A stretch of 64,000 nt of DNA from Sulfurimonas denitrificans DSM 1251 (GCF_000012965.1 NC_007575.1:248001-312000); one strand, 5' to 3'; numbered from the stretch's first letter, positions 1-64,000 are shown. Made by a program: numbers and translations. The notes: generated by a model from the letters alone, not told the origin.

Positions 1-3000
1 TCGCTTTTTTGCAAAACTCAGTACTCGTATTACTTGAATTAAATGTGGTCAATAATAGTGATCAACCTTTGAGTAATTTAACCTTGACCTTAACATCAAC
101 ACCTACATTCATTAAAGCAAAAGTATGGAATATTGAAACCATCGTAGCACAACAGAGATTTGACATTCACGATCGCAACATACAACTAGACAATGCTATG
201 TTGCTGGATTTAAATGAGTCTGAAAGCGTACATATTTCTCTATCACTCACATCGAATGAAAATGTTATCGCAACTTTTGAACAGACGCTTGAGTTATTAC
301 CACGCAACCAATGGAGTGGTATCAGTCATATGCCTGAAATGATCGTTGCCTATGTACAGCCTAATGATACAAAGGTTGAACATTTACTGAAAAAAGCAGC
401 TTCAATTTTACGTGAACATAACAAGGAAGCATCTTTAAATGGATATATCGGAGGTTCTACCAAAGCGTGGGAAATATCTTCTGCAATTTGGACTGCAATC
501 GGTTCTTTAGGACTTGATTACGCCTTGCCACCAGCGAGCTTTGAGCAAACAGGTCAAAAGATTCGTACTCCCGGTCAAATCTGGGAAACAGGTCTTGTTA
601 CATGTTTGGACAGTACATTGTTCATTTGTGCGGCATTAGAACAATGCGGACTAAATCCTATCATCATATTCACGAAAGGGCATTCATTTGCGGGGGTTTG
701 GTTAAAAGATGAAGAGTCCTCTACTGTCATTATCGATGACATAACTGCCATTAGAAAGCGCATAAAACTAAAAGAGCTTGTAGTATTTGAAACAACCTTT
801 TTAACTAAACGACCTTGTCCCTCATTTACTAAAGCTATCGAGCAAGGAGAAAAACAACTTGCAGAAGGTGAAGATGATATGTTTGAGATGATCATTGACA
901 TCAAACGGGCGAGAATGCAACGTATCAAACCACTCTCTAGTTTAGACAGCAAAGCCAATGCCACACCTTTAGTCCAGGAAGCAGAAAGTTTAGACCCGAT
1001 TTTTGATGAAGCCCCGGACTTACCTGATGATGAAATACTGCATAACGAAGAAATTTCATCTAAACCTACCGATCGACTTGATATGTGGCAACGTAAGCTT
1101 TTGGATCTTTCTCTGCGCAATAATCTTTTAAATTTTCGCACGAATAAGCGAATGATTAAACTCGATGCCCCAAATCCAGGACAACTGGAAGACCGTTTGG
1201 CGGATGGAAACACTATACGGATAAAACCGCGACCGGATTTAATGAATGGTTCCGACCTTCGTGATAAAACAATTCACGAATCAAGAGAATTGGAAGATAT
1301 CCATAAAGTGCACGCTTTAGATGCACTACAAAGAAATGAAGTCTTTGTTTCAGTTAATACAGAAGAGTTGGAATCACGCCTCACGGAACTCTACCGAACT
1401 GCTCGGGCAACACTTTCTGAGGGTGGTTCAAACACGTTATTTTTAGCAGTCGGATTTCTCTCATGGACACGAAGTGACAAAGATGACAAACGTTATCGGG
1501 CTCCGCTCATACTGATTCCGGTAATCCTAAATCGTAAAAGTATGCGTGAAGGGTTTAGTCTAGTTCTACATGATGACGAAGCTCGTTTCAATCCTACTCT
1601 AGTGCAGATGTTGCGACAAGATTTTGAGCTTGAACTTCCCATTGATCAGCGAGAATTACCTAAAGATGACCATGGATTAGATATCTCCGGTATTTGGCGG
1701 CAGGTATCTAATGCCATTAAGGATATAAAAGGATGGGAGGTTTCAGAAGAAGTTGTTCTCTCTACCTTCTCATTTGCCAAGTACCTTATGTGGAAAGATT
1801 TGATTGATCATACAGAACAATTAAAACAAAATCCGGTTGTTCGCCATTTGATTGAAACACCTAGAGACCCGTACCCTAGTAACGTTACTTTTACTGATCC
1901 AAAAAAACTCGATGATGATTATGCTCCAGACAAAACGTTTTGCCCATTACCGGTGGATTCTTCCCAACTCTCTGCTGTAATGGCTTCAGCCAAAGGTAAA
2001 GACTTTGTTTTGATCGGTCCTCCGGGTACCGGAAAAAGTCAGACTATTGCTAATATCATTGCTCAATGCTTAGCAGAGAAAAAAACAGTCTTATTTGTAT
2101 CGGAAAAAATTACCGCGCTTGATGTCGTTTATCGTCGTTTGCGTGACGTGGGTCTTGGTGATTTTTGTCTGGAACTTCATTCCAACAAAGCCCGAAAACT
2201 AGATGTATTACAACAACTTAATCGTGCATGGGACGCAAAAGGGAATAGTGATACTGAAGAATGGAAAAGAGAGGCTCAAAAGTTAAAAATTTTGCGAGAT
2301 GAACTCAATCAATTTGTGAAACATCTCCATAAAACATACCCCAATAATTTGACTCCTCATCAAGCCATCGGACAAATTCTAATCGGAGAACATTTTCCAA
2401 AACTTGGATTACAATGGTCATCTCCTGATACCCATGACATAGAAACAATAGAACGGTTACGAGCCTTAGCAGAAAGACTAGATGTTAACGCTCGTGAAGT
2501 AGGCAATATCAAAGATAACAATTTAAATATCATTGCGCATGATGAATGGTCTCCTAGTTGGCAAGAGAAAATAATTGAAACCAGTGCTCTTATGATCACA
2601 AAGATCAATCAATTGGAATTAGCTTCAGATACCTATTTTAAAGCGCTTGGATTTTCTAGTTCAAGTTTCGAGCTACGAGTCCGCAACGGTTTATCGTTAT
2701 TTGCACAAGCATTGCCTCAAGCTGCCGGATACGATAGACGATTTGTTCTACGTCCGGATATCGGTCGTTTGATGGATGATTTGGATAGAGGTATACAATA
2801 CGTCAAACAACATCAGAATATTTTTAAGCAATTGTCCGTTCCTTATCACGGGGATATTACCAAGATTGTTGTAGAAGAATTAAACGAGCAGTGGAATAAC
2901 GCTGAACAGACATTTTGGCCTATAAGCTGGTTTAAAAAGCGAAGCGTTCATAACAAACTTGGAGTATACATCCAAGGTAAGAATAAGCCGAACGTACCGA

Positions 3001-5171
3001 CTGATTTACTAAAAATAAAAGAACTGCAAGTTCTAGAATCAAATATCAATAACTTGAGTGATTTGACTCATAAAACATCCGCATTGTGGACAGGGCTCAA
3101 TACTCGATTGAATGAAGCTGAAAGTGTACAAGCATTCCATAAAACGCTTTCAGAGGCTATTGTATCATTAGCAAATGATGCCGAAAACCTAGTAATCATC
3201 AAAGGAGCCCTAGAAAAACTTTTTGGTGATGGCAATACCCTTCTTGAAACAAACGGTTCCGTTGCAACAGCGGGCAATAACTACCATAAGGCATTAAATG
3301 AATTTAACGATACTTTTGAATATTTCATATCCACAGCAGGAATTAGTTCAACCGAATTACTGGAAAAAGTAGAAGACAATCTTTCAAAGCTCTCTGAAAT
3401 GTGCTCTGAAATTCCAGCAATGAAGCCTAAATTACATACATGGTGCGGATGGCGTAAAGCGCATAAAGAAGCAGTTAATGCAGGTTTAAACCCACTCGTT
3501 TTAGGGATCGAACAAGGCAAAGTTAATTTGGGAGAAGTGCGCAATACGTTTGAAACCGATTATTGTCGCTGGTGGCTGAATTCCATCGTAGACAATGATG
3601 ATATTTTACGTACATTTATAGTGGCCGAGCATGAGAAACGGATTGCTGACTTCAAAATCTTAGATGAGCGATTTACTAAGCTGACAAGTGAGTATATTTA
3701 TGCAATATTATGTGCTGATTTACCAGAGCAAGAAGGGGTAAAAAAATCTTCTGAATGGGGTATTCTCAAACGCGAAATGCAAAAGAAACGGGCACATAAA
3801 CCTCTCAGAGAACTCATTAGTTTGATGCCGACAACAATTACAAAATTGACACCTTGTTTACTCATGAGCCCGCTTTCCATTGCACAATACCTATCAACTG
3901 ATATTGCACTGTTTGATGTAGTAGTTTTCGATGAAGCTTCACAAATCCCTGTATGGGATGCCATCGGAGCAATAGCTAGAGGAAAACAAGTAATCATGGT
4001 CGGTGATCCAAAGCAACTGCCGCCAACTTCGTTTTTCAACCGTGCATCAACTGCTGGTGAAGATGATATAGACGAAGATATCGAAGTTGACTTGGAAAGC
4101 ATTTTAGATGAATGTTTGGGCGCTAATCTTCCTACACTAAATCTCTCTTGGCATTACCGAAGTCGCCACGAAAGTTTAATCGCATTTTCAAATCATCGCT
4201 ATTATGCGGGTGGACTTGTCACTTTCCCATCTCCAGTTACCGATGACAGAGCCGTAAGCTTTCAGCATATAAAAGATGGCGTTTATGAAAAAGGTGGAAC
4301 CCGTACGAACAGACCTGAAGCGCTTGCACTGGTTGATGAATTGGTCTCAAAACTAAAAGAGAGAAAATTTCAAGATTCAAAACTGACTATCGGTGTTGTA
4401 ACTTTCAATTCGGAACAACAACGTTTGATTGAAGATTTGCTGGATGAAGCTCGCCGCAATAACCCAGATATAGAAACTTATTTTGCAGAAGATGCATTGG
4501 AACCGGTGTTTGTTAAGAATTTGGAAAGTGTACAGGGTGACGAACGCGATATTATGTATTTTTCTATCGGCTATGGTCCTGATTTAACTGGAAAAATTTC
4601 AATGAATTTCGGACCGATGAATAAAAGCGGCGGTGAACGTCGTCTCAATGTAGCTATTACACGGGCCAGATATGAGTTAAGGGTTTTCTCTAGTTTAAAA
4701 GCAGAACAAATCGATCTCTCAAGAACACAATCTGGCGGAGTACGTGATCTCAAACATTTTCTAGAATTCGCTGAACGCGGATCAAGAGCTATCATGGGAA
4801 ATAACTCAGATTCCATCAATAACCATGATAGTAAATTTGAAGAGGCTATCGCTAATGCTCTGAAAGAGAAAGGCTGGGAAGTACATCCTAAGATAGGAGT
4901 ATCTTCCTTCAGAATTGATCTTGGGATAGTCGATCCTGATTCACCAGGGCACTATATAGCTGGAATTGAATGCGATGGAGCTACTTATAATCGTGCAACG
5001 ACTGCACGAGATCGTGATAAATTGCGTGAAAATATACTCAAAGGGCTTGGTTGGAATATATTCCGTATTTGGTCAACGGATTGGTGGCAAGATAGATCAG
5101 GATCGCTAGAAAAACTCCATATGCAATTAGAATCAATACTAAATCAGAAACGTGAAGAAGTTATAATATAA
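1..5171 (+). CDS. DUF4011 / SF1 helicase / Vsr-like nuclease protein, 5' end outside window
   Basis: Large multidomain protein of over 1,720 residues. The frame is open to the window edge; a TTG at base 9 is unlikely to be the start because the family usually begins some residues earlier. Counting from that TTG: an N-terminal beta-rich region, a transglutaminase-like patch (Cys199 in VTCLDS, His225 in KGHSF), a DUF4011 region from about 355 (DMWQRKLLDLSLRNNLLNFR), Walker A GPPGTGKS near 672, Walker B DEAS near 1307, GDPKQLPP near 1331, VQGDERD near 1508, AITRAR near 1549, and a C-terminal Vsr/DUF559-like nuclease fold with IECDG near 1653. This order resembles the single-gene anti-phage architecture described as Hhe (DUF4011-helicase-Vsr). 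A defence role is inferred from family and from the island context. Base composition looks richer in G+C than the downstream genes, consistent with transfer. Confidence 0.85.
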   Translation, partial: AFLQNSVLVLLELNVVNNSDQPLSNLTLTLTSTPTFIKAKVWNIETIVAQQRFDIHDRNIQLDNAMLLDLNESESVHISLSLTSNENVIATFEQTLELLPRNQWSGISHMPEMIVAYVQPNDTKVEHLLKKAASILREHNKEASLNGYIGGSTKAWEISSAIWTAIGSLGLDYALPPASFEQTGQKIRTPGQIWETGLVTCLDSTLFICAALEQCGLNPIIIFTKGHSFAGVWLKDEESSTVIIDDITAIRKRIKLKELVVFETTFLTKRPCPSFTKAIEQGEKQLAEGEDDMFEMIIDIKRARMQRIKPLSSLDSKANATPLVQEAESLDPIFDEAPDLPDDEILHNEEISSKPTDRLDMWQRKLLDLSLRNNLLNFRTNKRMIKLDAPNPGQLEDRLADGNTIRIKPRPDLMNGSDLRDKTIHESRELEDIHKVHALDALQRNEVFVSVNTEELESRLTELYRTARATLSEGGSNTLFLAVGFLSWTRSDKDDKRYRAPLILIPVILNRKSMREGFSLVLHDDEARFNPTLVQMLRQDFELELPIDQRELPKDDHGLDISGIWRQVSNAIKDIKGWEVSEEVVLSTFSFAKYLMWKDLIDHTEQLKQNPVVRHLIETPRDPYPSNVTFTDPKKLDDDYAPDKTFCPLPVDSSQLSAVMASAKGKDFVLIGPPGTGKSQTIANIIAQCLAEKKTVLFVSEKITALDVVYRRLRDVGLGDFCLELHSNKARKLDVLQQLNRAWDAKGNSDTEEWKREAQKLKILRDELNQFVKHLHKTYPNNLTPHQAIGQILIGEHFPKLGLQWSSPDTHDIETIERLRALAERLDVNAREVGNIKDNNLNIIAHDEWSPSWQEKIIETSALMITKINQLELASDTYFKALGFSSSSFELRVRNGLSLFAQALPQAAGYDRRFVLRPDIGRLMDDLDRGIQYVKQHQNIFKQLSVPYHGDITKIVVEELNEQWNNAEQTFWPISWFKKRSVHNKLGVYIQGKNKPNVPTDLLKIKELQVLESNINNLSDLTHKTSALWTGLNTRLNEAESVQAFHKTLSEAIVSLANDAENLVIIKGALEKLFGDGNTLLETNGSVATAGNNYHKALNEFNDTFEYFISTAGISSTELLEKVEDNLSKLSEMCSEIPAMKPKLHTWCGWRKAHKEAVNAGLNPLVLGIEQGKVNLGEVRNTFETDYCRWWLNSIVDNDDILRTFIVAEHEKRIADFKILDERFTKLTSEYIYAILCADLPEQEGVKKSSEWGILKREMQKKRAHKPLRELISLMPTTITKLTPCLLMSPLSIAQYLSTDIALFDVVVFDEASQIPVWDAIGAIARGKQVIMVGDPKQLPPTSFFNRASTAGEDDIDEDIEVDLESILDECLGANLPTLNLSWHYRSRHESLIAFSNHRYYAGGLVTFPSPVTDDRAVSFQHIKDGVYEKGGTRTNRPEALALVDELVSKLKERKFQDSKLTIGVVTFNSEQQRLIEDLLDEARRNNPDIETYFAEDALEPVFVKNLESVQGDERDIMYFSIGYGPDLTGKISMNFGPMNKSGGERRLNVAITRARYELRVFSSLKAEQIDLSRTQSGGVRDLKHFLEFAERGSRAIMGNNSDSINNHDSKFEEAIANALKEKGWEVHPKIGVSSFRIDLGIVDPDSPGHYIAGIECDGATYNRATTARDRDKLRENILKGLGWNIFRIWSTDWWQDRSGSLEKLHMQLESILNQKREEVII

Positions 5172-5558
5172 TGGCCTGAGAGACGAAGAGTTTAAGTTTG
5201 TATTTATCCTCAATTGAAGCACATAAAACAGGATAGTTTTATTAAAGTTACTGTCAATATTTTGAGTTCGCTTGACAGCAACAAAACTTGTAAGCACTCT
5301 AACGAAAATGGGCTATATAGAAAGTGAACATAGTAAAGCACCTCTTCGTCTCAAAGTAAATTCGTTCTTTGCTTCGCAGATAATTCCAGAGCTTATTCCT
5401 GAAAAAGTAGATTGATAGTTTTGCTAAAAACGCTCAAAAATGGACTTTTGGTCTGGAGTTTGTCATAGTCTCTATTCTAACGGTGTAAATTTTTATTAAT
5501 AGCTGCTTTACTGATATATCACTCTGATTACTTAAAAGCCTATTTTTTGAGTAGCTTA
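5172..5558. other. Intergenic stretch between helicase and integrase genes
   Basis: 387 bases without an intact gene. The left half holds a short degenerate coding remnant (described separately); the remainder, to the end of the integrase gene, is AT-rich and shows no RNA gene, repeat or convincing promoter. Confidence 0.5.
5266..5415 (+). pseudogene. Remnant of a winged-helix (possibly Fic-type) C-terminus
   Basis: After an in-frame TGA (5263-5265) this frame reads about 49 codons to TGA at 5413. It contains TKLVSTLTKMGYIES, typical of a winged-helix recognition region, followed by APLRLKVNSFFASQIIPEL, which resembles the tail of Fic-family proteins. The frame upstream of the TGA also looks related (KLLSIF), so this seems to be the decayed end of a lost gene. 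The family assignment is a guess from a short stretch. Confidence 0.35.
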
Positions 5559-6692
5559 TTAAAAAACTCCTTGAATAGCTTTTTTATTTGCATCGCCTTG
5601 TAGTTTTGCATATCTTACTGTTTGAGATATGTCTGCGTGATTTAATAGCTCTTGAATTTGTAGTATGGGGACATTTGCCATTGCTAGCTGAGAGGCACAC
5701 GTATGTCTTAATGAATGTATAACAATTCTGTTTTTTCTGTCTTTTACATCAAGTCCTTGATTGAATAAATCATCCAAAAGCGGCTTTAATCTTGTTTGTA
5801 GCTGCCTCGCTCCAATTTTTTTGCCATTGTTATTAAATGAAATCAGATAATCAGTAAATTTGATTGCTTTTGATTTTTGATAAAGTAGTTCTCGAGTTGT
5901 ATCAGTTATATATCCGCTATACACTTCACCACCATTTTTTAAATCTACTAATCTAATGATGTCATTTTGTAAATCTATGTCACACTTTTTGATATTTAAA
6001 ACACTTTCCATTCTTGCACCCGTTGTCAATGCAAGTTTTGTGAAAAGTTCTAAAACACCTCCGTTGGCATTTTTCTCATCATATTGTTTTGCTGCATCAA
6101 ACAGCTCTTCAATTTCTAGCTTATTTAAAAATCTTTCTCTTGTATTTCTTACTTTGAATTTTTGCACTTTAAGGGTTGGGTTTACTGCCTCGTACATTTC
6201 TTCTTTAAAGCCATATATGAATATGGTCCCAAAGAGTTCTATAACCATATTGGCTGTTTGAGGACTTAGATTTTGTTCTTTAATTATGGAGTCTTGAATA
6301 CTTATTAAATCATTTTTTGTAATACCGGTCACACCTCTGTGCCCTAAAACAGGAGCAATGTGCTTCTTGTATTTGCTTATTCTGTCAAATGTGCTTCTTG
6401 AGCTGTCTTTGGTCGTAAAATATTTATCTGCTACTTCATTAAGAGTTAGGACTTTTTTTCTATGATTTTTGACTATTTTTGGCGGCTGTTCACCCTTGTT
6501 TTGAGCATTGAGTATTTCTATGCGCTTATTTTTACAATAAACTTCAGTAGTTCCATCTGTTTCGTCGCCAATCTTTACTCGTTTGAGTCTGTTTTCTTCA
6601 TCTTTATATCTGACATAATATGATTTGGTGCCATCTGCTTTTATGTAATATTGGACGCCTTCATATTTTTTAGAATTTATAAATTTTGCCAT
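5559..6692 (-). CDS. Tyrosine-type site-specific integrase
   Basis: Phage/island integrase that would catalyse strand exchange at the tRNA attachment site. Numbering from a TTG six bases further upstream, the catalytic residues are Arg229 (TTGARMES), His328 and Arg331 (HSLRHT), His354 (LLNHAD) and Tyr363 (VRYAKL); an N-terminal DNA-binding arm and SAM-like core-binding region (about 85-175) precede them. ATG at 6692 is preferred because GAGG lies 7 bases upstream. It sits about 2 kb inside the putative attachment site at 8744-8766 and is preceded by a palindrome-rich operator region, so it is probably the integrase of the island. All catalytic residues are present, so it may be active. Confidence 0.9.
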   Translation of the reverse strand: MAKFINSKKYEGVQYYIKADGTKSYYVRYKDEENRLKRVKIGDETDGTTEVYCKNKRIEILNAQNKGEQPPKIVKNHRKKVLTLNEVADKYFTTKDSSRSTFDRISKYKKHIAPVLGHRGVTGITKNDLISIQDSIIKEQNLSPQTANMVIELFGTIFIYGFKEEMYEAVNPTLKVQKFKVRNTRERFLNKLEIEELFDAAKQYDEKNANGGVLELFTKLALTTGARMESVLNIKKCDIDLQNDIIRLVDLKNGGEVYSGYITDTTRELLYQKSKAIKFTDYLISFNNNGKKIGARQLQTRLKPLLDDLFNQGLDVKDRKNRIVIHSLRHTCASQLAMANVPILQIQELLNHADISQTVRYAKLQGDANKKAIQGVF

Positions 6693-6719
6693 TATCAAAC
6701 CTCATATATTGCACTCTTT

Positions 6720-6771
6720 AAAAATTGATATAATTTTTGTGTTATATGATATAACCTTTATATCAATTTTT
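6720..6771. promoter_or_regulatory. Nested inverted repeats upstream of the integrase
   Basis: A 14-bp perfect inverted repeat, AAAAATTGATATAA (6720-6733) and TTATATCAATTTTT (6758-6771), encloses a second perfect palindrome GTTATAT-G-ATATAAC (6741-6755). The octamer TGATATAA therefore occurs at 6726 and 6747 and inverted at 6758. The right arm overlaps the stop codon of the HipA-like gene. It could be an operator controlling the integrase, a hairpin ending the upstream transcript, or both. Confidence 0.5.
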
Positions 6772-8343
6772 TTCTGCATTGAGTAACCCACCTGCTTCTT
6801 GAACTAACTCTAGTTCTTGAATAATTCCACTTTTCTTAAGTTGTATGATTTTATTTTCAAACATGCTTGTTAAACGTTTTGAGAATGTAGCACTACTTTT
6901 AGAATCTCTAGTCTGTTGCATTGGTAAAGGGTGTATTTTTTCAAATTCTTGCACTTTTTTGATGTATTGGGGCATTTTTTGAAGAAATATCTTAGTTATT
7001 TTGCGTGCCTCTTTTTTAAAAGCTATAGGTGCAATACCTATAGCAGAGCCAAGAGTGTAAAAATCATTTATATTCCAGTTTTTTGGTTTTTTATAGGGGC
7101 TTTTCATACCTAAGCCTATATCGTAAGCATCACCGTTATAAATTCCTATAGAGATGAGATCATATAGAGGTGAAAGAATATACTTGTTATTTCCGATATT
7201 AAGTGCAGCTATATTTTTGAGGTGTAAATCCGCATGTTTAATTAGGTAGCTGTAATAATAAAAACGGAGTGCTTCTAGCTTTTGCTCTTTGTTCATCAAT
7301 GTTTTATTAATTGCTTCAAATAGAGTTTGACTATCACTTTTATATTTATTTTTACTCAGTATATTTAACACCTGCGCAAAATCTTTTTGGGGATACTTCA
7401 ACCCCTTATAGCGGTCATATCTTTTTGTTATATAGTGGTAGTCAATATCCTTTGCTTTTATAATAGCTGTGTATGGTACATTGAAACCAAGCTCGTTCTT
7501 TGCAAAGCTCATAAATAAATGCTCATTAAACGCAATATATGGAAAATGTCTCTTTTTCCCATCATCATCTACATGAAAATAGTTGTGTTTCTTTTTATTG
7601 CGTGGCTTTAACAGATATTCTGCACTATCAGACTCTTTTATCTGTTTGTTTTTAAAATCAATTTCTACATCTATTTTTGTTTGAAAGCCACTTAAATCGG
7701 AATGTTCCGTATTTGACTCGGCATCAAGGATATCATCATCAATTAGCAGTTCAAAGTCTAGTAAATTTGGAAAATTATTATCTTGTAGTATTTCATTTTT
7801 TACACTTACCCAACTTGCTCTTTTTCCGTAGTTAGATACATACTTATGTACTTCACTCATTGGTATAAAATCCAAAGCACCATGAGAGTTGCTTAACTCT
7901 TCTAAAACTAGTCCTAAATCCTCTTTGCCTTGTAAAAGCTTTTCCCTTCGTTCGTACTCTGGAATAAGGTTTTCAAAAAATGCAAACAACTCTGAACTTT
8001 TGTTGGTAGAACTTTTTTTTAAACCTTCAAACTCTTCACCTTTATAGTTGTTCTCATATACAAAAGTATATTCTCCATTTCCAAAAGAGAGTTTTCCGGA
8101 TTTTTCGCCACTGTTAAAGACTATATATTGGTGTGGTGCTTCATCCTTATTGTAGATTCGTTTATAGCGTCTGTCCTTTGTCGTGCCTAATGCTTCAATA
8201 AGTCCATACTCTGCTAATTTTTTTAGAGCTCTTTGAACAGTTCTAGGATTCATCTGAGTTATTGCAATAAGCACAGAAGCAACTATTTCTTGCTCTTTCG
8301 TAACAATATTTAGAATAATCTCTTCAGTTTGATTAAGTTTCAT
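6763..8343 (-). CDS. Winged-helix-HipA kinase fusion protein
   Basis: HipA-family Ser/Thr kinase of 526 residues carrying its own N-terminal winged-helix DNA-binding domain (about 1-65, with NPRTVQRALKKLAEYGLIE). Kinase signatures are ITKRYDR (305-311), the catalytic-loop HADLHLKN (370-377, Asp372) and the metal-site LSPLYDL (390-396, Asp395); a SGFQTKI strand near 218 matches the HipA core. HipA toxins normally act on aminoacyl-tRNA synthetases and pair with a separate HipB repressor. No HipB gene is adjacent, so the fused winged helix may take over autorepression. It is transcribed toward the integrase (about 70 bases apart) from a promoter flanked by direct repeats. The kinase target is unknown. 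Confidence 0.85.
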   Translation of the reverse strand: MKLNQTEEIILNIVTKEQEIVASVLIAITQMNPRTVQRALKKLAEYGLIEALGTTKDRRYKRIYNKDEAPHQYIVFNSGEKSGKLSFGNGEYTFVYENNYKGEEFEGLKKSSTNKSSELFAFFENLIPEYERREKLLQGKEDLGLVLEELSNSHGALDFIPMSEVHKYVSNYGKRASWVSVKNEILQDNNFPNLLDFELLIDDDILDAESNTEHSDLSGFQTKIDVEIDFKNKQIKESDSAEYLLKPRNKKKHNYFHVDDDGKKRHFPYIAFNEHLFMSFAKNELGFNVPYTAIIKAKDIDYHYITKRYDRYKGLKYPQKDFAQVLNILSKNKYKSDSQTLFEAINKTLMNKEQKLEALRFYYYSYLIKHADLHLKNIAALNIGNNKYILSPLYDLISIGIYNGDAYDIGLGMKSPYKKPKNWNINDFYTLGSAIGIAPIAFKKEARKITKIFLQKMPQYIKKVQEFEKIHPLPMQQTRDSKSSATFSKRLTSMFENKIIQLKKSGIIQELELVQEAGGLLNAEKN

Positions 8344-8360
8344 TTTTACAAACTTTCCTT

Positions 8361-8437
8361 TTACGACATATTATGACAAAAACATCACAATTAATACTTT
8401 TTTAATATTATATCAAATTTACGACATTTTACGACAA
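8361..8437 (-). promoter_or_regulatory. HipA-like gene promoter flanked by paired direct repeats
   Basis: On the minus strand a TATAAT box (8407-8412) lies upstream of the gene. Two tandem pairs of a roughly 10-bp unit containing TGTCGTAA flank it: TTTACGACAT/TTTACGACAA at 8418-8437, overlapping the expected -35 region, and TTACGACATA/TTATGACAAA at 8361-8380, between promoter and start codon. This layout suits repression by a DNA-binding protein, plausibly the gene's own winged helix (inference). The gene's ribosome-binding site AAAGGA is at 8353-8360. Confidence 0.55.
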
Positions 8438-8588
8438 AATTTTATATTTTAAGTATTTATTTATAAAAAAATCAACTCATATAAAATGTATCTGCAGAAA
8501 AACTTCTAGATACATTTTTAGTTTTTTGCATTAGACTCATTGGAGATAATATTTATAAATTTTAATAGAAAAATTATAACATAGTTTA

Positions 8589-8618
8589 GGTGACTAAAAG
8601 GGTGACTAATTAGTCACC
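8589..8618. repeat. 18-bp perfect palindrome with an extra half-site near the island end
   Basis: GGTGACTAATTAGTCACC (8601-8618) is a perfect palindrome, and an additional direct half-site GGTGACTA lies at 8589-8596. It is about 125 bp inside the putative att core, between the HipA-like gene and the island end. It could be an arm-type or excisionase binding site or an operator. Confidence 0.55.
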
Positions 8619-8743
8619 ATTATTGAAAAAACTTGATTTTACATGACTTAACTTGATATAATAAAAACCTTTAAAAGACCGTGTATATGGCGATATTTGA
8701 GTACAGTTGAGATTACTTTAAGAAACTTGAAAAAACACTATTT

Positions 8744-8766
8744 TTCAAGTCCTCTCATCCGCACCA
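8744..8766 (+). other. Putative attachment site: tRNA-Leu-like 3' end fragment
   Basis: The 23 bases reading from TTCAAGTCC to CCGCACCA match the T-loop, 3' T-stem, 3' acceptor strand and CCA of a tRNA whose 5' end would be GCGGATG, as in bacterial tRNA-Leu. The bases upstream do not supply the pairing T-stem, so this is a fragment, not a tRNA gene. Such fragments are left where an integrase inserts at a tRNA 3' end. Its plus-strand orientation places the intact tRNA to the left of this window. A CTTGAAAAA/TTTTTCAAG inverted repeat (8726-8749) overlaps its left side. Confidence 0.65.
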
Positions 8767-9153
8767 TCAAATAAATAAATCTCTCAAAACTCCCTTGTTA
8801 ACGAACTTTCAAAGACTTTAAGAAAACTATATTTATAAAAAATATACCCTACATATACCTCTAAAAAGCAAAACATTGTAATTCCCTCCTCTCTCTCATT
8901 CATTCAGAAATGAAATAATTTCGTTTTTAAACCTCTTTACTATCATCTTGTATTGAAGAATATTTTATATCATAGAATATTCCAAGCCTATGAGAGAAGT
9001 TGTTTGTGGTAGAAATTTTATACAAAAACATACTATTTAAGTTTCTATTTTAGAATAAAAATCGTGGAGTCAAGCGAGTGAAGTATAATCAAAGGAAAAT
9101 CTTTTGATTTTTGTTTACTCTATGGGAAATATTTAATAATCAAAACAAAGCAC
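8767..9153. other. AT-rich intergenic stretch right of the island
   Basis: No open frame with recognisable coding content, tRNA or repeat was seen between the putative att fragment and the hairpin at the 3' end of the decayed surface-protein gene. Confidence 0.5.
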
Positions 9154-9203
9154 TTTTTATATTCACATGTAAGGCGTTTCGACCCTACATGTAAATATAA
9201 AAA
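9154..9203. terminator. Long hairpin at the 3' end of the surface-protein gene
   Basis: Two 18-base arms (9154-9171 and 9186-9203) pair with one mismatch around a 14-base loop, 10 bp past the stop codon of the leftward gene. The arms are AT-rich and there is no clear uridine tail, so it may act in 3'-end formation or stability rather than as a classical terminator. Confidence 0.5.
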
Positions 9204-9212
9204 AAGTAACTC

Positions 9213-11519
9213 TTATACAAAGAAGTTCCAATCCTCTTTAGCCTGATAAATACCCTGCATTTCAATAGATTCTATAAAACCTTCTGCTGCTTGCTCAAAC
9301 GTCATACCTGTATTTATTGCATTAACCCAATAGGCTTTTCCGCCTTCATCTGAAGAACGACCTAAAAGTGCCTCATAAAACTGTTCTACTTTTGCCGAAG
9401 CATCCAATGTTTCCCAGTTAACTCCACTGCTTGATTTGTACTCCGCAGATTCAATAAACCCTAATGCTATATTTCCTAAGCTAATTGTATCTTTTGCCCA
9501 GTATTGGAAACCATCTATCTCTGCTTGGCGACCTAATATTTGCGTATATAGAGTAGCAATTTTATTTAACATTATGCTATTTTCGATAGTATAATTACCA
9601 TCTGCAAACTTAATTGTTTCTGTGTTAATGATAGTGTCTATTTCATTTGGATTTGATGCAAGAGCTACATAAGTTTTACCTTCATCTCTTGTGATAATAT
9701 ACTCAGCTATATTGCCGCTATATGTCGCGACATCCGTGCCGCTTCCTCCATGAAGCATATCATTACCTTCTCCACCAAAAATAGTGTCATTTCCTGCTTC
9801 ACCAAATATGCGGTCGTCTCCTCCAGCAGAACCAACTGTATCATCTCCATCGCCTGCATAAAGCTCATCATCATCTTCTCCAAGCATAATGTTTTGGTGA
9901 CCTGCTCCTGTAAAGAGGATGTTTTTACCTTCACCGCCTCTAATGGTCAAATCTTCTCCAATAATAACGGCAAACTCTACATTTTGAAGCTGAAGGGTTG
10001 AGTTAAATGGTAAAGTATGTGCATCTATAACCAACGCTTCTACTGGTGCAATATCCCCTGCTGTTGTTACAATTGTATTTGCAGTTCCTGTAATAGTAAT
10101 AGGCGTAACAGATGCTGCTATATCTGTTGATGTTAACGTAACTTTATTTACTACCAATGTTTCAATATTGCTTAATGCACCTAAGAATGTTGTTCCACCT
10201 GAGAGCATCTTACTTTTTCCGTTATCTGTATTAGGTGTCGTATTATCAATATAAAATATTAAATCCGCCAATGCAGTTTGTTTAGTTTGAACTTCGGCAG
10301 GTGCACGTGAACCTTCCGTGCTTAAACCAATTCCAACAGGAATACTAGCCGTAGTTGCCCACTCTGTACGACTACTCTCTCCCCAAAAAAGTGGAACATC
10401 TGCAGTAGTTGCCCCTCCTGTTGAGTCTGTTCGTGTTGTACTTACCGGTAGAATTGTGAATTTTTCAGCAGAGACTGTCGCTGTAGTCTTATTTCCACTT
10501 GCATCAGTTGTTGTTCTTGTCTGCGTCGTAGTTGTTGTTTGTACTGTTGTTCCATCTACTGTTGAAACGATAGGAGCTGTTGGTGCTGGAGTCACTGGTG
10601 AAGTCGGAGCAACTGGTGTTGAGCTTCCGCCGCCGTTTGATGGTGGTGGAGGAGTTGCACCGCCGCCGTTATCTTCATTGTTATCGTTATCACCGTTATC
10701 TTCATCACCATTACTGCCACCGCCATTATCTGATGATTCGGGTACAGGTCCAAATTCCATGTAAACCATCTCTCCATTCGAATCATGCCCTACTAAGAAA
10801 GGTTTATTGTTTGAATCAAACTGAAGGTCAACCTTAGTGTTCGCTAAGGCTGACGACGAGTTTGTCGGATCGAGTTCATTCCAAGCGGATGTGTCGCTGT
10901 TGTATTTCACAACCACAACGCCTTGCCAGTCGGATGAAATCATATAAGGTGTTCCGGTGTTGTCAAATTCTAAGTCCAAAGATGCAGCATTGCCTAATTC
11001 AATTGTGCTGCCTAGTATTTCCCAGCTACCTTCTTCTGTCGTTGTATATACAAAAGCGCCCTCCCAGCTATTTTTTAGAAAAACAACATAAGGAGTTTCA
11101 CCATTAAACTTTAGATCAATTTGTTTTGCCTGACCATTCCAACCCCCAAAATTAAAGACCTCAGTAGGTAAATCCCAAGCACCGACTCCATCATTTGCAT
11201 CACTGTCGTATTTCACAATATTTAATGTGTAATTATTGGAGTCAGCCCATGCTATAGAAGGTGTTCCGTTGGCTGAGAGTGCCATTTTAAAACTGCTATA
11301 TGGAGACCCGCCATTACTTAAAGAGATTACCCCCAAGTCTGCCCAAGTAGGTGTTACATCCCCTAAATTGAGTGTTTTTACTGTAAGACTTGTATTTGTA
11401 TTTCGGTACGCCACATAAACTTGATTTCCGAAAATTTCTATTTGTGGAGATACTGAAGAATTATTAACTATTTGTTCACCAATCATCTCCCAACCTGTAT
11501 TATCTGTATCTAGTCGCAT
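9213..11519 (-). CDS. RTX/DUF4214 C-terminal segment of the broken surface protein
   Basis: 768 codons from an internal ATG. The first third has repeated propeller-like blades (for example PQIEIFGNQVYVAYR and LDLEFDNTGTPYM). It is followed by an acidic/Gly-Asn then Pro/Ser/Thr-rich linker, a beta domain, RTX nonapeptides of the GGxGND type (GEAGNDTIFGGEGNDMLHGG) and two DUF4214-like helical units ending the protein (LYTQILGRQAEIDGFQYW; FYEALLGRSSDEGGKAYW). RTX proteins with uncleaved C-terminal signals are usually exported by type I secretion, and no exporter lies nearby. It is in the same frame as the upstream segment, separated by a TAA, so it has no native start of its own. Confidence 0.75.
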   Translation of the reverse strand: MRLDTDNTGWEMIGEQIVNNSSVSPQIEIFGNQVYVAYRNTNTSLTVKTLNLGDVTPTWADLGVISLSNGGSPYSSFKMALSANGTPSIAWADSNNYTLNIVKYDSDANDGVGAWDLPTEVFNFGGWNGQAKQIDLKFNGETPYVVFLKNSWEGAFVYTTTEEGSWEILGSTIELGNAASLDLEFDNTGTPYMISSDWQGVVVVKYNSDTSAWNELDPTNSSSALANTKVDLQFDSNNKPFLVGHDSNGEMVYMEFGPVPESSDNGGGSNGDEDNGDNDNNEDNGGGATPPPPSNGGGSSTPVAPTSPVTPAPTAPIVSTVDGTTVQTTTTTQTRTTTDASGNKTTATVSAEKFTILPVSTTRTDSTGGATTADVPLFWGESSRTEWATTASIPVGIGLSTEGSRAPAEVQTKQTALADLIFYIDNTTPNTDNGKSKMLSGGTTFLGALSNIETLVVNKVTLTSTDIAASVTPITITGTANTIVTTAGDIAPVEALVIDAHTLPFNSTLQLQNVEFAVIIGEDLTIRGGEGKNILFTGAGHQNIMLGEDDDELYAGDGDDTVGSAGGDDRIFGEAGNDTIFGGEGNDMLHGGSGTDVATYSGNIAEYIITRDEGKTYVALASNPNEIDTIINTETIKFADGNYTIENSIMLNKIATLYTQILGRQAEIDGFQYWAKDTISLGNIALGFIESAEYKSSSGVNWETLDASAKVEQFYEALLGRSSDEGGKAYWVNAINTGMTFEQAAEGFIESIEMQGIYQAKEDWNFFV

Positions 11520-11537
11520 AAGGGTTATAAAGTTTTT

Positions 11538-12233
11538 TTAGAAGCCACTTTCATAGGAAACAACATACGGTTTACCATCTGGTCCTATTTCAAGGTCGGA
11601 TGTGCTTTGATTAGCCGTAATGAATCCCTCATTGCCAACGGTAACCCAATTTCCTGTATTATCGAGAGTCTTAACTGTTAACACATTATTCCAATCAGCA
11701 TCCTGTGTATCAAACAATACAAACGGTGTGGTACCCGAAAATTCTAAATCGCTGCTACCCCAACTTGTACCAAATGTCTCACCGACCGGTGTCCAGATGC
11801 CATCAGGTTTTGCCATGGTGCTGAAGTTCCAAGTAGTGGCATCAGTGATGCCTGCAAATTCGTTTCCAGCTTCATCAATAAAAGCACCAGCATCAATCTT
11901 TACATAATAATCTGTAGCGTAATCAAGCATAAAGTTACCCAAATCTATATAGACATTCGAACCATCTACTTCAAATAACTCGCCATCACCTGTCGCAAAT
12001 GTTTTAACTAATACATTTCCATCTGTTTTATAGAGTGTGATTGTTTTGTCGTTAACCAACGTGACATCTTCTGTAAACCCAAAGGAAAGATAGCCATTGT
12101 CGCCATTTACGGAAACATCAGTAGCACCGTCCGAAGGATTACCTTCCTCACCATCAAATTCTGGTGCAACAGTATCCGCCCCCCGGAGCGACGGTAAAGG
12201 TAGCCGGAGTTGTGGTTTCGTTGCCCTCAGCAT
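11538..12233 (-). CDS. Middle segment C of the broken surface protein
   Basis: Genuine sequence begins near 12180, where the frame after the C6 run reads GADTVAPEFDGEEGNPSDGA; residues before that are out-of-frame translation. It contains an SbsA/Big_5-type Ig-like domain (YLSFGFTEDVTLVNDKTITL through TTWNFSTM) and the first blades of the propeller that continues in the next segment. It ends at TAA 11538-11540 after VVSYESGF; reading through this stop leads in frame into the next segment. Confidence 0.65.
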   Translation of the reverse strand: MLRATKPQLRLPLPSLRGADTVAPEFDGEEGNPSDGATDVSVNGDNGYLSFGFTEDVTLVNDKTITLYKTDGNVLVKTFATGDGELFEVDGSNVYIDLGNFMLDYATDYYVKIDAGAFIDEAGNEFAGITDATTWNFSTMAKPDGIWTPVGETFGTSWGSSDLEFSGTTPFVLFDTQDADWNNVLTVKTLDNTGNWVTVGNEGFITANQSTSDLEIGPDGKPYVVSYESGF

Positions 12234-13116
12234 CTACTGCAGTGATGCTGAAAGTGCGCTGATGACTCTCTAAGCCACCTTGTATTACCTTCCCATTGTT
12301 ATATCTATAGTGTAACAAGGAGAGTAGTTCATTGAAAGCCGCCACCGACTCGGCATTACCGTTTTGTCCAGTGAATGTTATTACGCAATTATTGTCAATA
12401 ACACTGCTTTGCAAATCAAATGTGATGTTACCATCAGGAGTAGTATAACTACCGACGTAATTAAGATTCAGATCAATCTGAATATCCCAATCCCCACCAC
12501 CATCTGTCAGGTATTCGGTATAACTTTCGCGAGTCAGTTGCGCTGTCGGAATGCTTATTTTCAAACTTTGCAACTCGGTTGAATCGGCATCAGAAATAGG
12601 TGAAGCACCATTGGTGAATGGCACAAGGTTGTAGTCATAGGATTCGCCCGTGAAATTATTTGTGCCTTCTCCACCATTACCCGTGAAAAGGTCAATGACT
12701 GGTGCGGCTTGTGATTCTGGTACATCATTTACCGTAATCGTAAAAGTATGCTCAGTTGCATTACTGTCTGCATCTGTTGCTATAAGAGTTATAAGGTATT
12801 CGCCTGAGGCACTTGAATCCGGTGTTCCTGATAAGGCATAGTTTAGTGTATCGATTTTAAAAATTTCACCACCAATAGAGAAATCTTCACTAATGAGTAA
12901 ATCACCTGCGACAATAAGACCATCATTATTGATAATCATCGACCATGTATTGGCTGTTGCACTAATCTCTGCTACTTCAGTAAAATCGCTAGCATATTTG
13001 TAAATCCCAGAACTTTCAAGCATTAAAAAATGTGAAACATAAAAGTTGCCATCAGCATCGATCTTGATATCGGTCGGTTTACCATGGAGCGCAGCACCTT
13101 CACCGGTATCTGACAT
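12154..13116 (-). CDS. Middle segment B of the broken surface protein
   Basis: Starts two codons after the TAA at 13123 and in the same frame as the N-terminal segment. It completes an NHL-like propeller (KPTDIKIDADGNFYVSHF), then has a putative-Ig/cadherin-like region (YALSGTPDSSASGEYLITLIATD; HTFTITVNDV) and a second beta domain ending ETTTPATFTVAPG. After that glycine the frame is wrong: the last residues (GGYCCTRI) are non-native because of the shift in the C6 run at 12179-12184. Confidence 0.65.
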   Translation of the reverse strand: MSDTGEGAALHGKPTDIKIDADGNFYVSHFLMLESSGIYKYASDFTEVAEISATANTWSMIINNDGLIVAGDLLISEDFSIGGEIFKIDTLNYALSGTPDSSASGEYLITLIATDADSNATEHTFTITVNDVPESQAAPVIDLFTGNGGEGTNNFTGESYDYNLVPFTNGASPISDADSTELQSLKISIPTAQLTRESYTEYLTDGGGDWDIQIDLNLNYVGSYTTPDGNITFDLQSSVIDNNCVITFTGQNGNAESVAAFNELLSLLHYRYNNGKVIQGGLESHQRTFSITAVDAEGNETTTPATFTVAPGGGYCCTRI

Positions 13117-13122
13117 GACGAT

Positions 13123-14403
13123 TTAAAAATTCGTCCCGTCGAATTTGTAAACCTCGCCAACTCCGCCTTCTTGCGCTCCGAGCAAAGTGCCATAAAGATT
13201 TCCTGCGGCGTCGAAGGCAATTCCGTAAGGTTGAGATTTGTTCTGGAGGCCCAAATCGAGATAAACCATCGGTTCGGCTGTTAGATTTGCCAAATCAATT
13301 TTCAGGATTTTGCTGTTGGCATAATCCACGGCATACAAAAAGCTACCATGTGCTGCTAAGCCAAGTGCTCCAGCACTGTATATTCCTGGAGAATCCAGAG
13401 AAAGAAGCACTTCTGGCGTTACCGCACCATCGGTGTCACTCAAGTCATAGCGAACAATTTCTCCGGCTATCCCACTCCCAAGCGATAAATTCCCGGCATA
13501 CAAATAATCTCCTACAATCACCATACTGCCAATTTGTCCAGAAACTGATGTAGTAAATAGTGCCTTATCACCATTAGGCGATATTTTCCAGATAAAGGAC
13601 TCTGTTGCAACTTCCATCATAAACGACAAAAATGAATTTGCAGTTGCGTAAATATCGCCTGTCACTTCATTATATGCCATACCTCTCGGATCAGAAAAAT
13701 CAGGAACAAGAGTTGTTAAGGATTCTCCTTTTCCTAAACTCAGCCAGCTTGGTAGGGCAGTGCCGCCTTTGACGCTCCATGTTACGGTATTATCATCAGT
13801 AGCTGCTAAAGCATAGTTGTAGCGTGACCCTTCATCTACCGTAGTTATGGGTGTACTTGTAATAACTGGGGCTGTAGTATCGGGCGACGGGTCTAACACT
13901 CCTTTGAACTCACTAACCACCAAAGGCGATACTATTGAATTAACATGTGCATTATCCAACTCCCAACTCCCGCCAAGTTCGCTTGAACCCACTTTGTGGG
14001 TAGAAGCGGCGATTTTTAGTCCTGTTATGTCTCGTAACATTTCTACAAATGCAGAACCTCTCTCGCCAAATGCGACTTCACAGCCATAGATGAGGATTTC
14101 ACCTTCACTGCTCATAGCTTGAGTGATAGCCAAAAGCTCTTTGCCATAAAGCGGTAGAGTCTCTAAAAAAACACCGTTATCACCCAGTAGTAGCTCGCCG
14201 GAGCGACCATGTGTGATAAGATGTAAAGCTGCGATATCATTACGATTTTTGAGTTGTGCTGCGATTTGAATCAGAAGATTTTCTTCACTATTGAGAAGTT
14301 GTATTTCTGCATCATGTGGAAGATTTGCACAAAGAGTGTCTATCTCTTCCAAGTGAGCATCTATAAATATAAGAGATGTAGCGTTTAAAAGTGTGTGTTG
14401 CAT
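13123..14403 (-). CDS. DUF4347 N-terminal segment of the broken surface protein
   Basis: 426 residues. The N-terminus is a DUF4347 domain (about 8-170; IFIDAHLEEIDTL, ALHLITHGRSGELLLG, ILIYGCEVAFGERG), a module commonly found at the start of very large bacterial surface proteins. It is followed by an Ig-like stretch (PVITSTPITTVDEGSRYNY) and the first blades of an NHL-like propeller (DPRGMAYNEVTGDIYATA; PYGIAFDAAGNLYGT). No classical signal peptide is evident. It stops at TAA after FDGTNF, inside a blade. The start codon has a good AAGGA 8 bases upstream. Confidence 0.75.
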   Translation of the reverse strand: MQHTLLNATSLIFIDAHLEEIDTLCANLPHDAEIQLLNSEENLLIQIAAQLKNRNDIAALHLITHGRSGELLLGDNGVFLETLPLYGKELLAITQAMSSEGEILIYGCEVAFGERGSAFVEMLRDITGLKIAASTHKVGSSELGGSWELDNAHVNSIVSPLVVSEFKGVLDPSPDTTAPVITSTPITTVDEGSRYNYALAATDDNTVTWSVKGGTALPSWLSLGKGESLTTLVPDFSDPRGMAYNEVTGDIYATANSFLSFMMEVATESFIWKISPNGDKALFTTSVSGQIGSMVIVGDYLYAGNLSLGSGIAGEIVRYDLSDTDGAVTPEVLLSLDSPGIYSAGALGLAAHGSFLYAVDYANSKILKIDLANLTAEPMVYLDLGLQNKSQPYGIAFDAAGNLYGTLLGAQEGGVGEVYKFDGTNF

Positions 14404-14452
14404 GAGATTTCCTTCTGGATAAAATTACTATTGCAAAACTTTAACATTCTAA

Positions 14453-14469
14453 TATCGCATCGATATCGC
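14453..14469 (-). promoter_or_regulatory. Direct-repeat operator ahead of the surface protein gene
   Basis: TATCGC occurs at 14453-14458 and 14464-14469, exactly 11 bp apart, i.e. tandem GCGATA on the minus strand facing the surface-protein gene. The same pair is found ahead of the response-regulator gene and ahead of the kinase region. At the equivalent distance the -10 candidate is only TAAAGT, so this would be an activator-dependent promoter (inference). Confidence 0.6.
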
Positions 14470-14487
14470 AACGAAAAATTTCTTTTT

Positions 14488-14519
14488 GCGATGTGTTTGC
14501 GATGTTTGATAGTTATACT
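14488..14519 (+). promoter_or_regulatory. Operator and -10 box of the response-regulator gene
   Basis: GCGAT repeats at 14488-14492 and 14499-14503 (11-bp period) are followed, 10 bp later, by TATACT (14514-14519), about 33 bp before the response-regulator start codon. Spacing and flanks match the element at 18599-18630 base for base in register, as expected for an OmpR-type dimer bound at the -35 position. Confidence 0.65.
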
Positions 14520-14551
14520 TCTATTTAAAATTAAGAGTAATGGATGAATAG

Positions 14552-15232
14552 ATGTTAGAAACCCTCAAAGATAAAAGTATCTTGTTTTTAGAAGACAATC
14601 TTGAATTTGCACAAAATACAATTGTTCTGCTCAATATTTTTATAAAAACTATTTATCATGTAGTTACAATAAGCCAAGCCAAAGCTATTTTAAAATCACG
14701 ACATGTAGATATTATCATCTGCGATATTAAGCTTAAAAATGAGAATGGTCTTGATTTTATAAAAGAGATTCGTTCATCCGATTTGTTAACTCCTATCATG
14801 ATTATTAGCGGGCATAAAGATGAGTCGTTTTTGTTTCGTGCGATTCCGCTGTATCTCTCAGCCTATCTTTTAAAACCCATAAAATACGAGGAACTAATCG
14901 AAGCGTTGCAGATATGTAGTGAAAAAATCATAATAAATTCCAAAGAAAAAATCAATCTCAAAGATGGCTGGTGTTTTGACACAAAGCTCTGTATTTTGAA
15001 AAAAGATGAAGAGGAGTATGCTCTAAATAAAAAAGAGGCTCAATTTATGAAACTCATAGCTTACAATAGTGAGCGGCTCATCACAAAAGAGATGCTACAT
15101 GAGAGCGTTTGGGAGTTTGAAGATATGAGCGATTCTGCAGTGACAAACTTTATGCTTCGCATAAGAAGACGCTTTGGCAAAAATTTTATCTACACAATTC
15201 CAGACTTAGGATTTCGTTTTAATATTCATTAG
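14552..15232 (+). CDS. OmpR/PhoB-family response regulator
   Basis: 226 residues: receiver domain with acidic pair in FLEDN, phospho-acceptor Asp58 (IIICDIKL) and Lys108 (LLKPIK), then a winged-helix DNA-binding domain (about 145-226; NKKEAQFMKLIAYNSERLITKEML, TNFMLRIRRRFG). Its natural partner is the sensor kinase encoded convergently, whose 3' end overlaps this gene by 27 bp. The 11-bp-spaced GCGAT repeats in three promoters of this neighbourhood are the obvious candidate binding sites, including one in front of this gene, which implies autoregulation. Confidence 0.88.
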   Translation: MLETLKDKSILFLEDNLEFAQNTIVLLNIFIKTIYHVVTISQAKAILKSRHVDIIICDIKLKNENGLDFIKEIRSSDLLTPIMIISGHKDESFLFRAIPLYLSAYLLKPIKYEELIEALQICSEKIIINSKEKINLKDGWCFDTKLCILKKDEEEYALNKKEAQFMKLIAYNSERLITKEMLHESVWEFEDMSDSAVTNFMLRIRRRFGKNFIYTIPDLGFRFNIH

Positions 15233-18200
15233 CAAAATCGTTGCACAGATTCCATTTTCAAAGTTTTGCAGATGAAAAGTTTTCTCATACTTTGAAACTA
15301 TGTCATGGCACATGTTGATTCCTAGTCCATGATGTTTTTGCTCCATGTTCATACCTCCTCCATTATCACAAAAAGTAATTTTTTCATTTGTTACGTTGAT
15401 GGTTATTTTTGAAGTAGCAATTTTTCTCTCTATAAAGATTGCGATTGAGTTGTTGATGAGATTTAGCCATACCTGCATCCACTCGTTTTCTATGCCGTAA
15501 AGTAGGATGCCTTCATCTCCATTTATCTCCATAGTTACACTGTTGTCTATAAGTTTTGTCTCGATTATGGAGAGTGAAGCTTCTATAGATTTTAGAGCAG
15601 AGAAGTTGATTTTTGTTGTGCTTTTTTTGTAAAACATCAAAAAGTTTTGCATAGTTACAGACATAAAATCAATCGTTTTTTCTATCTCATCACTCTGCTT
15701 TAGCATAGTTTCATTATCTATCGGGATGCCATTTTTCAGCTTTGCAATAGTTATGAGATTTATAGAACTTAGTTTTGAGAGCGGTTCTCGCCACTGATGC
15801 GAGATTCCAGCTATTAGGTTGCCAATCTCAGCTTGTTTACTCTTTTGAAATAACTGCTCCTTAATCTCAATATTTTTCGTAACCTCTTGTTTTACTTTTT
15901 TTCTCAAAAGAGTGTTCCATAGAGAGATAAGAGCTAAAACCATAAGGAGAAAGATTGTTCCATAAAATGCTGCCTTGAGTACTTTTTCATCAGATTCTTT
16001 TTGGAGTACTATAGCTGTGTGTTTGTTAACGATTTGTTCTTTTTCTTCGTCTGTTATACTGTGTATTCCCTTGTTGAGAATAGAGATTAATATAGGTTCG
16101 CTCTTAAGCACACCTATAGAAAATATATTTTCGTAGTTGTTTGGTTGACCTGCTATTTTGAGATTAAAAAGACCCTCTTTTCTAATGGCATTTGCAGAGA
16201 CAATCAAAGAACGGATAGTCATATCTGCTTTTTTTTGTGAAACCATCGACATAGACTCTTCTTCAGTTTTTGCTGAAATTATCTTTAGGGATGGAAAATC
16301 TTTTCTAAGACGCTCCTCTAACATAGTTCCCTGAGGCAAAGCAACTGTTTCGTTATGAACTTCACTTAAATTTACAACATAAGGGTGATCCTCTCGCGTA
16401 ATAATAACATTGGGGTCGGATAAAAGCGTGTCACTAAAAATAAGCCACTGTTCTCTTTGTGGTGTTTGATTGAGAAAGCTCAAAATATCACACTTATTTG
16501 TTTTAGATAATTCTAAAGACTCTTCCCATGTCGCAGTCTTAATCAGTTTTATAGCAACTCCTGTTCGCTCAGAAACAAGACGAATCAAATCAGCTGCAAT
16601 TCCCTGATGAACCCCTTTTTCATCTATGCTCTCAAACGGTTCCCACTCAGGATCAACACACATGGTAATCTCTTTTTTCTCACTTAGATACTGCTTTTGA
16701 GCAATAGAGAGTGAAACCTGTTTTGGCACACGATAGAGTGCATCATTGATGATTGTATTATTAATTTTTATCTCTTCTTGAGAGCGGATATATTCTATGG
16801 ATTTTTGCATGATGCTTTGCAAAAGAGGGTAGTCTGAGCGAATAAGAGCATAAATTTTAAAATCATAGTCATCAATTTGTGTTGTGAGCAGATTTGAGTT
16901 ATTGTATCTCAAGATACCATAATCAACCACTGCCAAATTATCTATGACAGCATCAATTTTACGATGAGATAAAAGGCTGAGTGCTTTATCGACTGACTCT
17001 GTTTCATAAATTTTGGCGTTTTTAAAGTGTTGGTATATAAACTCCATAGCCGTTCCCCCTGATGCCATGGCGATTTTTTTTGATTCAAGAGAGTTGAGTG
17101 TGGTGTATGGATTATCACGCAAAGAAGCAATACCTAGTGAAACTTGCATAAAAGGTCCCGCAAAGAGTGCATATTCGCCCCTTGCATCTGTTTTTCCTGT
17201 TCCATCAATCATATCAATCTTTTTCTCTTTTAGCGCATCGAGAACGAGTTGAAAGTTCTCTGCGTTGCCTATTTGCACAAAAGAGAATTTCAATCCAGAT
17301 ACTTTTTGTATCTCATCATAATACTCTTTAAAAACACCACTATTGTTTCCACCACTTATGCTAGAAAATGGTTCCCACTGCACATCACTCAAGAGTATTT
17401 CTGGGTGTTTTAAAATAAACTCTCGCTCTTGCTCTGAAAATGAAATCTGTGGTTTTTTTACTTGATACACAAAACTTTTAAAATCTATCTTTTTTTCGAT
17501 TAAGCCCATGCTGCTGTAGTAGTCATAAATCTTCTCTATTTTTGTCATATCTAGCTGACCCAACTCTGCACCGTTGGCGTAGGCGAGTTTTTTTAGAACA
17601 GCAGCTTCATAAAGAAGGGCTTCTTTGGATTTGTTTTGAGAATTGTATTTTTCTAAAATGAGTGCAACTGTTTCTTCAATATTCTCAAAAGCATATCGCC
17701 ACCCTTTTAATGATGCCTGTGTAAAAGCTTCTACACGCTGTGGGTTGTTGTTCATCTCCTCTTGGCTTGTAAAGAGTATGTCGCTATAAACATCTAGACC
17801 ATAATCTTTGGGATCAAAAATAGTATATTTAACCCCTTTTTGTTCCAGTAAAAAAGGCTCATTTGAGAGATAAGCAGCCATCAAATCTGTTTTATGGTTT
17901 ATCAAATCATTGATGTCAAATGAGTTTTTTTGCACAACTATATTGCCAGTTGGAACATTTTTTTTATTTATCATGGCTCTTAGTCCAAGGTCTGAGACAA
18001 CATCATCGCTAAGCATAATTCGTTTGCCAACAAAGTCTTTTACAGTGCTGATATTTGAATCTTTTGTTGTTACAAAGACGGATGCGGAGGATTGGAGGAT
18101 GGATGCTAAGAGCACAACACTTTTACCGTTGCTCTTCTCAATAATAAGATTTGATCTTCCAACTCCGTAAGTAGCACTGCCTGAGAGGATGCTCTTTATT

Positions 18201-18403
18201 GGGAGTATCGAGTTCTCAAATTTTAGTAAACTAACATCTAGTCCAGCATCTTCATAGAAGCCTTTTTCTTTTGCAACATAATACCCAGCAAACTGAAACT
18301 GATCAAACCATTGAAGCTGAAGTGAGACTTTTTGAAGTTGCTCAGAATAAAGAGAGGAGAGAGTTGCTAGAGTAATAAAGAGTAATCTGAAAATAAATTG
18401 CAT
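15206..18403 (-). CDS. Sensor histidine kinase with NMT1-like and two SBP-type sensor domains
   Basis: 1,065 residues. A signal peptide (about 1-20) is followed by an NMT1/THI5-like domain (VSLQLQWFDQFQFAGYYVAKEKGFYEDAGL), then two family-3 solute-binding-type modules (about 335-555, DVQWEPFSSISG; about 570-800, CVDPEWEPFESI), a transmembrane helix near 815-838, and a kinase core with His near 871 in GISHQWREP and a G box GGGMNMEQKHHGLGINM. The layout recalls BvgS-type kinases but with an extra NMT1 module, so it probably senses a small organic or amine-like ligand in the periplasm (inference). It lacks REC and HPt domains, so direct transfer to the convergent regulator is likely. Confidence 0.85.
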   Translation of the reverse strand: MQFIFRLLFITLATLSSLYSEQLQKVSLQLQWFDQFQFAGYYVAKEKGFYEDAGLDVSLLKFENSILPIKSILSGSATYGVGRSNLIIEKSNGKSVVLLASILQSSASVFVTTKDSNISTVKDFVGKRIMLSDDVVSDLGLRAMINKKNVPTGNIVVQKNSFDINDLINHKTDLMAAYLSNEPFLLEQKGVKYTIFDPKDYGLDVYSDILFTSQEEMNNNPQRVEAFTQASLKGWRYAFENIEETVALILEKYNSQNKSKEALLYEAAVLKKLAYANGAELGQLDMTKIEKIYDYYSSMGLIEKKIDFKSFVYQVKKPQISFSEQEREFILKHPEILLSDVQWEPFSSISGGNNSGVFKEYYDEIQKVSGLKFSFVQIGNAENFQLVLDALKEKKIDMIDGTGKTDARGEYALFAGPFMQVSLGIASLRDNPYTTLNSLESKKIAMASGGTAMEFIYQHFKNAKIYETESVDKALSLLSHRKIDAVIDNLAVVDYGILRYNNSNLLTTQIDDYDFKIYALIRSDYPLLQSIMQKSIEYIRSQEEIKINNTIINDALYRVPKQVSLSIAQKQYLSEKKEITMCVDPEWEPFESIDEKGVHQGIAADLIRLVSERTGVAIKLIKTATWEESLELSKTNKCDILSFLNQTPQREQWLIFSDTLLSDPNVIITREDHPYVVNLSEVHNETVALPQGTMLEERLRKDFPSLKIISAKTEEESMSMVSQKKADMTIRSLIVSANAIRKEGLFNLKIAGQPNNYENIFSIGVLKSEPILISILNKGIHSITDEEKEQIVNKHTAIVLQKESDEKVLKAAFYGTIFLLMVLALISLWNTLLRKKVKQEVTKNIEIKEQLFQKSKQAEIGNLIAGISHQWREPLSKLSSINLITIAKLKNGIPIDNETMLKQSDEIEKTIDFMSVTMQNFLMFYKKSTTKINFSALKSIEASLSIIETKLIDNSVTMEINGDEGILLYGIENEWMQVWLNLINNSIAIFIERKIATSKITINVTNEKITFCDNGGGMNMEQKHHGLGINMCHDIVSKYEKTFHLQNFENGICATILLMNIKTKS

Positions 18404-18416
18404 ATTGCCTGTTTAC

Positions 18417-18599
18417 TTAGGAGATGATTTTTTTAAAAATATTATTATAGATTTGATGCTGATTTTTTCCTGATTTTTTAGCATTATACATTGACATATC
18501 TGCTTTTTTGAGAATTTCACTCAACTTACAAACAGGCTTATAAAAAACAACACTACTAAAATTTTCATTATGCTTTGCCTTTGAGTAGAAGTTGAGTAA
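18417..18599 (-). pseudogene. Remnant of a GGDEF diguanylate cyclase C-terminus
   Basis: The minus-strand frame ending at TAA 18417-18419 reads EILKKADMSMYNAKKSGKNQ near its end, the characteristic final helix of GGDEF domains (normally KADxAxYxAKxxGRN). Only about 60 codons remain, preceded by an in-frame TAA, and the GGDEF loop is gone. It lies between a regulated promoter (18599-18630) and the kinase start 14 bp downstream, so a gene was apparently deleted here and its promoter now reads into the kinase gene. Confidence 0.7.
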
Positions 18600-18630
18600 T
18601 TATACTTTTTTAATATCGCAAACATATCGC
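18599..18630 (-). promoter_or_regulatory. Operator and -10 box upstream of the kinase gene
   Basis: On the minus strand GCGATA repeats (18625-18630 and 18614-18619 read as TATCGC on plus) with 11-bp period are followed 9 bp later by TATAAT (18599-18604). Flanking bases also match the response-regulator promoter (a T-run before the first repeat, TGTTT between repeats). It probably drives the kinase gene through a leader containing the GGDEF remnant. Confidence 0.65.
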
Positions 18631-18654
18631 AAAAAATTATCAAAACAGATTATG

Positions 18655-19671
18655 TTAAAACTGCTCTTTAATCTTTAATTTTTTTATTGCGGTATTTTTA
18701 TACTTTAAGCGAATATTTTTTGATAGTTCTTCAAATGAGTGCTTGTATTCGAGTTTAGCGTTATCTTTTAAAATTGATTTTTGCTCATTTATAACTTCTA
18801 ATATTTCTCTTTTGAACTCATCTCTATTGTAGTATTCATCTATATTTATGACAATAGCGTCAGTGCTAAACCAAGCTGTTATAGCTAATAATGGAGAGCA
18901 AATCCATACAAATGGACCACATGTAGTTCCAGCTAAAGCAGCAGTTCCTGTAGTTGCATATTTTGCGCCAGCTTTTGTACTGCTCTTAAGCAAAAACTTA
19001 CTTGAAGCCTTTAGTGCTATTTTTGTACTAATTGCTTGCGCAATTTTTGGTATGAGTTTAGCACCTAGAATTAGGCTTAATTTACCCTCTTGCATTGATG
19101 TAAAACTGCTTATATCATTTTCTAATCTACTTAAAATCTCGTTATTTAATTTATAATCTATGTTAAGAGTAGCGCTTTCATGTATCATTTGAATATGGCT
19201 ATTTATGCTCTCATCGTACTTTATATCAATTTTTTTAAAAGCTTCTTTTACACTGTTTTGAAAATCAGCGCCAAATAATTTTTTTTGAATAGTCTCATTT
19301 ATCCTATCAGTAGCCATTGCGCCAAGTTCTATGTACTCTCCAACAACCGAGTAATGAAAATCTAAAAATGGGTCTATATTTTTTTGAACAGAAGCAAAAA
19401 TATTATCAATATTTATATCTATTGCACTATTTATACTGGCTATCTCTTGCTTGATATTGAGAGATATATTATTATCTGCTTTGTCTAAATTGATACCAAT
19501 TATAACAGAATCAAGTGCTTCTTTTGGTGCGTCTGATTGAGATTTGTTTAGTGTGGCTAGTGTTTGTAATATTATAAAAATAACAGTTAGTATGATTATA
19601 GTTAGCCAAAATATTTTTTCAAATTTAGACATTTTAGAGAGTATGTTTGCTCTCTTTTTGTTTTTATTCAA
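18655..19671 (-). CDS. Unknown membrane-anchored protein
   Basis: 338 residues, not recognised. A basic N-terminus precedes one strong transmembrane helix (about 18-40, IFWLTIIILTVIFIILQTLA). A long helical, probably extracytoplasmic region rich in Asn/Ile/Lys follows, then a Gly/Ala/Thr/Ser-rich hydrophobic stretch (about 228-275, around TTGTAALAGTTCGPFVWICS) and a charged helical C-terminus. The start ATG overlaps the stop of the upstream membrane gene by 4 bp, so the two are translationally coupled and likely form a complex. Confidence 0.65.
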   Translation of the reverse strand: MNKNKKRANILSKMSKFEKIFWLTIIILTVIFIILQTLATLNKSQSDAPKEALDSVIIGINLDKADNNISLNIKQEIASINSAIDINIDNIFASVQKNIDPFLDFHYSVVGEYIELGAMATDRINETIQKKLFGADFQNSVKEAFKKIDIKYDESINSHIQMIHESATLNIDYKLNNEILSRLENDISSFTSMQEGKLSLILGAKLIPKIAQAISTKIALKASSKFLLKSSTKAGAKYATTGTAALAGTTCGPFVWICSPLLAITAWFSTDAIVINIDEYYNRDEFKREILEVINEQKSILKDNAKLEYKHSFEELSKNIRLKYKNTAIKKLKIKEQF

Positions 19672-20468
19672 GTGGCATCTCTGCTAAAGAGTTTATCTAG
19701 GTAATATACAATTTGAAGGATAAATCTATTAAGACCCAAGATAGCCAAGCCATTCATAAAAATAAAGCCAAACCAAGCAATAGATTTTAGAAGTGTATTA
19801 TCAATATGCTCTGCAAAGCTGCTAAATGACCACCAAAAAATACTATCTATCTCAATTTTGACCTTTAATATATAGTTTGTTATATAGCAACTAGATGATA
19901 TTGTATTTGAAGCTACTACCTGTGTCTCTTTTAAAGTTTCTCTTAAATACTCAGGTGCATAGCCTTCTAGTGAGATGTAAACGTAAACCAATAACAAAAG
20001 TATTGAGGAGATGTTAATAGAGAGCTCTCTAGAAAACAAGCTTAAAAAACTCTGCTTGATACTTAAGGAGAGGATTTTTTTAAACCATTTAAATATGAAT
20101 GTGGCAAAGAGAAGTTGAAAAATCAGATATATCCAAAAAAACATCTTAAAATCTATAACAGCATAGATTAGGGAGATAGTCATTAAAAGAGATAAGATAA
20201 TATAAAATATTACTACAAAAGAGCGTGATGAGAGTAGATTGGCGAAAAATGATTTTTCAACAAAATAACAATCTCTAAAACAAAACCTCTCTTGCATTTT
20301 AAGCTCAACAAAACTATGGCTTATTATAAAGAGCACTATTATGGGTAACAAAAGAGTATAACATCCGTAGTGGTAACTAGCACGCCAAATAAATAAAATT
20401 AAGAAGATAGTTAAAAGGGCCGCTACAAAAAGTTTAATGTTGTATTTCATAGCTATATTATATCGCAT
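19668..20468 (-). CDS. Unknown multi-pass membrane protein
   Basis: About 266 residues with roughly five or six hydrophobic segments (LFVAALLTIFLILFIW, LLLPIIVLFIISHSF, FVVIFYIILSLLMTISLIYA, ISSILLLLVYVYISL, and a C-terminal FGFIFMNGLAILGL). No family recognised. The start is uncertain: TTG 20483, ATG 20468 and ATG 20450 are in frame, and a TATAAT at 20457-20462 would make the last one nearly leaderless. It is the first gene of a two-gene unit with the overlapping downstream membrane protein. Confidence 0.6.
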   Translation of the reverse strand: MRYNIAMKYNIKLFVAALLTIFLILFIWRASYHYGCYTLLLPIIVLFIISHSFVELKMQERFCFRDCYFVEKSFFANLLSSRSFVVIFYIILSLLMTISLIYAVIDFKMFFWIYLIFQLLFATFIFKWFKKILSLSIKQSFLSLFSRELSINISSILLLLVYVYISLEGYAPEYLRETLKETQVVASNTISSSCYITNYILKVKIEIDSIFWWSFSSFAEHIDNTLLKSIAWFGFIFMNGLAILGLNRFILQIVYYLDKLFSRDAT

Positions 20469-20645
20469 GTAAAAAATCTTCAATTTTAATATATACTCTT
20501 GATGAAGATATATGAGTAACTAAAATGCGCTATAGAGGGATGATGCTCAAAACGGCAGAATCACTTGAACTTAAAAAATACGTTATTGCAGCACCTTTTA
20601 TTTTTCAAAAACAAGATTGAGAATATTTTAGAAAATAGTAAAAAA

Positions 20646-21110
20646 CTATAATAACTCTGTTTTTATCTTTATTACCACTTTTTTTATCAGCTCTTTTTTA
20701 TCATCCACGCTTAAGCAAGGCATATGGGCGTCATAGGGGTAAAACATAACAAAATCTCCAACAGAGATATTTAAGATAGAGTGGGGTTTTGCTTCTGTTT
20801 GATAAAACTCTATATCTTTTTGAGCCTCATAAGGTTTTTTTACAACAAGAGAGTCTCTTGAGTGGCACTCATAAGCCTCGACTCCTCTTAGTGTTGCTTG
20901 AATGTCTATATATTTTTTATGGGATTCAAGCATAGCATCTTCTCTTAAGAGAGTCTCATAGCTCATAACGATTGCATAAATCTCATCGCCTTGTATCTCA
21001 TATTTTGCATCTTTTGTCTCTGATGTAAGAGAGTTTAAAAAGGTAAAAGCTCTCTGCCACGCTTCTCCAAATGGATATTTTTGCCAATTTTCTATTTTAT
21101 CAATTACCAT
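20646..21110 (-). CDS. YhcH/YjgK/YiaL-family protein (DUF386)
   Basis: 154 residues, the full usual length for this cupin-like family, named after E. coli proteins with proposed roles in sugar or sialic-acid metabolism. Typical signatures are the N-terminal WQRAFTFL, EIQGDEIYAIVMSYET, HKKYIDIQATLRGVEAYE and the metal-site-like FVMFYPYDAHMPCL with a conserved His. It overlaps mqnA by 7 bp and is downstream in the same leftward unit; no sugar genes are near, so its role here is open. Confidence 0.8.
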   Translation of the reverse strand: MVIDKIENWQKYPFGEAWQRAFTFLNSLTSETKDAKYEIQGDEIYAIVMSYETLLREDAMLESHKKYIDIQATLRGVEAYECHSRDSLVVKKPYEAQKDIEFYQTEAKPHSILNISVGDFVMFYPYDAHMPCLSVDDKKELIKKVVIKIKTELL

Positions 21111-21769
21111 TTTTTTGCCTCTTTATAAAATTTCTCCAGCCCTTTTTTTGCTTTTTTATCAAAGTTATAAGAGATATATTTTAGATAGTTTAATATATTT
21201 TCTTCCGATATATTTGTTCTAGTTGAAGCTTCTCTGAGGATATATCTTGGAATTTTTATCTTTGTTTTTAGGAAGTTTTTCTCTATCTTTTTATAGAGTG
21301 CTTTGTCGTTGTGGTAGCATAAAAGTGCAAATACAAATGGGAGTTTATATTTTTCATGCCACATCTTAGCCAAATCTACATGTGGCTTATTTTGAAGATA
21401 ATACCTTAGCGCCTTGTCGCCTATGAGCACTTTGCCCTCTACATGTAGTATTTTTGCAAGAAGATTTGAAGTCTCAGACTCGCTATCTTGAGTGTTTTTC
21501 TTATTTGGAGCAACTAAAACGCTAAGTACCTCTTTTTTTGCGATGATTCCGAGGTTTATATGTTTTTGATTTTTTGCACGGATGCTGGAGATAAATGCGG
21601 CATCAACTTTGCGTGAGAGAAACTTTTTGTTTGTTTTTGCTGGAACATCTTTGTAGTAATTCATACTCATGCTCGCTTGAGAACTTCTTGTAAATCTTTT
21701 CATAAAAATATGAAAAGGGAGAAGATTTAGATACTCAATTTTTCCAAAAACCACAAATTCCTCCGCCAC
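21104..21769 (-). CDS. mqnA: Menaquinone biosynthesis chorismate dehydratase MqnA
   Basis: 221 residues with the MqnA/MqnD periplasmic-binding-like fold: N-terminal FGKIEYLNLLPFHIFM, a VDAAFISSI segment, and GDKALRYYLQNKPHVDLAKMW in the second lobe. MqnA converts chorismate to 3-enolpyruvyl-benzoate in the futalosine pathway, the route to menaquinone used by Campylobacterota. MqnD is related, but the KIxYLN start favours MqnA. It is divergent from the moaD operon and followed by the YhcH-family gene. Confidence 0.8.
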   Translation of the reverse strand: MAEEFVVFGKIEYLNLLPFHIFMKRFTRSSQASMSMNYYKDVPAKTNKKFLSRKVDAAFISSIRAKNQKHINLGIIAKKEVLSVLVAPNKKNTQDSESETSNLLAKILHVEGKVLIGDKALRYYLQNKPHVDLAKMWHEKYKLPFVFALLCYHNDKALYKKIEKNFLKTKIKIPRYILREASTRTNISEENILNYLKYISYNFDKKAKKGLEKFYKEAKKW

Positions 21770-21859
21770 TTAATTGGCAAAATTATACATCTCTTAACTT
21801 ATAAAAAAGATGAGTTGGCTATAATCATAGCCATAAAAATATAGTTTGGGAGCAACCTT

Positions 21860-22081
21860 TTGGTAAGAGTAGAATTTTTAGGTCCAATACAAAAAGAGTC
21901 TTTGGAGCTTAACATTACAAACTTAAATGAGTTATCAGAGATACTTAAAAAAGATGAAACAATGCACGAGTGGCTAGAAAACTCTGCTGTTGCTGTAAAT
22001 GATACTCTAGTGTCAAGCAGAGATTTCGCACTAAAAGATGGCGATAGAGTTGCTCTTTTACCACCAGTTTGCGGGGGTTGA
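21860..22081 (+). CDS. moaD: Molybdopterin synthase small subunit MoaD
   Basis: 73-residue ubiquitin-like sulfur carrier ending in the essential Gly-Gly (LLPPVCGG), which is thiocarboxylated and donates sulfur to molybdopterin precursor. The start is probably TTG at 21860, 7 bases after GGGAG (21848-21852). It is first in moaD-moaE-moeA, 3 bp before moaE. A TATAAT (21820-21825) inside a GGCTAT/ATAGCC inverted repeat is a candidate promoter. Confidence 0.88.
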   Translation: MVRVEFLGPIQKESLELNITNLNELSEILKKDETMHEWLENSAVAVNDTLVSSRDFALKDGDRVALLPPVCGG

Positions 22082-22084
22082 GGT

Positions 22085-22522
22085 ATGCTTTATCTTTATG
22101 ATGGAGCGCTTGATGTGCCTCGCATTTTAAAAGAGTGGTATGAACAAGAAGCTTCTAGCAATTATGGCGCTTATATCCCATTTGTTGGAACTGTACGAAG
22201 CGAAGATGGGATTGATGGGCTTAGTTTTGATATATATGAACCGATACTAAACTCTTGGTTTGATGCTTGGCAAAAAAAGGCAAAAGAGAGGGGCGCTATT
22301 ATAAAAATGGCACACTCACGTGGAGATGTGATGCTTCATGAGTCATCGTATATCGCAGCAGTTTTTTCTCCAAAGAGACGCGTAGCACTAGAGTTTATAG
22401 ATGAGTTTGTAGAGGACTTTAAAGCAACTGCTCCTATCTGGAAGTACGATTTAAAAGATGCTAAGAGAATATATGCGCTTAATCGCTCAACGGCAATAAA
22501 AGGGAGTGGAATTTTAAAATGA
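22085..22522 (+). CDS. moaE: Molybdopterin synthase catalytic subunit MoaE
   Basis: 145 residues. MoaE transfers sulfur from MoaD thiocarboxylate to precursor Z, forming the molybdopterin dithiolene. Seen: GAYIPFVGTVRSEDGIDGLSF, IKMAHSRGDVMLHESSYIAAVFS (the region shaping the MoaD tail pocket) and the terminal basic segment KAPIWKYD-like (TAPIWKYDLKDAKR). It overlaps moeA by 4 bp. Sulfurimonas-type organisms need Mo cofactor for nitrate and sulfur-compound oxidoreductases. Confidence 0.9.
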   Translation: MLYLYDGALDVPRILKEWYEQEASSNYGAYIPFVGTVRSEDGIDGLSFDIYEPILNSWFDAWQKKAKERGAIIKMAHSRGDVMLHESSYIAAVFSPKRRVALEFIDEFVEDFKATAPIWKYDLKDAKRIYALNRSTAIKGSGILK

Positions 22523-23730
22523 GTCTATTATCATACGAAACAAGTCAAACAATGCTCTCTCTCTTACATGTAAACTCATCAAGAAGTCAGAATGTTCCAC
22601 TTAGCGCATCTCTTGGTAGAGTTCTAAGCGAAGATATAATAGCAAAACATAATGACCCAGAGTTCCCAACAGCTTCTATGGATGGCTATGCAGTTATGCA
22701 CTCCGATTTGGAGCTTGGCAAAATTGCCGTTGTTGGTTATAACCCCGCTGGAAGCGATGAACAACGTACTATTAAGAGCACAGAGTGTATTAAAACTTTT
22801 ACAGGCTCTATGATGCCTCATGGCGCAGATACGCTTATTCAGATAGAGAATGTTACACTTGAAGATGGAGCAATCATCATCAATGAAAGTGTTCCTAAAG
22901 GCTCATCTGTTCGCCCAATTGGCGAAGGTTACAGAGCTGGTGATGTACTGATTCAAAAAGGTACAAAGATAGGTTTTGCAGAGATTGGCGTTATGGCGGC
23001 ACTAAATCATGTTATGGTAAAAGTAGCTCTTAAGCCACGAGTTGCAGTTATTTCAACTGGAAGTGAAATTTTAGATTTGGGCGAACATAGCGATAACCCT
23101 TCACAGATAAGAAGCTCAAACAACTACACATTAGCCGCTCTCTTTGAACAAGCTGGAGCAGAGGTGATTCAGCTAGGAACAGTCGGGGATGATAAAAGTC
23201 TCATTATGCAGACATTCCAAGATGCACTATTAAGCGCTGACATTGTCGTCAGCACTGGTGGCGTTAGCGTTGGAGATTATGATTTTGTAAAAGATATAGT
23301 GCCTCGTATTGGAGCTGAAGTTCTTTTTAAGGGTGTGGCTATTAAGCCTGGAAAGCATATATTAGTTGCGCAAAAAGAGGATAAATTTATACTCTCTCTT
23401 CCAGGGTTTGCATACTCTTCAACTGTTACTGCAATTCTTTATGTACTTCCATTAATTGCAAAAATGTTAGGTAAAGAGAGTGCATATCGAATGGTAGCGG
23501 CAAAACTCAGCGAAGAGTTTAAAAAAAGAAGTCGTTTAACTGAGTTTACTGCATGTAACGTTGTAGTAGAAGATGGTGAATATTTTATAAACTTTAAAGA
23601 TAAAAAAGTAGGAAGTTCAGCAATTTTGACAAATATGTTAAATGAGTGCGCTCTTATGATTAGTGGCGAAGATGATGGAGATTTGCAAGAGGGCACTTTT
23701 GTAAATGTTATTCTTATCCAAAATTTCTGA
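22519..23730 (+). CDS. moeA: Molybdopterin molybdenumtransferase MoeA
   Basis: 403 residues, normal length. MoeA inserts molybdate into adenylylated molybdopterin. Signatures: PTASMDGYAVM, TGSMMPHGADTLIQIEN, PRVAVISTGSEIL, the MoCF-domain STGGVSVGDYDFVKD and IKPGKHILVA, and a C-terminal beta-barrel domain. It is the last gene of the Mo-cofactor operon; its stop codon is immediately followed by the operator of the next, separately regulated operon. Confidence 0.92.
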   Translation: MSLLSYETSQTMLSLLHVNSSRSQNVPLSASLGRVLSEDIIAKHNDPEFPTASMDGYAVMHSDLELGKIAVVGYNPAGSDEQRTIKSTECIKTFTGSMMPHGADTLIQIENVTLEDGAIIINESVPKGSSVRPIGEGYRAGDVLIQKGTKIGFAEIGVMAALNHVMVKVALKPRVAVISTGSEILDLGEHSDNPSQIRSSNNYTLAALFEQAGAEVIQLGTVGDDKSLIMQTFQDALLSADIVVSTGGVSVGDYDFVKDIVPRIGAEVLFKGVAIKPGKHILVAQKEDKFILSLPGFAYSSTVTAILYVLPLIAKMLGKESAYRMVAAKLSEEFKKRSRLTEFTACNVVVEDGEYFINFKDKKVGSSAILTNMLNECALMISGEDDGDLQEGTFVNVILIQNF

Positions 23731-23763
23731 TTTTACACATATTTTACACTTAAGGGCTATGCT
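23731..23763 (+). promoter_or_regulatory. Direct-repeat promoter of the DsrE/sensor/regulator operon
   Basis: TTTTACA at 23731-23737 and 23742-23748 form an 11-bp-period direct repeat; 9 bp later is a -10-like TATGCT (23758-23763). The arrangement and flanking bases (GATTTTACA, then CTT after the second repeat) match the element upstream of soxX. This is the geometry of OmpR-family activators, and the operon encodes one. Confidence 0.65.
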
Positions 23764-23796
23764 TTAGTTTTAGAAAATTTTTATAAAGAGGTTAAG

Positions 23797-24261
23797 ATGA
23801 AAAAGTTGTTTCTGATTTTAGTTGTTTTGTTAGGACTAGCTAGAGCGGATAGCGATGTGAAAAAAGCAGTTTTTGATCTTACAACACCAGATATTGCAAG
23901 GTTTGAAACAAGGTTGATAAAAGGAGTGGCATTTAACAATGCACACTATCAAACTAATTTTAAAGAGCTAGATATTGTAGTCATTATACATGGAGATGCT
24001 TATAAGTTTTTTGTAAAAGATCTCTCAAAAACAGAGTGTAAAAAAGATAAAGAGCTTGAGCCAAAAGCTAAAGATATACACCAAAGACTCTCTTCTCTTG
24101 TAAAAACATACAATGTAAAATTTTTAATGTGTGGCGCTGGAATGAAAGCAAGAAATATCTCTAAGGAGAATGTTTTAGAGTTTGTCGAAGTAACGCCAAG
24201 TGCTATAGTTGGGCTTATAGATGCACAAAATGATGGTTATGCATATATTCCCATCAATTAG
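23797..24261 (+). CDS. Periplasmic DsrE-like protein
   Basis: 154 residues: signal peptide (1-17, ending ARA), then a DsrE/F-like alpha/beta fold (DIVVIIHGDAYKFFVKD, NVKFLMCGAGMKARNIS, VTPSAIVGLIDAQNDGYAYIPI). The single-domain form with Cys in MCGAGM resembles periplasmic DsrE-like proteins next to sulfur-oxidation genes; the cysteine might bind sulfane sulfur, but a catalytic role is not demonstrated. First gene of the operon carrying the sensor and two-component genes; AAAGAGG precedes the ATG. Confidence 0.7.
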   Translation: MKKLFLILVVLLGLARADSDVKKAVFDLTTPDIARFETRLIKGVAFNNAHYQTNFKELDIVVIIHGDAYKFFVKDLSKTECKKDKELEPKAKDIHQRLSSLVKTYNVKFLMCGAGMKARNISKENVLEFVEVTPSAIVGLIDAQNDGYAYIPIN

Positions 24262-24279
24262 GAAGTTGTTTAATTTTAC

Positions 24280-25374
24280 ATGTTAAAAAAAACACTCCCG
24301 ATATTTTTGTTTGTAGTAGCTCTAATAATCTACATACTGCTATCTCTTAGGTATGCCATAGATAAACAAAATGTCAGTTACATTCTAGATAAGTTTGTCT
24401 TAGCCTTGGAGTCTGAGATAAAAAATAAGAAGATGGATGAGCTAAAGATGGCAATAATGCTCTCTAGAAATAGCGCTCTAGTAGATGCTCTAGAGAATGA
24501 AGATGAACATCTTGGATATAAGATACTCTCTGGAATCACAAAAGAGATAAAAAACTTTACACAGATAGATATAAAAGTTCAGATACTCACTCCCGATTAT
24601 CATATCTTTGCAAGAAGTTGGGATGATATATATACGGGTATGCCACTTGAGGATTACAGAAGCGATCTTCAATATTTCAGCACACATAAAACTCCTCGCT
24701 CTTCCATTGAGACTGGGCGCTTGCTCAGCATAAAAACAACAGTTCCCATTTATAGAGGCGAGACTCTTTTAGGCTTTGTAGAGATTATTAGTTTTTTTGA
24801 TTCTATAACAGATTTTTTCAAAAAAATAGGTGTTGATTTTTATGTGCTTATGGATGATAAGTACTATGATATAGCTGTCTTTATGCAAAATAATGAGACG
24901 GTTGATAGATACATAGTAGCAAACAGAAACTATAACCACAACAATTTAGCTCTTCTTAGAAGAGTTGATTTTAAAGAGCTTAAAATTAACAGAAGCATCA
25001 CTCTCGATGATAGCTATCTCTTTTATGAAAATATGAAAAATGGAGATTCTGAATCAATTGGAATGTTTGTGTTTGTATTAAATAAGAAATATCTTGAATA
25101 TTTTAAAGAGCAAAATGATGAAACCTCATTTTTTATAAATATTACCAAAAAAGCTCTATATGATGTTGTAAAACATGAGCAAGCAGATGCAACAATCAAA
25201 GAGTTTACAGATATAAAATCACTGCTTTACATGAAAGACGGAGTGCCTTTGGATATGCAAAGTGACTATATAGAACTTGGATATGAAAAACTAAATCACT
25301 ATACAAAAGATGAGCTTATACAGCTTATACTTGGACAAAAAATCATAAAAAAAGTGGATGGAAAGATAAAATGA
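24280..25374 (+). CDS. Stand-alone membrane Cache sensor protein
   Basis: 364 residues. N-terminal transmembrane helix (about 5-24), then a large extracytoplasmic Cache-like domain (helix 30-90; core VQILTPDYHIFARSWDD, GRLLSIKTTVPIYRGETLLGFVEI) and a C-terminal region without HAMP, kinase, GGDEF or chemoreceptor domain. It therefore has no output of its own and probably modulates the kinase two genes downstream. Stop overlaps the response-regulator start (ATGA-type, 4 bp), so production is coupled. Confidence 0.7.
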   Translation: MLKKTLPIFLFVVALIIYILLSLRYAIDKQNVSYILDKFVLALESEIKNKKMDELKMAIMLSRNSALVDALENEDEHLGYKILSGITKEIKNFTQIDIKVQILTPDYHIFARSWDDIYTGMPLEDYRSDLQYFSTHKTPRSSIETGRLLSIKTTVPIYRGETLLGFVEIISFFDSITDFFKKIGVDFYVLMDDKYYDIAVFMQNNETVDRYIVANRNYNHNNLALLRRVDFKELKINRSITLDDSYLFYENMKNGDSESIGMFVFVLNKKYLEYFKEQNDETSFFINITKKALYDVVKHEQADATIKEFTDIKSLLYMKDGVPLDMQSDYIELGYEKLNHYTKDELIQLILGQKIIKKVDGKIK

Positions 25375-26024
25375 GAGTTTTACTATTAGAAGATGAGTTC
25401 TCGCTAAGAATAAGTATAAAAGAGTTTTTAGAAGATATAGATTACAGCGTTGATGATTTTGCTGATGGGCTTGAGGCTCATGATGCTATATATGCAAAAT
25501 CTTACGATTTGCTACTTCTAGATATAAATGTACCATCCATGAGTGGTTTTGAACTTTTACAAAGTATCCGAAAAGATGGAATTAAAATTCCAGCCATATT
25601 TTTAACTTCTATGACAGAGCTTCAAGGTTTAAAAGAGGGTTATAGAAAAGGGTGTTGTGATTACATACGCAAACCATTTGACCTCTTAGAGTTAGAGCTT
25701 AGAATAAAACAAGCCATAAGAAGTTACTATCTTGATAATAGCGATATGGTAGAGCTTGGCGAGGGTTTTGTGTATGACATGTTAAAGGGAAAACTAACTA
25801 AAGATGATAAAGAGATAGTTTTAAGAAAGATAGAAAAAGATCTCTTAGAGATGCTTATAAAAAATAAAAACAGTGTTGTCTCTATGCAGATGTTTCAAGA
25901 TGAAGTTTGGGGAGATTATGTAGAGCCCTCAGCTATCCGTGTTCAGATAAATAACTTAAAACAGAAGCTCTCAGAGACAATCATACATAACAGAAGAGGC
26001 TTAGGATATATAATTGAGAGATAA
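25371..26024 (+). CDS. OmpR/PhoB-family response regulator (candidate sox regulator)
   Basis: 217 residues: receiver with LLLEDE, phospho-acceptor Asp51 (LLLLDINVPSMSG) and Lys101 (YIRKPFD), then winged-helix domain (about 125-217; EPSAIRVQINNLKQKL). The 11-bp-spaced TTTTAYA repeats in its own operon promoter and before soxX are the likely binding sites (inference from geometry and co-location). Overlaps genes on both sides. Confidence 0.88.
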   Translation: MRVLLLEDEFSLRISIKEFLEDIDYSVDDFADGLEAHDAIYAKSYDLLLLDINVPSMSGFELLQSIRKDGIKIPAIFLTSMTELQGLKEGYRKGCCDYIRKPFDLLELELRIKQAIRSYYLDNSDMVELGEGFVYDMLKGKLTKDDKEIVLRKIEKDLLEMLIKNKNSVVSMQMFQDEVWGDYVEPSAIRVQINNLKQKLSETIIHNRRGLGYIIER

Positions 26025-27183
26025 AAGTTATGCCCTAACATACGCATATATCTATACTATTTTAGTTGCAATAATACTTCTTACCCCTCTGTTTATCTAC
26101 ACATCATATATAAAAAAAATACAAGATATAAAAAATGAGTATGAGTTGAAAAATAGAGCTCATCTCATAGTAAAGCTTATGCAAGAACATAATTCAGAAA
26201 AAGATTATTTTGAATATCCTAGATTTAAAACGTTTAAATCTGGACTTTATGATAGCAGACTTCAAGAGATATTTTCACTAATTCAAGAGCCGATAAAACA
26301 CTTTAGAGAGGGTTATCATATAGATGGCAGTAGAGCGTACTATGTTATGGTGCTTCCTGAGGAGAGATATTTTGGAGCAAAATATATTGTTGTAGAGAAT
26401 CAGCTCTCGTACTATGAGGTTTACGAAAAGGCTCTGCTTATACTTCTATCCATCGTTACATGTATATTTTTACTAAGCATACTATTTTTAGATAGGTTTG
26501 CAAAACCCTTTAAAGAGGTAAATAAAAAACTAGATGAGTTTATAAAAGATTCCATTCATGAGATTAACACTCCTCTTGCTATCATAAATGTAAACGTGGA
26601 TTTATATGGTAGAAAATATGGCAAAAATAAGTACATGCAGAGGATTAAAGCTTCTACAAAAGTTCTCTCAAATATTTATAACGACATGGAGTATCTTACA
26701 AAAAACAATAAGTTAGAGATAAAAAGAGAAAAAATTGATATAAAGAAGTTTTTGGATGAGCGCATTGAGTACTTTAGCGAGATAGCGCTTATGAAAAATA
26801 TCTCTATTTTAAGTGATATGAAAAATGAGGTATTTATAAATATGGATGTAAAGCAGCTTCAAAGAATAGTTGATAATAATATATCAAATGCTATAAAGTA
26901 CTCTTATGAGCAAAATATCATAGAGGTAAATACAGATATAAATGAGGAGGGGGAGTATCTCCTCTCATTTAGGGATTATGGCATTGGGATAGACAATGTA
27001 GAGAGAATATTTGAACGCTACTACAGAGAGAGCAGACAAGTCGGTGGTTTTGGAATAGGCTTAAATATAGTTGGAGCCATTATAAAAAAAGAGAATATCG
27101 ATGTTAGTGTAGAATCAGAACTTAAAAAAGGGACGACATTTACATATAAATTCCCAAAAAACCTCATTTCCATAAAGAATTAG
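26014..27183 (+). CDS. Sensor histidine kinase
   Basis: 389 residues: transmembrane helices at about 11-30 and 140-160 bracket a short periplasmic domain of about 110 residues. There is no clear HAMP; the H box is DSIHEINTPLAII (His182), followed by N box DNNISNAIKYS and G boxes GIGIDN and GGFGIGLNIVG. Starts at TTG 26014, overlapping the regulator by 11 bp; no other start is available before the first helix. The small sensor domain and the neighbouring Cache protein suggest sensing is shared between two proteins. Confidence 0.85.
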   Translation: MRDKSYALTYAYIYTILVAIILLTPLFIYTSYIKKIQDIKNEYELKNRAHLIVKLMQEHNSEKDYFEYPRFKTFKSGLYDSRLQEIFSLIQEPIKHFREGYHIDGSRAYYVMVLPEERYFGAKYIVVENQLSYYEVYEKALLILLSIVTCIFLLSILFLDRFAKPFKEVNKKLDEFIKDSIHEINTPLAIINVNVDLYGRKYGKNKYMQRIKASTKVLSNIYNDMEYLTKNNKLEIKREKIDIKKFLDERIEYFSEIALMKNISILSDMKNEVFINMDVKQLQRIVDNNISNAIKYSYEQNIIEVNTDINEEGEYLLSFRDYGIGIDNVERIFERYYRESRQVGGFGIGLNIVGAIIKKENIDVSVESELKKGTTFTYKFPKNLISIKN

Positions 27184-27208
27184 CCACATCTTTAATATTT
27201 AAAATAGA

Positions 27209-27241
27209 TTTTACATAAATTTTATACTTCACTGTTAAACT
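27209..27241 (+). promoter_or_regulatory. Direct-repeat promoter of the sox operon
   Basis: TTTTACA (27209-27215) and TTTTATA (27220-27226) repeat with 11-bp period, and TAAACT (27236-27241) follows after 9 bp. Preceding GA, following CTT, and all spacings equal those of the element at 23731-23763. The soxX start codon is 33 bp downstream of the -10 box. Confidence 0.65.
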
Positions 27242-27273
27242 TGTCCTCGAAATTAAGAAAAAAGGAGTTTACA

Positions 27274-27798
27274 ATGAAGAGAAGTTTGACTTTGTCACTG
27301 CTTTTAGGGATGAGTGTTTTTGCTGCTGATTATAGTAGTGTAATTGAAGTTCCTGATGCGCAAAAGATAATTCAAAAAGATTTACTGCCACCTCTTGGTG
27401 TAAATAAGATGCCAACAGAATGTATAACTACAGACTCAAAAGCCATTGCTAGAGGAGCGTATATATTTCACAATTTAAACGGTGAAAATGCAAAAGGGAA
27501 TGCTCCTGAGGGTTTAAGTAAAACAGTTGAAAATGGCAAGCCAAAACAGTATGGAAATTGTGTTGCATGTCATAATATAGAAGGCGCTGTAGGCGGTGGA
27601 AATATTGGACCAGATTTAACCAACTACACAGAGATGTTTGTAAAAACAGGTGTTAGAGATGCACAATATGTATATGCAAAAATTGCAGACCCAAGAGTTG
27701 ATAATCCTCATACAGATATGACGGTAAATTTAACTACAAAACTATTCAATGAAAAAGAGATATGTGAATTAGCTTCATATGTCTTATCAAAAAAATAA
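27274..27798 (+). CDS. soxX: SoxX, c-type cytochrome of the sulfur-oxidation complex
   Basis: About 174 residues from ATG 27274, which has AAAGGAG 7 bp upstream. Signal peptide, then a mono-haem cytochrome c with CVACH in a GNCVACHNIEG context and a GPDLTNY loop. With SoxA it forms the SoxXA enzyme that oxidatively conjugates thiosulfate to SoxY. First gene of soxXYZAB. Confidence 0.93.
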   Translation: MKRSLTLSLLLGMSVFAADYSSVIEVPDAQKIIQKDLLPPLGVNKMPTECITTDSKAIARGAYIFHNLNGENAKGNAPEGLSKTVENGKPKQYGNCVACHNIEGAVGGGNIGPDLTNYTEMFVKTGVRDAQYVYAKIADPRVDNPHTDMTVNLTTKLFNEKEICELASYVLSKK

Positions 27799-27814
27799 AT
27801 AAAAGGATAAAAAG

Positions 27815-28282
27815 ATGAAAAGAAGAGATTTTTTAAAGAACTTAAGCTTAAGTGCTGCAACTGTAGCAGTTATTCCAACAATGAGCTTTGCAGCAGATGA
27901 CAAGCCAAAAGCCTCAAATGCGCTTGCTTACAAAGATGCATTAGCGGCTATTACAGGTGGAAAGACTCCAGAACCATCTGAGAAAGTTTCACTTAAAGTG
28001 CCTGAAATTGCGGAAAATGGGGCTGTTGTTCCAGTAACAGTTGAGATAGATTATCCTATGACTGATAGTGATTATGTAAAAGCTATTCATATATTTGCTG
28101 CTAAAAATGGAAACTCTCGTTGTATTGATGCACATTTATCACCTGCAAATGGTAAAGCTATGTTATCAACTCGTGTAAAACTAGGCGAAACTCAAGAAGT
28201 AATAGCATTAGCAGAGTTAAGTAATGGAAATTTCCTTATCGCTTCACAAAGTGTTAAAGTAACAATCGGCGGATGCGGTTGA
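27815..28282 (+). CDS. soxY: SoxY, sulfur-carrier subunit
   Basis: 155 residues with a Tat-type signal (RRDFLKNL) and Ig-like fold, ending in the mobile VTIGGCG arm whose cysteine carries the sulfur intermediate. It heterodimerises with SoxZ in the periplasm. The GGCG terminus is intact. Good AAAGGA ribosome-binding site 8 bp upstream. Confidence 0.95.
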   Translation: MKRRDFLKNLSLSAATVAVIPTMSFAADDKPKASNALAYKDALAAITGGKTPEPSEKVSLKVPEIAENGAVVPVTVEIDYPMTDSDYVKAIHIFAAKNGNSRCIDAHLSPANGKAMLSTRVKLGETQEVIALAELSNGNFLIASQSVKVTIGGCG

Positions 28283-28334
28283 TATAACCGTTTAATGAAA
28301 TAGTAAAAAAATATAAAATAAAAAGGAAAATAAA

Positions 28335-28670
28335 ATGTCAAAAAGTAAAACATTAATTAAAATCAAGCCAAATACTTATAAAAATGGCGACGTGGTAAAA
28401 GTTAGTTTCATGGTTATGCACCCGATGGAGACTGGACTTAGAAAAGATAAAAAAACTGGTGAGGTAATACCTGCTGATTATATTAAAAGTGCGAAGTTTG
28501 AGTATAACGGCAAAGTGTTTACAACTATGAATATCTGGGAGACTCTATCTGTAAATCCTGTAATAACTACATATATGACAATAGATGGGGCAGGGAGTTT
28601 AAAAGTTACATTTACAGATAGCAAAGGTACTGTTGAAGAGAGCAGTGAAGAGATTAAACCAAAAGGATAA
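28335..28670 (+). CDS. soxZ: SoxZ, SoxY partner
   Basis: 111 residues, usual length, with SoxZ hallmarks VKVSFMVMHPMETGLRKD and an Ig-like C-terminal half. It lacks its own signal peptide and is normally co-exported with SoxY by the Tat pathway. Lies 52 bp after soxY. Confidence 0.94.
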   Translation: MSKSKTLIKIKPNTYKNGDVVKVSFMVMHPMETGLRKDKKTGEVIPADYIKSAKFEYNGKVFTTMNIWETLSVNPVITTYMTIDGAGSLKVTFTDSKGTVEESSEEIKPKG

Positions 28671-28673
28671 GTG

Positions 28674-29444
28674 ATGAGAAAAGTACTACAAATAGCGTTG
28701 AGTGTTCTTGTTGCTTCATCATTAGCTTATGGTAGCGAACAATTTTCTATGAGTGACGCTGATAGAGCTTTATATGAGGAGTTATTAGACAATAACCCAG
28801 CAGATATGATGTTGGCTTCTGGTTCAGAACACTTAGATGCACTTGGAGGAGCGGCGAGTTTAGCTAAGTATTTAGAGCAAAGTGAAGATTCTCTTGCATC
28901 TTATTTGGCAGGGTTTCCAAGATATATAGATAAGTACAAATCAGTTGTAAGCATAGACCAGATGCTTCAAGCATTTATGCACGATAGCGGTGCTAAAGCA
29001 TATACGCTAAAGAGTGAAGAGATGTTTAACATGTCATCTTATGTAAAATCACTCGGCAATGAGCAAGCTATCAACATTGATATAAATGCAAACAAGTATA
29101 TGCAAGAGGCTTATGCACTTGGTAAAGAGGTTTTTAACACTCGCAGAGGCGGTAGAGGTTTGTCATGTTATAACTGTCATAACAGTAATGTTATTGGTGC
29201 AGTTTTAAGAACACAGCCACTTCCTGATATCTCTGCAAAAGGAAATGCTTCAGCTGCAACGTGGCCAGCATATAGAATGACAAAATCAAAGCTTGCAACT
29301 CTTCAAAAGAGATTCCAAGGTTGTATGGAAAATGCACTATTAGCTGTGATTCCACTTGGTTCAAAAGAGATGACGGCACTTGAAGTTTACTTCACTCACG
29401 AAGCAAAAGGTGCTCCAATAGCTATTCCAGGTTTAAAGAGATAA
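28674..29444 (+). CDS. soxA: SoxA, mono-haem type cytochrome
   Basis: 256 residues from ATG 28674 (GTG at 28671 is also possible). Signal peptide, an N-terminal domain with no cysteine at all, then the C-terminal active-site haem CYNCH and, further on, the axial Cys in RFQGCMENA that becomes a persulfide during catalysis. It is thus a single-haem SoxA whose N-terminal haem site has been lost, as in some other bacteria. Forms SoxXA with the SoxX cytochrome. Confidence 0.93.
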   Translation: MRKVLQIALSVLVASSLAYGSEQFSMSDADRALYEELLDNNPADMMLASGSEHLDALGGAASLAKYLEQSEDSLASYLAGFPRYIDKYKSVVSIDQMLQAFMHDSGAKAYTLKSEEMFNMSSYVKSLGNEQAINIDINANKYMQEAYALGKEVFNTRRGGRGLSCYNCHNSNVIGAVLRTQPLPDISAKGNASAATWPAYRMTKSKLATLQKRFQGCMENALLAVIPLGSKEMTALEVYFTHEAKGAPIAIPGLKR

Positions 29445-29454
29445 GGGAGATTAG

Positions 29455-31218
29455 ATGGAAGTTTCAAGAAGAGATTTTATGCATATCTGTGCTATTTTTG
29501 GCATAGGTATGGCAACAATATCTAGTGCTGCACCAAGAGGTGCGGCTCAGATTTCATTAAAAGATATATTTAGTTTTAAAGATACTGGTAACTTTACACT
29601 ACTTCACATGTGTGATTTACATGCACATTTAAAACCACTGTTTTGGAGAGAGCCATCAACTCTGATTTCTGCTCCAAATTTAGTTGGAACACCTGGCTTT
29701 TTATGTGGTGATGCTTTTGCAAAACATTATGGGCTTGAGCCAAGTAGCTTAGATGCTTACTTTGACACTCATATAGATTTTGAATCTTTGGCTAAGAAGT
29801 TTGGAAAAATGGGCGGAGTTGCTCATATTAAAACAGTTTTAGATCATGTTAGAAAAACAAGAGGAGCAGATAATGTTCTCTTCCTTGACTCTGGCGATAC
29901 ATGGCAAGGAACAGGAGTTGCACTAAAGAGTAATGGCGAAGCGATAGTTAAAGCACAAAATTATCTTGGTGTTGATGTAATGGTTGGACATTGGGAATTT
30001 ACTTATGGCAAGAAACGTGTAAAAGAGTTAATAGGGATGCTTGATGCAAAATTCATCTCTCAAAATATTATTGGAGATGACTCTTTTTCTGATGAATTTG
30101 AAGAGCTAATTTTTGAACCATACACCATAGAAGAGAGAGGTGGTGCTAAGATAGGTATCATTGGACAGTCATTCCCTTTTACTTCAACTGCAAACCCTAA
30201 AGAGTTTACACAAGGATGGAGTTTTGGTCTGCGCTTAGAGTCTCTTCAAGAGTATGTTAATGAGCTAAAAGATGAGCACAAAGTTGATTGTGTAGTTCTT
30301 TTATCTCATGATGGTTTTAGTGTTGATCAAGAGGTAGCGAGAAAAGTTCAAGGAATTGATTTTATTCTTAGCGGACATACTCATGACCCTTCTCCAATGC
30401 CTATTGTTATTGATGGGACTGTTATTGTTATAGCGGGAAGTCATGGAAAATATATAGGTCGTTTAGATATTGATGCAAAAAATGGTAAGGTTAATAACTA
30501 TGAGTATAAACTTATCCCTATAGCTTCAAATATTATTCCAGCTGATCCAGCGGGAGTAAAACTTGTAGATGAACTTTATGCTCCATACGCAGCAGAGATG
30601 AGTGAAGTTTTAGGTAAAACTAAAAATATTCTCTATAAAAGAGATACTTTTTTCTCAACCTTTGATCAGCTCATAAATGATGCTATCTTAGATGAGATGA
30701 AGTGTGATATCTCTTTTACACCTGGTTATAGATGGGGAACAACTGTTTTAGCAGGTGAAAATATTTTAATGGATAACGTTTATGAGATGTGTGGAATAAC
30801 ATATCCAAATGTCTATACTTTTGAGTTAGAAGGCAATAAAATTGCTAAGTTGCTAGAGGATATCGCAGATAATGTCTTTAATGAAAATCCACTCTATCAA
30901 CAAGGTGGAGATATGAGCCGTTTGGGTGGAGCTACTTATGACATTACTGTTGGTAATCCAAATGGTAAGCGTATTACAAACCTTAAGATTGGTGGCAAAA
31001 ATATTGATCTTAAGAAAATATATATCGTATCTTCATGGGGTGGAAACCTGCAAAATGCTGGTAGCAACCTTCAAAAAGCAAAGACTAGAGCAGTTTATGA
31101 TGTTGTTAGAGACTACATAAAACGCAAAAAAGTCGTGGATGTTAGCAATAAAGGCAATGTAAAATTGGTTGATTTTGATTGTGGGTGCCCTACTAAAGGG
31201 TCAAGAAGTTGCGATTAA
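29455..31218 (+). CDS. soxB: SoxB, thiosulfohydrolase
   Basis: 587 residues with Tat-type signal (SRRDFM). A two-manganese metallophosphatase-like enzyme that hydrolytically releases sulfate from SoxYZ-bound S-sulfonate. Metal-site motifs: HMCDLHAHL, LDSGDTWQG, the SoxB-specific VGHWEFTYG, LSHDGFSVDQ and SGHTHDPSP; a C-terminal 5'-nucleotidase-like domain follows (DTFFSTFDQLINDAILDEM). No soxCD lies in this cluster. Confidence 0.95.
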   Translation: MEVSRRDFMHICAIFGIGMATISSAAPRGAAQISLKDIFSFKDTGNFTLLHMCDLHAHLKPLFWREPSTLISAPNLVGTPGFLCGDAFAKHYGLEPSSLDAYFDTHIDFESLAKKFGKMGGVAHIKTVLDHVRKTRGADNVLFLDSGDTWQGTGVALKSNGEAIVKAQNYLGVDVMVGHWEFTYGKKRVKELIGMLDAKFISQNIIGDDSFSDEFEELIFEPYTIEERGGAKIGIIGQSFPFTSTANPKEFTQGWSFGLRLESLQEYVNELKDEHKVDCVVLLSHDGFSVDQEVARKVQGIDFILSGHTHDPSPMPIVIDGTVIVIAGSHGKYIGRLDIDAKNGKVNNYEYKLIPIASNIIPADPAGVKLVDELYAPYAAEMSEVLGKTKNILYKRDTFFSTFDQLINDAILDEMKCDISFTPGYRWGTTVLAGENILMDNVYEMCGITYPNVYTFELEGNKIAKLLEDIADNVFNENPLYQQGGDMSRLGGATYDITVGNPNGKRITNLKIGGKNIDLKKIYIVSSWGGNLQNAGSNLQKAKTRAVYDVVRDYIKRKKVVDVSNKGNVKLVDFDCGCPTKGSRSCD

Positions 31219-31248
31219 GCAACTACATTTAAAAAATAAGGAGCAAAA

Positions 31249-32730
31249 ATGAAATTACTTAAGATAAGTGCAGTAACTGCGCTGGTATGTTTAATGACAA
31301 CAGCATTAAGTGCAGAGGAAGTAAAACCAAAGAGAACACTACAGGGTAATATGAACGAGGTGTATAACACACTTCCAAAAAGCGCAAATAACCTTAGTGA
31401 GGCTTTTACAGAGGGTATGTTTTATGGTCGCTTAAGAACAAACGCTTTTAGATGGGATTTTAGAAATGATGACAATGGAGATAACAAAGCATTCGGTTTA
31501 GGCGGCAGCTTAATCTATAAAACAGCACCGCTTGCAGGCTTAAGTGCAACGGCGGGACTTTACTACTCAAACAGCCCAATCTCTAACTGGAGACAAAATG
31601 ATAGTGATGTAGGTGAAGTTAAATCTGGTAAAGATACATTTAGCAGATATGATGTTAGAGCTGATGGCGATTGGGAGATGGTAGTTTTAGCTCAAGCTTA
31701 CTTGCAATACAATATCTCAAAAACAGACTTTAAACTAGGTCGTCAAATTTTTGAATCAGCACTAACTGCATCTAATGATACAAAGATGATTCCAAATACT
31801 TTTGAAGGTATAAGTGTAGAGTCTAAAGATTTGCCAAAAACAACTCTAAAAGCGGCATACTTTACAGCTCAAAAACTTCGTGACCATACTACTTTTCATG
31901 ATGTTTTGACATTTAAAGACTCTTCTGGTGATTCATGGAACAATAATGACGACTCAGGTATTCACCAAGGTTTAACTTATGCAAGACTACAAGCAGCAAA
32001 TAAAGATACAAGCAATGAGCTAATAGTAGCAGCTATTAGTAATAAGTCTATAGAAAACTTAAAAGTGGATGCAACATATACAGCAGTTCCAGATATGCTC
32101 TCTAGTGTTATAGGAGAGTTAAACTATGATATCCCACTTGGTGGTGTTACAATTACTCCAGGTGTTCGTTATATGGAACAGTTTGATAATGGAGCAGGTG
32201 CAATTGGTGGAGCAAGTTTAGCTGGAAATGTTACCGATGCTAATGCTGCTTCAAGAGGATATAAGAGCGGAAATTCTCTTGATACATCTCTTTGGATGGC
32301 TCGTTTAGTGGCATCTGCTGGAGCTTTTAAAGGGCATATTGGATACTCAAAAGTAGAAGATAAAGCGGACATCGTAGCACCTTGGCGTGGATTCCCAACA
32401 GGTGGATACACTCGTGCAATGGCACAGGTGAACTGGAAAGCAGATGCTGAGACTATAATGGTTGAAGGAAAATATGACTTTGGCAAAGCAAAAATCTTAG
32501 ATGGTTTTAGCGCAATGGGTCGTTATGCTATTCAAAATTCTGATGAGAAAAAACAAGCATCAGGCGGACAAGCTGACTTAAGCATTATTCATATAGATTT
32601 AGTGCAAAAGCTTACACCTACTTTAGATGCAAAAATACGTCTTGCATTTATAGATGCTGATGAACGTACTTCAGGTGTAAACAAAGACTCATATAACGAA
32701 TATCGTTTTGAGATAAACTACCTTTTTTAA
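31249..32730 (+). CDS. OprD-like outer-membrane porin
   Basis: 493 residues: signal peptide ending LSA-EE, then amphipathic beta strands through to the terminal aromatic YRFEINYLF, typical of outer-membrane barrels. The AFTEGMFYGRLRTNAFRWDF segment matches OprD-family porins common in Campylobacterota. It follows soxB by 30 bp and is presumably co-transcribed, suggesting passage of thiosulfate, sulfate or another small anion (inference). Confidence 0.8.
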   Translation: MKLLKISAVTALVCLMTTALSAEEVKPKRTLQGNMNEVYNTLPKSANNLSEAFTEGMFYGRLRTNAFRWDFRNDDNGDNKAFGLGGSLIYKTAPLAGLSATAGLYYSNSPISNWRQNDSDVGEVKSGKDTFSRYDVRADGDWEMVVLAQAYLQYNISKTDFKLGRQIFESALTASNDTKMIPNTFEGISVESKDLPKTTLKAAYFTAQKLRDHTTFHDVLTFKDSSGDSWNNNDDSGIHQGLTYARLQAANKDTSNELIVAAISNKSIENLKVDATYTAVPDMLSSVIGELNYDIPLGGVTITPGVRYMEQFDNGAGAIGGASLAGNVTDANAASRGYKSGNSLDTSLWMARLVASAGAFKGHIGYSKVEDKADIVAPWRGFPTGGYTRAMAQVNWKADAETIMVEGKYDFGKAKILDGFSAMGRYAIQNSDEKKQASGGQADLSIIHIDLVQKLTPTLDAKIRLAFIDADERTSGVNKDSYNEYRFEINYLF

Positions 32731-32746
32731 GATAGGCTAAAACTCC

Positions 32747-32784
32747 TTGCCACCTAATTTTCTCTCCTGTTTTTTAGGTGGCAA
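32747..32784 (+). terminator. Hairpin after the sox-porin unit
   Basis: Perfect 11-bp inverted repeat TTGCCACCTAA (32747-32757) and TTAGGTGGCAA (32774-32784) with a 16-base loop, 17 bp after the porin stop. No uridine run follows, so it may attenuate rather than end transcription. Confidence 0.55.
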
Positions 32785-32815
32785 AGATAGCTTACATGTA
32801 AGGATGGTTATTTAA

Positions 32816-33193
32816 ATGAAAAAAGTTATTGTATCTCTTGTTTTTTGTGTTAGTTTACTTTTTTCTGCAGAGTTTTATACTTATGAAGAAGCGTTAGAGA
32901 TACAAAAAACAAGCTCCAAAATCATAATGATTGATGTTGTTAGAGATAATTGCAGATACTGCATTTTAATGGACAAACTTTTAGAAGATAGAGAGTTTAG
33001 CAGTTGGATTGCTGAGCGTTTTATTCCTGTAAAAATTAACATCGAACATGACAAAATAGATCTTAAATTAGATGTAAAAATGACTCCTACTTTTTATTTT
33101 TTGGACAAAAACCAAAAAATTTTAAAGATGATACCAGGCTCTTGGAGTAAAGAAGATTTTAAAGATCTAACTAAAAATATCAAAGGGGAGTAA
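32816..33193 (+). CDS. Periplasmic thioredoxin-fold protein (SoxW-like)
   Basis: 125 residues with a signal peptide and a thioredoxin fold: redox motif CRYC in RDNCRYCILMDKLL and a cis-proline MTPTFYFLD. Similar periplasmic thioredoxins accompany sox genes (SoxW, SoxS), where they keep SoxY cysteine reduced. The assignment as SoxW rests on context; a general DsbE-like role is possible. Confidence 0.75.
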   Translation: MKKVIVSLVFCVSLLFSAEFYTYEEALEIQKTSSKIIMIDVVRDNCRYCILMDKLLEDREFSSWIAERFIPVKINIEHDKIDLKLDVKMTPTFYFLDKNQKILKMIPGSWSKEDFKDLTKNIKGE

Positions 33194-33194
33194 C

Positions 33195-33629
33195 ATGAAA
33201 CTTTATGCTCTTGTATTTTTGATGTTTAGCCTCCTTTTGCATGCAGATACTGTTTTTGCACAACCAGAGCCTAGCATCACTGAACCTAGACAAATTATCT
33301 TTTCTATAAAAAGCGCAAACGATGAAGAGATAAATCATGTTTTAAGTAGTGCAAACAATGTACTAAAATTTTATGGACCTGAAAATGTTCAGATGAGAAT
33401 AGTTGCCTATTACCACGGGATAAAAGCTCTTTTAAAAACCAATAAAGATATTGCTCTTAGAGTAAAAGCTCTTATGCTTCTTGATGTTGAGTTTTATGCA
33501 TGTGGCAATACAATGAGAACCAAAAATATCAAAAAAGAAGAACTTCTTGAAGATACACTAATAGTTACTGCTGGAATCGTAGAGATTACAGAGCGAGTAA
33601 AAGAGGGATGGATATATATCGTTCCATAA
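33195..33629 (+). CDS. Second periplasmic DsrE-like protein
   Basis: 144 residues with signal peptide (about 1-22) and a DsrE-like fold (RQIIFSIKSANDEEINHVL, VQMRIVAYYHGIKALLK, ACGNTMRTKNIKKEEL, GWIYIVP). Its single cysteine is in YACGNT, the same relative site as Cys in the DsrE-like protein at 23797, suggesting paralogues bracketing the sox locus. Starts 1 bp after the thioredoxin gene. Confidence 0.7.
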   Translation: MKLYALVFLMFSLLLHADTVFAQPEPSITEPRQIIFSIKSANDEEINHVLSSANNVLKFYGPENVQMRIVAYYHGIKALLKTNKDIALRVKALMLLDVEFYACGNTMRTKNIKKEELLEDTLIVTAGIVEITERVKEGWIYIVP

Positions 33630-33650
33630 TAGATAAATAAAGGCTTAGAA

Positions 33651-34556
33651 ATGAAAAAAATATATGTTTTTATAGTGGCGATTTTAATGGCGTCAATAGT
33701 GAGTGCAAGTGGTGATTTACACCTTTTTGAAGTTGAAAATAAAAATGGTGCAATAACACCGCAAAAAATCGAAGAAGCGTTTGTAAAAGATGGGTTTGGC
33801 ATAGCAGTAAATAGCGATATGATAAAGCCCTTTATGATTCAGTTTAAAGAGACAAAGTTCAAAATTTTTACTCTTATGACAATATATCATGAGCAGACAT
33901 CTTTTGATCTTGTAAAAAAATATCCAGTTGCTGGAGTATTTACTCCACTTGGTGTTGGAATATATCAAGATAAAGCAGAAAATACACTACATGTAAGTAT
34001 TTTAACATCAGCTTCTCTTAGTAAAATAATGGGTATTGAAGATGAACTCATCAAAAAACTTGAGAGTCAAGTTCTTGCAACCCTTAAAAAAGTTCTTCCA
34101 ACTGCAAAGTATAAGCTTAGCCAAGAGCCGCTCTCTGAGAGCAGAGAGCTTCTTACAAGATATGAGTTAGAAGTAGATGGTGATGATGTAAAAACTGCTA
34201 AAGAGAATGTTCTCTTAGGTCTTGATAATGGGCTTAGCCTTTATGGTTTTATAGTTGCTGGCAAGTTAGATTTAAACAAGCACATGAAAGATTCGCCTTA
34301 TGATTTTTATGATGGCTACTCAATCTGCAAACTCCCTGTAATCTATACAGTTGCGTTGACAAAACCTGAAGCAGCGGCTTTTGCCCCATGTACTTTGGCT
34401 ATCTATAAGAAAAAAGATGAGAACAAGATTGTTCTGGAGTACCCATCAGTTTATAACTGGATAAGCAGCGCTCTTATAAAAGATAAAGATGGAGTAGATG
34501 TCTTATTAAAAGCTCAAGAGCAGTTTCAAGCTATCCTCTTAGAGATAGTAGAATAA
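33651..34556 (+). CDS. Periplasmic DUF302-like tandem-domain protein
   Basis: 301 residues with signal peptide (1-20). Two similar halves (about 25-155 and 165-300) contain hydrophobic strands and PVAGVFTPLGVGIYQDK / AAAFAPCTLAIYKKK at equivalent positions, a pattern of DUF302 proteins, which are common near sulfur-oxidation genes but of unproven function. Last gene of the sox-linked set; the assignment is moderate. Confidence 0.6.
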   Translation: MKKIYVFIVAILMASIVSASGDLHLFEVENKNGAITPQKIEEAFVKDGFGIAVNSDMIKPFMIQFKETKFKIFTLMTIYHEQTSFDLVKKYPVAGVFTPLGVGIYQDKAENTLHVSILTSASLSKIMGIEDELIKKLESQVLATLKKVLPTAKYKLSQEPLSESRELLTRYELEVDGDDVKTAKENVLLGLDNGLSLYGFIVAGKLDLNKHMKDSPYDFYDGYSICKLPVIYTVALTKPEAAAFAPCTLAIYKKKDENKIVLEYPSVYNWISSALIKDKDGVDVLLKAQEQFQAILLEIVE

Positions 34557-34618
34557 GCAACTAATAAGTGAAAATATGTGATAATTTCCGTTAAATTATT
34601 GATAATAAGAGGGTGTGT

Positions 34619-36610
34619 ATGACAATAGGAAAAAGAGTTACTATACTTGTTATAGGTATATCATTTGCACTCTTGGTTAGTAGCTTCTTTGTGCTTAATT
34701 ATTTTAAGGCTGCGATTGTACAAAATGTTTATAGTGATATGAGAAGTACACTTACGGCTAAGATAGAAGATAGAATGAATGCTAAGTTTGATATAGGCGT
34801 GACTAATGCAGTTGCCATGGCGAATAACTCTGACATAATCGCTTCACTTAAGAATAATGACAGAGCTTTGGCTGCAAAAACACTCGAATCCATTGGAGAC
34901 ACATATAAAGAACAGACAGATTTTAAAAATATTAAAATCCATATTCATGACAAAGATGTAAAGTCTTTTTTAAGAAATTGGCAAGTTGATAAGTTCGGCG
35001 ATGATTTATCTAGCTTTAGACACACAATCAATAAGGTCAAAGAGAGTAAAAAGTCGATGGCAGCGATTGAAGTTGGTAGAAACGGGCTTACTATTAGAGG
35101 ATTGGTTCCTGTTATAGCTGATAATAGCTATTTAGGCTCATTAGAGTTTATGCAGGGTTTTGAATCTGTAGTAAAGCAGTTTTTAAAAGAGAAAGAGTAC
35201 CTCTTAGTGCTTATGGATAACAAACTGCTAAATGTTGCAGACCTCTCAAATACAAAAAACAGAATCTCTAACTACACTCTTAGCCAAAAAACAATTGATG
35301 ATAAGTTTCTATTAGAAGCTAAAACTATTGATATGGAAGCTGTTCTCAGAGATGGATATTTTGTTGATAAGAACTATTTTTATACCTACACATATATAAA
35401 AGATTTTGAAAATAAACCTATCGGAATTTATCTTCTTGCAAAAGATAGACCTAGTATAGAAAAAGCGATAGATGGCGCAAGCAGTATTATAAACAGCGCA
35501 CTTTTGCTAGTTGCTTCTCTTATCTTTATCATAACAATTGCTATATTAGTTACTATCAAAAAAATAGTACTTAATCCTTTAAATGTTTTTCAAGAAGGGC
35601 TGTTGGAATTTTTTAAATACCTAAACAAACAGAGCAATAAAGCGGAACTCATAGCGATAGATACAAATGATGAAATCGGTAAGATGGCTAAGATTGTAAA
35701 TGAAAATATTCTAAAAACAAAAGAGAATATTGAGCTAGACCAAGATCTTATCAATGATGTAAAAAGAGTAGTTATGGAAGTAGAGAGAGGAAATCTTAAT
35801 CAAGAAGTAACTAAATCAACTCAAAATCAAGCTCTTTTTGAATTAAAAGATAGTTTAAATAAAATGCTCTACTCTTTAAAAAACAGTGTTGCAAAAGATA
35901 TAAATTCACTTGTGGCTGTTTTGGATAGTTTTAAAAATTCTGATTTTAGAGCTACTCTTGAGAATGATGAGGCAAAAGTGTCTCAAGCAATAAACAGTAT
36001 TGGGCAAACCATAAGAGATATGCTAAGAGATTCAAATACAAATGCGGATGAGCTTACACGAACTTCAGTGAGTCTTATTGAGAGAATGCAGACATTAGCA
36101 GAAGGCTCATATAAACAAGCATCAATGCTCAAAGATATCTCTAAAACAATGGAGTTAGCAAATAGTTCTGTTGTTGAAGTTTCACAGATGACAAAAGCTG
36201 TTGTAATAAAATCAACCGATATAAAATCAGTGGTAAATGTAATATCTGAAATTGCAGACCAGACAAATCTCCTAGCACTAAACGCTGCTATTGAAGCTGC
36301 ACGTGCAGGTGAACATGGGCGTGGATTTGCTGTTGTTGCTGATGAGGTTAGAAAACTTGCAGAAAATACACAACGAAGCCTTGATGATATAAATATAAAC
36401 ATAGAATCTCTTACTCAGGCAGTTGTTGATATAGGAACTACAATAGAGGAGCAGGTTAAAGATATAAATATGGCCACAGACTCTATTAAAGTTATAGATA
36501 AAACAACTCAAGAGCACGCTATACATACAAAAGAGATTGAAAATATTGCAATTAAACTAGATGAGATGTCTAAAAAAACACTTCAAAGTATAAGTACTAA
36601 AAAGTTCTAA
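34619..36610 (+). CDS. Methyl-accepting chemotaxis protein with Cache-type sensor
   Basis: 663 residues from ATG 34619. Transmembrane helix near 10-28, a large periplasmic helix-plus-Cache domain (to about 290), second helix near 292-315 ([20 protein letters not shown]), HAMP region, and a signalling hairpin with the invariant [20 protein letters not shown] tip. It would feed the CheA/CheW array. No CheR-binding pentapeptide at the C-terminus. Ligand unknown; position behind the sox locus hints at sulfur- or redox-related taxis (inference). Confidence 0.88.
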
Positions 36611-36618
36611 CTAAGAGT

Positions 36619-36645
36619 GCGAGAACGTTTTTTTAACGTTTTCGC
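36619..36645. terminator. Bidirectional terminator between convergent genes
   Basis: GCGAGAACGTT (36619-36629), T5 loop, AACGTTTTCGC (36635-36645): an 11-bp stem with a single G-T wobble, 8 bp after the chemoreceptor stop and about 35 bp before the stop of the convergent RND gene. Confidence 0.7.
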
Positions 36646-36680
36646 TCAGCATTTGTCTAATAATTTATTATGAGATTTTA

Positions 36681-39600
36681 TTATTCAAAAGTTTTAAATA
36701 TTTTGCTTCTTTTATTATAGTTTTTATATCCATGTAAAAAATTATATGTTACAGGAAGATAAAATAGGTTTAGTATCGTTCCCCATAATAGCCCAAAACC
36801 CATGGCTACTGCTAAGGGTTGAAATGTCACAGCTTCTGCTGTTGCGAAAAAGATTAATGAACAAAGACCTACAATTGTAGTTACAGATGTAAGTATAATA
36901 GGTCTAAATCTCTTTGGAGCGAGAATAAATATCTCCTCTTTTGTTTTTGCACGTTTTATTGTTGCCATCATAAGAATTCCATCATTAACAATAACACCAG
37001 CGAGTCCCAATGCCCCAATAAGAGAGGGTAGTGAGATATTTAAACCCATGATAAAGTGACCTATATATACACCAAGAATAGAAAAAGGGATAACCGACAT
37101 AACTATCAACGTCTCTCTAAGAGAGTTGAAAAGGTACAAGATTGAGATGAATATAAGAATAATAGCAAGAATAGAAGCCAATATCATTTCAGTTTGCATG
37201 GTCTCTTTTTGCTCTTTTTCTCCCTTGAATTTTAATCTGATATCTTGCGTATTTTTGAGTTTATCTATGAGTGGGTTCATCATTTGCAATACCTCAGTTG
37301 CTGTTATAATTGAGGGGTCCACATTTGCAAAAACATAAAAGTTGGTTTCGCCGTCATCTTTAACTAAATTTTCTAGAGATTCAACTTTTTCAAATTCACA
37401 AATATCTTTTAGTTTTACATGTCCTCTATTTTTTATCGGTATTTCAAGTTCTGCAAAACTCTCTAAGTCATCTTTAATATAGAAAGATTTTACTTTTATA
37501 TCCAAAAGCTCTTTTCCATCAAATATCGTCCCAACCTTTCTTGAGAGAAAAAGTCCTGAGATATAGGTGCCAAGATATTTTTCTGTGATGCCAAGTTCTT
37601 CTGCATAACTGTTTAGTTTTAGTTTTATCTCCTGTGTTCCAACTTTAACATCATCACCAAAGTATTTTATGCCATCAATTTTAGAAAAACCATCTTCTAT
37701 CTCTCTTATGGCACTTAGAGCCTTTTTATAATCATCACTAATAACACCTATGCGAATATCAGCTTTTGTTTGCCCCATGCTGTTTTCCACAACCATTAAA
37801 TTGTTTAGATTAAATCTCTCTTGATAATCTTGTTCTTTTAACCACTCTCTGATATCTTTTGAAATATCTTGTGAAGATTTGTCTCGTATTCTATCTTTGG
37901 AGTCGTAATAAAAGCTTAAATATGGCGTTATATACTTATCTACAAAGTTTTCAGGCTTCATATTATGGAGTTCTATAGAGATGTATCCTACATACGGGTA
38001 AATCTCTGTAGTGCCTGTTGCGCTCCTTCTGTATCCTGCTGTAGAGCTTACATGTTTTACAAAAAACCTATCTTTTTCTTTTAAAATATTCTTTTCTAAA
38101 GTTTGCACAATCTCTAGTGACTGCTCAAGGGTTGTAGTGGGTTTTGCTTTAAAGGTAATATTTATAGAGGAAGTATCAAAAGGCTGAAACATTTGAAATT
38201 TTGAATGCTTTACTCCATAATAAATGAGGGCGGGTACTATTATTAAAAATATAAGTAAAAAACTTTTTTGGTATCCAACTAGCTTTTTTAGGGCTCTTAA
38301 ATAGAGCAAATTAATCTTTTCCCAAGACATAGTTTTTGAATTTGAAGAGAGAGTATGAGCCGCATGTATAGGTAAAAAAATAAAAGATTCAATGAGTGAA
38401 GCAATTACAAGTGCAGAAAAGGCAATAGGTATAAGCTGTATAATCTCACCGAGTTTTCCGCTTAGCATCAAAAGAGGTATAAAAGAGAAAAGAGTAGTTA
38501 AAGAAGCTATAGTTACAGCCTTTGCAACCTCTTGTGTTCCAAGCAATGCCGCCTCTTTTGCGGAGTAACCTTTTTCTATATATTGTTGAATATTTTCACT
38601 TACAACAATGGCGTCATCAACAAGAATACCAATGGCAATAAGCACTCCTATCAATGAATTTACATTTATACTGTATGCTGTAAAGTAGAAGTAAATTGCG
38701 CCCATTACAAAAGATGTAGGAATACCAAGTGCAATGATGAGCGCTATGCGTATATTGATTAGAACAGCAGTTAAGAGTGTTATAAGTATCAAACCAAAAA
38801 GTATATTAGAAATAACAATATTTAGTCTATCTCTTATAACTATTGAATTATCCATTCTTATATTAAAATCAACATCATCAACACTCATCTCTGAGATGAG
38901 TTTTTTGACATCATCGGCTATTCTTATTGCATCGCCTTTAGGGTTTTGAGAGATAGCTAGAGTGATTGAGTCTTCTCCATTCATGCTCGCAAGCGTTGAG
39001 GAGTCTTCATATTTTTTCTCTATTTTTGCTATATCTTTTAAGACTATTTGCTGATCATTTATATTTATGATGGTATTTTCCAGCTCACAAGAGAGTTTTT
39101 TGTCATTTTGTGTAGAGATATAGTACTGCTCTTTGACGTTATCTATCTTTCCAAGAGGAAATATATAGGAGAGCTCAGAAAATACTCTGAGTATCTCATC
39201 CAAAGAGAGATTATACGCATTTACTTTTTTTTCATCTATCAAAACTTCATAAAAAAGATCAGAATCTCCAAATATAGTCACATCTGATATGTCTTTAACA
39301 GAGAGCAGATTACTTTTTAGTTTTTTAGATAAGAGTTTTAGTTTGTCTCTAGAGATTTTAGAAGAGATAATTGATACATGCATTATGCTTCTTGAGTGTG
39401 CTACTCCTCGGATAACAGGGTCATCCATGTCACTTGGAAGATTTGGTTTTATTAGTGCTATTGCATCCTCTGCATCTCTTATTATTGTGGCTTTGTCCAC
39501 TCTTTTATCAAACTCTAATACTATAGTAAATCTACCTGGCGATACAACGGATGTTACGCTATCTACACCGACAATATTTTTAACTTCATCCTCTATCTCT

Positions 39601-39800
39601 TGCACTGCCATTTTGTTTAAAATATCTACAGAAGCACCTGCATAAGAACCATGTATTGTCACAGAGTTAGGTTCAATAGAAGGTGATATCTCTTTTGGTA
39701 TTTGAGAATAAGCATAGATTCCAGCTGCAAATAGTAAAAAAAAGAGAGTATAGTTGATCTTATAATTCTCAATAAAAAATTTTAGGACTCTCTCAAACAT
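36681..39800 (-). CDS. RND-family efflux transporter permease
   Basis: 1,039 residues, standard RND length, with twelve expected membrane segments and two large periplasmic loops (PKEISPSIEPNSVTIHGSYAGAS starts the first porter domain). The proton-relay motif GILVDDAIVVSENI and the second-half counterpart GLAGVIVNDGILMM are visible. No membrane-fusion or TolC-like gene is adjacent, so it must borrow partners or act alone. It is the last gene of the long leftward TonB/iron-sulfur unit, 100 bp after tonB; membership in that operon is likely but not certain. Substrate unknown. Confidence 0.85.
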   Translation of the reverse strand: MFERVLKFFIENYKINYTLFFLLFAAGIYAYSQIPKEISPSIEPNSVTIHGSYAGASVDILNKMAVQEIEDEVKNIVGVDSVTSVVSPGRFTIVLEFDKRVDKATIIRDAEDAIALIKPNLPSDMDDPVIRGVAHSRSIMHVSIISSKISRDKLKLLSKKLKSNLLSVKDISDVTIFGDSDLFYEVLIDEKKVNAYNLSLDEILRVFSELSYIFPLGKIDNVKEQYYISTQNDKKLSCELENTIININDQQIVLKDIAKIEKKYEDSSTLASMNGEDSITLAISQNPKGDAIRIADDVKKLISEMSVDDVDFNIRMDNSIVIRDRLNIVISNILFGLILITLLTAVLINIRIALIIALGIPTSFVMGAIYFYFTAYSINVNSLIGVLIAIGILVDDAIVVSENIQQYIEKGYSAKEAALLGTQEVAKAVTIASLTTLFSFIPLLMLSGKLGEIIQLIPIAFSALVIASLIESFIFLPIHAAHTLSSNSKTMSWEKINLLYLRALKKLVGYQKSFLLIFLIIVPALIYYGVKHSKFQMFQPFDTSSINITFKAKPTTTLEQSLEIVQTLEKNILKEKDRFFVKHVSSTAGYRRSATGTTEIYPYVGYISIELHNMKPENFVDKYITPYLSFYYDSKDRIRDKSSQDISKDIREWLKEQDYQERFNLNNLMVVENSMGQTKADIRIGVISDDYKKALSAIREIEDGFSKIDGIKYFGDDVKVGTQEIKLKLNSYAEELGITEKYLGTYISGLFLSRKVGTIFDGKELLDIKVKSFYIKDDLESFAELEIPIKNRGHVKLKDICEFEKVESLENLVKDDGETNFYVFANVDPSIITATEVLQMMNPLIDKLKNTQDIRLKFKGEKEQKETMQTEMILASILAIILIFISILYLFNSLRETLIVMSVIPFSILGVYIGHFIMGLNISLPSLIGALGLAGVIVNDGILMMATIKRAKTKEEIFILAPKRFRPIILTSVTTIVGLCSLIFFATAEAVTFQPLAVAMGFGLLWGTILNLFYLPVTYNFLHGYKNYNKRSKIFKTFE

Positions 39801-39900
39801 ATATTAATTTACCTATCTTCATGTTTATGGGGTTTATACTCATTGTGCTAGCCGTTATACCCTCTCTTAAAAATGCTCATTCAGCCAATAAATCCAATTC

Positions 39901-40602
39901 TTACTTTAGTATGTACGCAATCTTAATTTTAAACTTTTTAGGAAAATCAAAGAGAGTTTTGTCTATTTCCATAGGAAAGCTGTTTTCTATCGCCTGTGTA
40001 GCTGATTTTTCAAAAATATTATGACCTGAGATTACCTTTATGTAATCTACATTTCCATCTATAAGTATCATAAATTCTACTTCAACACTATCTTGAATGG
40101 CTCTTCTTCTAGCAGCTATAGGGTATGATTTATTATCATTTATTCGTTTTATTAGATTATTGATAAAGATTTCTCTATCTCTCTCTTTTGTATCATTTTC
40201 AACTACTTTTTCTATGTTTGAAGTTGCTTTTTTATTCTCTTTTTCTACTTGGGGTTGAGGTTGTTCATTTGTAACTTCTGGAATTGATTCTGTTTTTAGA
40301 GGCTCAGTAATAGGCTCTTTTTGAACAACAGCTTCTCTCTTAATAGGTTTTTGCAAAGGCTTTTTCTCAATAGGTTTAGGGAGTGGTTTTGGCTCTTGTG
40401 GTTTTTCTATCTTCTGCTTTTGTGGTGTCTCCTCTTGAATCTCTTTAGGTTGAGCAATTACACAAATATTTACTTTTTGAATATTTTCAATCTTGCATTT
40501 TTCATGAGTATCTTCTTTAATTATAAAAAGATAAATAAGTGATGCTCCTACAAGTGTGTAAGATATAGCACTGATAATAAATGAGGATACGTATCTGTTC
40601 AT
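39901..40602 (-). CDS. tonB: TonB energy-transducing protein
   Basis: About 233 residues from ATG 40602 (ATG 40626 is an alternative). One N-terminal helix (SFIISAISYTLVGASLIYLF), a Pro/Lys/Glu-rich periplasm-spanning rod (repeats such as KPLPKPIEKKPLQKPIKRE) and a TonB C-terminal domain (YPIAARRRAIQDSVEVEFMI). It couples the proton-motive force via ExbBD to the receptor at the start of the same operon, so this cluster has a dedicated TonB system. Confidence 0.88.
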   Translation of the reverse strand: MNRYVSSFIISAISYTLVGASLIYLFIIKEDTHEKCKIENIQKVNICVIAQPKEIQEETPQKQKIEKPQEPKPLPKPIEKKPLQKPIKREAVVQKEPITEPLKTESIPEVTNEQPQPQVEKENKKATSNIEKVVENDTKERDREIFINNLIKRINDNKSYPIAARRRAIQDSVEVEFMILIDGNVDYIKVISGHNIFEKSATQAIENSFPMEIDKTLFDFPKKFKIKIAYILK

Positions 40603-40603
40603 T

Positions 40604-41410
40604 TTAAATTTTATTCTCAAATTCATAAGACTCTAACGCTAAGATTGCCGCTCCATAGGATGTTGTTATCTGCGGAAATTCTGGGATAAATATTTTTTTG
40701 CCAAGCTCATTCTCAATAGCATTAACCAAGCCGCTATTTAACGCAGGTCCTCCATCAAAGTATATGCCCTCGTTTATGCCGACTCGCTTTAGAAGCTTTA
40801 TGATTCTTTTTGCTATGGAGTAGTGAACACCTGCTACGATATCCTCTACGCTATGGTCATTTCCCAATAGACCTATTATTTCAGACTCTGCAAATACAGC
40901 ACATGTACTATTTATTGCCAGTGGCGTACCTTGTGATTTGAAGTGATATTCACCTAATTCATCAACTTCAATCTCTAAATTCATAGCGACAACATCTAGG
41001 AATTTTCCTGTTCCTGCGGCACATCTATCATTCATGGCAAAATTTACCACATTCCCCTCATCATCCAAAGAGATGGCTTTTGAGTCTTGCCCGCCTATAT
41101 TTATTATAGTTTTGATATTGCATTTTCCATCAGCAGCAGCCATTGCGCCCATCGCATTTGCGGTAATTTCGCTTATATTCTCATCTGCCTCTTTAAAGAG
41201 TTTTCTTCCATAACCTGTGGCAACTCTATATACTAAATTTTTTTCATCAATATTTAGTTCATCTAACATCTCTTTTAGTGCTTGTTTGGCGTACTTGTAA
41301 AACATACTTCCGCTCGCACTAATTTTATGACCTACTAATTTTCTATTTTCATCAACTATAGCAATTTTAATTGCTGTTGAGCCTATATCAATCCCCGCAA
41401 AGTAGTTCAT
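40604..41410 (-). CDS. 2-hydroxyacyl-CoA dehydratase/double-cubane protein activator ATPase
   Basis: 268 residues of the BcrA/BadF/HgdC-type ASKHA ATPase family: phosphate loops FAGIDIGSTAIK and INIGGQDSK, and FDGGPALNSG. As a homodimer it holds a [4Fe-4S] cluster between subunits; the ligand cysteines lie in DRCAAGTGKFLD and NSTCAVFAES. Each ATP-driven cycle injects a low-potential electron into the partner protein, encoded immediately upstream (4-bp overlap). E. coli YjiL is a comparable protein. Confidence 0.88.
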   Translation of the reverse strand: MNYFAGIDIGSTAIKIAIVDENRKLVGHKISASGSMFYKYAKQALKEMLDELNIDEKNLVYRVATGYGRKLFKEADENISEITANAMGAMAAADGKCNIKTIINIGGQDSKAISLDDEGNVVNFAMNDRCAAGTGKFLDVVAMNLEIEVDELGEYHFKSQGTPLAINSTCAVFAESEIIGLLGNDHSVEDIVAGVHYSIAKRIIKLLKRVGINEGIYFDGGPALNSGLVNAIENELGKKIFIPEFPQITTSYGAAILALESYEFENKI

Positions 41411-42675
41411 TGTTGTCTCCTTTTTCTATTTTTTAGCGACTCTACAAACGCTTCAATTCTAGTTGTAAGTTGTCCAGACTGGCTTGGAGAGTAGTCGCTC
41501 TCAATGTAGAGTATCGGCACTCCAGCCTTTTGCATCGCTTCTAAGACAGAGCGCTGTTCCATCTCGTAAACTTGGCATCCTGCAAAGGCTTGATAAACTA
41601 CACCATCTGCTTTGTAATCTTTAACTAGATCTAAGATTCTTCTTTTTCTGTCATCATTTTTGGTAAAAATAGGGCAGGTGCAACCTTTTAGGTATCTGTC
41701 TGCGATAGAGTCAATCATATCGTTTATAAACCACTCATCAACACTTACCATGTCGTTAAACATTCTATTTGAAGAGCATGTTTCATCGGCTACAATTATG
41801 GCATCACAGAGTTCTATTAAGAGAGGAATTTTTAGATTTGGAAATATAGGCGGCGAACCTGTATAGACAATTCTAGGACTCATTTTTGATGCCGCATTTA
41901 CTTTGGCTTCTACCATCTCTTCACACTCCTCTAAAAGCTTTTTCATGGCATCTATCCAGCTGTCTATCTTGTCAAAAAAGAATGCGTTAGTAACTAAAAA
42001 CATATCTTTACCTAAAATAGGGGAGGCGGTATTTTTTCGTAAAATATTTAGTTTGTGGTATAGATGTTGAGCATAACCTATTTTTTGTATCGACTCTTTG
42101 AGTTTTTTCTTTGAGAGTTTTGTATTGAGATTTTCTGAGAGATCTTTTGTAAATTTTCTTACACTTCGTCTCCAATACTCTCTGCTCTCATGACTCTCTT
42201 TAGTTCGCGGAAACTCCATATCATAAACACTAAATCCCATACTCTCTATAATTGCACCCGATTTTGCTTTTTGATCACATGTAGTGGGAGATATTATAAC
42301 ATCGGGCTTATCAGAGAAGTTATTTGATACAAACTGCCCAACAGTAGCTTTTACTAAAGGGCATGATTTCGAGGGTAAAAAATCGCTTCCTATCTCATCA
42401 TCCGTATAAAAACCGTTGCAGAGTCTAAGCGGAACTGCGTCAAGTGCATAAATTATCTCGGAAGGAACTTGAATACACATTGTCCCGACTTTTGCTTTGT
42501 CGCTATGAAGAGACTCATGTTTGCAGTGTACTCTCTCATAGAGGTCGTAAAAATACTCCATTGCACGAGGAGGCTCTTTATAATCATGTTTTATTTTTTC
42601 CAGCACTGCGGATGCTTCCATCGCTTTATGGCGATTTAGTCTCTCTTTTGGTGTCTCAATTTTATGTTCAGTCAT
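41407..42675 (-). CDS. HgdB/BcrC-type iron-sulfur protein, probably double-cubane cluster protein
   Basis: 422 residues from ATG 42675, chosen because GGAG lies 8 bp upstream; it overlaps the preceding gene by 8 bp. A single 2-hydroxyacyl-CoA dehydratase-like subunit with six well-placed cysteines in two sets: RLCNGF, SKSCPLVKA, SPTTCDQK and DETCSSNR, CTCPIF, AGCQVYE. A lone subunit paired with one activator matches double-cubane [Fe8S9] cluster proteins, known from Carboxydothermus to do ATP-dependent reductions of small molecules, and E. coli YjiM. True dehydratases have two different subunits. The physiological substrate is unknown; the TonB and ferredoxin neighbours are unusual. Confidence 0.78.
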   Translation of the reverse strand: MTEHKIETPKERLNRHKAMEASAVLEKIKHDYKEPPRAMEYFYDLYERVHCKHESLHSDKAKVGTMCIQVPSEIIYALDAVPLRLCNGFYTDDEIGSDFLPSKSCPLVKATVGQFVSNNFSDKPDVIISPTTCDQKAKSGAIIESMGFSVYDMEFPRTKESHESREYWRRSVRKFTKDLSENLNTKLSKKKLKESIQKIGYAQHLYHKLNILRKNTASPILGKDMFLVTNAFFFDKIDSWIDAMKKLLEECEEMVEAKVNAASKMSPRIVYTGSPPIFPNLKIPLLIELCDAIIVADETCSSNRMFNDMVSVDEWFINDMIDSIADRYLKGCTCPIFTKNDDRKRRILDLVKDYKADGVVYQAFAGCQVYEMEQRSVLEAMQKAGVPILYIESDYSPSQSGQLTTRIEAFVESLKNRKRRQQ

Positions 42676-43648
42676 TTTTTTTCTCCAACCTATCCATCTC
42701 CATTCTTTTTGCAAAGCCGCCTTTTGTCGATGTGAAGAGTTTCATATTTAAAATATCTACATGCAGAGCGTCATCCTCAGGACATGCGGCTACACACTTC
42801 ATGCAAAAGATGCAGTCGTCTCTTAGGATGTTTGTACTTTTGACATCATCGGCGATATCTTTTATCTGCATATCGCAGACATTGTAGCAGTCACCGCATT
42901 TTGTGCATTTGTCGCCGTCTTTTTTCAGTTTTAAAAGTGCCGCATCGCTAAAAATATAGTGCATGGCACTCATAGGGCAGAAAAAGCAGAAAAATCTCTT
43001 TTTTATAAATGAGCCAACAACAAACAATCCTGTAAAAATAAGACCTAAAGAGGTTAGTATCATTGCTGTTTTTGTAGAAAAATCAAGACTCCACTGAGAG
43101 ACATCGCCAACAAAAAGAGGTGTTATCATTCTACCTGGGCAGATTTCACAAAATGCGGTTCTCCACTCCCCACCTAAAATCCCCATGCCCACGCCAATAG
43201 GTGCAAAAATCACCAAAGCAAGCATTAGATATTTTATTTTTTTGAGCTTATCAAACTGAGGCTGTGTATAGGTGCTAAATCTAATGCCCATCTTTTTTCT
43301 CAAACCAGTCAGCCAATCCTGCATAGTTCCAAGCGGGCATGCATAGCCGCACCACGCTTTATTAAAGACGATAAACCAGAGTAAAAAAGTTACAAAACCA
43401 ATCAAAACAGAGATACTTGCCACACTAAAGAGCACATCCAGAGGACGTGCAAGTTGATGTTGAAGCGGCAGAAAGTAACACATTCCGCCCACCTCTTTGT
43501 CATATCCGCAAGAAAATACAGGAATGCTATTTCCTAAGTTGATAGCAAAGTATCCGCCGTAAATAAAGAGCACAAAAAAGAAGAGCTGCAACCAAAAGCG
43601 AAATCTTCTGATATCTGCCTTATTTATAAAATCTTTAATTTTCTTCAT
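42668..43648 (-). CDS. NapH-like membrane polyferredoxin
   Basis: About 326 residues from ATG 43648, which has AGAGG 9 bp upstream and overlaps the previous gene by 14 bp. Several membrane helices with cytoplasmic cysteine clusters WCGYACPLG, FCEICPG and FFCFFCPMS, then two [4Fe-4S] ferredoxin motifs (CTKCGDCYNVCDM; CIFCMKCVAACP). NapH/NosR/CcoG-type proteins shuttle electrons between quinol and soluble partners. Here it probably delivers electrons toward the activator/double-cubane pair (inference). Confidence 0.85.
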   Translation of the reverse strand: MKKIKDFINKADIRRFRFWLQLFFFVLFIYGGYFAINLGNSIPVFSCGYDKEVGGMCYFLPLQHQLARPLDVLFSVASISVLIGFVTFLLWFIVFNKAWCGYACPLGTMQDWLTGLRKKMGIRFSTYTQPQFDKLKKIKYLMLALVIFAPIGVGMGILGGEWRTAFCEICPGRMITPLFVGDVSQWSLDFSTKTAMILTSLGLIFTGLFVVGSFIKKRFFCFFCPMSAMHYIFSDAALLKLKKDGDKCTKCGDCYNVCDMQIKDIADDVKSTNILRDDCIFCMKCVAACPEDDALHVDILNMKLFTSTKGGFAKRMEMDRLEKKND

Positions 43649-46391
43649 CAAAACGCACCTCTTTAAAGGGTTTTTCTCGTCTTGCTCTGTATAAGTAAAT
43701 TGCAAAGCCAGAAAGTATTATAGTTAGCATGGTCGCTGATAAACCATAAGCGTAAGAGCTATATTGTGAACTATTTGGATAGTAAAAAGAGGGATAAGTT
43801 GCGCTGTATCTTACTTTTTCGTACTTTGTGCCGTTAATGTCTCCCTGTGTATCTCTCATGTAAGATGCAGTTAACAAAAACTCGTTTTTATATCTCTTGT
43901 TAAATTCATTCCACGTAGGAAAATAGTCCTCTATTAGCGTAAAAGTTGCAACTCCATCTTTGTCAGTTTTGAGAGTTTTTGACCAGAGAGTTTTCGTACT
44001 TAGCGTTACATCTGCTCCCTCAATAGCCTCTCCATCAAGCAGAACTTGAACTCTTATGTTCTCGCCTGAGTAGAGATTGTGATAAAAAGTCTCATCATCT
44101 TCTCGTAACCTTAAAATATCAAAAGGGGTCTCTTTTATAGAGTGAGCCGACATTTTTTCTTTGTCGTAAATGGCATCGTTACTGTGGTTAAACCTCATAA
44201 TCTCATACTTTGCGGTCTTTACATGTAATGTGCCCTCATGAATTTTTTTATCTATATAAAAAAGGTTGTAGTAGCCATTGTTTGGCATTGCAAAACTAAC
44301 AGAGCTGCATCCCTCTTTCTTTGAAGCACTTATTTTTGTTTTGTTTAGGTCTGCATCAAGGAGATAAAGCTCAGCATCTATAACGCCCAAACAGCTCTTG
44401 TTGCCACTAGTATCTTCAAAAACTGGCCATATCTCTTTTGTTGGGATTCTGCTTCTTCCTCCGCCATGATTATGTTCATTGCCATGTTTTTTACCTGCAA
44501 AAGGGTTTGTATCTGAGATATATATGGTATCTTTTGGTGTTGCTATGTTTGAATTAGTGCTACTCTTTTCTTCAAAATCTTCTAACGCATTTTTATAGGC
44601 ATCTTCAAATGAAACTATCTCTCCGCCGTTTGCTTTTACAAAATTTATAGCATCTGTTTTATCACTAAAAGCGAACTTACTGCTCTTTGACATGATGCCC
44701 TTTATCTTGCTTCCTAAAACATAATACGCCTCTTTTGCATTTATGAATTTTAAGCTCTTAGCATCAACTGCTTGAAAATCTTTTAATTCTCTTTTATTAA
44801 TTGAGCACTCTTGCGCTAAACAGTGCATGGAGCAAAACTGTTTTATCTCATTATTAGCCTTAGCCGCGTGATTTACTTTATAGGAGTTTGTCAAACTCAT
44901 GTTACATGTAGCGCAGCTATTTTTCTCTTTTGCAGTTTGCAGCAGTATTGCTTTATCTGTGCTAACGCTTTGAAAAAGTTTTCCACCTCCGCCATGACTT
45001 TCATGAGTAGAAGTTGCTTTGCCGTAGGTTTTAAAGATATAACCCGTGTACATGTTAATGCCCAAAAAGAAGATAATTAAAGAAGCTGCAAAAGGAAAAG
45101 CAACTATTTTTCTTACTCTGCTTGCATCAAGAAGCTTTACTCTTTTGTAAAGAATGATTAAAGCCCAGACTATAGCAACCCATTTTAGTAAGCCAAACAT
45201 ATGCAACCAACCATCGCCTCTGTTTGCTAAAGGTGCAACATCAAGCGAGAATCCAAAACCATAAGCAAACCCCTCTACTATATGCTCATAACCTTTTAAA
45301 AAGAATGTTTCAAGTGAATGGGCAATCGAACCTAAAATAAACAGAGGAGCATAAGAGTAACCTAAATCGTAAAAAACAGTATTAAAATCTTTTTTGAGTA
45401 TTTTTGATGCAATAAACATCCCAATAACTGCGGCTAAAATAGTAAAGATAAGAGCATAAACAAATGCAAACAAGCCGATGGTGTCTATTGAGCCGAAATC
45501 TATGTAATTTTTAAGATACTCTGCAGTTTTTGCCCATATCATGTCTCCTGCCGCATTGCTTCTTCCGATGCCATGATGAAATGACATGGTAATAGATATG
45601 GAAGCTAGGATAAGAATAAATGCCCAAACTTCCGCATTTAAAACTTGAAACTTTGAAAACAGAGAAAAAGATGGTTTTTTAACTTTAAAACTAACAGCTT
45701 CACATGCACTGCTGCAATCCATACAAAGAGTACAATCCGTCATAGAGTTTCTGCTATCAAACGTAAAAGGTTTTAGGTTATATGGACATGCCGTCGCACA
45801 CTCAAAAGTTCTACAATCGTTACAAGCACTTTTGTATGTACCAAGCCATGTAAATGAGAGTTTTGAGTAGGCACGAGTTAGCGTTCCGACAGGGCAGATA
45901 TATTTACAGTAGCTCATATCTTTGTATATAAAATAGATTACAAACGCAATAATTGTCATTACAGTAAATAAAATTGCCGTACCTTGCGCGGTTCTAAAAA
46001 GATTAGGGAACATGTAATATACTCCCCACCATCCAAAAACAAGCAGCAATACACCTATATATCTATTTTGCATCCATTTTGGCATAGTTTTTTTAAGCCC
46101 GTATTTTGTGATATATTTTCCCATAAAGCCATGAGGGCAGATGCCACAAAATATTCGCCCAAAAGTCGGAAGCGACACAACCATAAACAAAGACCAAAAA
46201 ATACCCCAAAAAACAGCGGTTGTAAATGTATTATCTTTGAGTGTATGTGCAAAACCAAAATAAAGAGCATAGACAAAGAGCAGTGAGACTGCTATTTTTA
46301 ACGAGAGTAAAAACTTCTGATTTTTAAATAAAAACCCTAGTATAGGTTTAGCATAAATATCATTTTTATCCCGCTTTATAAAATTTACCAT
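43635..46391 (-). CDS. NosR/CcoG-like ferredoxin fused to NosL-like and Ig-like domains
   Basis: 918 residues. The N-terminal half (about 1-460) is a polytopic iron-sulfur protein with FCGICPHGF, YCKYICPVG, CNDCRTFECATACP and CTLCMDCSSACE. A histidine/glycine-rich link (HESHGGGG) leads into a NosL-like domain (about 480-610: CATCNMSL, FCSMHCLAQE, AINFVKANGGEIVSFEDA). A second His-rich segment (GNEHNHGGG) precedes a periplasmic beta domain resembling DUF4198/nickel-transport accessory proteins (GEAIEGADVTLSTKTLW), and one C-terminal helix. NosL domains bind copper; the whole fusion suggests metal handling linked to electron transfer. The composite architecture is not one I recognise. Confidence 0.8.
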   Translation of the reverse strand: MVNFIKRDKNDIYAKPILGFLFKNQKFLLSLKIAVSLLFVYALYFGFAHTLKDNTFTTAVFWGIFWSLFMVVSLPTFGRIFCGICPHGFMGKYITKYGLKKTMPKWMQNRYIGVLLLVFGWWGVYYMFPNLFRTAQGTAILFTVMTIIAFVIYFIYKDMSYCKYICPVGTLTRAYSKLSFTWLGTYKSACNDCRTFECATACPYNLKPFTFDSRNSMTDCTLCMDCSSACEAVSFKVKKPSFSLFSKFQVLNAEVWAFILILASISITMSFHHGIGRSNAAGDMIWAKTAEYLKNYIDFGSIDTIGLFAFVYALIFTILAAVIGMFIASKILKKDFNTVFYDLGYSYAPLFILGSIAHSLETFFLKGYEHIVEGFAYGFGFSLDVAPLANRGDGWLHMFGLLKWVAIVWALIILYKRVKLLDASRVRKIVAFPFAASLIIFFLGINMYTGYIFKTYGKATSTHESHGGGGKLFQSVSTDKAILLQTAKEKNSCATCNMSLTNSYKVNHAAKANNEIKQFCSMHCLAQECSINKRELKDFQAVDAKSLKFINAKEAYYVLGSKIKGIMSKSSKFAFSDKTDAINFVKANGGEIVSFEDAYKNALEDFEEKSSTNSNIATPKDTIYISDTNPFAGKKHGNEHNHGGGRSRIPTKEIWPVFEDTSGNKSCLGVIDAELYLLDADLNKTKISASKKEGCSSVSFAMPNNGYYNLFYIDKKIHEGTLHVKTAKYEIMRFNHSNDAIYDKEKMSAHSIKETPFDILRLREDDETFYHNLYSGENIRVQVLLDGEAIEGADVTLSTKTLWSKTLKTDKDGVATFTLIEDYFPTWNEFNKRYKNEFLLTASYMRDTQGDINGTKYEKVRYSATYPSFYYPNSSQYSSYAYGLSATMLTIILSGFAIYLYRARREKPFKEVRFDEEN

Positions 46392-46403
46392 TTTCGTCCT
46401 TCG

Positions 46404-47063
46404 TTAAAGTATTAAAATACCATTGAGCACCAAAATACCCACTATTATGAGTAAAAGCGCCGCTGCACGTTCTATAAAAAGTTTATAAAAGGAGAACTGA
46501 GCCATAAATCCCTTAATAACTTTTGATACTATGAAACCATAAAATAGTATTGAGAACATAACGGCACCTAGCCCGAAAAAGAGTCCCAACCCTATTGTGT
46601 TGTAAATATTGCTGCTGTTTGCAGCTACTGCTAAGAGTGCCATTATCGGGGCACATGGGTTTATAGACATTGTCGCACCGATAGTAAAAAAACCAAATTT
46701 ATTTAGTTTAGGTTTCTTTATTAGCGATGTTGTGTGTCCACATAAATATGACGGTTTAAAACTTTTATATAGCAAATAAGCTCCCATTCCCATGGTGCTT
46801 ATTCCAAGTATTAAACCAAATAGACTATTATCATTAAGTATCTCTTTTATCCAAGCAGAGCTCAAATATGCGATTATGGCTATAAATGTATAGCTAAATA
46901 TCCTGCCCAAACTAAAAGGCAAGATGATTCCAAGAGCCTCTTTTGTAGAGTTTGAATTACTCACAAGCAAAGGGCTAAGAAACGGCATACACGAGAACAT
47001 ACATGCTGTTGCTCCATAAGAGAGACCTATGATAAAAATCGAAAAAAAAGCAGTTGGTTCCAT
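46404..47063 (-). CDS. SafE/CcdA-like membrane protein
   Basis: 219 residues with six hydrophobic segments. The pair of intramembrane cysteine motifs ACMFSCMPFLSPLL and SINPCAPIMALL, placed in equivalent positions of two half-repeats, resembles the sulfite-exporter SafE/UreH-like and CcdA/DsbD families. Related proteins move thiol reducing power or metals such as copper or nickel across the membrane. In this operon either would fit the adjacent NosL-like domain. Function not assigned. Confidence 0.72.
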   Translation of the reverse strand: MEPTAFFSIFIIGLSYGATACMFSCMPFLSPLLVSNSNSTKEALGIILPFSLGRIFSYTFIAIIAYLSSAWIKEILNDNSLFGLILGISTMGMGAYLLYKSFKPSYLCGHTTSLIKKPKLNKFGFFTIGATMSINPCAPIMALLAVAANSSNIYNTIGLGLFFGLGAVMFSILFYGFIVSKVIKGFMAQFSFYKLFIERAAALLLIIVGILVLNGILIL

Positions 47064-47077
47064 AACTACTCTCTTCT

Positions 47078-47461
47078 TTATTGTTCTTTTTTTGTGATTA
47101 TTCCAAGATTAGTAAAATTCTTCTCTTTTAGGGCATCAAGAATAACTACAAAAAAGTCAAACTTCACATCTTTGTCACAATTTATATAAATTGGCATAGT
47201 GGTTTCATACTTAGAGAGCTCAGCTTCTACATTTTGCACAAGAACAGCTGTTTTATCAAATAAAATATCCCCGTTTTGCTTGATTGTGATAGTTAAGTTT
47301 TTTTTATTATCCTCTTTTATGGTGCTCTTTGAATTAGGCAAATCAACAGGAATAAGACCCTTTGCTACAAAAGTTGCGGTTGTTAAAACGATAACTAAAA
47401 GCACAAGCATAATATCAATAAAAGGAACTACGTTAATTGAGTCAAACTTTTTGATTTGCAT
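47078..47461 (-). CDS. exbD: Biopolymer transport protein ExbD
   Basis: 127 residues from ATG 47461 (AAGGA 6 bp upstream; an ATG at 47476 is in frame). A single N-terminal helix with the proton-path Asp in NVVPFIDIMLVLLVI and a periplasmic TolR-like domain. Partner of ExbB, overlapping it by 20 bp, and part of the motor energising TonB. Confidence 0.9.
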   Translation of the reverse strand: MQIKKFDSINVVPFIDIMLVLLVIVLTTATFVAKGLIPVDLPNSKSTIKEDNKKNLTITIKQNGDILFDKTAVLVQNVEAELSKYETTMPIYINCDKDVKFDFFVVILDALKEKNFTNLGIITKKEQ

Positions 47462-47894
47462 ATTTTTCCTTTTCATTTATATCCCAAAGAGCTAAAACAA
47501 CCTCTATTCTTCTAGCTAAATGGTTATAAAACACTGTAGCGGGGATAGCTACTAAGAGACCCATTGCAGTAGCTTTTAGCGCAAGAGCCAAAGATGTCAT
47601 AATGATTTTTGCATCCAAATTATCACTTTGCCCCATTGCATAAAAGGTGATAATTATGCCAAATACTGTTCCAAGAAGACCGATATATGGTGCATTAGAA
47701 CCAAATGTTGAGATAATGTTAATGTTATTGGTAAGAGCAATTTCCAGCTCCTCTTTAGTCTTAAAATTACGAACATCTATCCCTTTGTAAAATAGAATTC
47801 TCTCAATCCAAAACCAAAAAGCAATAAAACTCATAACTCCAAGAAGACCTATAATTCCATAATCAACAATATTTTTAAGTAGTTCTATGTTCAT
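47442..47894 (-). CDS. exbB: Biopolymer transport protein ExbB
   Basis: 150 residues, the short ExbB form with three membrane helices; conserved APYIGLLGTVFGIIITF and SLALALKATAMGLLVAIPATVFYN segments form the proton channel lining. Second gene of the operon, 20 bp after the receptor gene. Confidence 0.9.
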   Translation of the reverse strand: MNIELLKNIVDYGIIGLLGVMSFIAFWFWIERILFYKGIDVRNFKTKEELEIALTNNINIISTFGSNAPYIGLLGTVFGIIITFYAMGQSDNLDAKIIMTSLALALKATAMGLLVAIPATVFYNHLARRIEVVLALWDINEKEKYANQKV

Positions 47895-47914
47895 ATATCT
47901 GCCTTGTATTTATA

Positions 47915-50107
47915 TTAAAATTTAACCGACAACCCTGCCGTATATACTCTGCCTTGATTTACTGTAATTGATAAATCTTCGGCATTAAAAACGCCGTCTT
48001 CGTTTCTGTCGCCGCTTGATCTTGCAGTATTGTAATAACTTTTGTCAAGAACATTGTCTATTCTTGCAAATAGGCTGTACTCATAATCGCCTATTTTATT
48101 ATTATAGTTTGCAAGTAGATTTAGAGTTGCCTGACCAGGTATTTTTATCTGATTTAAGTCATCCGCATAATATGCTGATTTTGCATTGATTTCAGTTGAT
48201 AGTTTTAAATTTTTCATTGGTAAATAGTCTAAAATAAGATTTACCTGATGTTTTGAAGTTCTAGGAATTTGATTGCCTGTTACATTGAAAAATGTAAGGT
48301 TTGAGAGGTAAGCACTACCATCTAAATCAATTCCAAAGTTATCATATTTTGTATAATATGCATCAAGATATGTATACGCAAGATTAAATAATAATTTCTC
48401 CGTTGCTTTACCTTCGGCAGATAGTTCTAAGCCTCTATGTTTAGCACCTCCGACATTATCCCACATGTCATTGTTGGTGTTGTTTGTTGAACCATAATTT
48501 CCAGATGTTTTCATGATAAAATCTTCTCTATCGATTTGGAAAATTGCGGCTTCGTAATTGATTTTATTAAAGCTAGTTCTAACTCCTATCTCATAGTTAT
48601 AAGATTTTTCAGGCTTTAAATCAGGATTGTTTTGAGTATATCCCCAACTGCTTGTACTTCCAGCATATAACTGAGCGACAGTTGGCGCTCTAAAGCCTGT
48701 AGAGAAGTTTGCAAAGATATCAAAATTATCACTTACTCTATAGTTGGAACCTATTCTGTATGAGTAAATTTTGAAATCTTCTTTATAACTGTTGCTGCGG
48801 TAATCTTCATAATCGAGTTTAATCAAATCGTATCTCAAGTTTGCAGTAGCACTTAAGTTTTGAGAAAGCTGATGTTTATACTCACCATAAATAGCATAAA
48901 CATTTTCATCTGTTGTATCATCACTCTTTTTATCACCTGCTAGATAATAATTAGGGATTACTGTTCTAATACCGCGCGGATATGAGACAAGTGCCTGATT
49001 TACTCTATATGTAGATTTGTTTTCATACGTGTTAGCTCTTAAATCTAAGCCTAAAAGCGCTGCAAACTGGTTTGAAGAGGTGCGATATTCACTCTTTATA
49101 CCTCTTTGTATTTGTGCATAATCATTATTGTAAGTATAATCTTTATCATCTAAAGAAGGGTTTGAGATTCCGCTACTATCTTGTGTTTGAGGTGATGACA
49201 AATATAGGGTGTCATCTGTATAAACATATCCATTTAGAAGTAAGTTCGAGTTTGAATCAAAATCTTTTGAGTAGGTAAGAAAGAGTTTTAAAAGAGTTAC
49301 ATCGTAATTTCTCGTATAGTCTCTGCTATCTTGGTCGCCATCATAAATTGATTTAGGATTTGTTCTAGCTGCACTCTCTCCACCTACGGTTCCGTGGGTA
49401 TCTTTTTCTCTATCTGAATACTCAAACCCAAATGTAACATCAGATGTGTCATCTATGTAGTACTGTAGCTTGCCATTTAAATATTTTGCCACACTCGCCG
49501 AATCTTGCCAATAACCATCACTCTCTTTTTGGCTAGCTTGTAGATGGAAACTTAAATTATCGCTTGCATAGCCACTTCTAGCTAGTAGCTTTTGATATCC
49601 AAAACTTCCAAATTCAACAGCACCAAAATTGTTATTATACTTAGCGCCTCTTTTTGTAGTAATAATTACAGCACCTGAGAGAGCATCATCTCCAAAAAGA
49701 TAAGAAGCTCCACCTTTTATGACTTTTATACTCTCGATATTGTCAAGATCGATGTTGACGCTTCCTGTTCTCTCAAAAACAGGCACACCATCAATCACTA
49801 TCGCAACACCTGGCTTTTCACCCATATACATCTGATTTTCAACACCACGTAAGTGAATTTTTACTGTATCTCCTGATTTTACCTCTGTTGTAACACCAGG
49901 AATTGATTGTAAAATCTGCTGTATATTTTCAGTGTGTGCCATATCAACACTTTCACCGCTTATCGTAGCAGTATTTGAAACCTCTGTTTTTTTTGTATCA
50001 AATTTACTATCAATAGTTGATGACTCAACTTTGATGGTTCCTAAATCTGATGCAGCGACATTAATAGCTAACGCACAAACTATTGAGAAATAGATTTTTT
50101 TATTCAT
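47915..50107 (-). CDS. TonB-dependent outer-membrane receptor
   Basis: 730 residues: signal peptide, a TonB-box-like LGTIKVESS, plug domain (HTENIQQILQSIPGVTTEV, IHLRGVENQMYMGEKPGVAIVIDGV, IESIKVIKGGASYLFGDDALSGAVII) and a 22-strand-type barrel ending in aromatic VYTAGLSVKF. Receptors of this class import siderophores, cobalamin, haem, copper or nickel chelates. The ligand is not evident. It heads a tightly packed operon containing its own ExbBD and TonB, preceded by an 11-bp direct-repeat promoter. Confidence 0.9.
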   Translation of the reverse strand: MNKKIYFSIVCALAINVAASDLGTIKVESSTIDSKFDTKKTEVSNTATISGESVDMAHTENIQQILQSIPGVTTEVKSGDTVKIHLRGVENQMYMGEKPGVAIVIDGVPVFERTGSVNIDLDNIESIKVIKGGASYLFGDDALSGAVIITTKRGAKYNNNFGAVEFGSFGYQKLLARSGYASDNLSFHLQASQKESDGYWQDSASVAKYLNGKLQYYIDDTSDVTFGFEYSDREKDTHGTVGGESAARTNPKSIYDGDQDSRDYTRNYDVTLLKLFLTYSKDFDSNSNLLLNGYVYTDDTLYLSSPQTQDSSGISNPSLDDKDYTYNNDYAQIQRGIKSEYRTSSNQFAALLGLDLRANTYENKSTYRVNQALVSYPRGIRTVIPNYYLAGDKKSDDTTDENVYAIYGEYKHQLSQNLSATANLRYDLIKLDYEDYRSNSYKEDFKIYSYRIGSNYRVSDNFDIFANFSTGFRAPTVAQLYAGSTSSWGYTQNNPDLKPEKSYNYEIGVRTSFNKINYEAAIFQIDREDFIMKTSGNYGSTNNTNNDMWDNVGGAKHRGLELSAEGKATEKLLFNLAYTYLDAYYTKYDNFGIDLDGSAYLSNLTFFNVTGNQIPRTSKHQVNLILDYLPMKNLKLSTEINAKSAYYADDLNQIKIPGQATLNLLANYNNKIGDYEYSLFARIDNVLDKSYYNTARSSGDRNEDGVFNAEDLSITVNQGRVYTAGLSVKF

Positions 50108-50150
50108 TATTTAACCTTCACTTAAGATATTGACCTAAATTCTAAGATGA

Positions 50151-50186
50151 AGTATAATAATTAATTGTTAATTTTATGTTAATTTT
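50151..50186 (-). promoter_or_regulatory. Direct-repeat promoter of the TonB/iron-sulfur operon
   Basis: On the minus strand AAAATTAACA occurs twice (50177-50186 and 50166-50175) with 11-bp period, followed after 9 bp by TATACT (50151-50156), 44 bp before the receptor start. The same activator geometry as the sox promoter but with a different repeat, so a different OmpR-type regulator is expected. No such regulator gene is adjacent. I see no clear Fur box. Confidence 0.5.
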
Positions 50187-50259
50187 TAATTATAAGATAA
50201 CTTTAATAAAAAGAGGACTGCTCTATTAAGTTAGAATGGTTGTTTTCTTCAGTGATAGT

Positions 50260-50826
50260 TTAAAACAGAGTAGGTGTTACAAGAGTGTTTAGTGCTTTAA
50301 GCTTATAACTTTTTCTATGAATTTCGCAGTATCCATACTTTTTAATCATCTCTACATGTAGAGCAGTTCCATAACCCTTATGCTTTTGAAATTGATACTG
50401 TGGATATTTTTTAGCGTCATTGATAATATTTCTATCATGTGTTACTTTGGCTAAAATTGAAGCAGCACTAACCTCTGGAATTTTACCATCAGCTTTTATC
50501 ATAGTAGGAAGGTTGTTTATACCAAAGTTTGTATTTCCATCAAATAGGTACTCCTTACATGTAAGATTTTTCATAATCTCAAGAAGAGCTTTTTTCATAC
50601 ATATAGAGATGCCGTTATCATCTATCTCTTTAGCGCTAAACTTAACTATATGGTAAGAAGAATTTTTGATAATTATCTCATAAAGAGCTTCTCTTTTTTT
50701 TTCGTTTAGCTTTTTAGAGTCGTTTAAACCATCTACATGTGAGTTTAAAATACATCCAGCAACCACTAAATCTCCAGCAATTGGTCCACGCCCAGCTTCG
50801 TCAATTCCACATAAGTTAAGAGTCAT
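50260..50826 (-). CDS. rnhB: Ribonuclease HII
   Basis: 188 residues from ATG 50826, the usual length; an upstream in-frame ATG would add 18 atypical residues. Removes RNA and single ribonucleotides from DNA. Active-site motifs are CGIDEAGRGPIAGDLVVAG (Asp-Glu), LFDGNTNFG and ASILAKVTHD with a catalytic Asp. Its start overlaps the end of the sensor-kinase gene by 11 bp, so it is the last gene of the signalling operon, probably by chance of gene packing. Confidence 0.92.
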   Translation of the reverse strand: MTLNLCGIDEAGRGPIAGDLVVAGCILNSHVDGLNDSKKLNEKKREALYEIIIKNSSYHIVKFSAKEIDDNGISICMKKALLEIMKNLTCKEYLFDGNTNFGINNLPTMIKADGKIPEVSAASILAKVTHDRNIINDAKKYPQYQFQKHKGYGTALHVEMIKKYGYCEIHRKSYKLKALNTLVTPTLF

Positions 50827-52396
50827 CTTGCAGCTTTGACCTCTTTGGAATATATACTTCAAAAATAGCACCCTTTTCATAGTTACGTGCTAAAATTTCT
50901 CCACCATGATCTTGCATGATTCTTTTTGCAACATTGAGTCCTATCCCAATACCACCCTCTACTTTAGTGCTTTGAAAAGGATTAAAGATATGAGGCATTA
51001 TCCCCTCATCTATACCGCCTCCATTATCTTTAAAGCTAACTACAACATACTCATCGTCATCTCTTAGCGAGATGTTTAGCTCTCTTGCATCAAAAGGTTG
51101 ATTTAATTTAAGTGCATCAAGCGCATTATTTATGATGATAATAAAAACCTGCTCTATTCTCTGTTTTTGAATAGGGGCTATAAAGCTATATCTATTTTTA
51201 TCCATGCTAATTTTAAAAGGGCTGTTTTGCACGCTGATATAAGATGCTTTTGTATAGGATAGTATAAGCGCTGTAATAAGAGATGAATAGACATTACTCT
51301 CTTGTGCCATCCCTTTTGCCTGTGATGCCATCTCTCTCATGGATTCTACTATGGAAGAGATTCTATTAACACCCTCAAGTATCACTTTGCTATCTTCTTG
51401 AAGATAGTTTTTTTGTTTTATCTCATCATCTAAATCTTTAATATCATGCATCATAAGTTCAAGATTACCTTTTATGTAAGTAAGTGGAGTATTTATTTCA
51501 TGAGTAATTCCCGCTGCCATCTTGCCAATAATAGAAAATCTCTCCTCTAAAAGCCTCTCTTTTTCCCGCTCTTGCTTGAGCTGAATATTTTTTTCAATTT
51601 CCTCTTTTACTCTTTTTTTAAGGAGCTCTTTTTTTGCATAAAGTTCTGTTATGTCTTGTTTTAATGATATACATTCAACTATCTCGTCATTTTCATCTAA
51701 AATAGGGGCGATTACACTACTTTCGTAGTAAGAGTCGCCATTTTTTCTTCTATTTTTTATATGACCTCGCCATATTTTTTTATCTCTTAATGTTGAGTAA
51801 ATCTCTTCATAAAACTCTTTTGAGTTATCTGGATGGCTGATAATAGTATGATTTTTTCCTAAAAGTTCATCTTTTGAATATCCAGACATGTCACAAAAAG
51901 GATTATTTACATAAGTTATGATTCCATTTATATCTGTTTTGGTTACAGAAGAGCTAATATCTATAATGCTTTTGTACTGCTCTAAGAGTTTTTGCTTATT
52001 TTTAAACTCTCTTTGAAACATAATTTTTTCTATATATTTAGTTAATATTTTTTCAACTCTATTAAGTGAAAGAGGCTTAAAGAGACAACCCTCTATACCG
52101 ATATCAACAGCGGCTTCTGTTACATTTTTTTCGAAATTAGAAGTTATAAGAAGTATAGGAGTATTTTCATCTAAAGCTTTAATAGCTCTTGACATCTCAA
52201 GTCCATCCATAATTGGCATATTTAAATCACTCAGGACAATGTCAGGTTTATGTATGTTATATTTTAAAAGTCCATCTTTGCCATTATTTGCTACATAAAC
52301 ATCCTTAAACATATTAGATGTTAAAAAATCAGAAATTTGAGCTCTAACCTCTTTATCATCTTCAACAAAAAGGATAGATATATCATTTGATACCAT
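50816..52396 (-). CDS. Cytosolic REC-PAS histidine kinase
   Basis: 526 residues, no membrane helix. N-terminal receiver (VEDDKE, Asp57 in IVLSDLNMP), PAS/PAC domain (about 140-255; ITYVNNPFCDMSGYSKDELLG, WRGHIKNRRKNG), coiled coil, then kinase core with His near 299 (AGITHEINTPLTYIKGN), N box NNALDALK and G boxes DNGGGID and GIGIGLNVAKR. Placed after a CheY-like gene (1-bp overlap) and a cytosolic chemoreceptor, so the three probably form one pathway. Confidence 0.87.
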   Translation of the reverse strand: MVSNDISILFVEDDKEVRAQISDFLTSNMFKDVYVANNGKDGLLKYNIHKPDIVLSDLNMPIMDGLEMSRAIKALDENTPILLITSNFEKNVTEAAVDIGIEGCLFKPLSLNRVEKILTKYIEKIMFQREFKNKQKLLEQYKSIIDISSSVTKTDINGIITYVNNPFCDMSGYSKDELLGKNHTIISHPDNSKEFYEEIYSTLRDKKIWRGHIKNRRKNGDSYYESSVIAPILDENDEIVECISLKQDITELYAKKELLKKRVKEEIEKNIQLKQEREKERLLEERFSIIGKMAAGITHEINTPLTYIKGNLELMMHDIKDLDDEIKQKNYLQEDSKVILEGVNRISSIVESMREMASQAKGMAQESNVYSSLITALILSYTKASYISVQNSPFKISMDKNRYSFIAPIQKQRIEQVFIIIINNALDALKLNQPFDARELNISLRDDDEYVVVSFKDNGGGIDEGIMPHIFNPFQSTKVEGGIGIGLNVAKRIMQDHGGEILARNYEKGAIFEVYIPKRSKLQDDS

Positions 52397-52761
52397 TAAT
52401 TTTTTCTCAAAACTTCTTTGATTTTTTTGCTAAGTACATCAAGTGACGCAAATGGTTTCATAACATAATCAGTTGCTCCATATCTGTGTGCATTGAGCAC
52501 TTTATCGAGAGTTGAGTATGCAATCATCATAAGAACTTTTGTTTTTGGATTTACTTCAAGTAGTTTTGGAAGTGCATCTAAACCGTTCATTTGAGGCATC
52601 ATAATATCAAGAAGTATTAAATCTGTATCTTTTGGAAGTGAAGCGATAGCATTAATTGGATTACTAAACGTTTTTACTTTGTACTCACTATCACGAGACA
52701 AATGTCTCTCTAGCATATTTAATATATCACTCTCATCATCTATAATAACTATATTTTTCAC
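52396..52761 (-). CDS. CheY-like single-domain response regulator
   Basis: 121 residues: receiver only, with VIIDDESD, phospho-acceptor Asp52 ([13 protein letters not shown]) and Lys in VMKPFAS. No output domain, so it likely acts by protein contact or as a phosphate relay to the kinase encoded downstream. Overlaps both neighbours (4 bp with the chemoreceptor gene, 1 bp with the kinase gene). Confidence 0.88.
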
Positions 52762-54086
52762 TTTTTTTCTCCTGTTTTAAATAGTGTTTTTGCCGCCAAA
52801 TGCATCATCTCTTTAGCTTTTTCTTCGACCAAGGCATCAAGATATTTAAATACATCATCACTCGCTCGCTCTATTGCATGAATACGTTTTTCAATAATCT
52901 CTTTTGAGCATACAACTTTATCCTCACCACACTCAGATGCAAGTAGGTTTGCTTGCTCATGCACTATGGCGTGAGGAGTCTCTAGTTTCGCATAAGATGG
53001 CATTTTCGAGAAGTTATCTTTACCTATGCCGCTGCTATACCACTTGCCCAATCTGCACTCTGTGTGAGAGGTACTCTTAAAGTTATTCTCTTCACCAAAA
53101 ATAAGAGCATAAACGTTATGTTTGTAGATAACATGATCAATTTTTGCCAAAGATGCAAAAATTTTATCGCTTATATGTTCAACTTCATATTGACTTCTTG
53201 AAGCGTTCTCTTCAAAAGATTTGATTTTTAGACTTACATCCTCTATCTTCACTTTGGTATCTATTACTATGTTATTCACTTCATTGGTATTTGTTTGCGC
53301 TTCATTCGTCTCTTGTTGCATAGCTTTAACAACAAGTGAGATATCTTTAGTAGCAGATTGCGTTTTTTCAGCTAACTTTCTCACTTCATCAGCAACAACT
53401 GCAAATCCTCTTCCATGCTCGCCTGCGCGGGCTGCTTCAATAGCAGCATTAAGCGCTAGCAAGTTTGTCTGATCTGCTATGTCTTGGATAAGTGTAATAA
53501 CTGTTGAAATTTCACCACTTCTTTGGTTGAGTGAGTCCATGCCAGTTATGTTGAGTTGTGTATTTTGGCTTAGTTTATCCATTGCTTGTGCAGATTGCTG
53601 TATTAGGAAAAGTCCATCTTTGGAATCATTTGCTACCTCTACAGATTCACTCTTCATAACTTTTAATTCTTCAAGCATTTGAGAGAATGTTTTTTGAGTA
53701 TCTGTGAGCGCTGCTGTTATAGCTTTTTGATGAAGAGTTAAGATGTCACTCTCACGAGTATCACGCATATCGGTTTTAGTTATTCTATACATGTAAGCAC
53801 TATTGTCATCTGTTTTTTTAGAAACAACTTTTCCACTGCAATCATTGAGTGAAATAGTGCTACTACTTTTTTGAAGTTCTTTATATAGTGCACTACTGTC
53901 TTTAATCTGTGAGAGAGCCTTCTCATTTTGAAAAAGAGTAGAGCCATCAGCAGCAAATACTATAAGCATCTCCTCTTGAGAAAATTTGGCTATCTCTTTA
54001 TAGAACGCTAGTGACTCTTTTAAAGAAGATATCTCATCTTCCAACTCTTTAGTTCTATTCTTATCACTATTTTTTGAAAAAAACAT
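52758..54086 (-). CDS. Cytosolic chemoreceptor with C-terminal CZB zinc domain
   Basis: 442 residues without membrane segments. N-terminal coiled coil and a degenerate PAS-like region ([21 protein letters not shown]), signalling hairpin with [20 protein letters not shown], and a CZB domain (about 305-410) showing the zinc ligands: His in [17 protein letters not shown], Cys in ECRLGKWY, and His residues in [13 protein letters not shown] domains sense zinc and hypochlorous acid in other bacteria. First gene of the signalling operon. Confidence 0.88.
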
Positions 54087-54169
54087 AAATCACAACCCCT
54101 TTTTTTGGTCGTTAATTTTATCACAGTTTTATATCTATCTGCTAAGAATAATAGAAAATAACTCAACTT

Positions 54170-55234
54170 TTAGTCACTTATTGCCCAAATATCAAAGGGA
54201 ATCATCTCAACACGTGAGAGTGGATGGCTCATTCTTCCCTCAGTACTCATAGTGATTGCAGTAACTTTCTTAATTTGATAGGTAAATAAAAAAGCCTCTA
54301 TTGCTTCCATTTTTTTAAAAAGTATTCTCTCATCAGCAAATGGCATCCCCAGAATTACTTCATCACATGAGGGAAGATAAAAATCTATATTTTCATCATA
54401 AAACGCATCTCGATTAGACTTTAGAAGTTCTAGATATATCATATTTTCAAAGAGCTTGCTAAATTGCTTCTCTATTGTGAGAGCAGATTTTAAAGATATG
54501 TCACATAAATATATCTTCCTTATTGCCTTTGGATGGGCAACTTTTTGAAGTTGATGAATATATCCTTTTGAGCTAAGAAGTTCAAACGCCATATAGAGAC
54601 TATTTTTAGAAATTTTTTGTGTCTGTTTTAATCGTTCATATATAGAGTAAGGTGATATTTTTTGTGCCATCATTTTTGTGCAGAAAATCAGTATCTCTAG
54701 TTCTGTCGAAGTTAGATTGTTTTTTAAAATTTTTTGAAGATACAGCGCTCTCTCATCAGAGCTTACTTTATGCATAGAGGGAAAGCCTCCAAGTTTAAAA
54801 AAATGGTTTAGGGCTGTTGAATCATACTTGTACTCGTAGGTCAAAAACTCTTCATAGTCAAGAGGATATAATTTTAGAGTTGTTAAAAAATCTAATTCAT
54901 AATGTACTTCACAACAGATTATAAGCTGAGCAACATTTACTATATTTACAGAAGGTGTGTAGTTATCAAGAACAAGCGTACTTATTTTGTTGTTTGTACA
55001 AAAATTACCGAGAGTTTTGTTTAATCTATCTTTATCTATACGCAAATCTTTGCAATCAATATATAAATAACTACTTTTTTTAAGACCTAAAAGATAATTT
55101 TTTACAAGTTTAGTTTTTCCGCTTTGAGTGATTCCATTTATTTGATAACTATCTTTATCTAAAAAAAGCTTTCTTGTATGAAACTTTTCTAAATTTATAT
55201 CAATTTTATATAGCTCTTCTAATAATATTTCCAT
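54170..55234 (-). CDS. AAA_14/DUF4143-type ATPase
   Basis: 354 residues with Walker A INGITQSGKTKLV, Walker B-like STLVLDNYTP, a central winged-helix-like segment (SKNSLYMAFELLSSKGYIHQL) and a DUF4143-like C-terminus (FSKLFENMIYLELLKSNRDAFYDENIDFYLP) reminiscent of a restriction-endonuclease-like fold. Such ATPases are common mobile accessory genes in bacteria and archaea with unknown role. It is monocistronic and divergent from the S10 operon. Confidence 0.7.
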   Translation of the reverse strand: MEILLEELYKIDINLEKFHTRKLFLDKDSYQINGITQSGKTKLVKNYLLGLKKSSYLYIDCKDLRIDKDRLNKTLGNFCTNNKISTLVLDNYTPSVNIVNVAQLIICCEVHYELDFLTTLKLYPLDYEEFLTYEYKYDSTALNHFFKLGGFPSMHKVSSDERALYLQKILKNNLTSTELEILIFCTKMMAQKISPYSIYERLKQTQKISKNSLYMAFELLSSKGYIHQLQKVAHPKAIRKIYLCDISLKSALTIEKQFSKLFENMIYLELLKSNRDAFYDENIDFYLPSCDEVILGMPFADERILFKKMEAIEAFLFTYQIKKVTAITMSTEGRMSHPLSRVEMIPFDIWAISD

Positions 55235-55306
55235 GTTGCAATTTTACCATTTCCTTTTTAAAAGGAAATAAATTTATATATATTTTAAAATTTAGTCCAT
55301 ATATTC

Positions 55307-55368
55307 TTGAATTAAAGAGATACTTTGGATACAATTCCGCTCCCTTAAATAGTTAGGCTAGACCTGAC
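55307..55368 (+). promoter_or_regulatory. S10 operon promoter and short leader
   Basis: TTGAAT (55307-55312), 17 bp, TACAAT (55330-55335): a near-ideal housekeeping promoter 54 bp before rpsJ. The leader has a small stem GTTAGG/CCTGAC (55352-55368); it is too short for an E. coli-type L4-responsive leader. Confidence 0.75.
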
Positions 55369-55389
55369 GAGTTCTTTAGAAGGAAAAAC

Positions 55390-55701
55390 ATGGAAAAAAT
55401 TCGTTTAAAATTGAAAGCTTATGATCATCGTGTACTTGATAGATCTGTAGCATCAATCGTAGAGGCTGTTAAGCGTACAGGCGCGGTAATTCGTGGTCCG
55501 ATACCTTTACCAACAAAGATTCGTAAATATACAGTTATCAAATCTCCACACGTAAACAAAAGTTCACGTGAGCAGTTTGAAATTCGTATGCACGCTAGAG
55601 TAATTGATATTGTTTCAGCAACGCCTGAAACAGTAGATTCTCTAATGAAACTTGATCTTGCACCTGAAGTGGATGTTGAAGTCCGCTCTATGGATAAGTA
55701 A
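55390..55701 (+). CDS. rpsJ: 30S ribosomal protein S10
   Basis: 103 residues, full length, with [20 protein letters not shown] and [20 protein letters not shown]. 30S head protein, also the NusE antitermination factor. First gene of the operon; AGAAGGA 9 bp before the start. Confidence 0.98.
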
Positions 55702-55710
55702 GGAGCTGGT

Positions 55711-56286
55711 ATGGAATACATCGTTGAAAAAATCGGTATGAGCCGTACTATCACTGTTCCTTCAAAGCCTGTTACTCTATTAAGAGTATTAGATGCTAAG
55801 GTATGTGAAGTTAATGAAAACAGTGCAATAGTTGCTTATAAAAGCGGCAAAAAAATGAATAAGGCAATAGAAGGTCAGCAAAAGAAATACAGCATTTCTT
55901 CTGAGTTTAACCGTTTTGTTACTTTAGAAGTAGCAAACAGCGAAGCTGGTGATATAGATTTGACACCTTTAGCAGAAGCTAAAGTAATCAAAGCTACTTT
56001 TACTACAAAAGGTCGTGGTTTTACTGGAGCAATGAAACGTTGGAATTTCTCTGGTGGTCCTGCAGAGCATGGTCATAGATTTGGCCGTAGAACAGGTTCA
56101 ATCGGTAATGCAGAGTGGCCAGGTCGTGTTATGAAGGGCAAGAAAATGCCTGGACAATACGGAAATACACAAAATAGTGTAAAGAATGAAATCATCTCTT
56201 TTGATGCTGAGAACAAAATCATTGCGGTTGTTGGTTCAGTTTCTGGAGCTAATGGTTCTTTAGGTCGTGTAAAGGTAGCTAAATAA
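55711..56286 (+). CDS. rplC: 50S ribosomal protein L3
   Basis: 191 residues. Binds near the peptidyl-transferase centre; the [20 protein letters not shown] loop and [20 protein letters not shown] are typical. Its stop codon shares one base with the rplD start (TAATG). Confidence 0.98.
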
Positions 56287-56900
56287 TGAGCGCAATAGTT
56301 CTAAATGAAAAAATGGAAAAAGCTTCTGAGTTAGCACTACCAGAGAGTTTCTCTGGTATTAACCCTCATAACTTATATCTATATGTTAAGTCTGCACAAG
56401 CAGCAATGAGAGCTAATAGTGCATCAGCTTTGACTCGTGCAGAAGTTAGAGGCGGTGGTAAAAAGCCATGGGCTCAAAAAGGCGGCGGTCGTGCTCGTGC
56501 TGGTTCACGTCGTTCTCCAGTCTTTGTTGGCGGTGGTAAAGCGTTCGGTCCTAAAAACAATCGTAATTATGACCTTAAAGTTAACAAAAAGCAAAAAAAA
56601 CTTGCTCTTAACTTTGCTCTTAATGAGCACGCTCAAAAGGGTAGTTTATTCATCGTAGATAGCATAGAGATAGCATCTGGTAAAACAAAAGATGCGGCTA
56701 CTTTGTTTAAAGCGTTAAATCAAAGAGATACTCTTTTTGTAAAAACTGTTTTAGATGAAAAAACTTATTTAGCATTTGAAAATATCGCAAGCACTTATGT
56801 GATTGAAGAGAATGAATTAAATGCTTATTTAGCTGCGAATTATCGTTCACTTGTGATCGAAAAAGCGGTATGGGAAAATCTTGTAGGAGAGGCTAAGTAA
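56286..56900 (+). CDS. rplD: 50S ribosomal protein L4
   Basis: 204 residues, with the exit-tunnel loop [20 protein letters not shown] and [14 protein letters not shown]. In E. coli L4 also regulates its own operon. Directly abuts rplW. Confidence 0.98.
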
Positions 56901-57182
56901 ATGGCAGATATTACAGATATTAAATCTATACTATATACAGAGAAGACATTAGGTATGCAAGAAGATGGAATCATCGTTGTGCAAACTTCTCCTCGTATGA
57001 GTAAAACTGGTCTCAAAGAGGTTTTTCGTGAGTACTTTGGAATTATTCCAACAAGAATCAACTCACTTAATCAAAGCGGAAAAATTAAAAAGTTCCGTGG
57101 CATGACTGGTAAACAGAATGACTTTAAAAAGTTTTATGTGAAGTTACCAGAGGGTGCACAAATAGAAAGTTTGGCGGTGTAA
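56901..57182 (+). CDS. rplW: 50S ribosomal protein L23
   Basis: 93 residues; lies at the tunnel exit and docks trigger factor and SRP. Signature [30 protein letters not shown]. One base before rplB. Confidence 0.97.
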
Positions 57183-57183
57183 T

Positions 57184-58023
57184 ATGGCAATAAAATCTTA
57201 TAAACCAACAACTCCGTCTCGTCGTTTTTATACAAATGTTGAAAACAATGACATCACCTCTAAGCCGAGTGTTCGTTCACTTCTTGTAAAACTTCCAGCA
57301 TCAGCAGGAAGAAACAATAATGGACGTATTACATCTCGTCATAGAGAAGCTGGTGCTAAAAAGCTTTACCGTATTATCGATTTTAAAAGAGATAAGTTTG
57401 GAATTGCTGGCACTGTTAGTACAGTTGAGTATGATCCATACCGTAACTGTCGTATTGCACTTATCACATATGTTGATGGTGAGAAAAGATACATCTTATT
57501 ACCAAAAGGTTTAAATGTTGGAGATGCGATTATTGCAGATGCAACAGGTGTAGATATTAAACCTGGTAATGCAATGAAACTTATGAATATACCAGTTGGT
57601 ACATCTGTTCATAATATTGAGTTAAAAGTAGGCAAAGGCGGACAAATGGTTCGTTCAGCTGGAACTTCTGCTCAAATTATGGGTCGTGATGGTAAGTATG
57701 TTTCACTTCGTATGCCTTCATCTGAGATGCGTTTAGTTCTTGGTGAGTGTATGGCTACTGTTGGCGCTGTAGGTAATGAAGAGTATATCAATATCGTTCT
57801 TGGTAAAGCTGGTCGTACTCGTCATATGGGTATTCGTCCTCAAACTCGTGGTTCTGCGATGAACCCAATCGATCACCCGCATGGTGGTGGTGAAGGTAAA
57901 ACGAATTCAGGTCGTCATCCGGTTACTCCATGGGGTAAACCAACGAAGGGTTCTAAAACTCGTCGTAAAAAAGCAAGTGATAAACTTATTATTACTCGCC
58001 GTAAATCTAATCCGAAAAGGTAG
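57184..58023 (+). CDS. rplB: 50S ribosomal protein L2
   Basis: 279 residues; binds 23S rRNA at the subunit interface. Contains [18 protein letters not shown] and the highly conserved [14 protein letters not shown] with the functional His, then the basic tail [16 protein letters not shown]. Confidence 0.98.
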
Positions 58024-58027
58024 TTAA

Positions 58028-58303
58028 ATGGCAAGAAGTGTAAAAAAAGGTCCATTTGTTGATGATCATTTAATGAAAAAAGTACTCTCAGCTAAGGCTG
58101 AAGGTAGTAAAAAACCTATCAAAACATGGTCACGCAGAAGTATGGTTCTGCCTGATATGGTTGGTATAACTTTTAACGTTCATAACGGTCGTCAATTTGT
58201 TCCAGTATATGTAACAGAAAACCATATTGGTTATAAATTAGGTGAATTCGCACCAACTCGTACTTTTAAGGGCCACAAGGGCTCTGTACAGAAGAAAGGT
58301 TAA
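58028..58303 (+). CDS. rpsS: 30S ribosomal protein S19
   Basis: 91 residues, [16 protein letters not shown], then [20 protein letters not shown] and [14 protein letters not shown]. Head protein contacting S13 and tRNA; 2 bp before rplV. Confidence 0.98.
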
Positions 58304-58305
58304 TC

Positions 58306-58623
58306 ATGGCTAGAGCATTATTAAAATTTATCCGTGTTTCACCAATTAAATCTCGTCTTATTGCAAGAGAGATTCAAGGTATGAATGCTGAACTTGCATT
58401 AGCATCTTTAGAGTTTACACCAAACAAAGCAGCAAAAATTATTGCTAAAGTAGTTGCATCAGCAGTTGCTAATAGTGGTAATGAAGCAGCTGATTGTATA
58501 GTAACATCATGCCGTGTTGATAATGGTCCTGTACTTAAGAGATTCCGTCCACGTGCTCGTGGTATGGCTTCAGGTATTAGAAAACCAACAGCGCATATTT
58601 TAGTAGAAGTAGAGGGTAAATAG
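58306..58623 (+). CDS. rplV: 50S ribosomal protein L22
   Basis: 105 residues; tunnel-lining protein with the extended loop around [20 protein letters not shown], where macrolide-resistance changes occur in other bacteria. One base before rpsC. Confidence 0.98.
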
Positions 58624-58624
58624 T

Positions 58625-59350
58625 ATGGGACAAAAAGTTAATCCTATTGGTTTACGTCTTGGTATCAATCGTAATTGGGAAAGCAGATGGTTTCCTAACT
58701 TTAAGACTGCAGCAGCATACTTAGGTGAAGATCACAAGATTCGTACATATTTGAAAAAAGAACTTTACTATGCTGGTGTTTCTAACATAGTTATTGAAAG
58801 AACAGCAAAAAGATTACGTGTAACTATTATTGCTGCTCGTCCTGGTATTATTATCGGTAAAAAAGGTTCAGATATCGAAAAGCTTAAAGATACTCTTCAA
58901 GCTCTTGTAGGTAAGCCTTTATCAGTAAATATTAAAGAAGAGAAAAAAGCTCAAATTTCTTCTCAACTTGTTGCAGAAAATGTAGCTACACAGTTAGAGC
59001 GCCGTGTTGCATTTAGACGTGCTATGAAAAAAGTTATGCAAAATGCACAAAGAGGCGGAGCTAAAGGTATTAAGGTATCTGTGAGTGGTCGTCTTGGTGG
59101 AGCTGAAATGGCTCGTACAGAGTGGTATTTAGAGGGACGTGTTCCACTTCATACACTTCGTGCAAAAATTGATTATGGTTTTGCTGAAGCACACACTACA
59201 TACGGTTGTATAGGTGTAAAAGTTTGGATATTTAAAGGTGAAGTTCTCACTAAAGGTATTCCTGCTGAAGTAAAAGAAGAGCAACAAAAAGAGGGTGCGC
59301 GTCGTCCTAAACGTGCTCCTAAACGTGAAAATAGCGGAAAGGCGGAATAA
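58625..59350 (+). CDS. rpsC: 30S ribosomal protein S3
   Basis: 241 residues: KH domain ([20 protein letters not shown]) and C-terminal domain ([20 protein letters not shown]), ending in a Lys/Arg-rich tail. Forms part of the mRNA entry helicase site. Confidence 0.98.
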
Positions 59351-59352
59351 TC

Positions 59353-59778
59353 ATGTTGATGCCTAAGAGAACTAAATATCGTAAGATGATGAAAGGTCGT
59401 AACCGTGGTTACGCTCGTTCTGGTTATACATTAGCATTTGGTGATATTGCTCTAAAAGCAGTAGAAGCAGGTCGTATAAACTCTCGTCAGATTGAGTCAG
59501 CTCGTATTTCAGCTACTCGTCACATTAAAAGAAATGGTAAGATTTGGATCAGAGTGTTTCCAGCTAAACCATTAACAGCTAAACCTTTAGAGACTCGTAT
59601 GGGTAAAGGTAAAGGTTCAGTTGATCAATGGGTAATGAATATCAAACCAGGTCGTATAATTTTTGAAATGGCTGGGGTTCCAGAAGAGCTTGCTCGTGAA
59701 GCACTAACTCTTGCACTTCATAAGCTTCCTTTCAAAACAAAAATAATTACTGCGGAGATGAGCAATGAAATATTCTGA
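59353..59778 (+). CDS. rplP: 50S ribosomal protein L16
   Basis: 141 residues, starting [19 protein letters not shown]. Organises the A-site region; [20 protein letters not shown] is characteristic. Overlaps rpmC by 14 bp in another frame. Confidence 0.98.
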
Positions 59779-59950
59779 TTTAGCAGATAAAAATGTAGTA
59801 GAGCTTCAAGCAATGCTAAAAGAGAAAAAAACACAACTTTTTACTCTTAAAATAAAAAGACAGATGATGCAACTACAAGACACTAGCGAACTACGTATCG
59901 CTAAAAAAGATGTTGCTAGAATCAACACTGCACTTAGTGCAGCGAAATAG
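59765..59950 (+). CDS. rpmC: 50S ribosomal protein L29
   Basis: 61 residues, helical hairpin protein at the tunnel exit ([35 protein letters not shown]). The start lies inside the end of rplP, implying translational coupling. Confidence 0.96.
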
Positions 59951-59959
59951 GGGCTGGCA

Positions 59960-60208
59960 ATGACACATAAACGTGAAATTCAAGGTAATGTAGTGAAGAT
60001 TTCAGGCGATAAAACAGCAAGTATTGTTGTTGAGCGTCGCGTAATGCATCCTCGTTACCATAAAGTTGTAAAGCGCTTCAAAAAGTACTTAGTACATGAT
60101 GAGCGTAATGAGTTAAAAGTAGGTGATGAGATTGTTGCAATTGAGTGTCGCCCACTTTCTAAAACTAAATCATATAGACTAAAGTCAGTAGTAGTAGGAG
60201 TTAAATAA
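59960..60208 (+). CDS. rpsQ: 30S ribosomal protein S17
   Basis: 82 residues, OB-fold ([33 protein letters not shown]). Last gene of the classical S10 set; its stop overlaps the rplN start by one base. Confidence 0.98.
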
Positions 60209-60576
60209 TGATTCAAGCTTTTACTCGTCTAAATGTAGCTGATAATACAGGTGCAAAAGAAGTTATGTGTATTAAGGTACTTGGTGGTTCAAAGCGTCGT
60301 TATGCTCAAGTTGGTGATGTTATCATCGCTTCTGTAAAAAAAGCGACTCCAACTGCTAAAGTTAAAAAAGGTAAAGTTGTAAAAGCTGTAATTGTAAGAA
60401 CTGCAAAAGAGATTCACCGTGAAAATGGTTCTCTTATCCGTTTTGATGATAATGCAGCTGTTATACTTGATGACAAGAGAGAGCCAATCGGCACTCGTAT
60501 TTTTGGACCAATTGCACGTGAAGTACGTTACAGTGGTTTTATGAAAATCGTATCTCTTGCGCCGGAGGTTGTTTAA
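60208..60576 (+). CDS. rplN: 50S ribosomal protein L14
   Basis: 122 residues with [20 protein letters not shown] and [13 protein letters not shown]. Begins the spc-type gene set without a gap, so S10 and spc genes form one operon here. Confidence 0.98.
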
Positions 60577-60806
60577 TGGCAAAATTTAAATTCAAAAAAG
60601 GCGATACTGTAGAAATTATCGCTGGTGATGATCGCGGAACTAAAGCTACTGTACTTGCAGTATTACCAAAGAAAAATAAGGTAATAGTTGAGGGTTGTAA
60701 AATAGTAAAGAAAGCTATCAAGCCAACAGAAGAGAATACTAAAGGCGGACATTTAAATAAAGAGATGCCAATAGATGTTTCAAATGTTCGTAAAGTGGAG
60801 GCATAA
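60576..60806 (+). CDS. rplX: 50S ribosomal protein L24
   Basis: 76 residues, short L24 with KOW motif [20 protein letters not shown]. Assembly initiator of the large subunit; overlaps the rplN stop by one base. Confidence 0.96.
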
Positions 60807-60808
60807 AA

Positions 60809-61354
60809 ATGGCTCGTATGAAAGATAAGTATTTAGCTTTAAAAGCTGAATTACAAGCAGATTTAGGGATTAAAAATCCAATGCAAACTCCTGCATTAGA
60901 AAAAATCGTTATCTCTGTTGGTGCTGGTTTTGCAATGAAGGATAATAAACTTATCCAAAATATTGAAGATACTATCACTACAATCGCTGGTCAAAAAGCA
61001 AGCACTGTAATAGCAAAAAAATCAGTTGCTGGTTTTAAAGTTCGTGAGGGTATGCCTGTTGGTGTTCGTGTAACGCTTCGTGGCGAGAAAATGTACAACT
61101 TCTTTGATCGTCTTGTTTCTATGGCTCTTCCACGTGTAAAAGATTTCCGTGGTGTTCCAAGAAACGGTTTTGATGGTCGTGGAAACTATAACTTCGGACT
61201 ACAAGAGCAGTTGATTTTCCCTGAGGTTAGCTATGATTCAGTTATGCAAATTCATGGTATGAATATTACAGTTGTAACATCAGCTGAATCAGATAAGGCA
61301 GGATTCGCTCTTTTAGAGAAAATGGGTATGCCTTTTAGTAAAGGGAGCAACTAA
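60809..61354 (+). CDS. rplE: 50S ribosomal protein L5
   Basis: 181 residues; binds 5S rRNA. Signatures: [51 protein letters not shown]. Stop overlaps rpsN start by one base. Confidence 0.98.
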
Positions 61355-61539
61355 TGGCTAAGAAGTCAATGATTGTTAAGGCTGCTAGAGAGCCTAAGTT
61401 TAAAGTTCGTGGTTATACAAGATGTCAGATTTGTGGTCGTCCACACTCTGTAATTCGTGACTTTGGAATTTGCCGTGTATGTTTTAGAAAAATGGCAAAT
61501 GAGGGATTAATCCCAGGTGTTAGAAAGTCTTCTTGGTAA
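61354..61539 (+). CDS. rpsN: 30S ribosomal protein S14, zinc-ribbon type
   Basis: 61 residues, the short zinc-binding form with two CxxC pairs (CQICGRP and CRVC) rather than the longer zinc-free form. Followed by a 105-bp gap, the largest in the operon. Confidence 0.97.
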
Positions 61540-61586
61540 GCCAAGAGGAAACTTCTAGTAATTAGTAATTATTTTTATACTTTATT

Positions 61587-61604
61587 AAAGTGATTTCTCA
61601 CTTT
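61587..61604. other. Hairpin between rpsN and rpsH
   Basis: AAAGTGA (61587-61593), loop TTTC, TCACTTT (61598-61604): a perfect 7-bp stem in the only sizeable gap of the ribosomal operon. It lacks a uridine tail, so RNA processing, attenuation or a regulatory protein site is more likely than termination. Confidence 0.5.
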
Positions 61605-61644
61605 GATAATATATTTAAAATAATCACAACTAAGGAAAAGATAA

Positions 61645-62040
61645 ATGATAAATGATTTAGTATCGGATGCGCTAACTCGTATTCGTAATGCTGGTATGAG
61701 AAGATTAGATGTTACTACTCTTGTGCACTCTAAGAGTGTTGAAGCGTTAGCTAATATTTTAGTTGAAAAAGGTTATATTGAAAGCTGCAACGTAGTTGAA
61801 GATGGCGTTAAAAAAACTATCAATGTTGTATTAAAATATAGTGACAATGGTAAAAGTGTTATTAACGAAATGAAGAGAATCTCTAAACCTGGAAGACGTG
61901 TTTATAAAGGTAAAGATGAGATTAAACGTTTCAAAAATGGATACGGAACTATTATTGTTAGTACATCACATGGCGTTCTACCAAATGACAAGGCTTATGC
62001 ACTTGGTGTTGGTGGTGAAGTTATGTGTACAGTTTGGTAG
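61645..62040 (+). CDS. rpsH: 30S ribosomal protein S8
   Basis: 131 residues; central 16S assembly protein and, in E. coli, the spc-operon repressor. Contains [12 protein letters not shown] and the C-terminal [19 protein letters not shown]. Preceded by AAGGA. Confidence 0.98.
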
Positions 62041-62049
62041 GAGAATAAC

Positions 62050-62586
62050 ATGTCAAGAATTGGTAAATTACCTGTAGAGTTTGCAGCAGACGTTAAAGTA
62101 AGCGCAAATGGAAATGTTATAACTTTTGTTAAAGGCAAAAATAGTGTTGATTTAGATACAAAAGGTAACGTTGCTTTCAATATAGATGGAAATGTTATAA
62201 CTTTTGCTACTCTTTCAGATTCTCGCACACATAGAGCATTTTGGGGCACATATCGTGCACTGGCTGCAAATATTGTTACTGGTTTAACAACTGGATACAC
62301 TAAACAGTTAGAGATTAATGGTGTTGGTTACCGTGCTTCTGCAAACGCAAATGTACTTAACCTTCAGCTTGGTTATTCTCATGACATCAACTACAATTTG
62401 CCAGAAGGTGTTGAAGCGGTTGTTGAGAAAAACGTTATTACTTTAAAAAGTCATGACAAGCAAGCTCTTGGTCAAGTTGCTGCTGAAGTAAGAGGATTCC
62501 GCCCACCAGAGCCTTACAAAGGTAAAGGTATTAAATATTCAGATGAGACTATCGTGCGTAAAGCCGGTAAGACTTCTAAAAAATAG
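62050..62586 (+). CDS. rplF: 50S ribosomal protein L6
   Basis: 178 residues, two similar domains; start [10 protein letters not shown] and C-terminal [20 protein letters not shown] near the sarcin-ricin loop contact. Confidence 0.98.
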
Positions 62587-62599
62587 GAAAGGGGTATAG

Positions 62600-62956
62600 A
62601 TGAAAGCAAAAGTATTAAAAAGCAAAATCGCTAATCGTTTAAAACGTAAGCGTCGTATTCGCGCAAAAATATCTGGTTGTGCTTCACTTCCTCGTGTTTC
62701 TGTATTTCGTTCAAATCGTTATTTGAGTGTTCAAGCTATTAATGATGCAACGGCAACTACTTTAACATCATTAAGTTCAAAAGCTACAGGTCATAAAGCA
62801 AATAAAGAGGGAGGAGCTGCTCTAGGTGCTGCATTTGCTGCAAAACTTAAAGAAGTTGGAATCTCTCAAATTGTATTTGATCGTAACGGTTACCAATATC
62901 ACGGTGTTATAGCTGCATTTGGTGACGCACTTCGTGAAAACGAAATTAAGTTCTAG
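62600..62956 (+). CDS. rplR: 50S ribosomal protein L18
   Basis: 118 residues; 5S rRNA-binding protein with basic N-terminus ([14 protein letters not shown]) and [19 protein letters not shown], ending in [20 protein letters not shown]. Confidence 0.98.
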
Positions 62957-62964
62957 GGGTTAAA

Positions 62965-63405
62965 ATGGAAATCAATAGAGAAGATTTTGAAGAATCAATT
63001 GTAAATATAGGCCGTGTTACAAAAGTTGTAAAAGGTGGACGTCGTTTCCGTTTTACAGCACTTGTAGTTGTTGGTAATAAAAAAGGTACTATCGGTTTTG
63101 GTGCTGGAAAAGCGAAAGAAGTTCCAGATGCTATTAAAAAAGCTGTTGATAATGCGTTTAAAAACTTAAGCAAAGTTAGTATCAAAGGTACTACAATTGC
63201 ACATGATATTGAACATAAATATAATGCAAGTCGTATTTTATTAAAGCCAGCCTCTGAGGGTACTGGTGTTATTGCAGGTGGAGCAGTTCGTCCTGTTCTT
63301 GAACTTGCAGGTATAAAAGATGTACTTACAAAATCAATTGGTTCAAACAATCCAGGTACACTAGTGCGCGCTACAGTAGAAGCACTAGGTCGCTTAAAAG
63401 GATAG
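62965..63405 (+). CDS. rpsE: 30S ribosomal protein S5
   Basis: 146 residues; double-stranded-RNA-binding-type domain with [20 protein letters not shown] and the fidelity loop nearby. Followed directly by rplO: rpmD (L30), present here in many bacteria, is missing. Confidence 0.98.
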
Positions 63406-63408
63406 ACG

Positions 63409-63807
63409 ATGGGTATTGAAAATTTAACACCTGCTGAGGGTTCTACGGCTAATCGTAAAAGAGTTGGTCGTGGATGTGGTTCTGGAATGGGTAAGACTTC
63501 TACACGTGGTGGAAAAGGTCAGACTGCTCGTTCAGGTAGTTCAAGAAAAAGAAACTTTGAGGGTGGACAAACTCCACTTGCAAGAAGATTACCAAAAATT
63601 GGATTTACATCTCGTGTTGTAAAACCTTATGTAATCAATGTAGAAAAAATCAAAGCAGTAGCAGAGTTAGCTGAAATAACTATGGAGAGTATCCGTGGCG
63701 TTCATAAAATAGCTGCTGGTATTACTAAAGTTAAGTTAGTTGGTGCATCTGCTAAAGATTTAGCATCAAAAATTAAAGACGACAACGTTACTGCAACAGG
63801 TAAATAG
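63409..63807 (+). CDS. rplO: 50S ribosomal protein L15
   Basis: 132 residues: Gly/Arg-rich N-terminus ([20 protein letters not shown]) and [17 protein letters not shown]. Late assembly protein; 2 bp before secY. Confidence 0.98.
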
Positions 63808-63809
63808 TC

Positions 63810-64000
63810 GTGAATAAAAATCTAGTAAATAAGATATTTATTACTATCGGGTTTTTATTTATTTATCGCCTACTGGCATACGTGCCAGTTCCAGGCGTTG
63901 ACGCTGCTGTTATAGCTTCATTCTTCGATTCACATCAATCAGACGCATTAGGTTTATTCAATATGTTTAGTGGAAATGCTGTTGAGAGAATGTCAATTAT
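63810..64000 (+). CDS. secY: Preprotein translocase subunit SecY, 3' end outside window
   Basis: First 63 codons of SecY from GTG 63810. The N-terminal amphipathic segment and first membrane helix (IFITIGFLFIYRLLAYVPVPG) and the following periplasmic loop ending LGLFNMFSGNAVERMS match SecY. It forms the SecYEG channel. The GTG has no strong Shine-Dalgarno of its own and may be coupled to rplO. Confidence 0.95.
   Translation, partial: MNKNLVNKIFITIGFLFIYRLLAYVPVPGVDAAVIASFFDSHQSDALGLFNMFSGNAVERMSI

Follow-up and report, generated by a model that had tools for sequence, protein, structure and literature searches.

Several described systems share features with the locus reported here. In Acidithiobacillus caldus, the genes of the two-component system TspS/TspR lie directly upstream of soxXYZA-B in the sox-II cluster, as two-component genes do here, and TspS/TspR has been proposed to sense thiosulfate (PMC6335251). 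However, TspR is sigma-54-dependent with a palindromic UAS (TGTCCCAAATGGGACA), whereas the present system is of the OmpR/PhoB type, with a direct repeat and a sigma-70-like -10 box (PMC6335251). SoxR of the ArsR family and TTHA1953 of the CsoR family also control sox operons (PMC10318464, PMC10451225), but both are one-component repressors with unrelated folds. PhoB, like the regulator described below, combines a Response_reg domain with a winged helix, and its PHO boxes, which lie upstream of the -10 box, consist of two 11-nt direct repeats (PMC4415409). Within the same phylum, Campylobacter jejuni has the two-component systems DccRS and PhosSR, of which DccR is OmpR-like (PMC9449129). These two differ from the present system in their regulons, their half-sites and their host-associated species. 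The period of their reported boxes is also about 11 bp. Regulation of sox genes is poorly characterised (PMC10318464, PMC10451225), and a literature search confined largely to open-access papers returned no description of this regulator system and nothing on how Campylobacterota control soxXYZAB.

We analysed a 64-kb stretch of Sulfurimonas denitrificans DNA (64,000 nucleotides, the window), which belongs to a single-contig genome of 2,201,561 bp. The following features of the locus were identified, all on the plus strand.

23731..23748, plus strand, operator 1, direct repeat TTTTACA-CATA-TTTTACA upstream of the DsrE-Cache-RR-HK operon
23758..23763, plus strand, -10-like box TATGCT, 9 bp past operator 1, spaced as in relatives' soxX promoters
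23797..24261, plus strand, DsrE/DsrF-family protein (PF02635) that is probably exported, encoded by the first gene downstream of operator 1
24280..25374, plus strand, membrane-anchored dCache_3 sensor lacking a transmitter domain, with a single N-terminal hydrophobic anchor
25371..26024, plus strand, OmpR/PhoB-type response regulator (Response_reg and Trans_reg_C), overlapping the Cache and kinase genes
26014..27183, plus strand, histidine kinase (HisKA and HATPase_c) with a TTG start
27209..27226, plus strand, operator 2, direct repeat TTTTACA-TAAA-TTTTATA upstream of soxX
27236..27241, plus strand, -10-like box TAAACT, 9 bp past operator 2 and 32 bp ahead of the soxX ATG
27274..27798, plus strand, soxX, cytochrome (TIGR04485 above cut-off)
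27815..28282, plus strand, soxY (TIGR04488 above cut-off)
28335..28670, plus strand, soxZ (TIGR04490 above cut-off)
28671..29444, plus strand, soxA (TIGR04484 above cut-off)
29455..31218, plus strand, soxB (TIGR04486 above cut-off)
33195..33629, plus strand, second protein of the DsrE family, part of the conserved neighbourhood and without an operator of its own here
33651..34556, plus strand, DUF302 protein, with an operator before its orthologues in several relatives and none here
34613..36610, plus strand, chemoreceptor whose dCache_3 domain is homologous to that of the solo Cache protein

The sequence bears out the description of the two promoters in the initial annotation of this DNA, with a pair of TTTTAYA elements 11 bp apart, CTT, and a -10-like box 9 bp further on. 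The stretch from 23729 to 23763 reads GA-TTTTACA-CATA-TTTTACA-CTT-AAGGGC-TATGCT and that from 27207 to 27241 reads GA-TTTTACA-TAAA-TTTTATA-CTT-CACTGT-TAAACT. They thus have in common TTTACA-N5-TTTAYA with an 11-bp period, CTT, and a TAnnnT -10 box that follows at a distance of exactly 9 bp. The second half-site of operator 2 has a T in place of the C at one position, which counts against the explanation that we favour below. Between the promoters, the annotation had correctly placed genes for a Cache protein, a regulator of the OmpR type and a kinase; it had left out the DsrE-family gene at 23797-24261.

All five sox genes match their NCBIfam equivalogs above cut-off, which identifies the cluster as the SoxXYZAB thiosulfate-oxidation cluster. 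The reading frames of the dCache_3 protein, regulator and kinase overlap or are nearly contiguous. The regulator scores above the cut-offs for PF00072 and PF00486, giving a receiver and a C-terminal winged helix (Trans_reg_C), and it matches solved OmpR/PhoB-family regulators over its full length. It is not a PhoB equivalog (98 bits for TIGR02154 against a cut-off of 296), and differs from PhoB in its TTTACA half-site and sulfur-oxidation targets. Nor is it of the TspR type, as its domains are just Response_reg and Trans_reg_C and its element is a direct repeat. The adjacent kinase scores above cut-off for HATPase_c and just above it for HisKA (27.0 against 26.9), and has two hydrophobic segments about 100 residues apart. 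For the Cache protein, a PDB sequence search gave no match. In a fold search, its AlphaFold2 model (mean pLDDT 83) weakly matched dCache sensors of a generic kind, DctB and CitA among them. The system is of the OmpR/PhoB type with an unusual solo Cache partner, which we infer to be a co-sensor.

We then asked how unusual the two sites are. Within the window, TTTTAYA-N4-TTTTAYA occurs just three times without mismatch. Over the whole 2.2 Mb, TTTAYA-N5-TTTAYA-N9-TANNNT also has three zero-mismatch occurrences, namely operators 1 and 2 and an AT-rich site at genome position 1495642. We trained a weight matrix on the soxX promoters of relatives, omitting the entire S. denitrificans clade. This matrix gave 37.1 bits to operator 2 and 32.3 bits to operator 1, and the next best score in the window was 10.9. 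In a calibrated genome-wide profile, operator 2 ranked first (E 4.4e-7), operator 1 second (E 1.1e-5) and the third hit had an E value of 0.12. Operator 1 was absent from the training set of this profile, while operator 2 or an identical copy was included; for operator 2, the held-out matrix therefore gives the fairer test. The site at 1495642, near a hypB-like gene, and a site at 53550 both scored below 13 bits with the relatives' matrix and were rejected as operators. One-mismatch matches across the genome were as frequent as in the backward control, and were discarded as meaningless. The species' own second sox cluster, soxCDYZ, has no site of at least 13 bits by the relatives' matrix. This fits the published finding that Sulfurimonas expresses soxXYZAB and soxCDYZH separately (PMC9122950).

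The pattern was conserved across Campylobacterales, throughout which orthologues of the regulator were found. Most of the sox loci fetched, from several families, had the order Cache-RR-HK-soxXYZAB, often followed by genes for a porin, a thioredoxin-like protein, a second DsrE protein and a DUF302 protein. The initial annotation had suggested searching other Campylobacterota sox promoters for the repeat. With at most one mismatch, TTTACA-N5-TTTACA was present in 69 of 69 soxX upstream regions and was perfect in 54, compared with 0.04 in shuffled sequences; other repeat spacings gave at most four perfect matches. Among 63 distinct promoters, both TTTA cores were invariant and the C and A that follow them hardly varied. 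The spacer from the second repeat to the -10 box was nearly free in sequence and fixed in length in nearly all of them. The association was independent of linkage, as the site was kept in five genomes whose sox genes and regulator gene lie apart, either on separate contigs or at non-adjacent positions. A soxX promoter without the site was found in a genome that has no orthologous regulator, a single distant genome whose SoxX is 44% identical.

In a survey of 200 family genomes, a strict form of the promoter pattern occurred in 83 of the 98 that have the regulator and in 14 of the 94 that lack both the regulator and sox; these counts are phylogenetically non-independent. The backward-pattern control gave 15 hits in the 200 genomes, and the rate of 14 in 94 is near it. 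A perfect match that recurs in sox-less genomes (TTTACAGC..TTTTACA..) was set aside as coding sequence, reading FTALLQLFGI in two of the three contigs examined, the two that hold enough of the frame. The genome is AT-rich and loose one-mismatch matches are at background, so a chance likeness of two AT-rich promoters had to be considered. This explanation is refuted by the 69 of 69 soxX regions, the fixed geometry, the genome-wide profile, the held-out matrix and the family genomes, and we give it virtually no weight. Comparative genomics strongly supports the earlier proposal that the two promoters carry a common, putative OmpR-type operator with a dedicated link to sox.

Strong expression of soxX could also preserve such a repeat if it were a generic promoter signal, that is, a periodic T-rich signal replacing the -35 box. 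Campylobacterota sigma-70 promoters have no -35 box and use periodic T-rich signals instead, and C. jejuni promoters combine gnTAnaAT with periodic signals at -17, -27 and -38 (PMC3847290). The TTT tracts of the present sites sit at about -27 and -38, matching these positions (PMC3847290), and some of the pattern is thus ordinary promoter. However, among frames of the form TTTnnn-N5-TTTnnn-N9-TAnnnT, a double ACA was present in 53 of 71 at soxX and in only 8 of the 242 found outside soxX in 1.2 Mb; most of these eight lie before DUF302, cytochrome or DsrE genes. In addition, the profile was matched by only two promoters genome-wide, and the control genomes were near background. A purely generic signal is thus improbable. 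From the ACA counts, the repeat seems to combine a generic promoter scaffold with a part specific to the regulator, the ACA.

To place the regulator among its relatives, we constructed a phylogenetic tree. The sox-linked regulators, including cases unlinked to sox, formed a supported clade (99/95). Their conserved recognition helix, RVQINNLRKKL-like, differs from that of another regulator in the window and from that of E. coli PhoB. A separate clade contains three-gene Cache-RR-HK systems beside operons for multihaem c-type (CXXCH) cytochromes, which are their targets in place of sox. These paralogues also have TTTACA-N5-TTTACA, and their recognition helix is almost the same, in agreement with the common half-site. 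The specificity is therefore not unique to sox. This leaves room for a paralogous OmpR-family regulator elsewhere in the genome as the main binder, with the neighbouring regulator acting elsewhere; paralogues with this helix do occur in other families, where multihaem cytochrome genes carry the same operator. We consider this quite unlikely, since the sox-linked clade includes the unlinked cases, the presence of its members tracks sox and the site, and the only two sites in this genome both flank this regulator.

The neighbouring regulator thus remains our preferred binder, and the comparisons above make the following mechanism probable. The regulator (25371-26024) would bind the TTTACA-N5-TTTACA half-sites, one helical turn apart, as a head-to-tail dimer; this tandem mode is suggested by PhoB, which binds 11-nt repeats in this way (PMC4415409). 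The bound regulator would cover the -35 region and recruit RNA polymerase to the -10 box 9 bp downstream. The kinase, probably with the help of the membrane-anchored dCache protein, would detect a periplasmic sulfur compound, most likely thiosulfate, and the phosphorylated regulator would activate soxXYZAB. In this species, the DsrE gene would be activated as well, and read-through into the Cache-RR-HK genes would create a positive feedback loop. Thiosulfate is a plausible signal. The same regulator might instead act as a repressor, with thiosulfate relieving the repression. A regulator bound over the core promoter could keep polymerase out, and in Alphaproteobacteria SoxR-type regulators control sox by repression (PMC10318464). 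Here, however, the half-sites end 9 bp above the -10 box and there is no good -35 hexamer, an arrangement that fits PhoB-like activation. Activation is the plausible mode, and repression appears unlikely.

We examined whether control of the sensor genes by the operator is a general feature. A site before the Cache-RR-HK genes (>14 bits) was found in only about 5 of 65 loci in relatives, so autoregulation was rejected as a conserved feature. Where second sites are present, they accompany a DsrE gene. Within the S. denitrificans clade they lie upstream of DsrE, and are strong in the window and moderate to weak in the other members; the same position is seen in one further locus (L057). In two others (L083 and G291) the site precedes a divergent DsrE gene, and in another two (G191 and L151) an unlinked DsrE orthologue about 30 kb away. 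Operator 1 is therefore best read as a putative DsrE promoter from which, in the S. denitrificans clade, transcription would continue into the sensor genes. Given this reading, positive feedback is possible in this species and is not general. The autoregulation claimed in the initial annotation may thus hold for S. denitrificans and its close relatives; for most relatives it fails, the second site belonging to DsrE.

In relatives, the site was also found at independent promoters of genes encoding DsrE, DUF302, Sulf_transp (YeeE/YedE-type) and dCache chemoreceptor proteins, and at a gene for a receiver-less OmpR-type DNA-binding protein. On the evidence of their promoters, the site-bearing genes form a coherent putative sulfur regulon of the periplasm, in which a single site in a single genome can be chance. 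The dCache_3 domains of the chemoreceptor at 34613..36610 and the solo Cache protein are 25% identical over 219 residues. A broader reading, which we offer only tentatively, is an order-wide sulfur regulon with a three-part sensor. The solo dCache protein would read thiosulfate or a related sulfur anion and signal to a separate kinase, its ligand domain would be common to the chemoreceptor of the regulon, and the operator would be reused by the multihaem-cytochrome sister system. If this is true, sulfur oxidation, sulfur chemotaxis and cytochrome-based electron transfer would derive from one duplicated regulatory module.

Campylobacterota are major sulfur oxidisers at vents and redoxclines. 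Because the regulator-operator pair is conserved, its coordinates are exact and its list of targets is short, the question of how they control soxXYZAB can be tested directly. The operator would serve as a marker by which the regulon can be read from genomes, and the pair would explain how soxXYZAB is switched apart from soxCDYZH.

A simple scan alone gave two terminator-like hairpins in the window, and a further regulator locus lies elsewhere in it:

31267-31283, terminator-like hairpin after soxB
32995-33017, terminator-like hairpin near a thioredoxin-like gene
14552-18403, OmpR-type regulator gene and a convergent gene for a 1,065-aa protein
14552-15232, the OmpR-type regulator itself

The 1,065-aa protein appears to combine a number of substrate-binding domains with a C-terminal part that resembles a kinase, all in one chain.

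In one relative (L174/L220, G291:C22), the regulator stops after about 20 codons and runs directly into soxX; the kinase and the soxX operator are missing along with the remainder of the regulator, and a divergent DsrE gene retains an operator. This gap may be either a real deletion or an assembly artefact. Downstream of sox in another genome (L209, G141:C1:1760000-1778000), we found 3,883 bp tandem repeats, each unit carrying a DUF302 gene preceded by the operator. Two of the units match base for base over their full 3,883 bp, and the third diverges along part of its length. A near-consensus operator (33.4 bits) was also found at the gene of a 142-aa OmpR-type DNA-binding protein (L153/L213, G126:C1:66429), in which a winged helix was the only domain recognised; a cluster that resembles efflux and zinc-uptake genes is read divergently from this gene.

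Paralogous operons encoding a Cache protein, response regulator and histidine kinase adjoin multihaem CXXCH cytochrome operons in relatives (L069, L072, L074, L080, L081, L082 and others), where the cytochrome genes are preceded by the same TTTACA-N5-TTTACA element.
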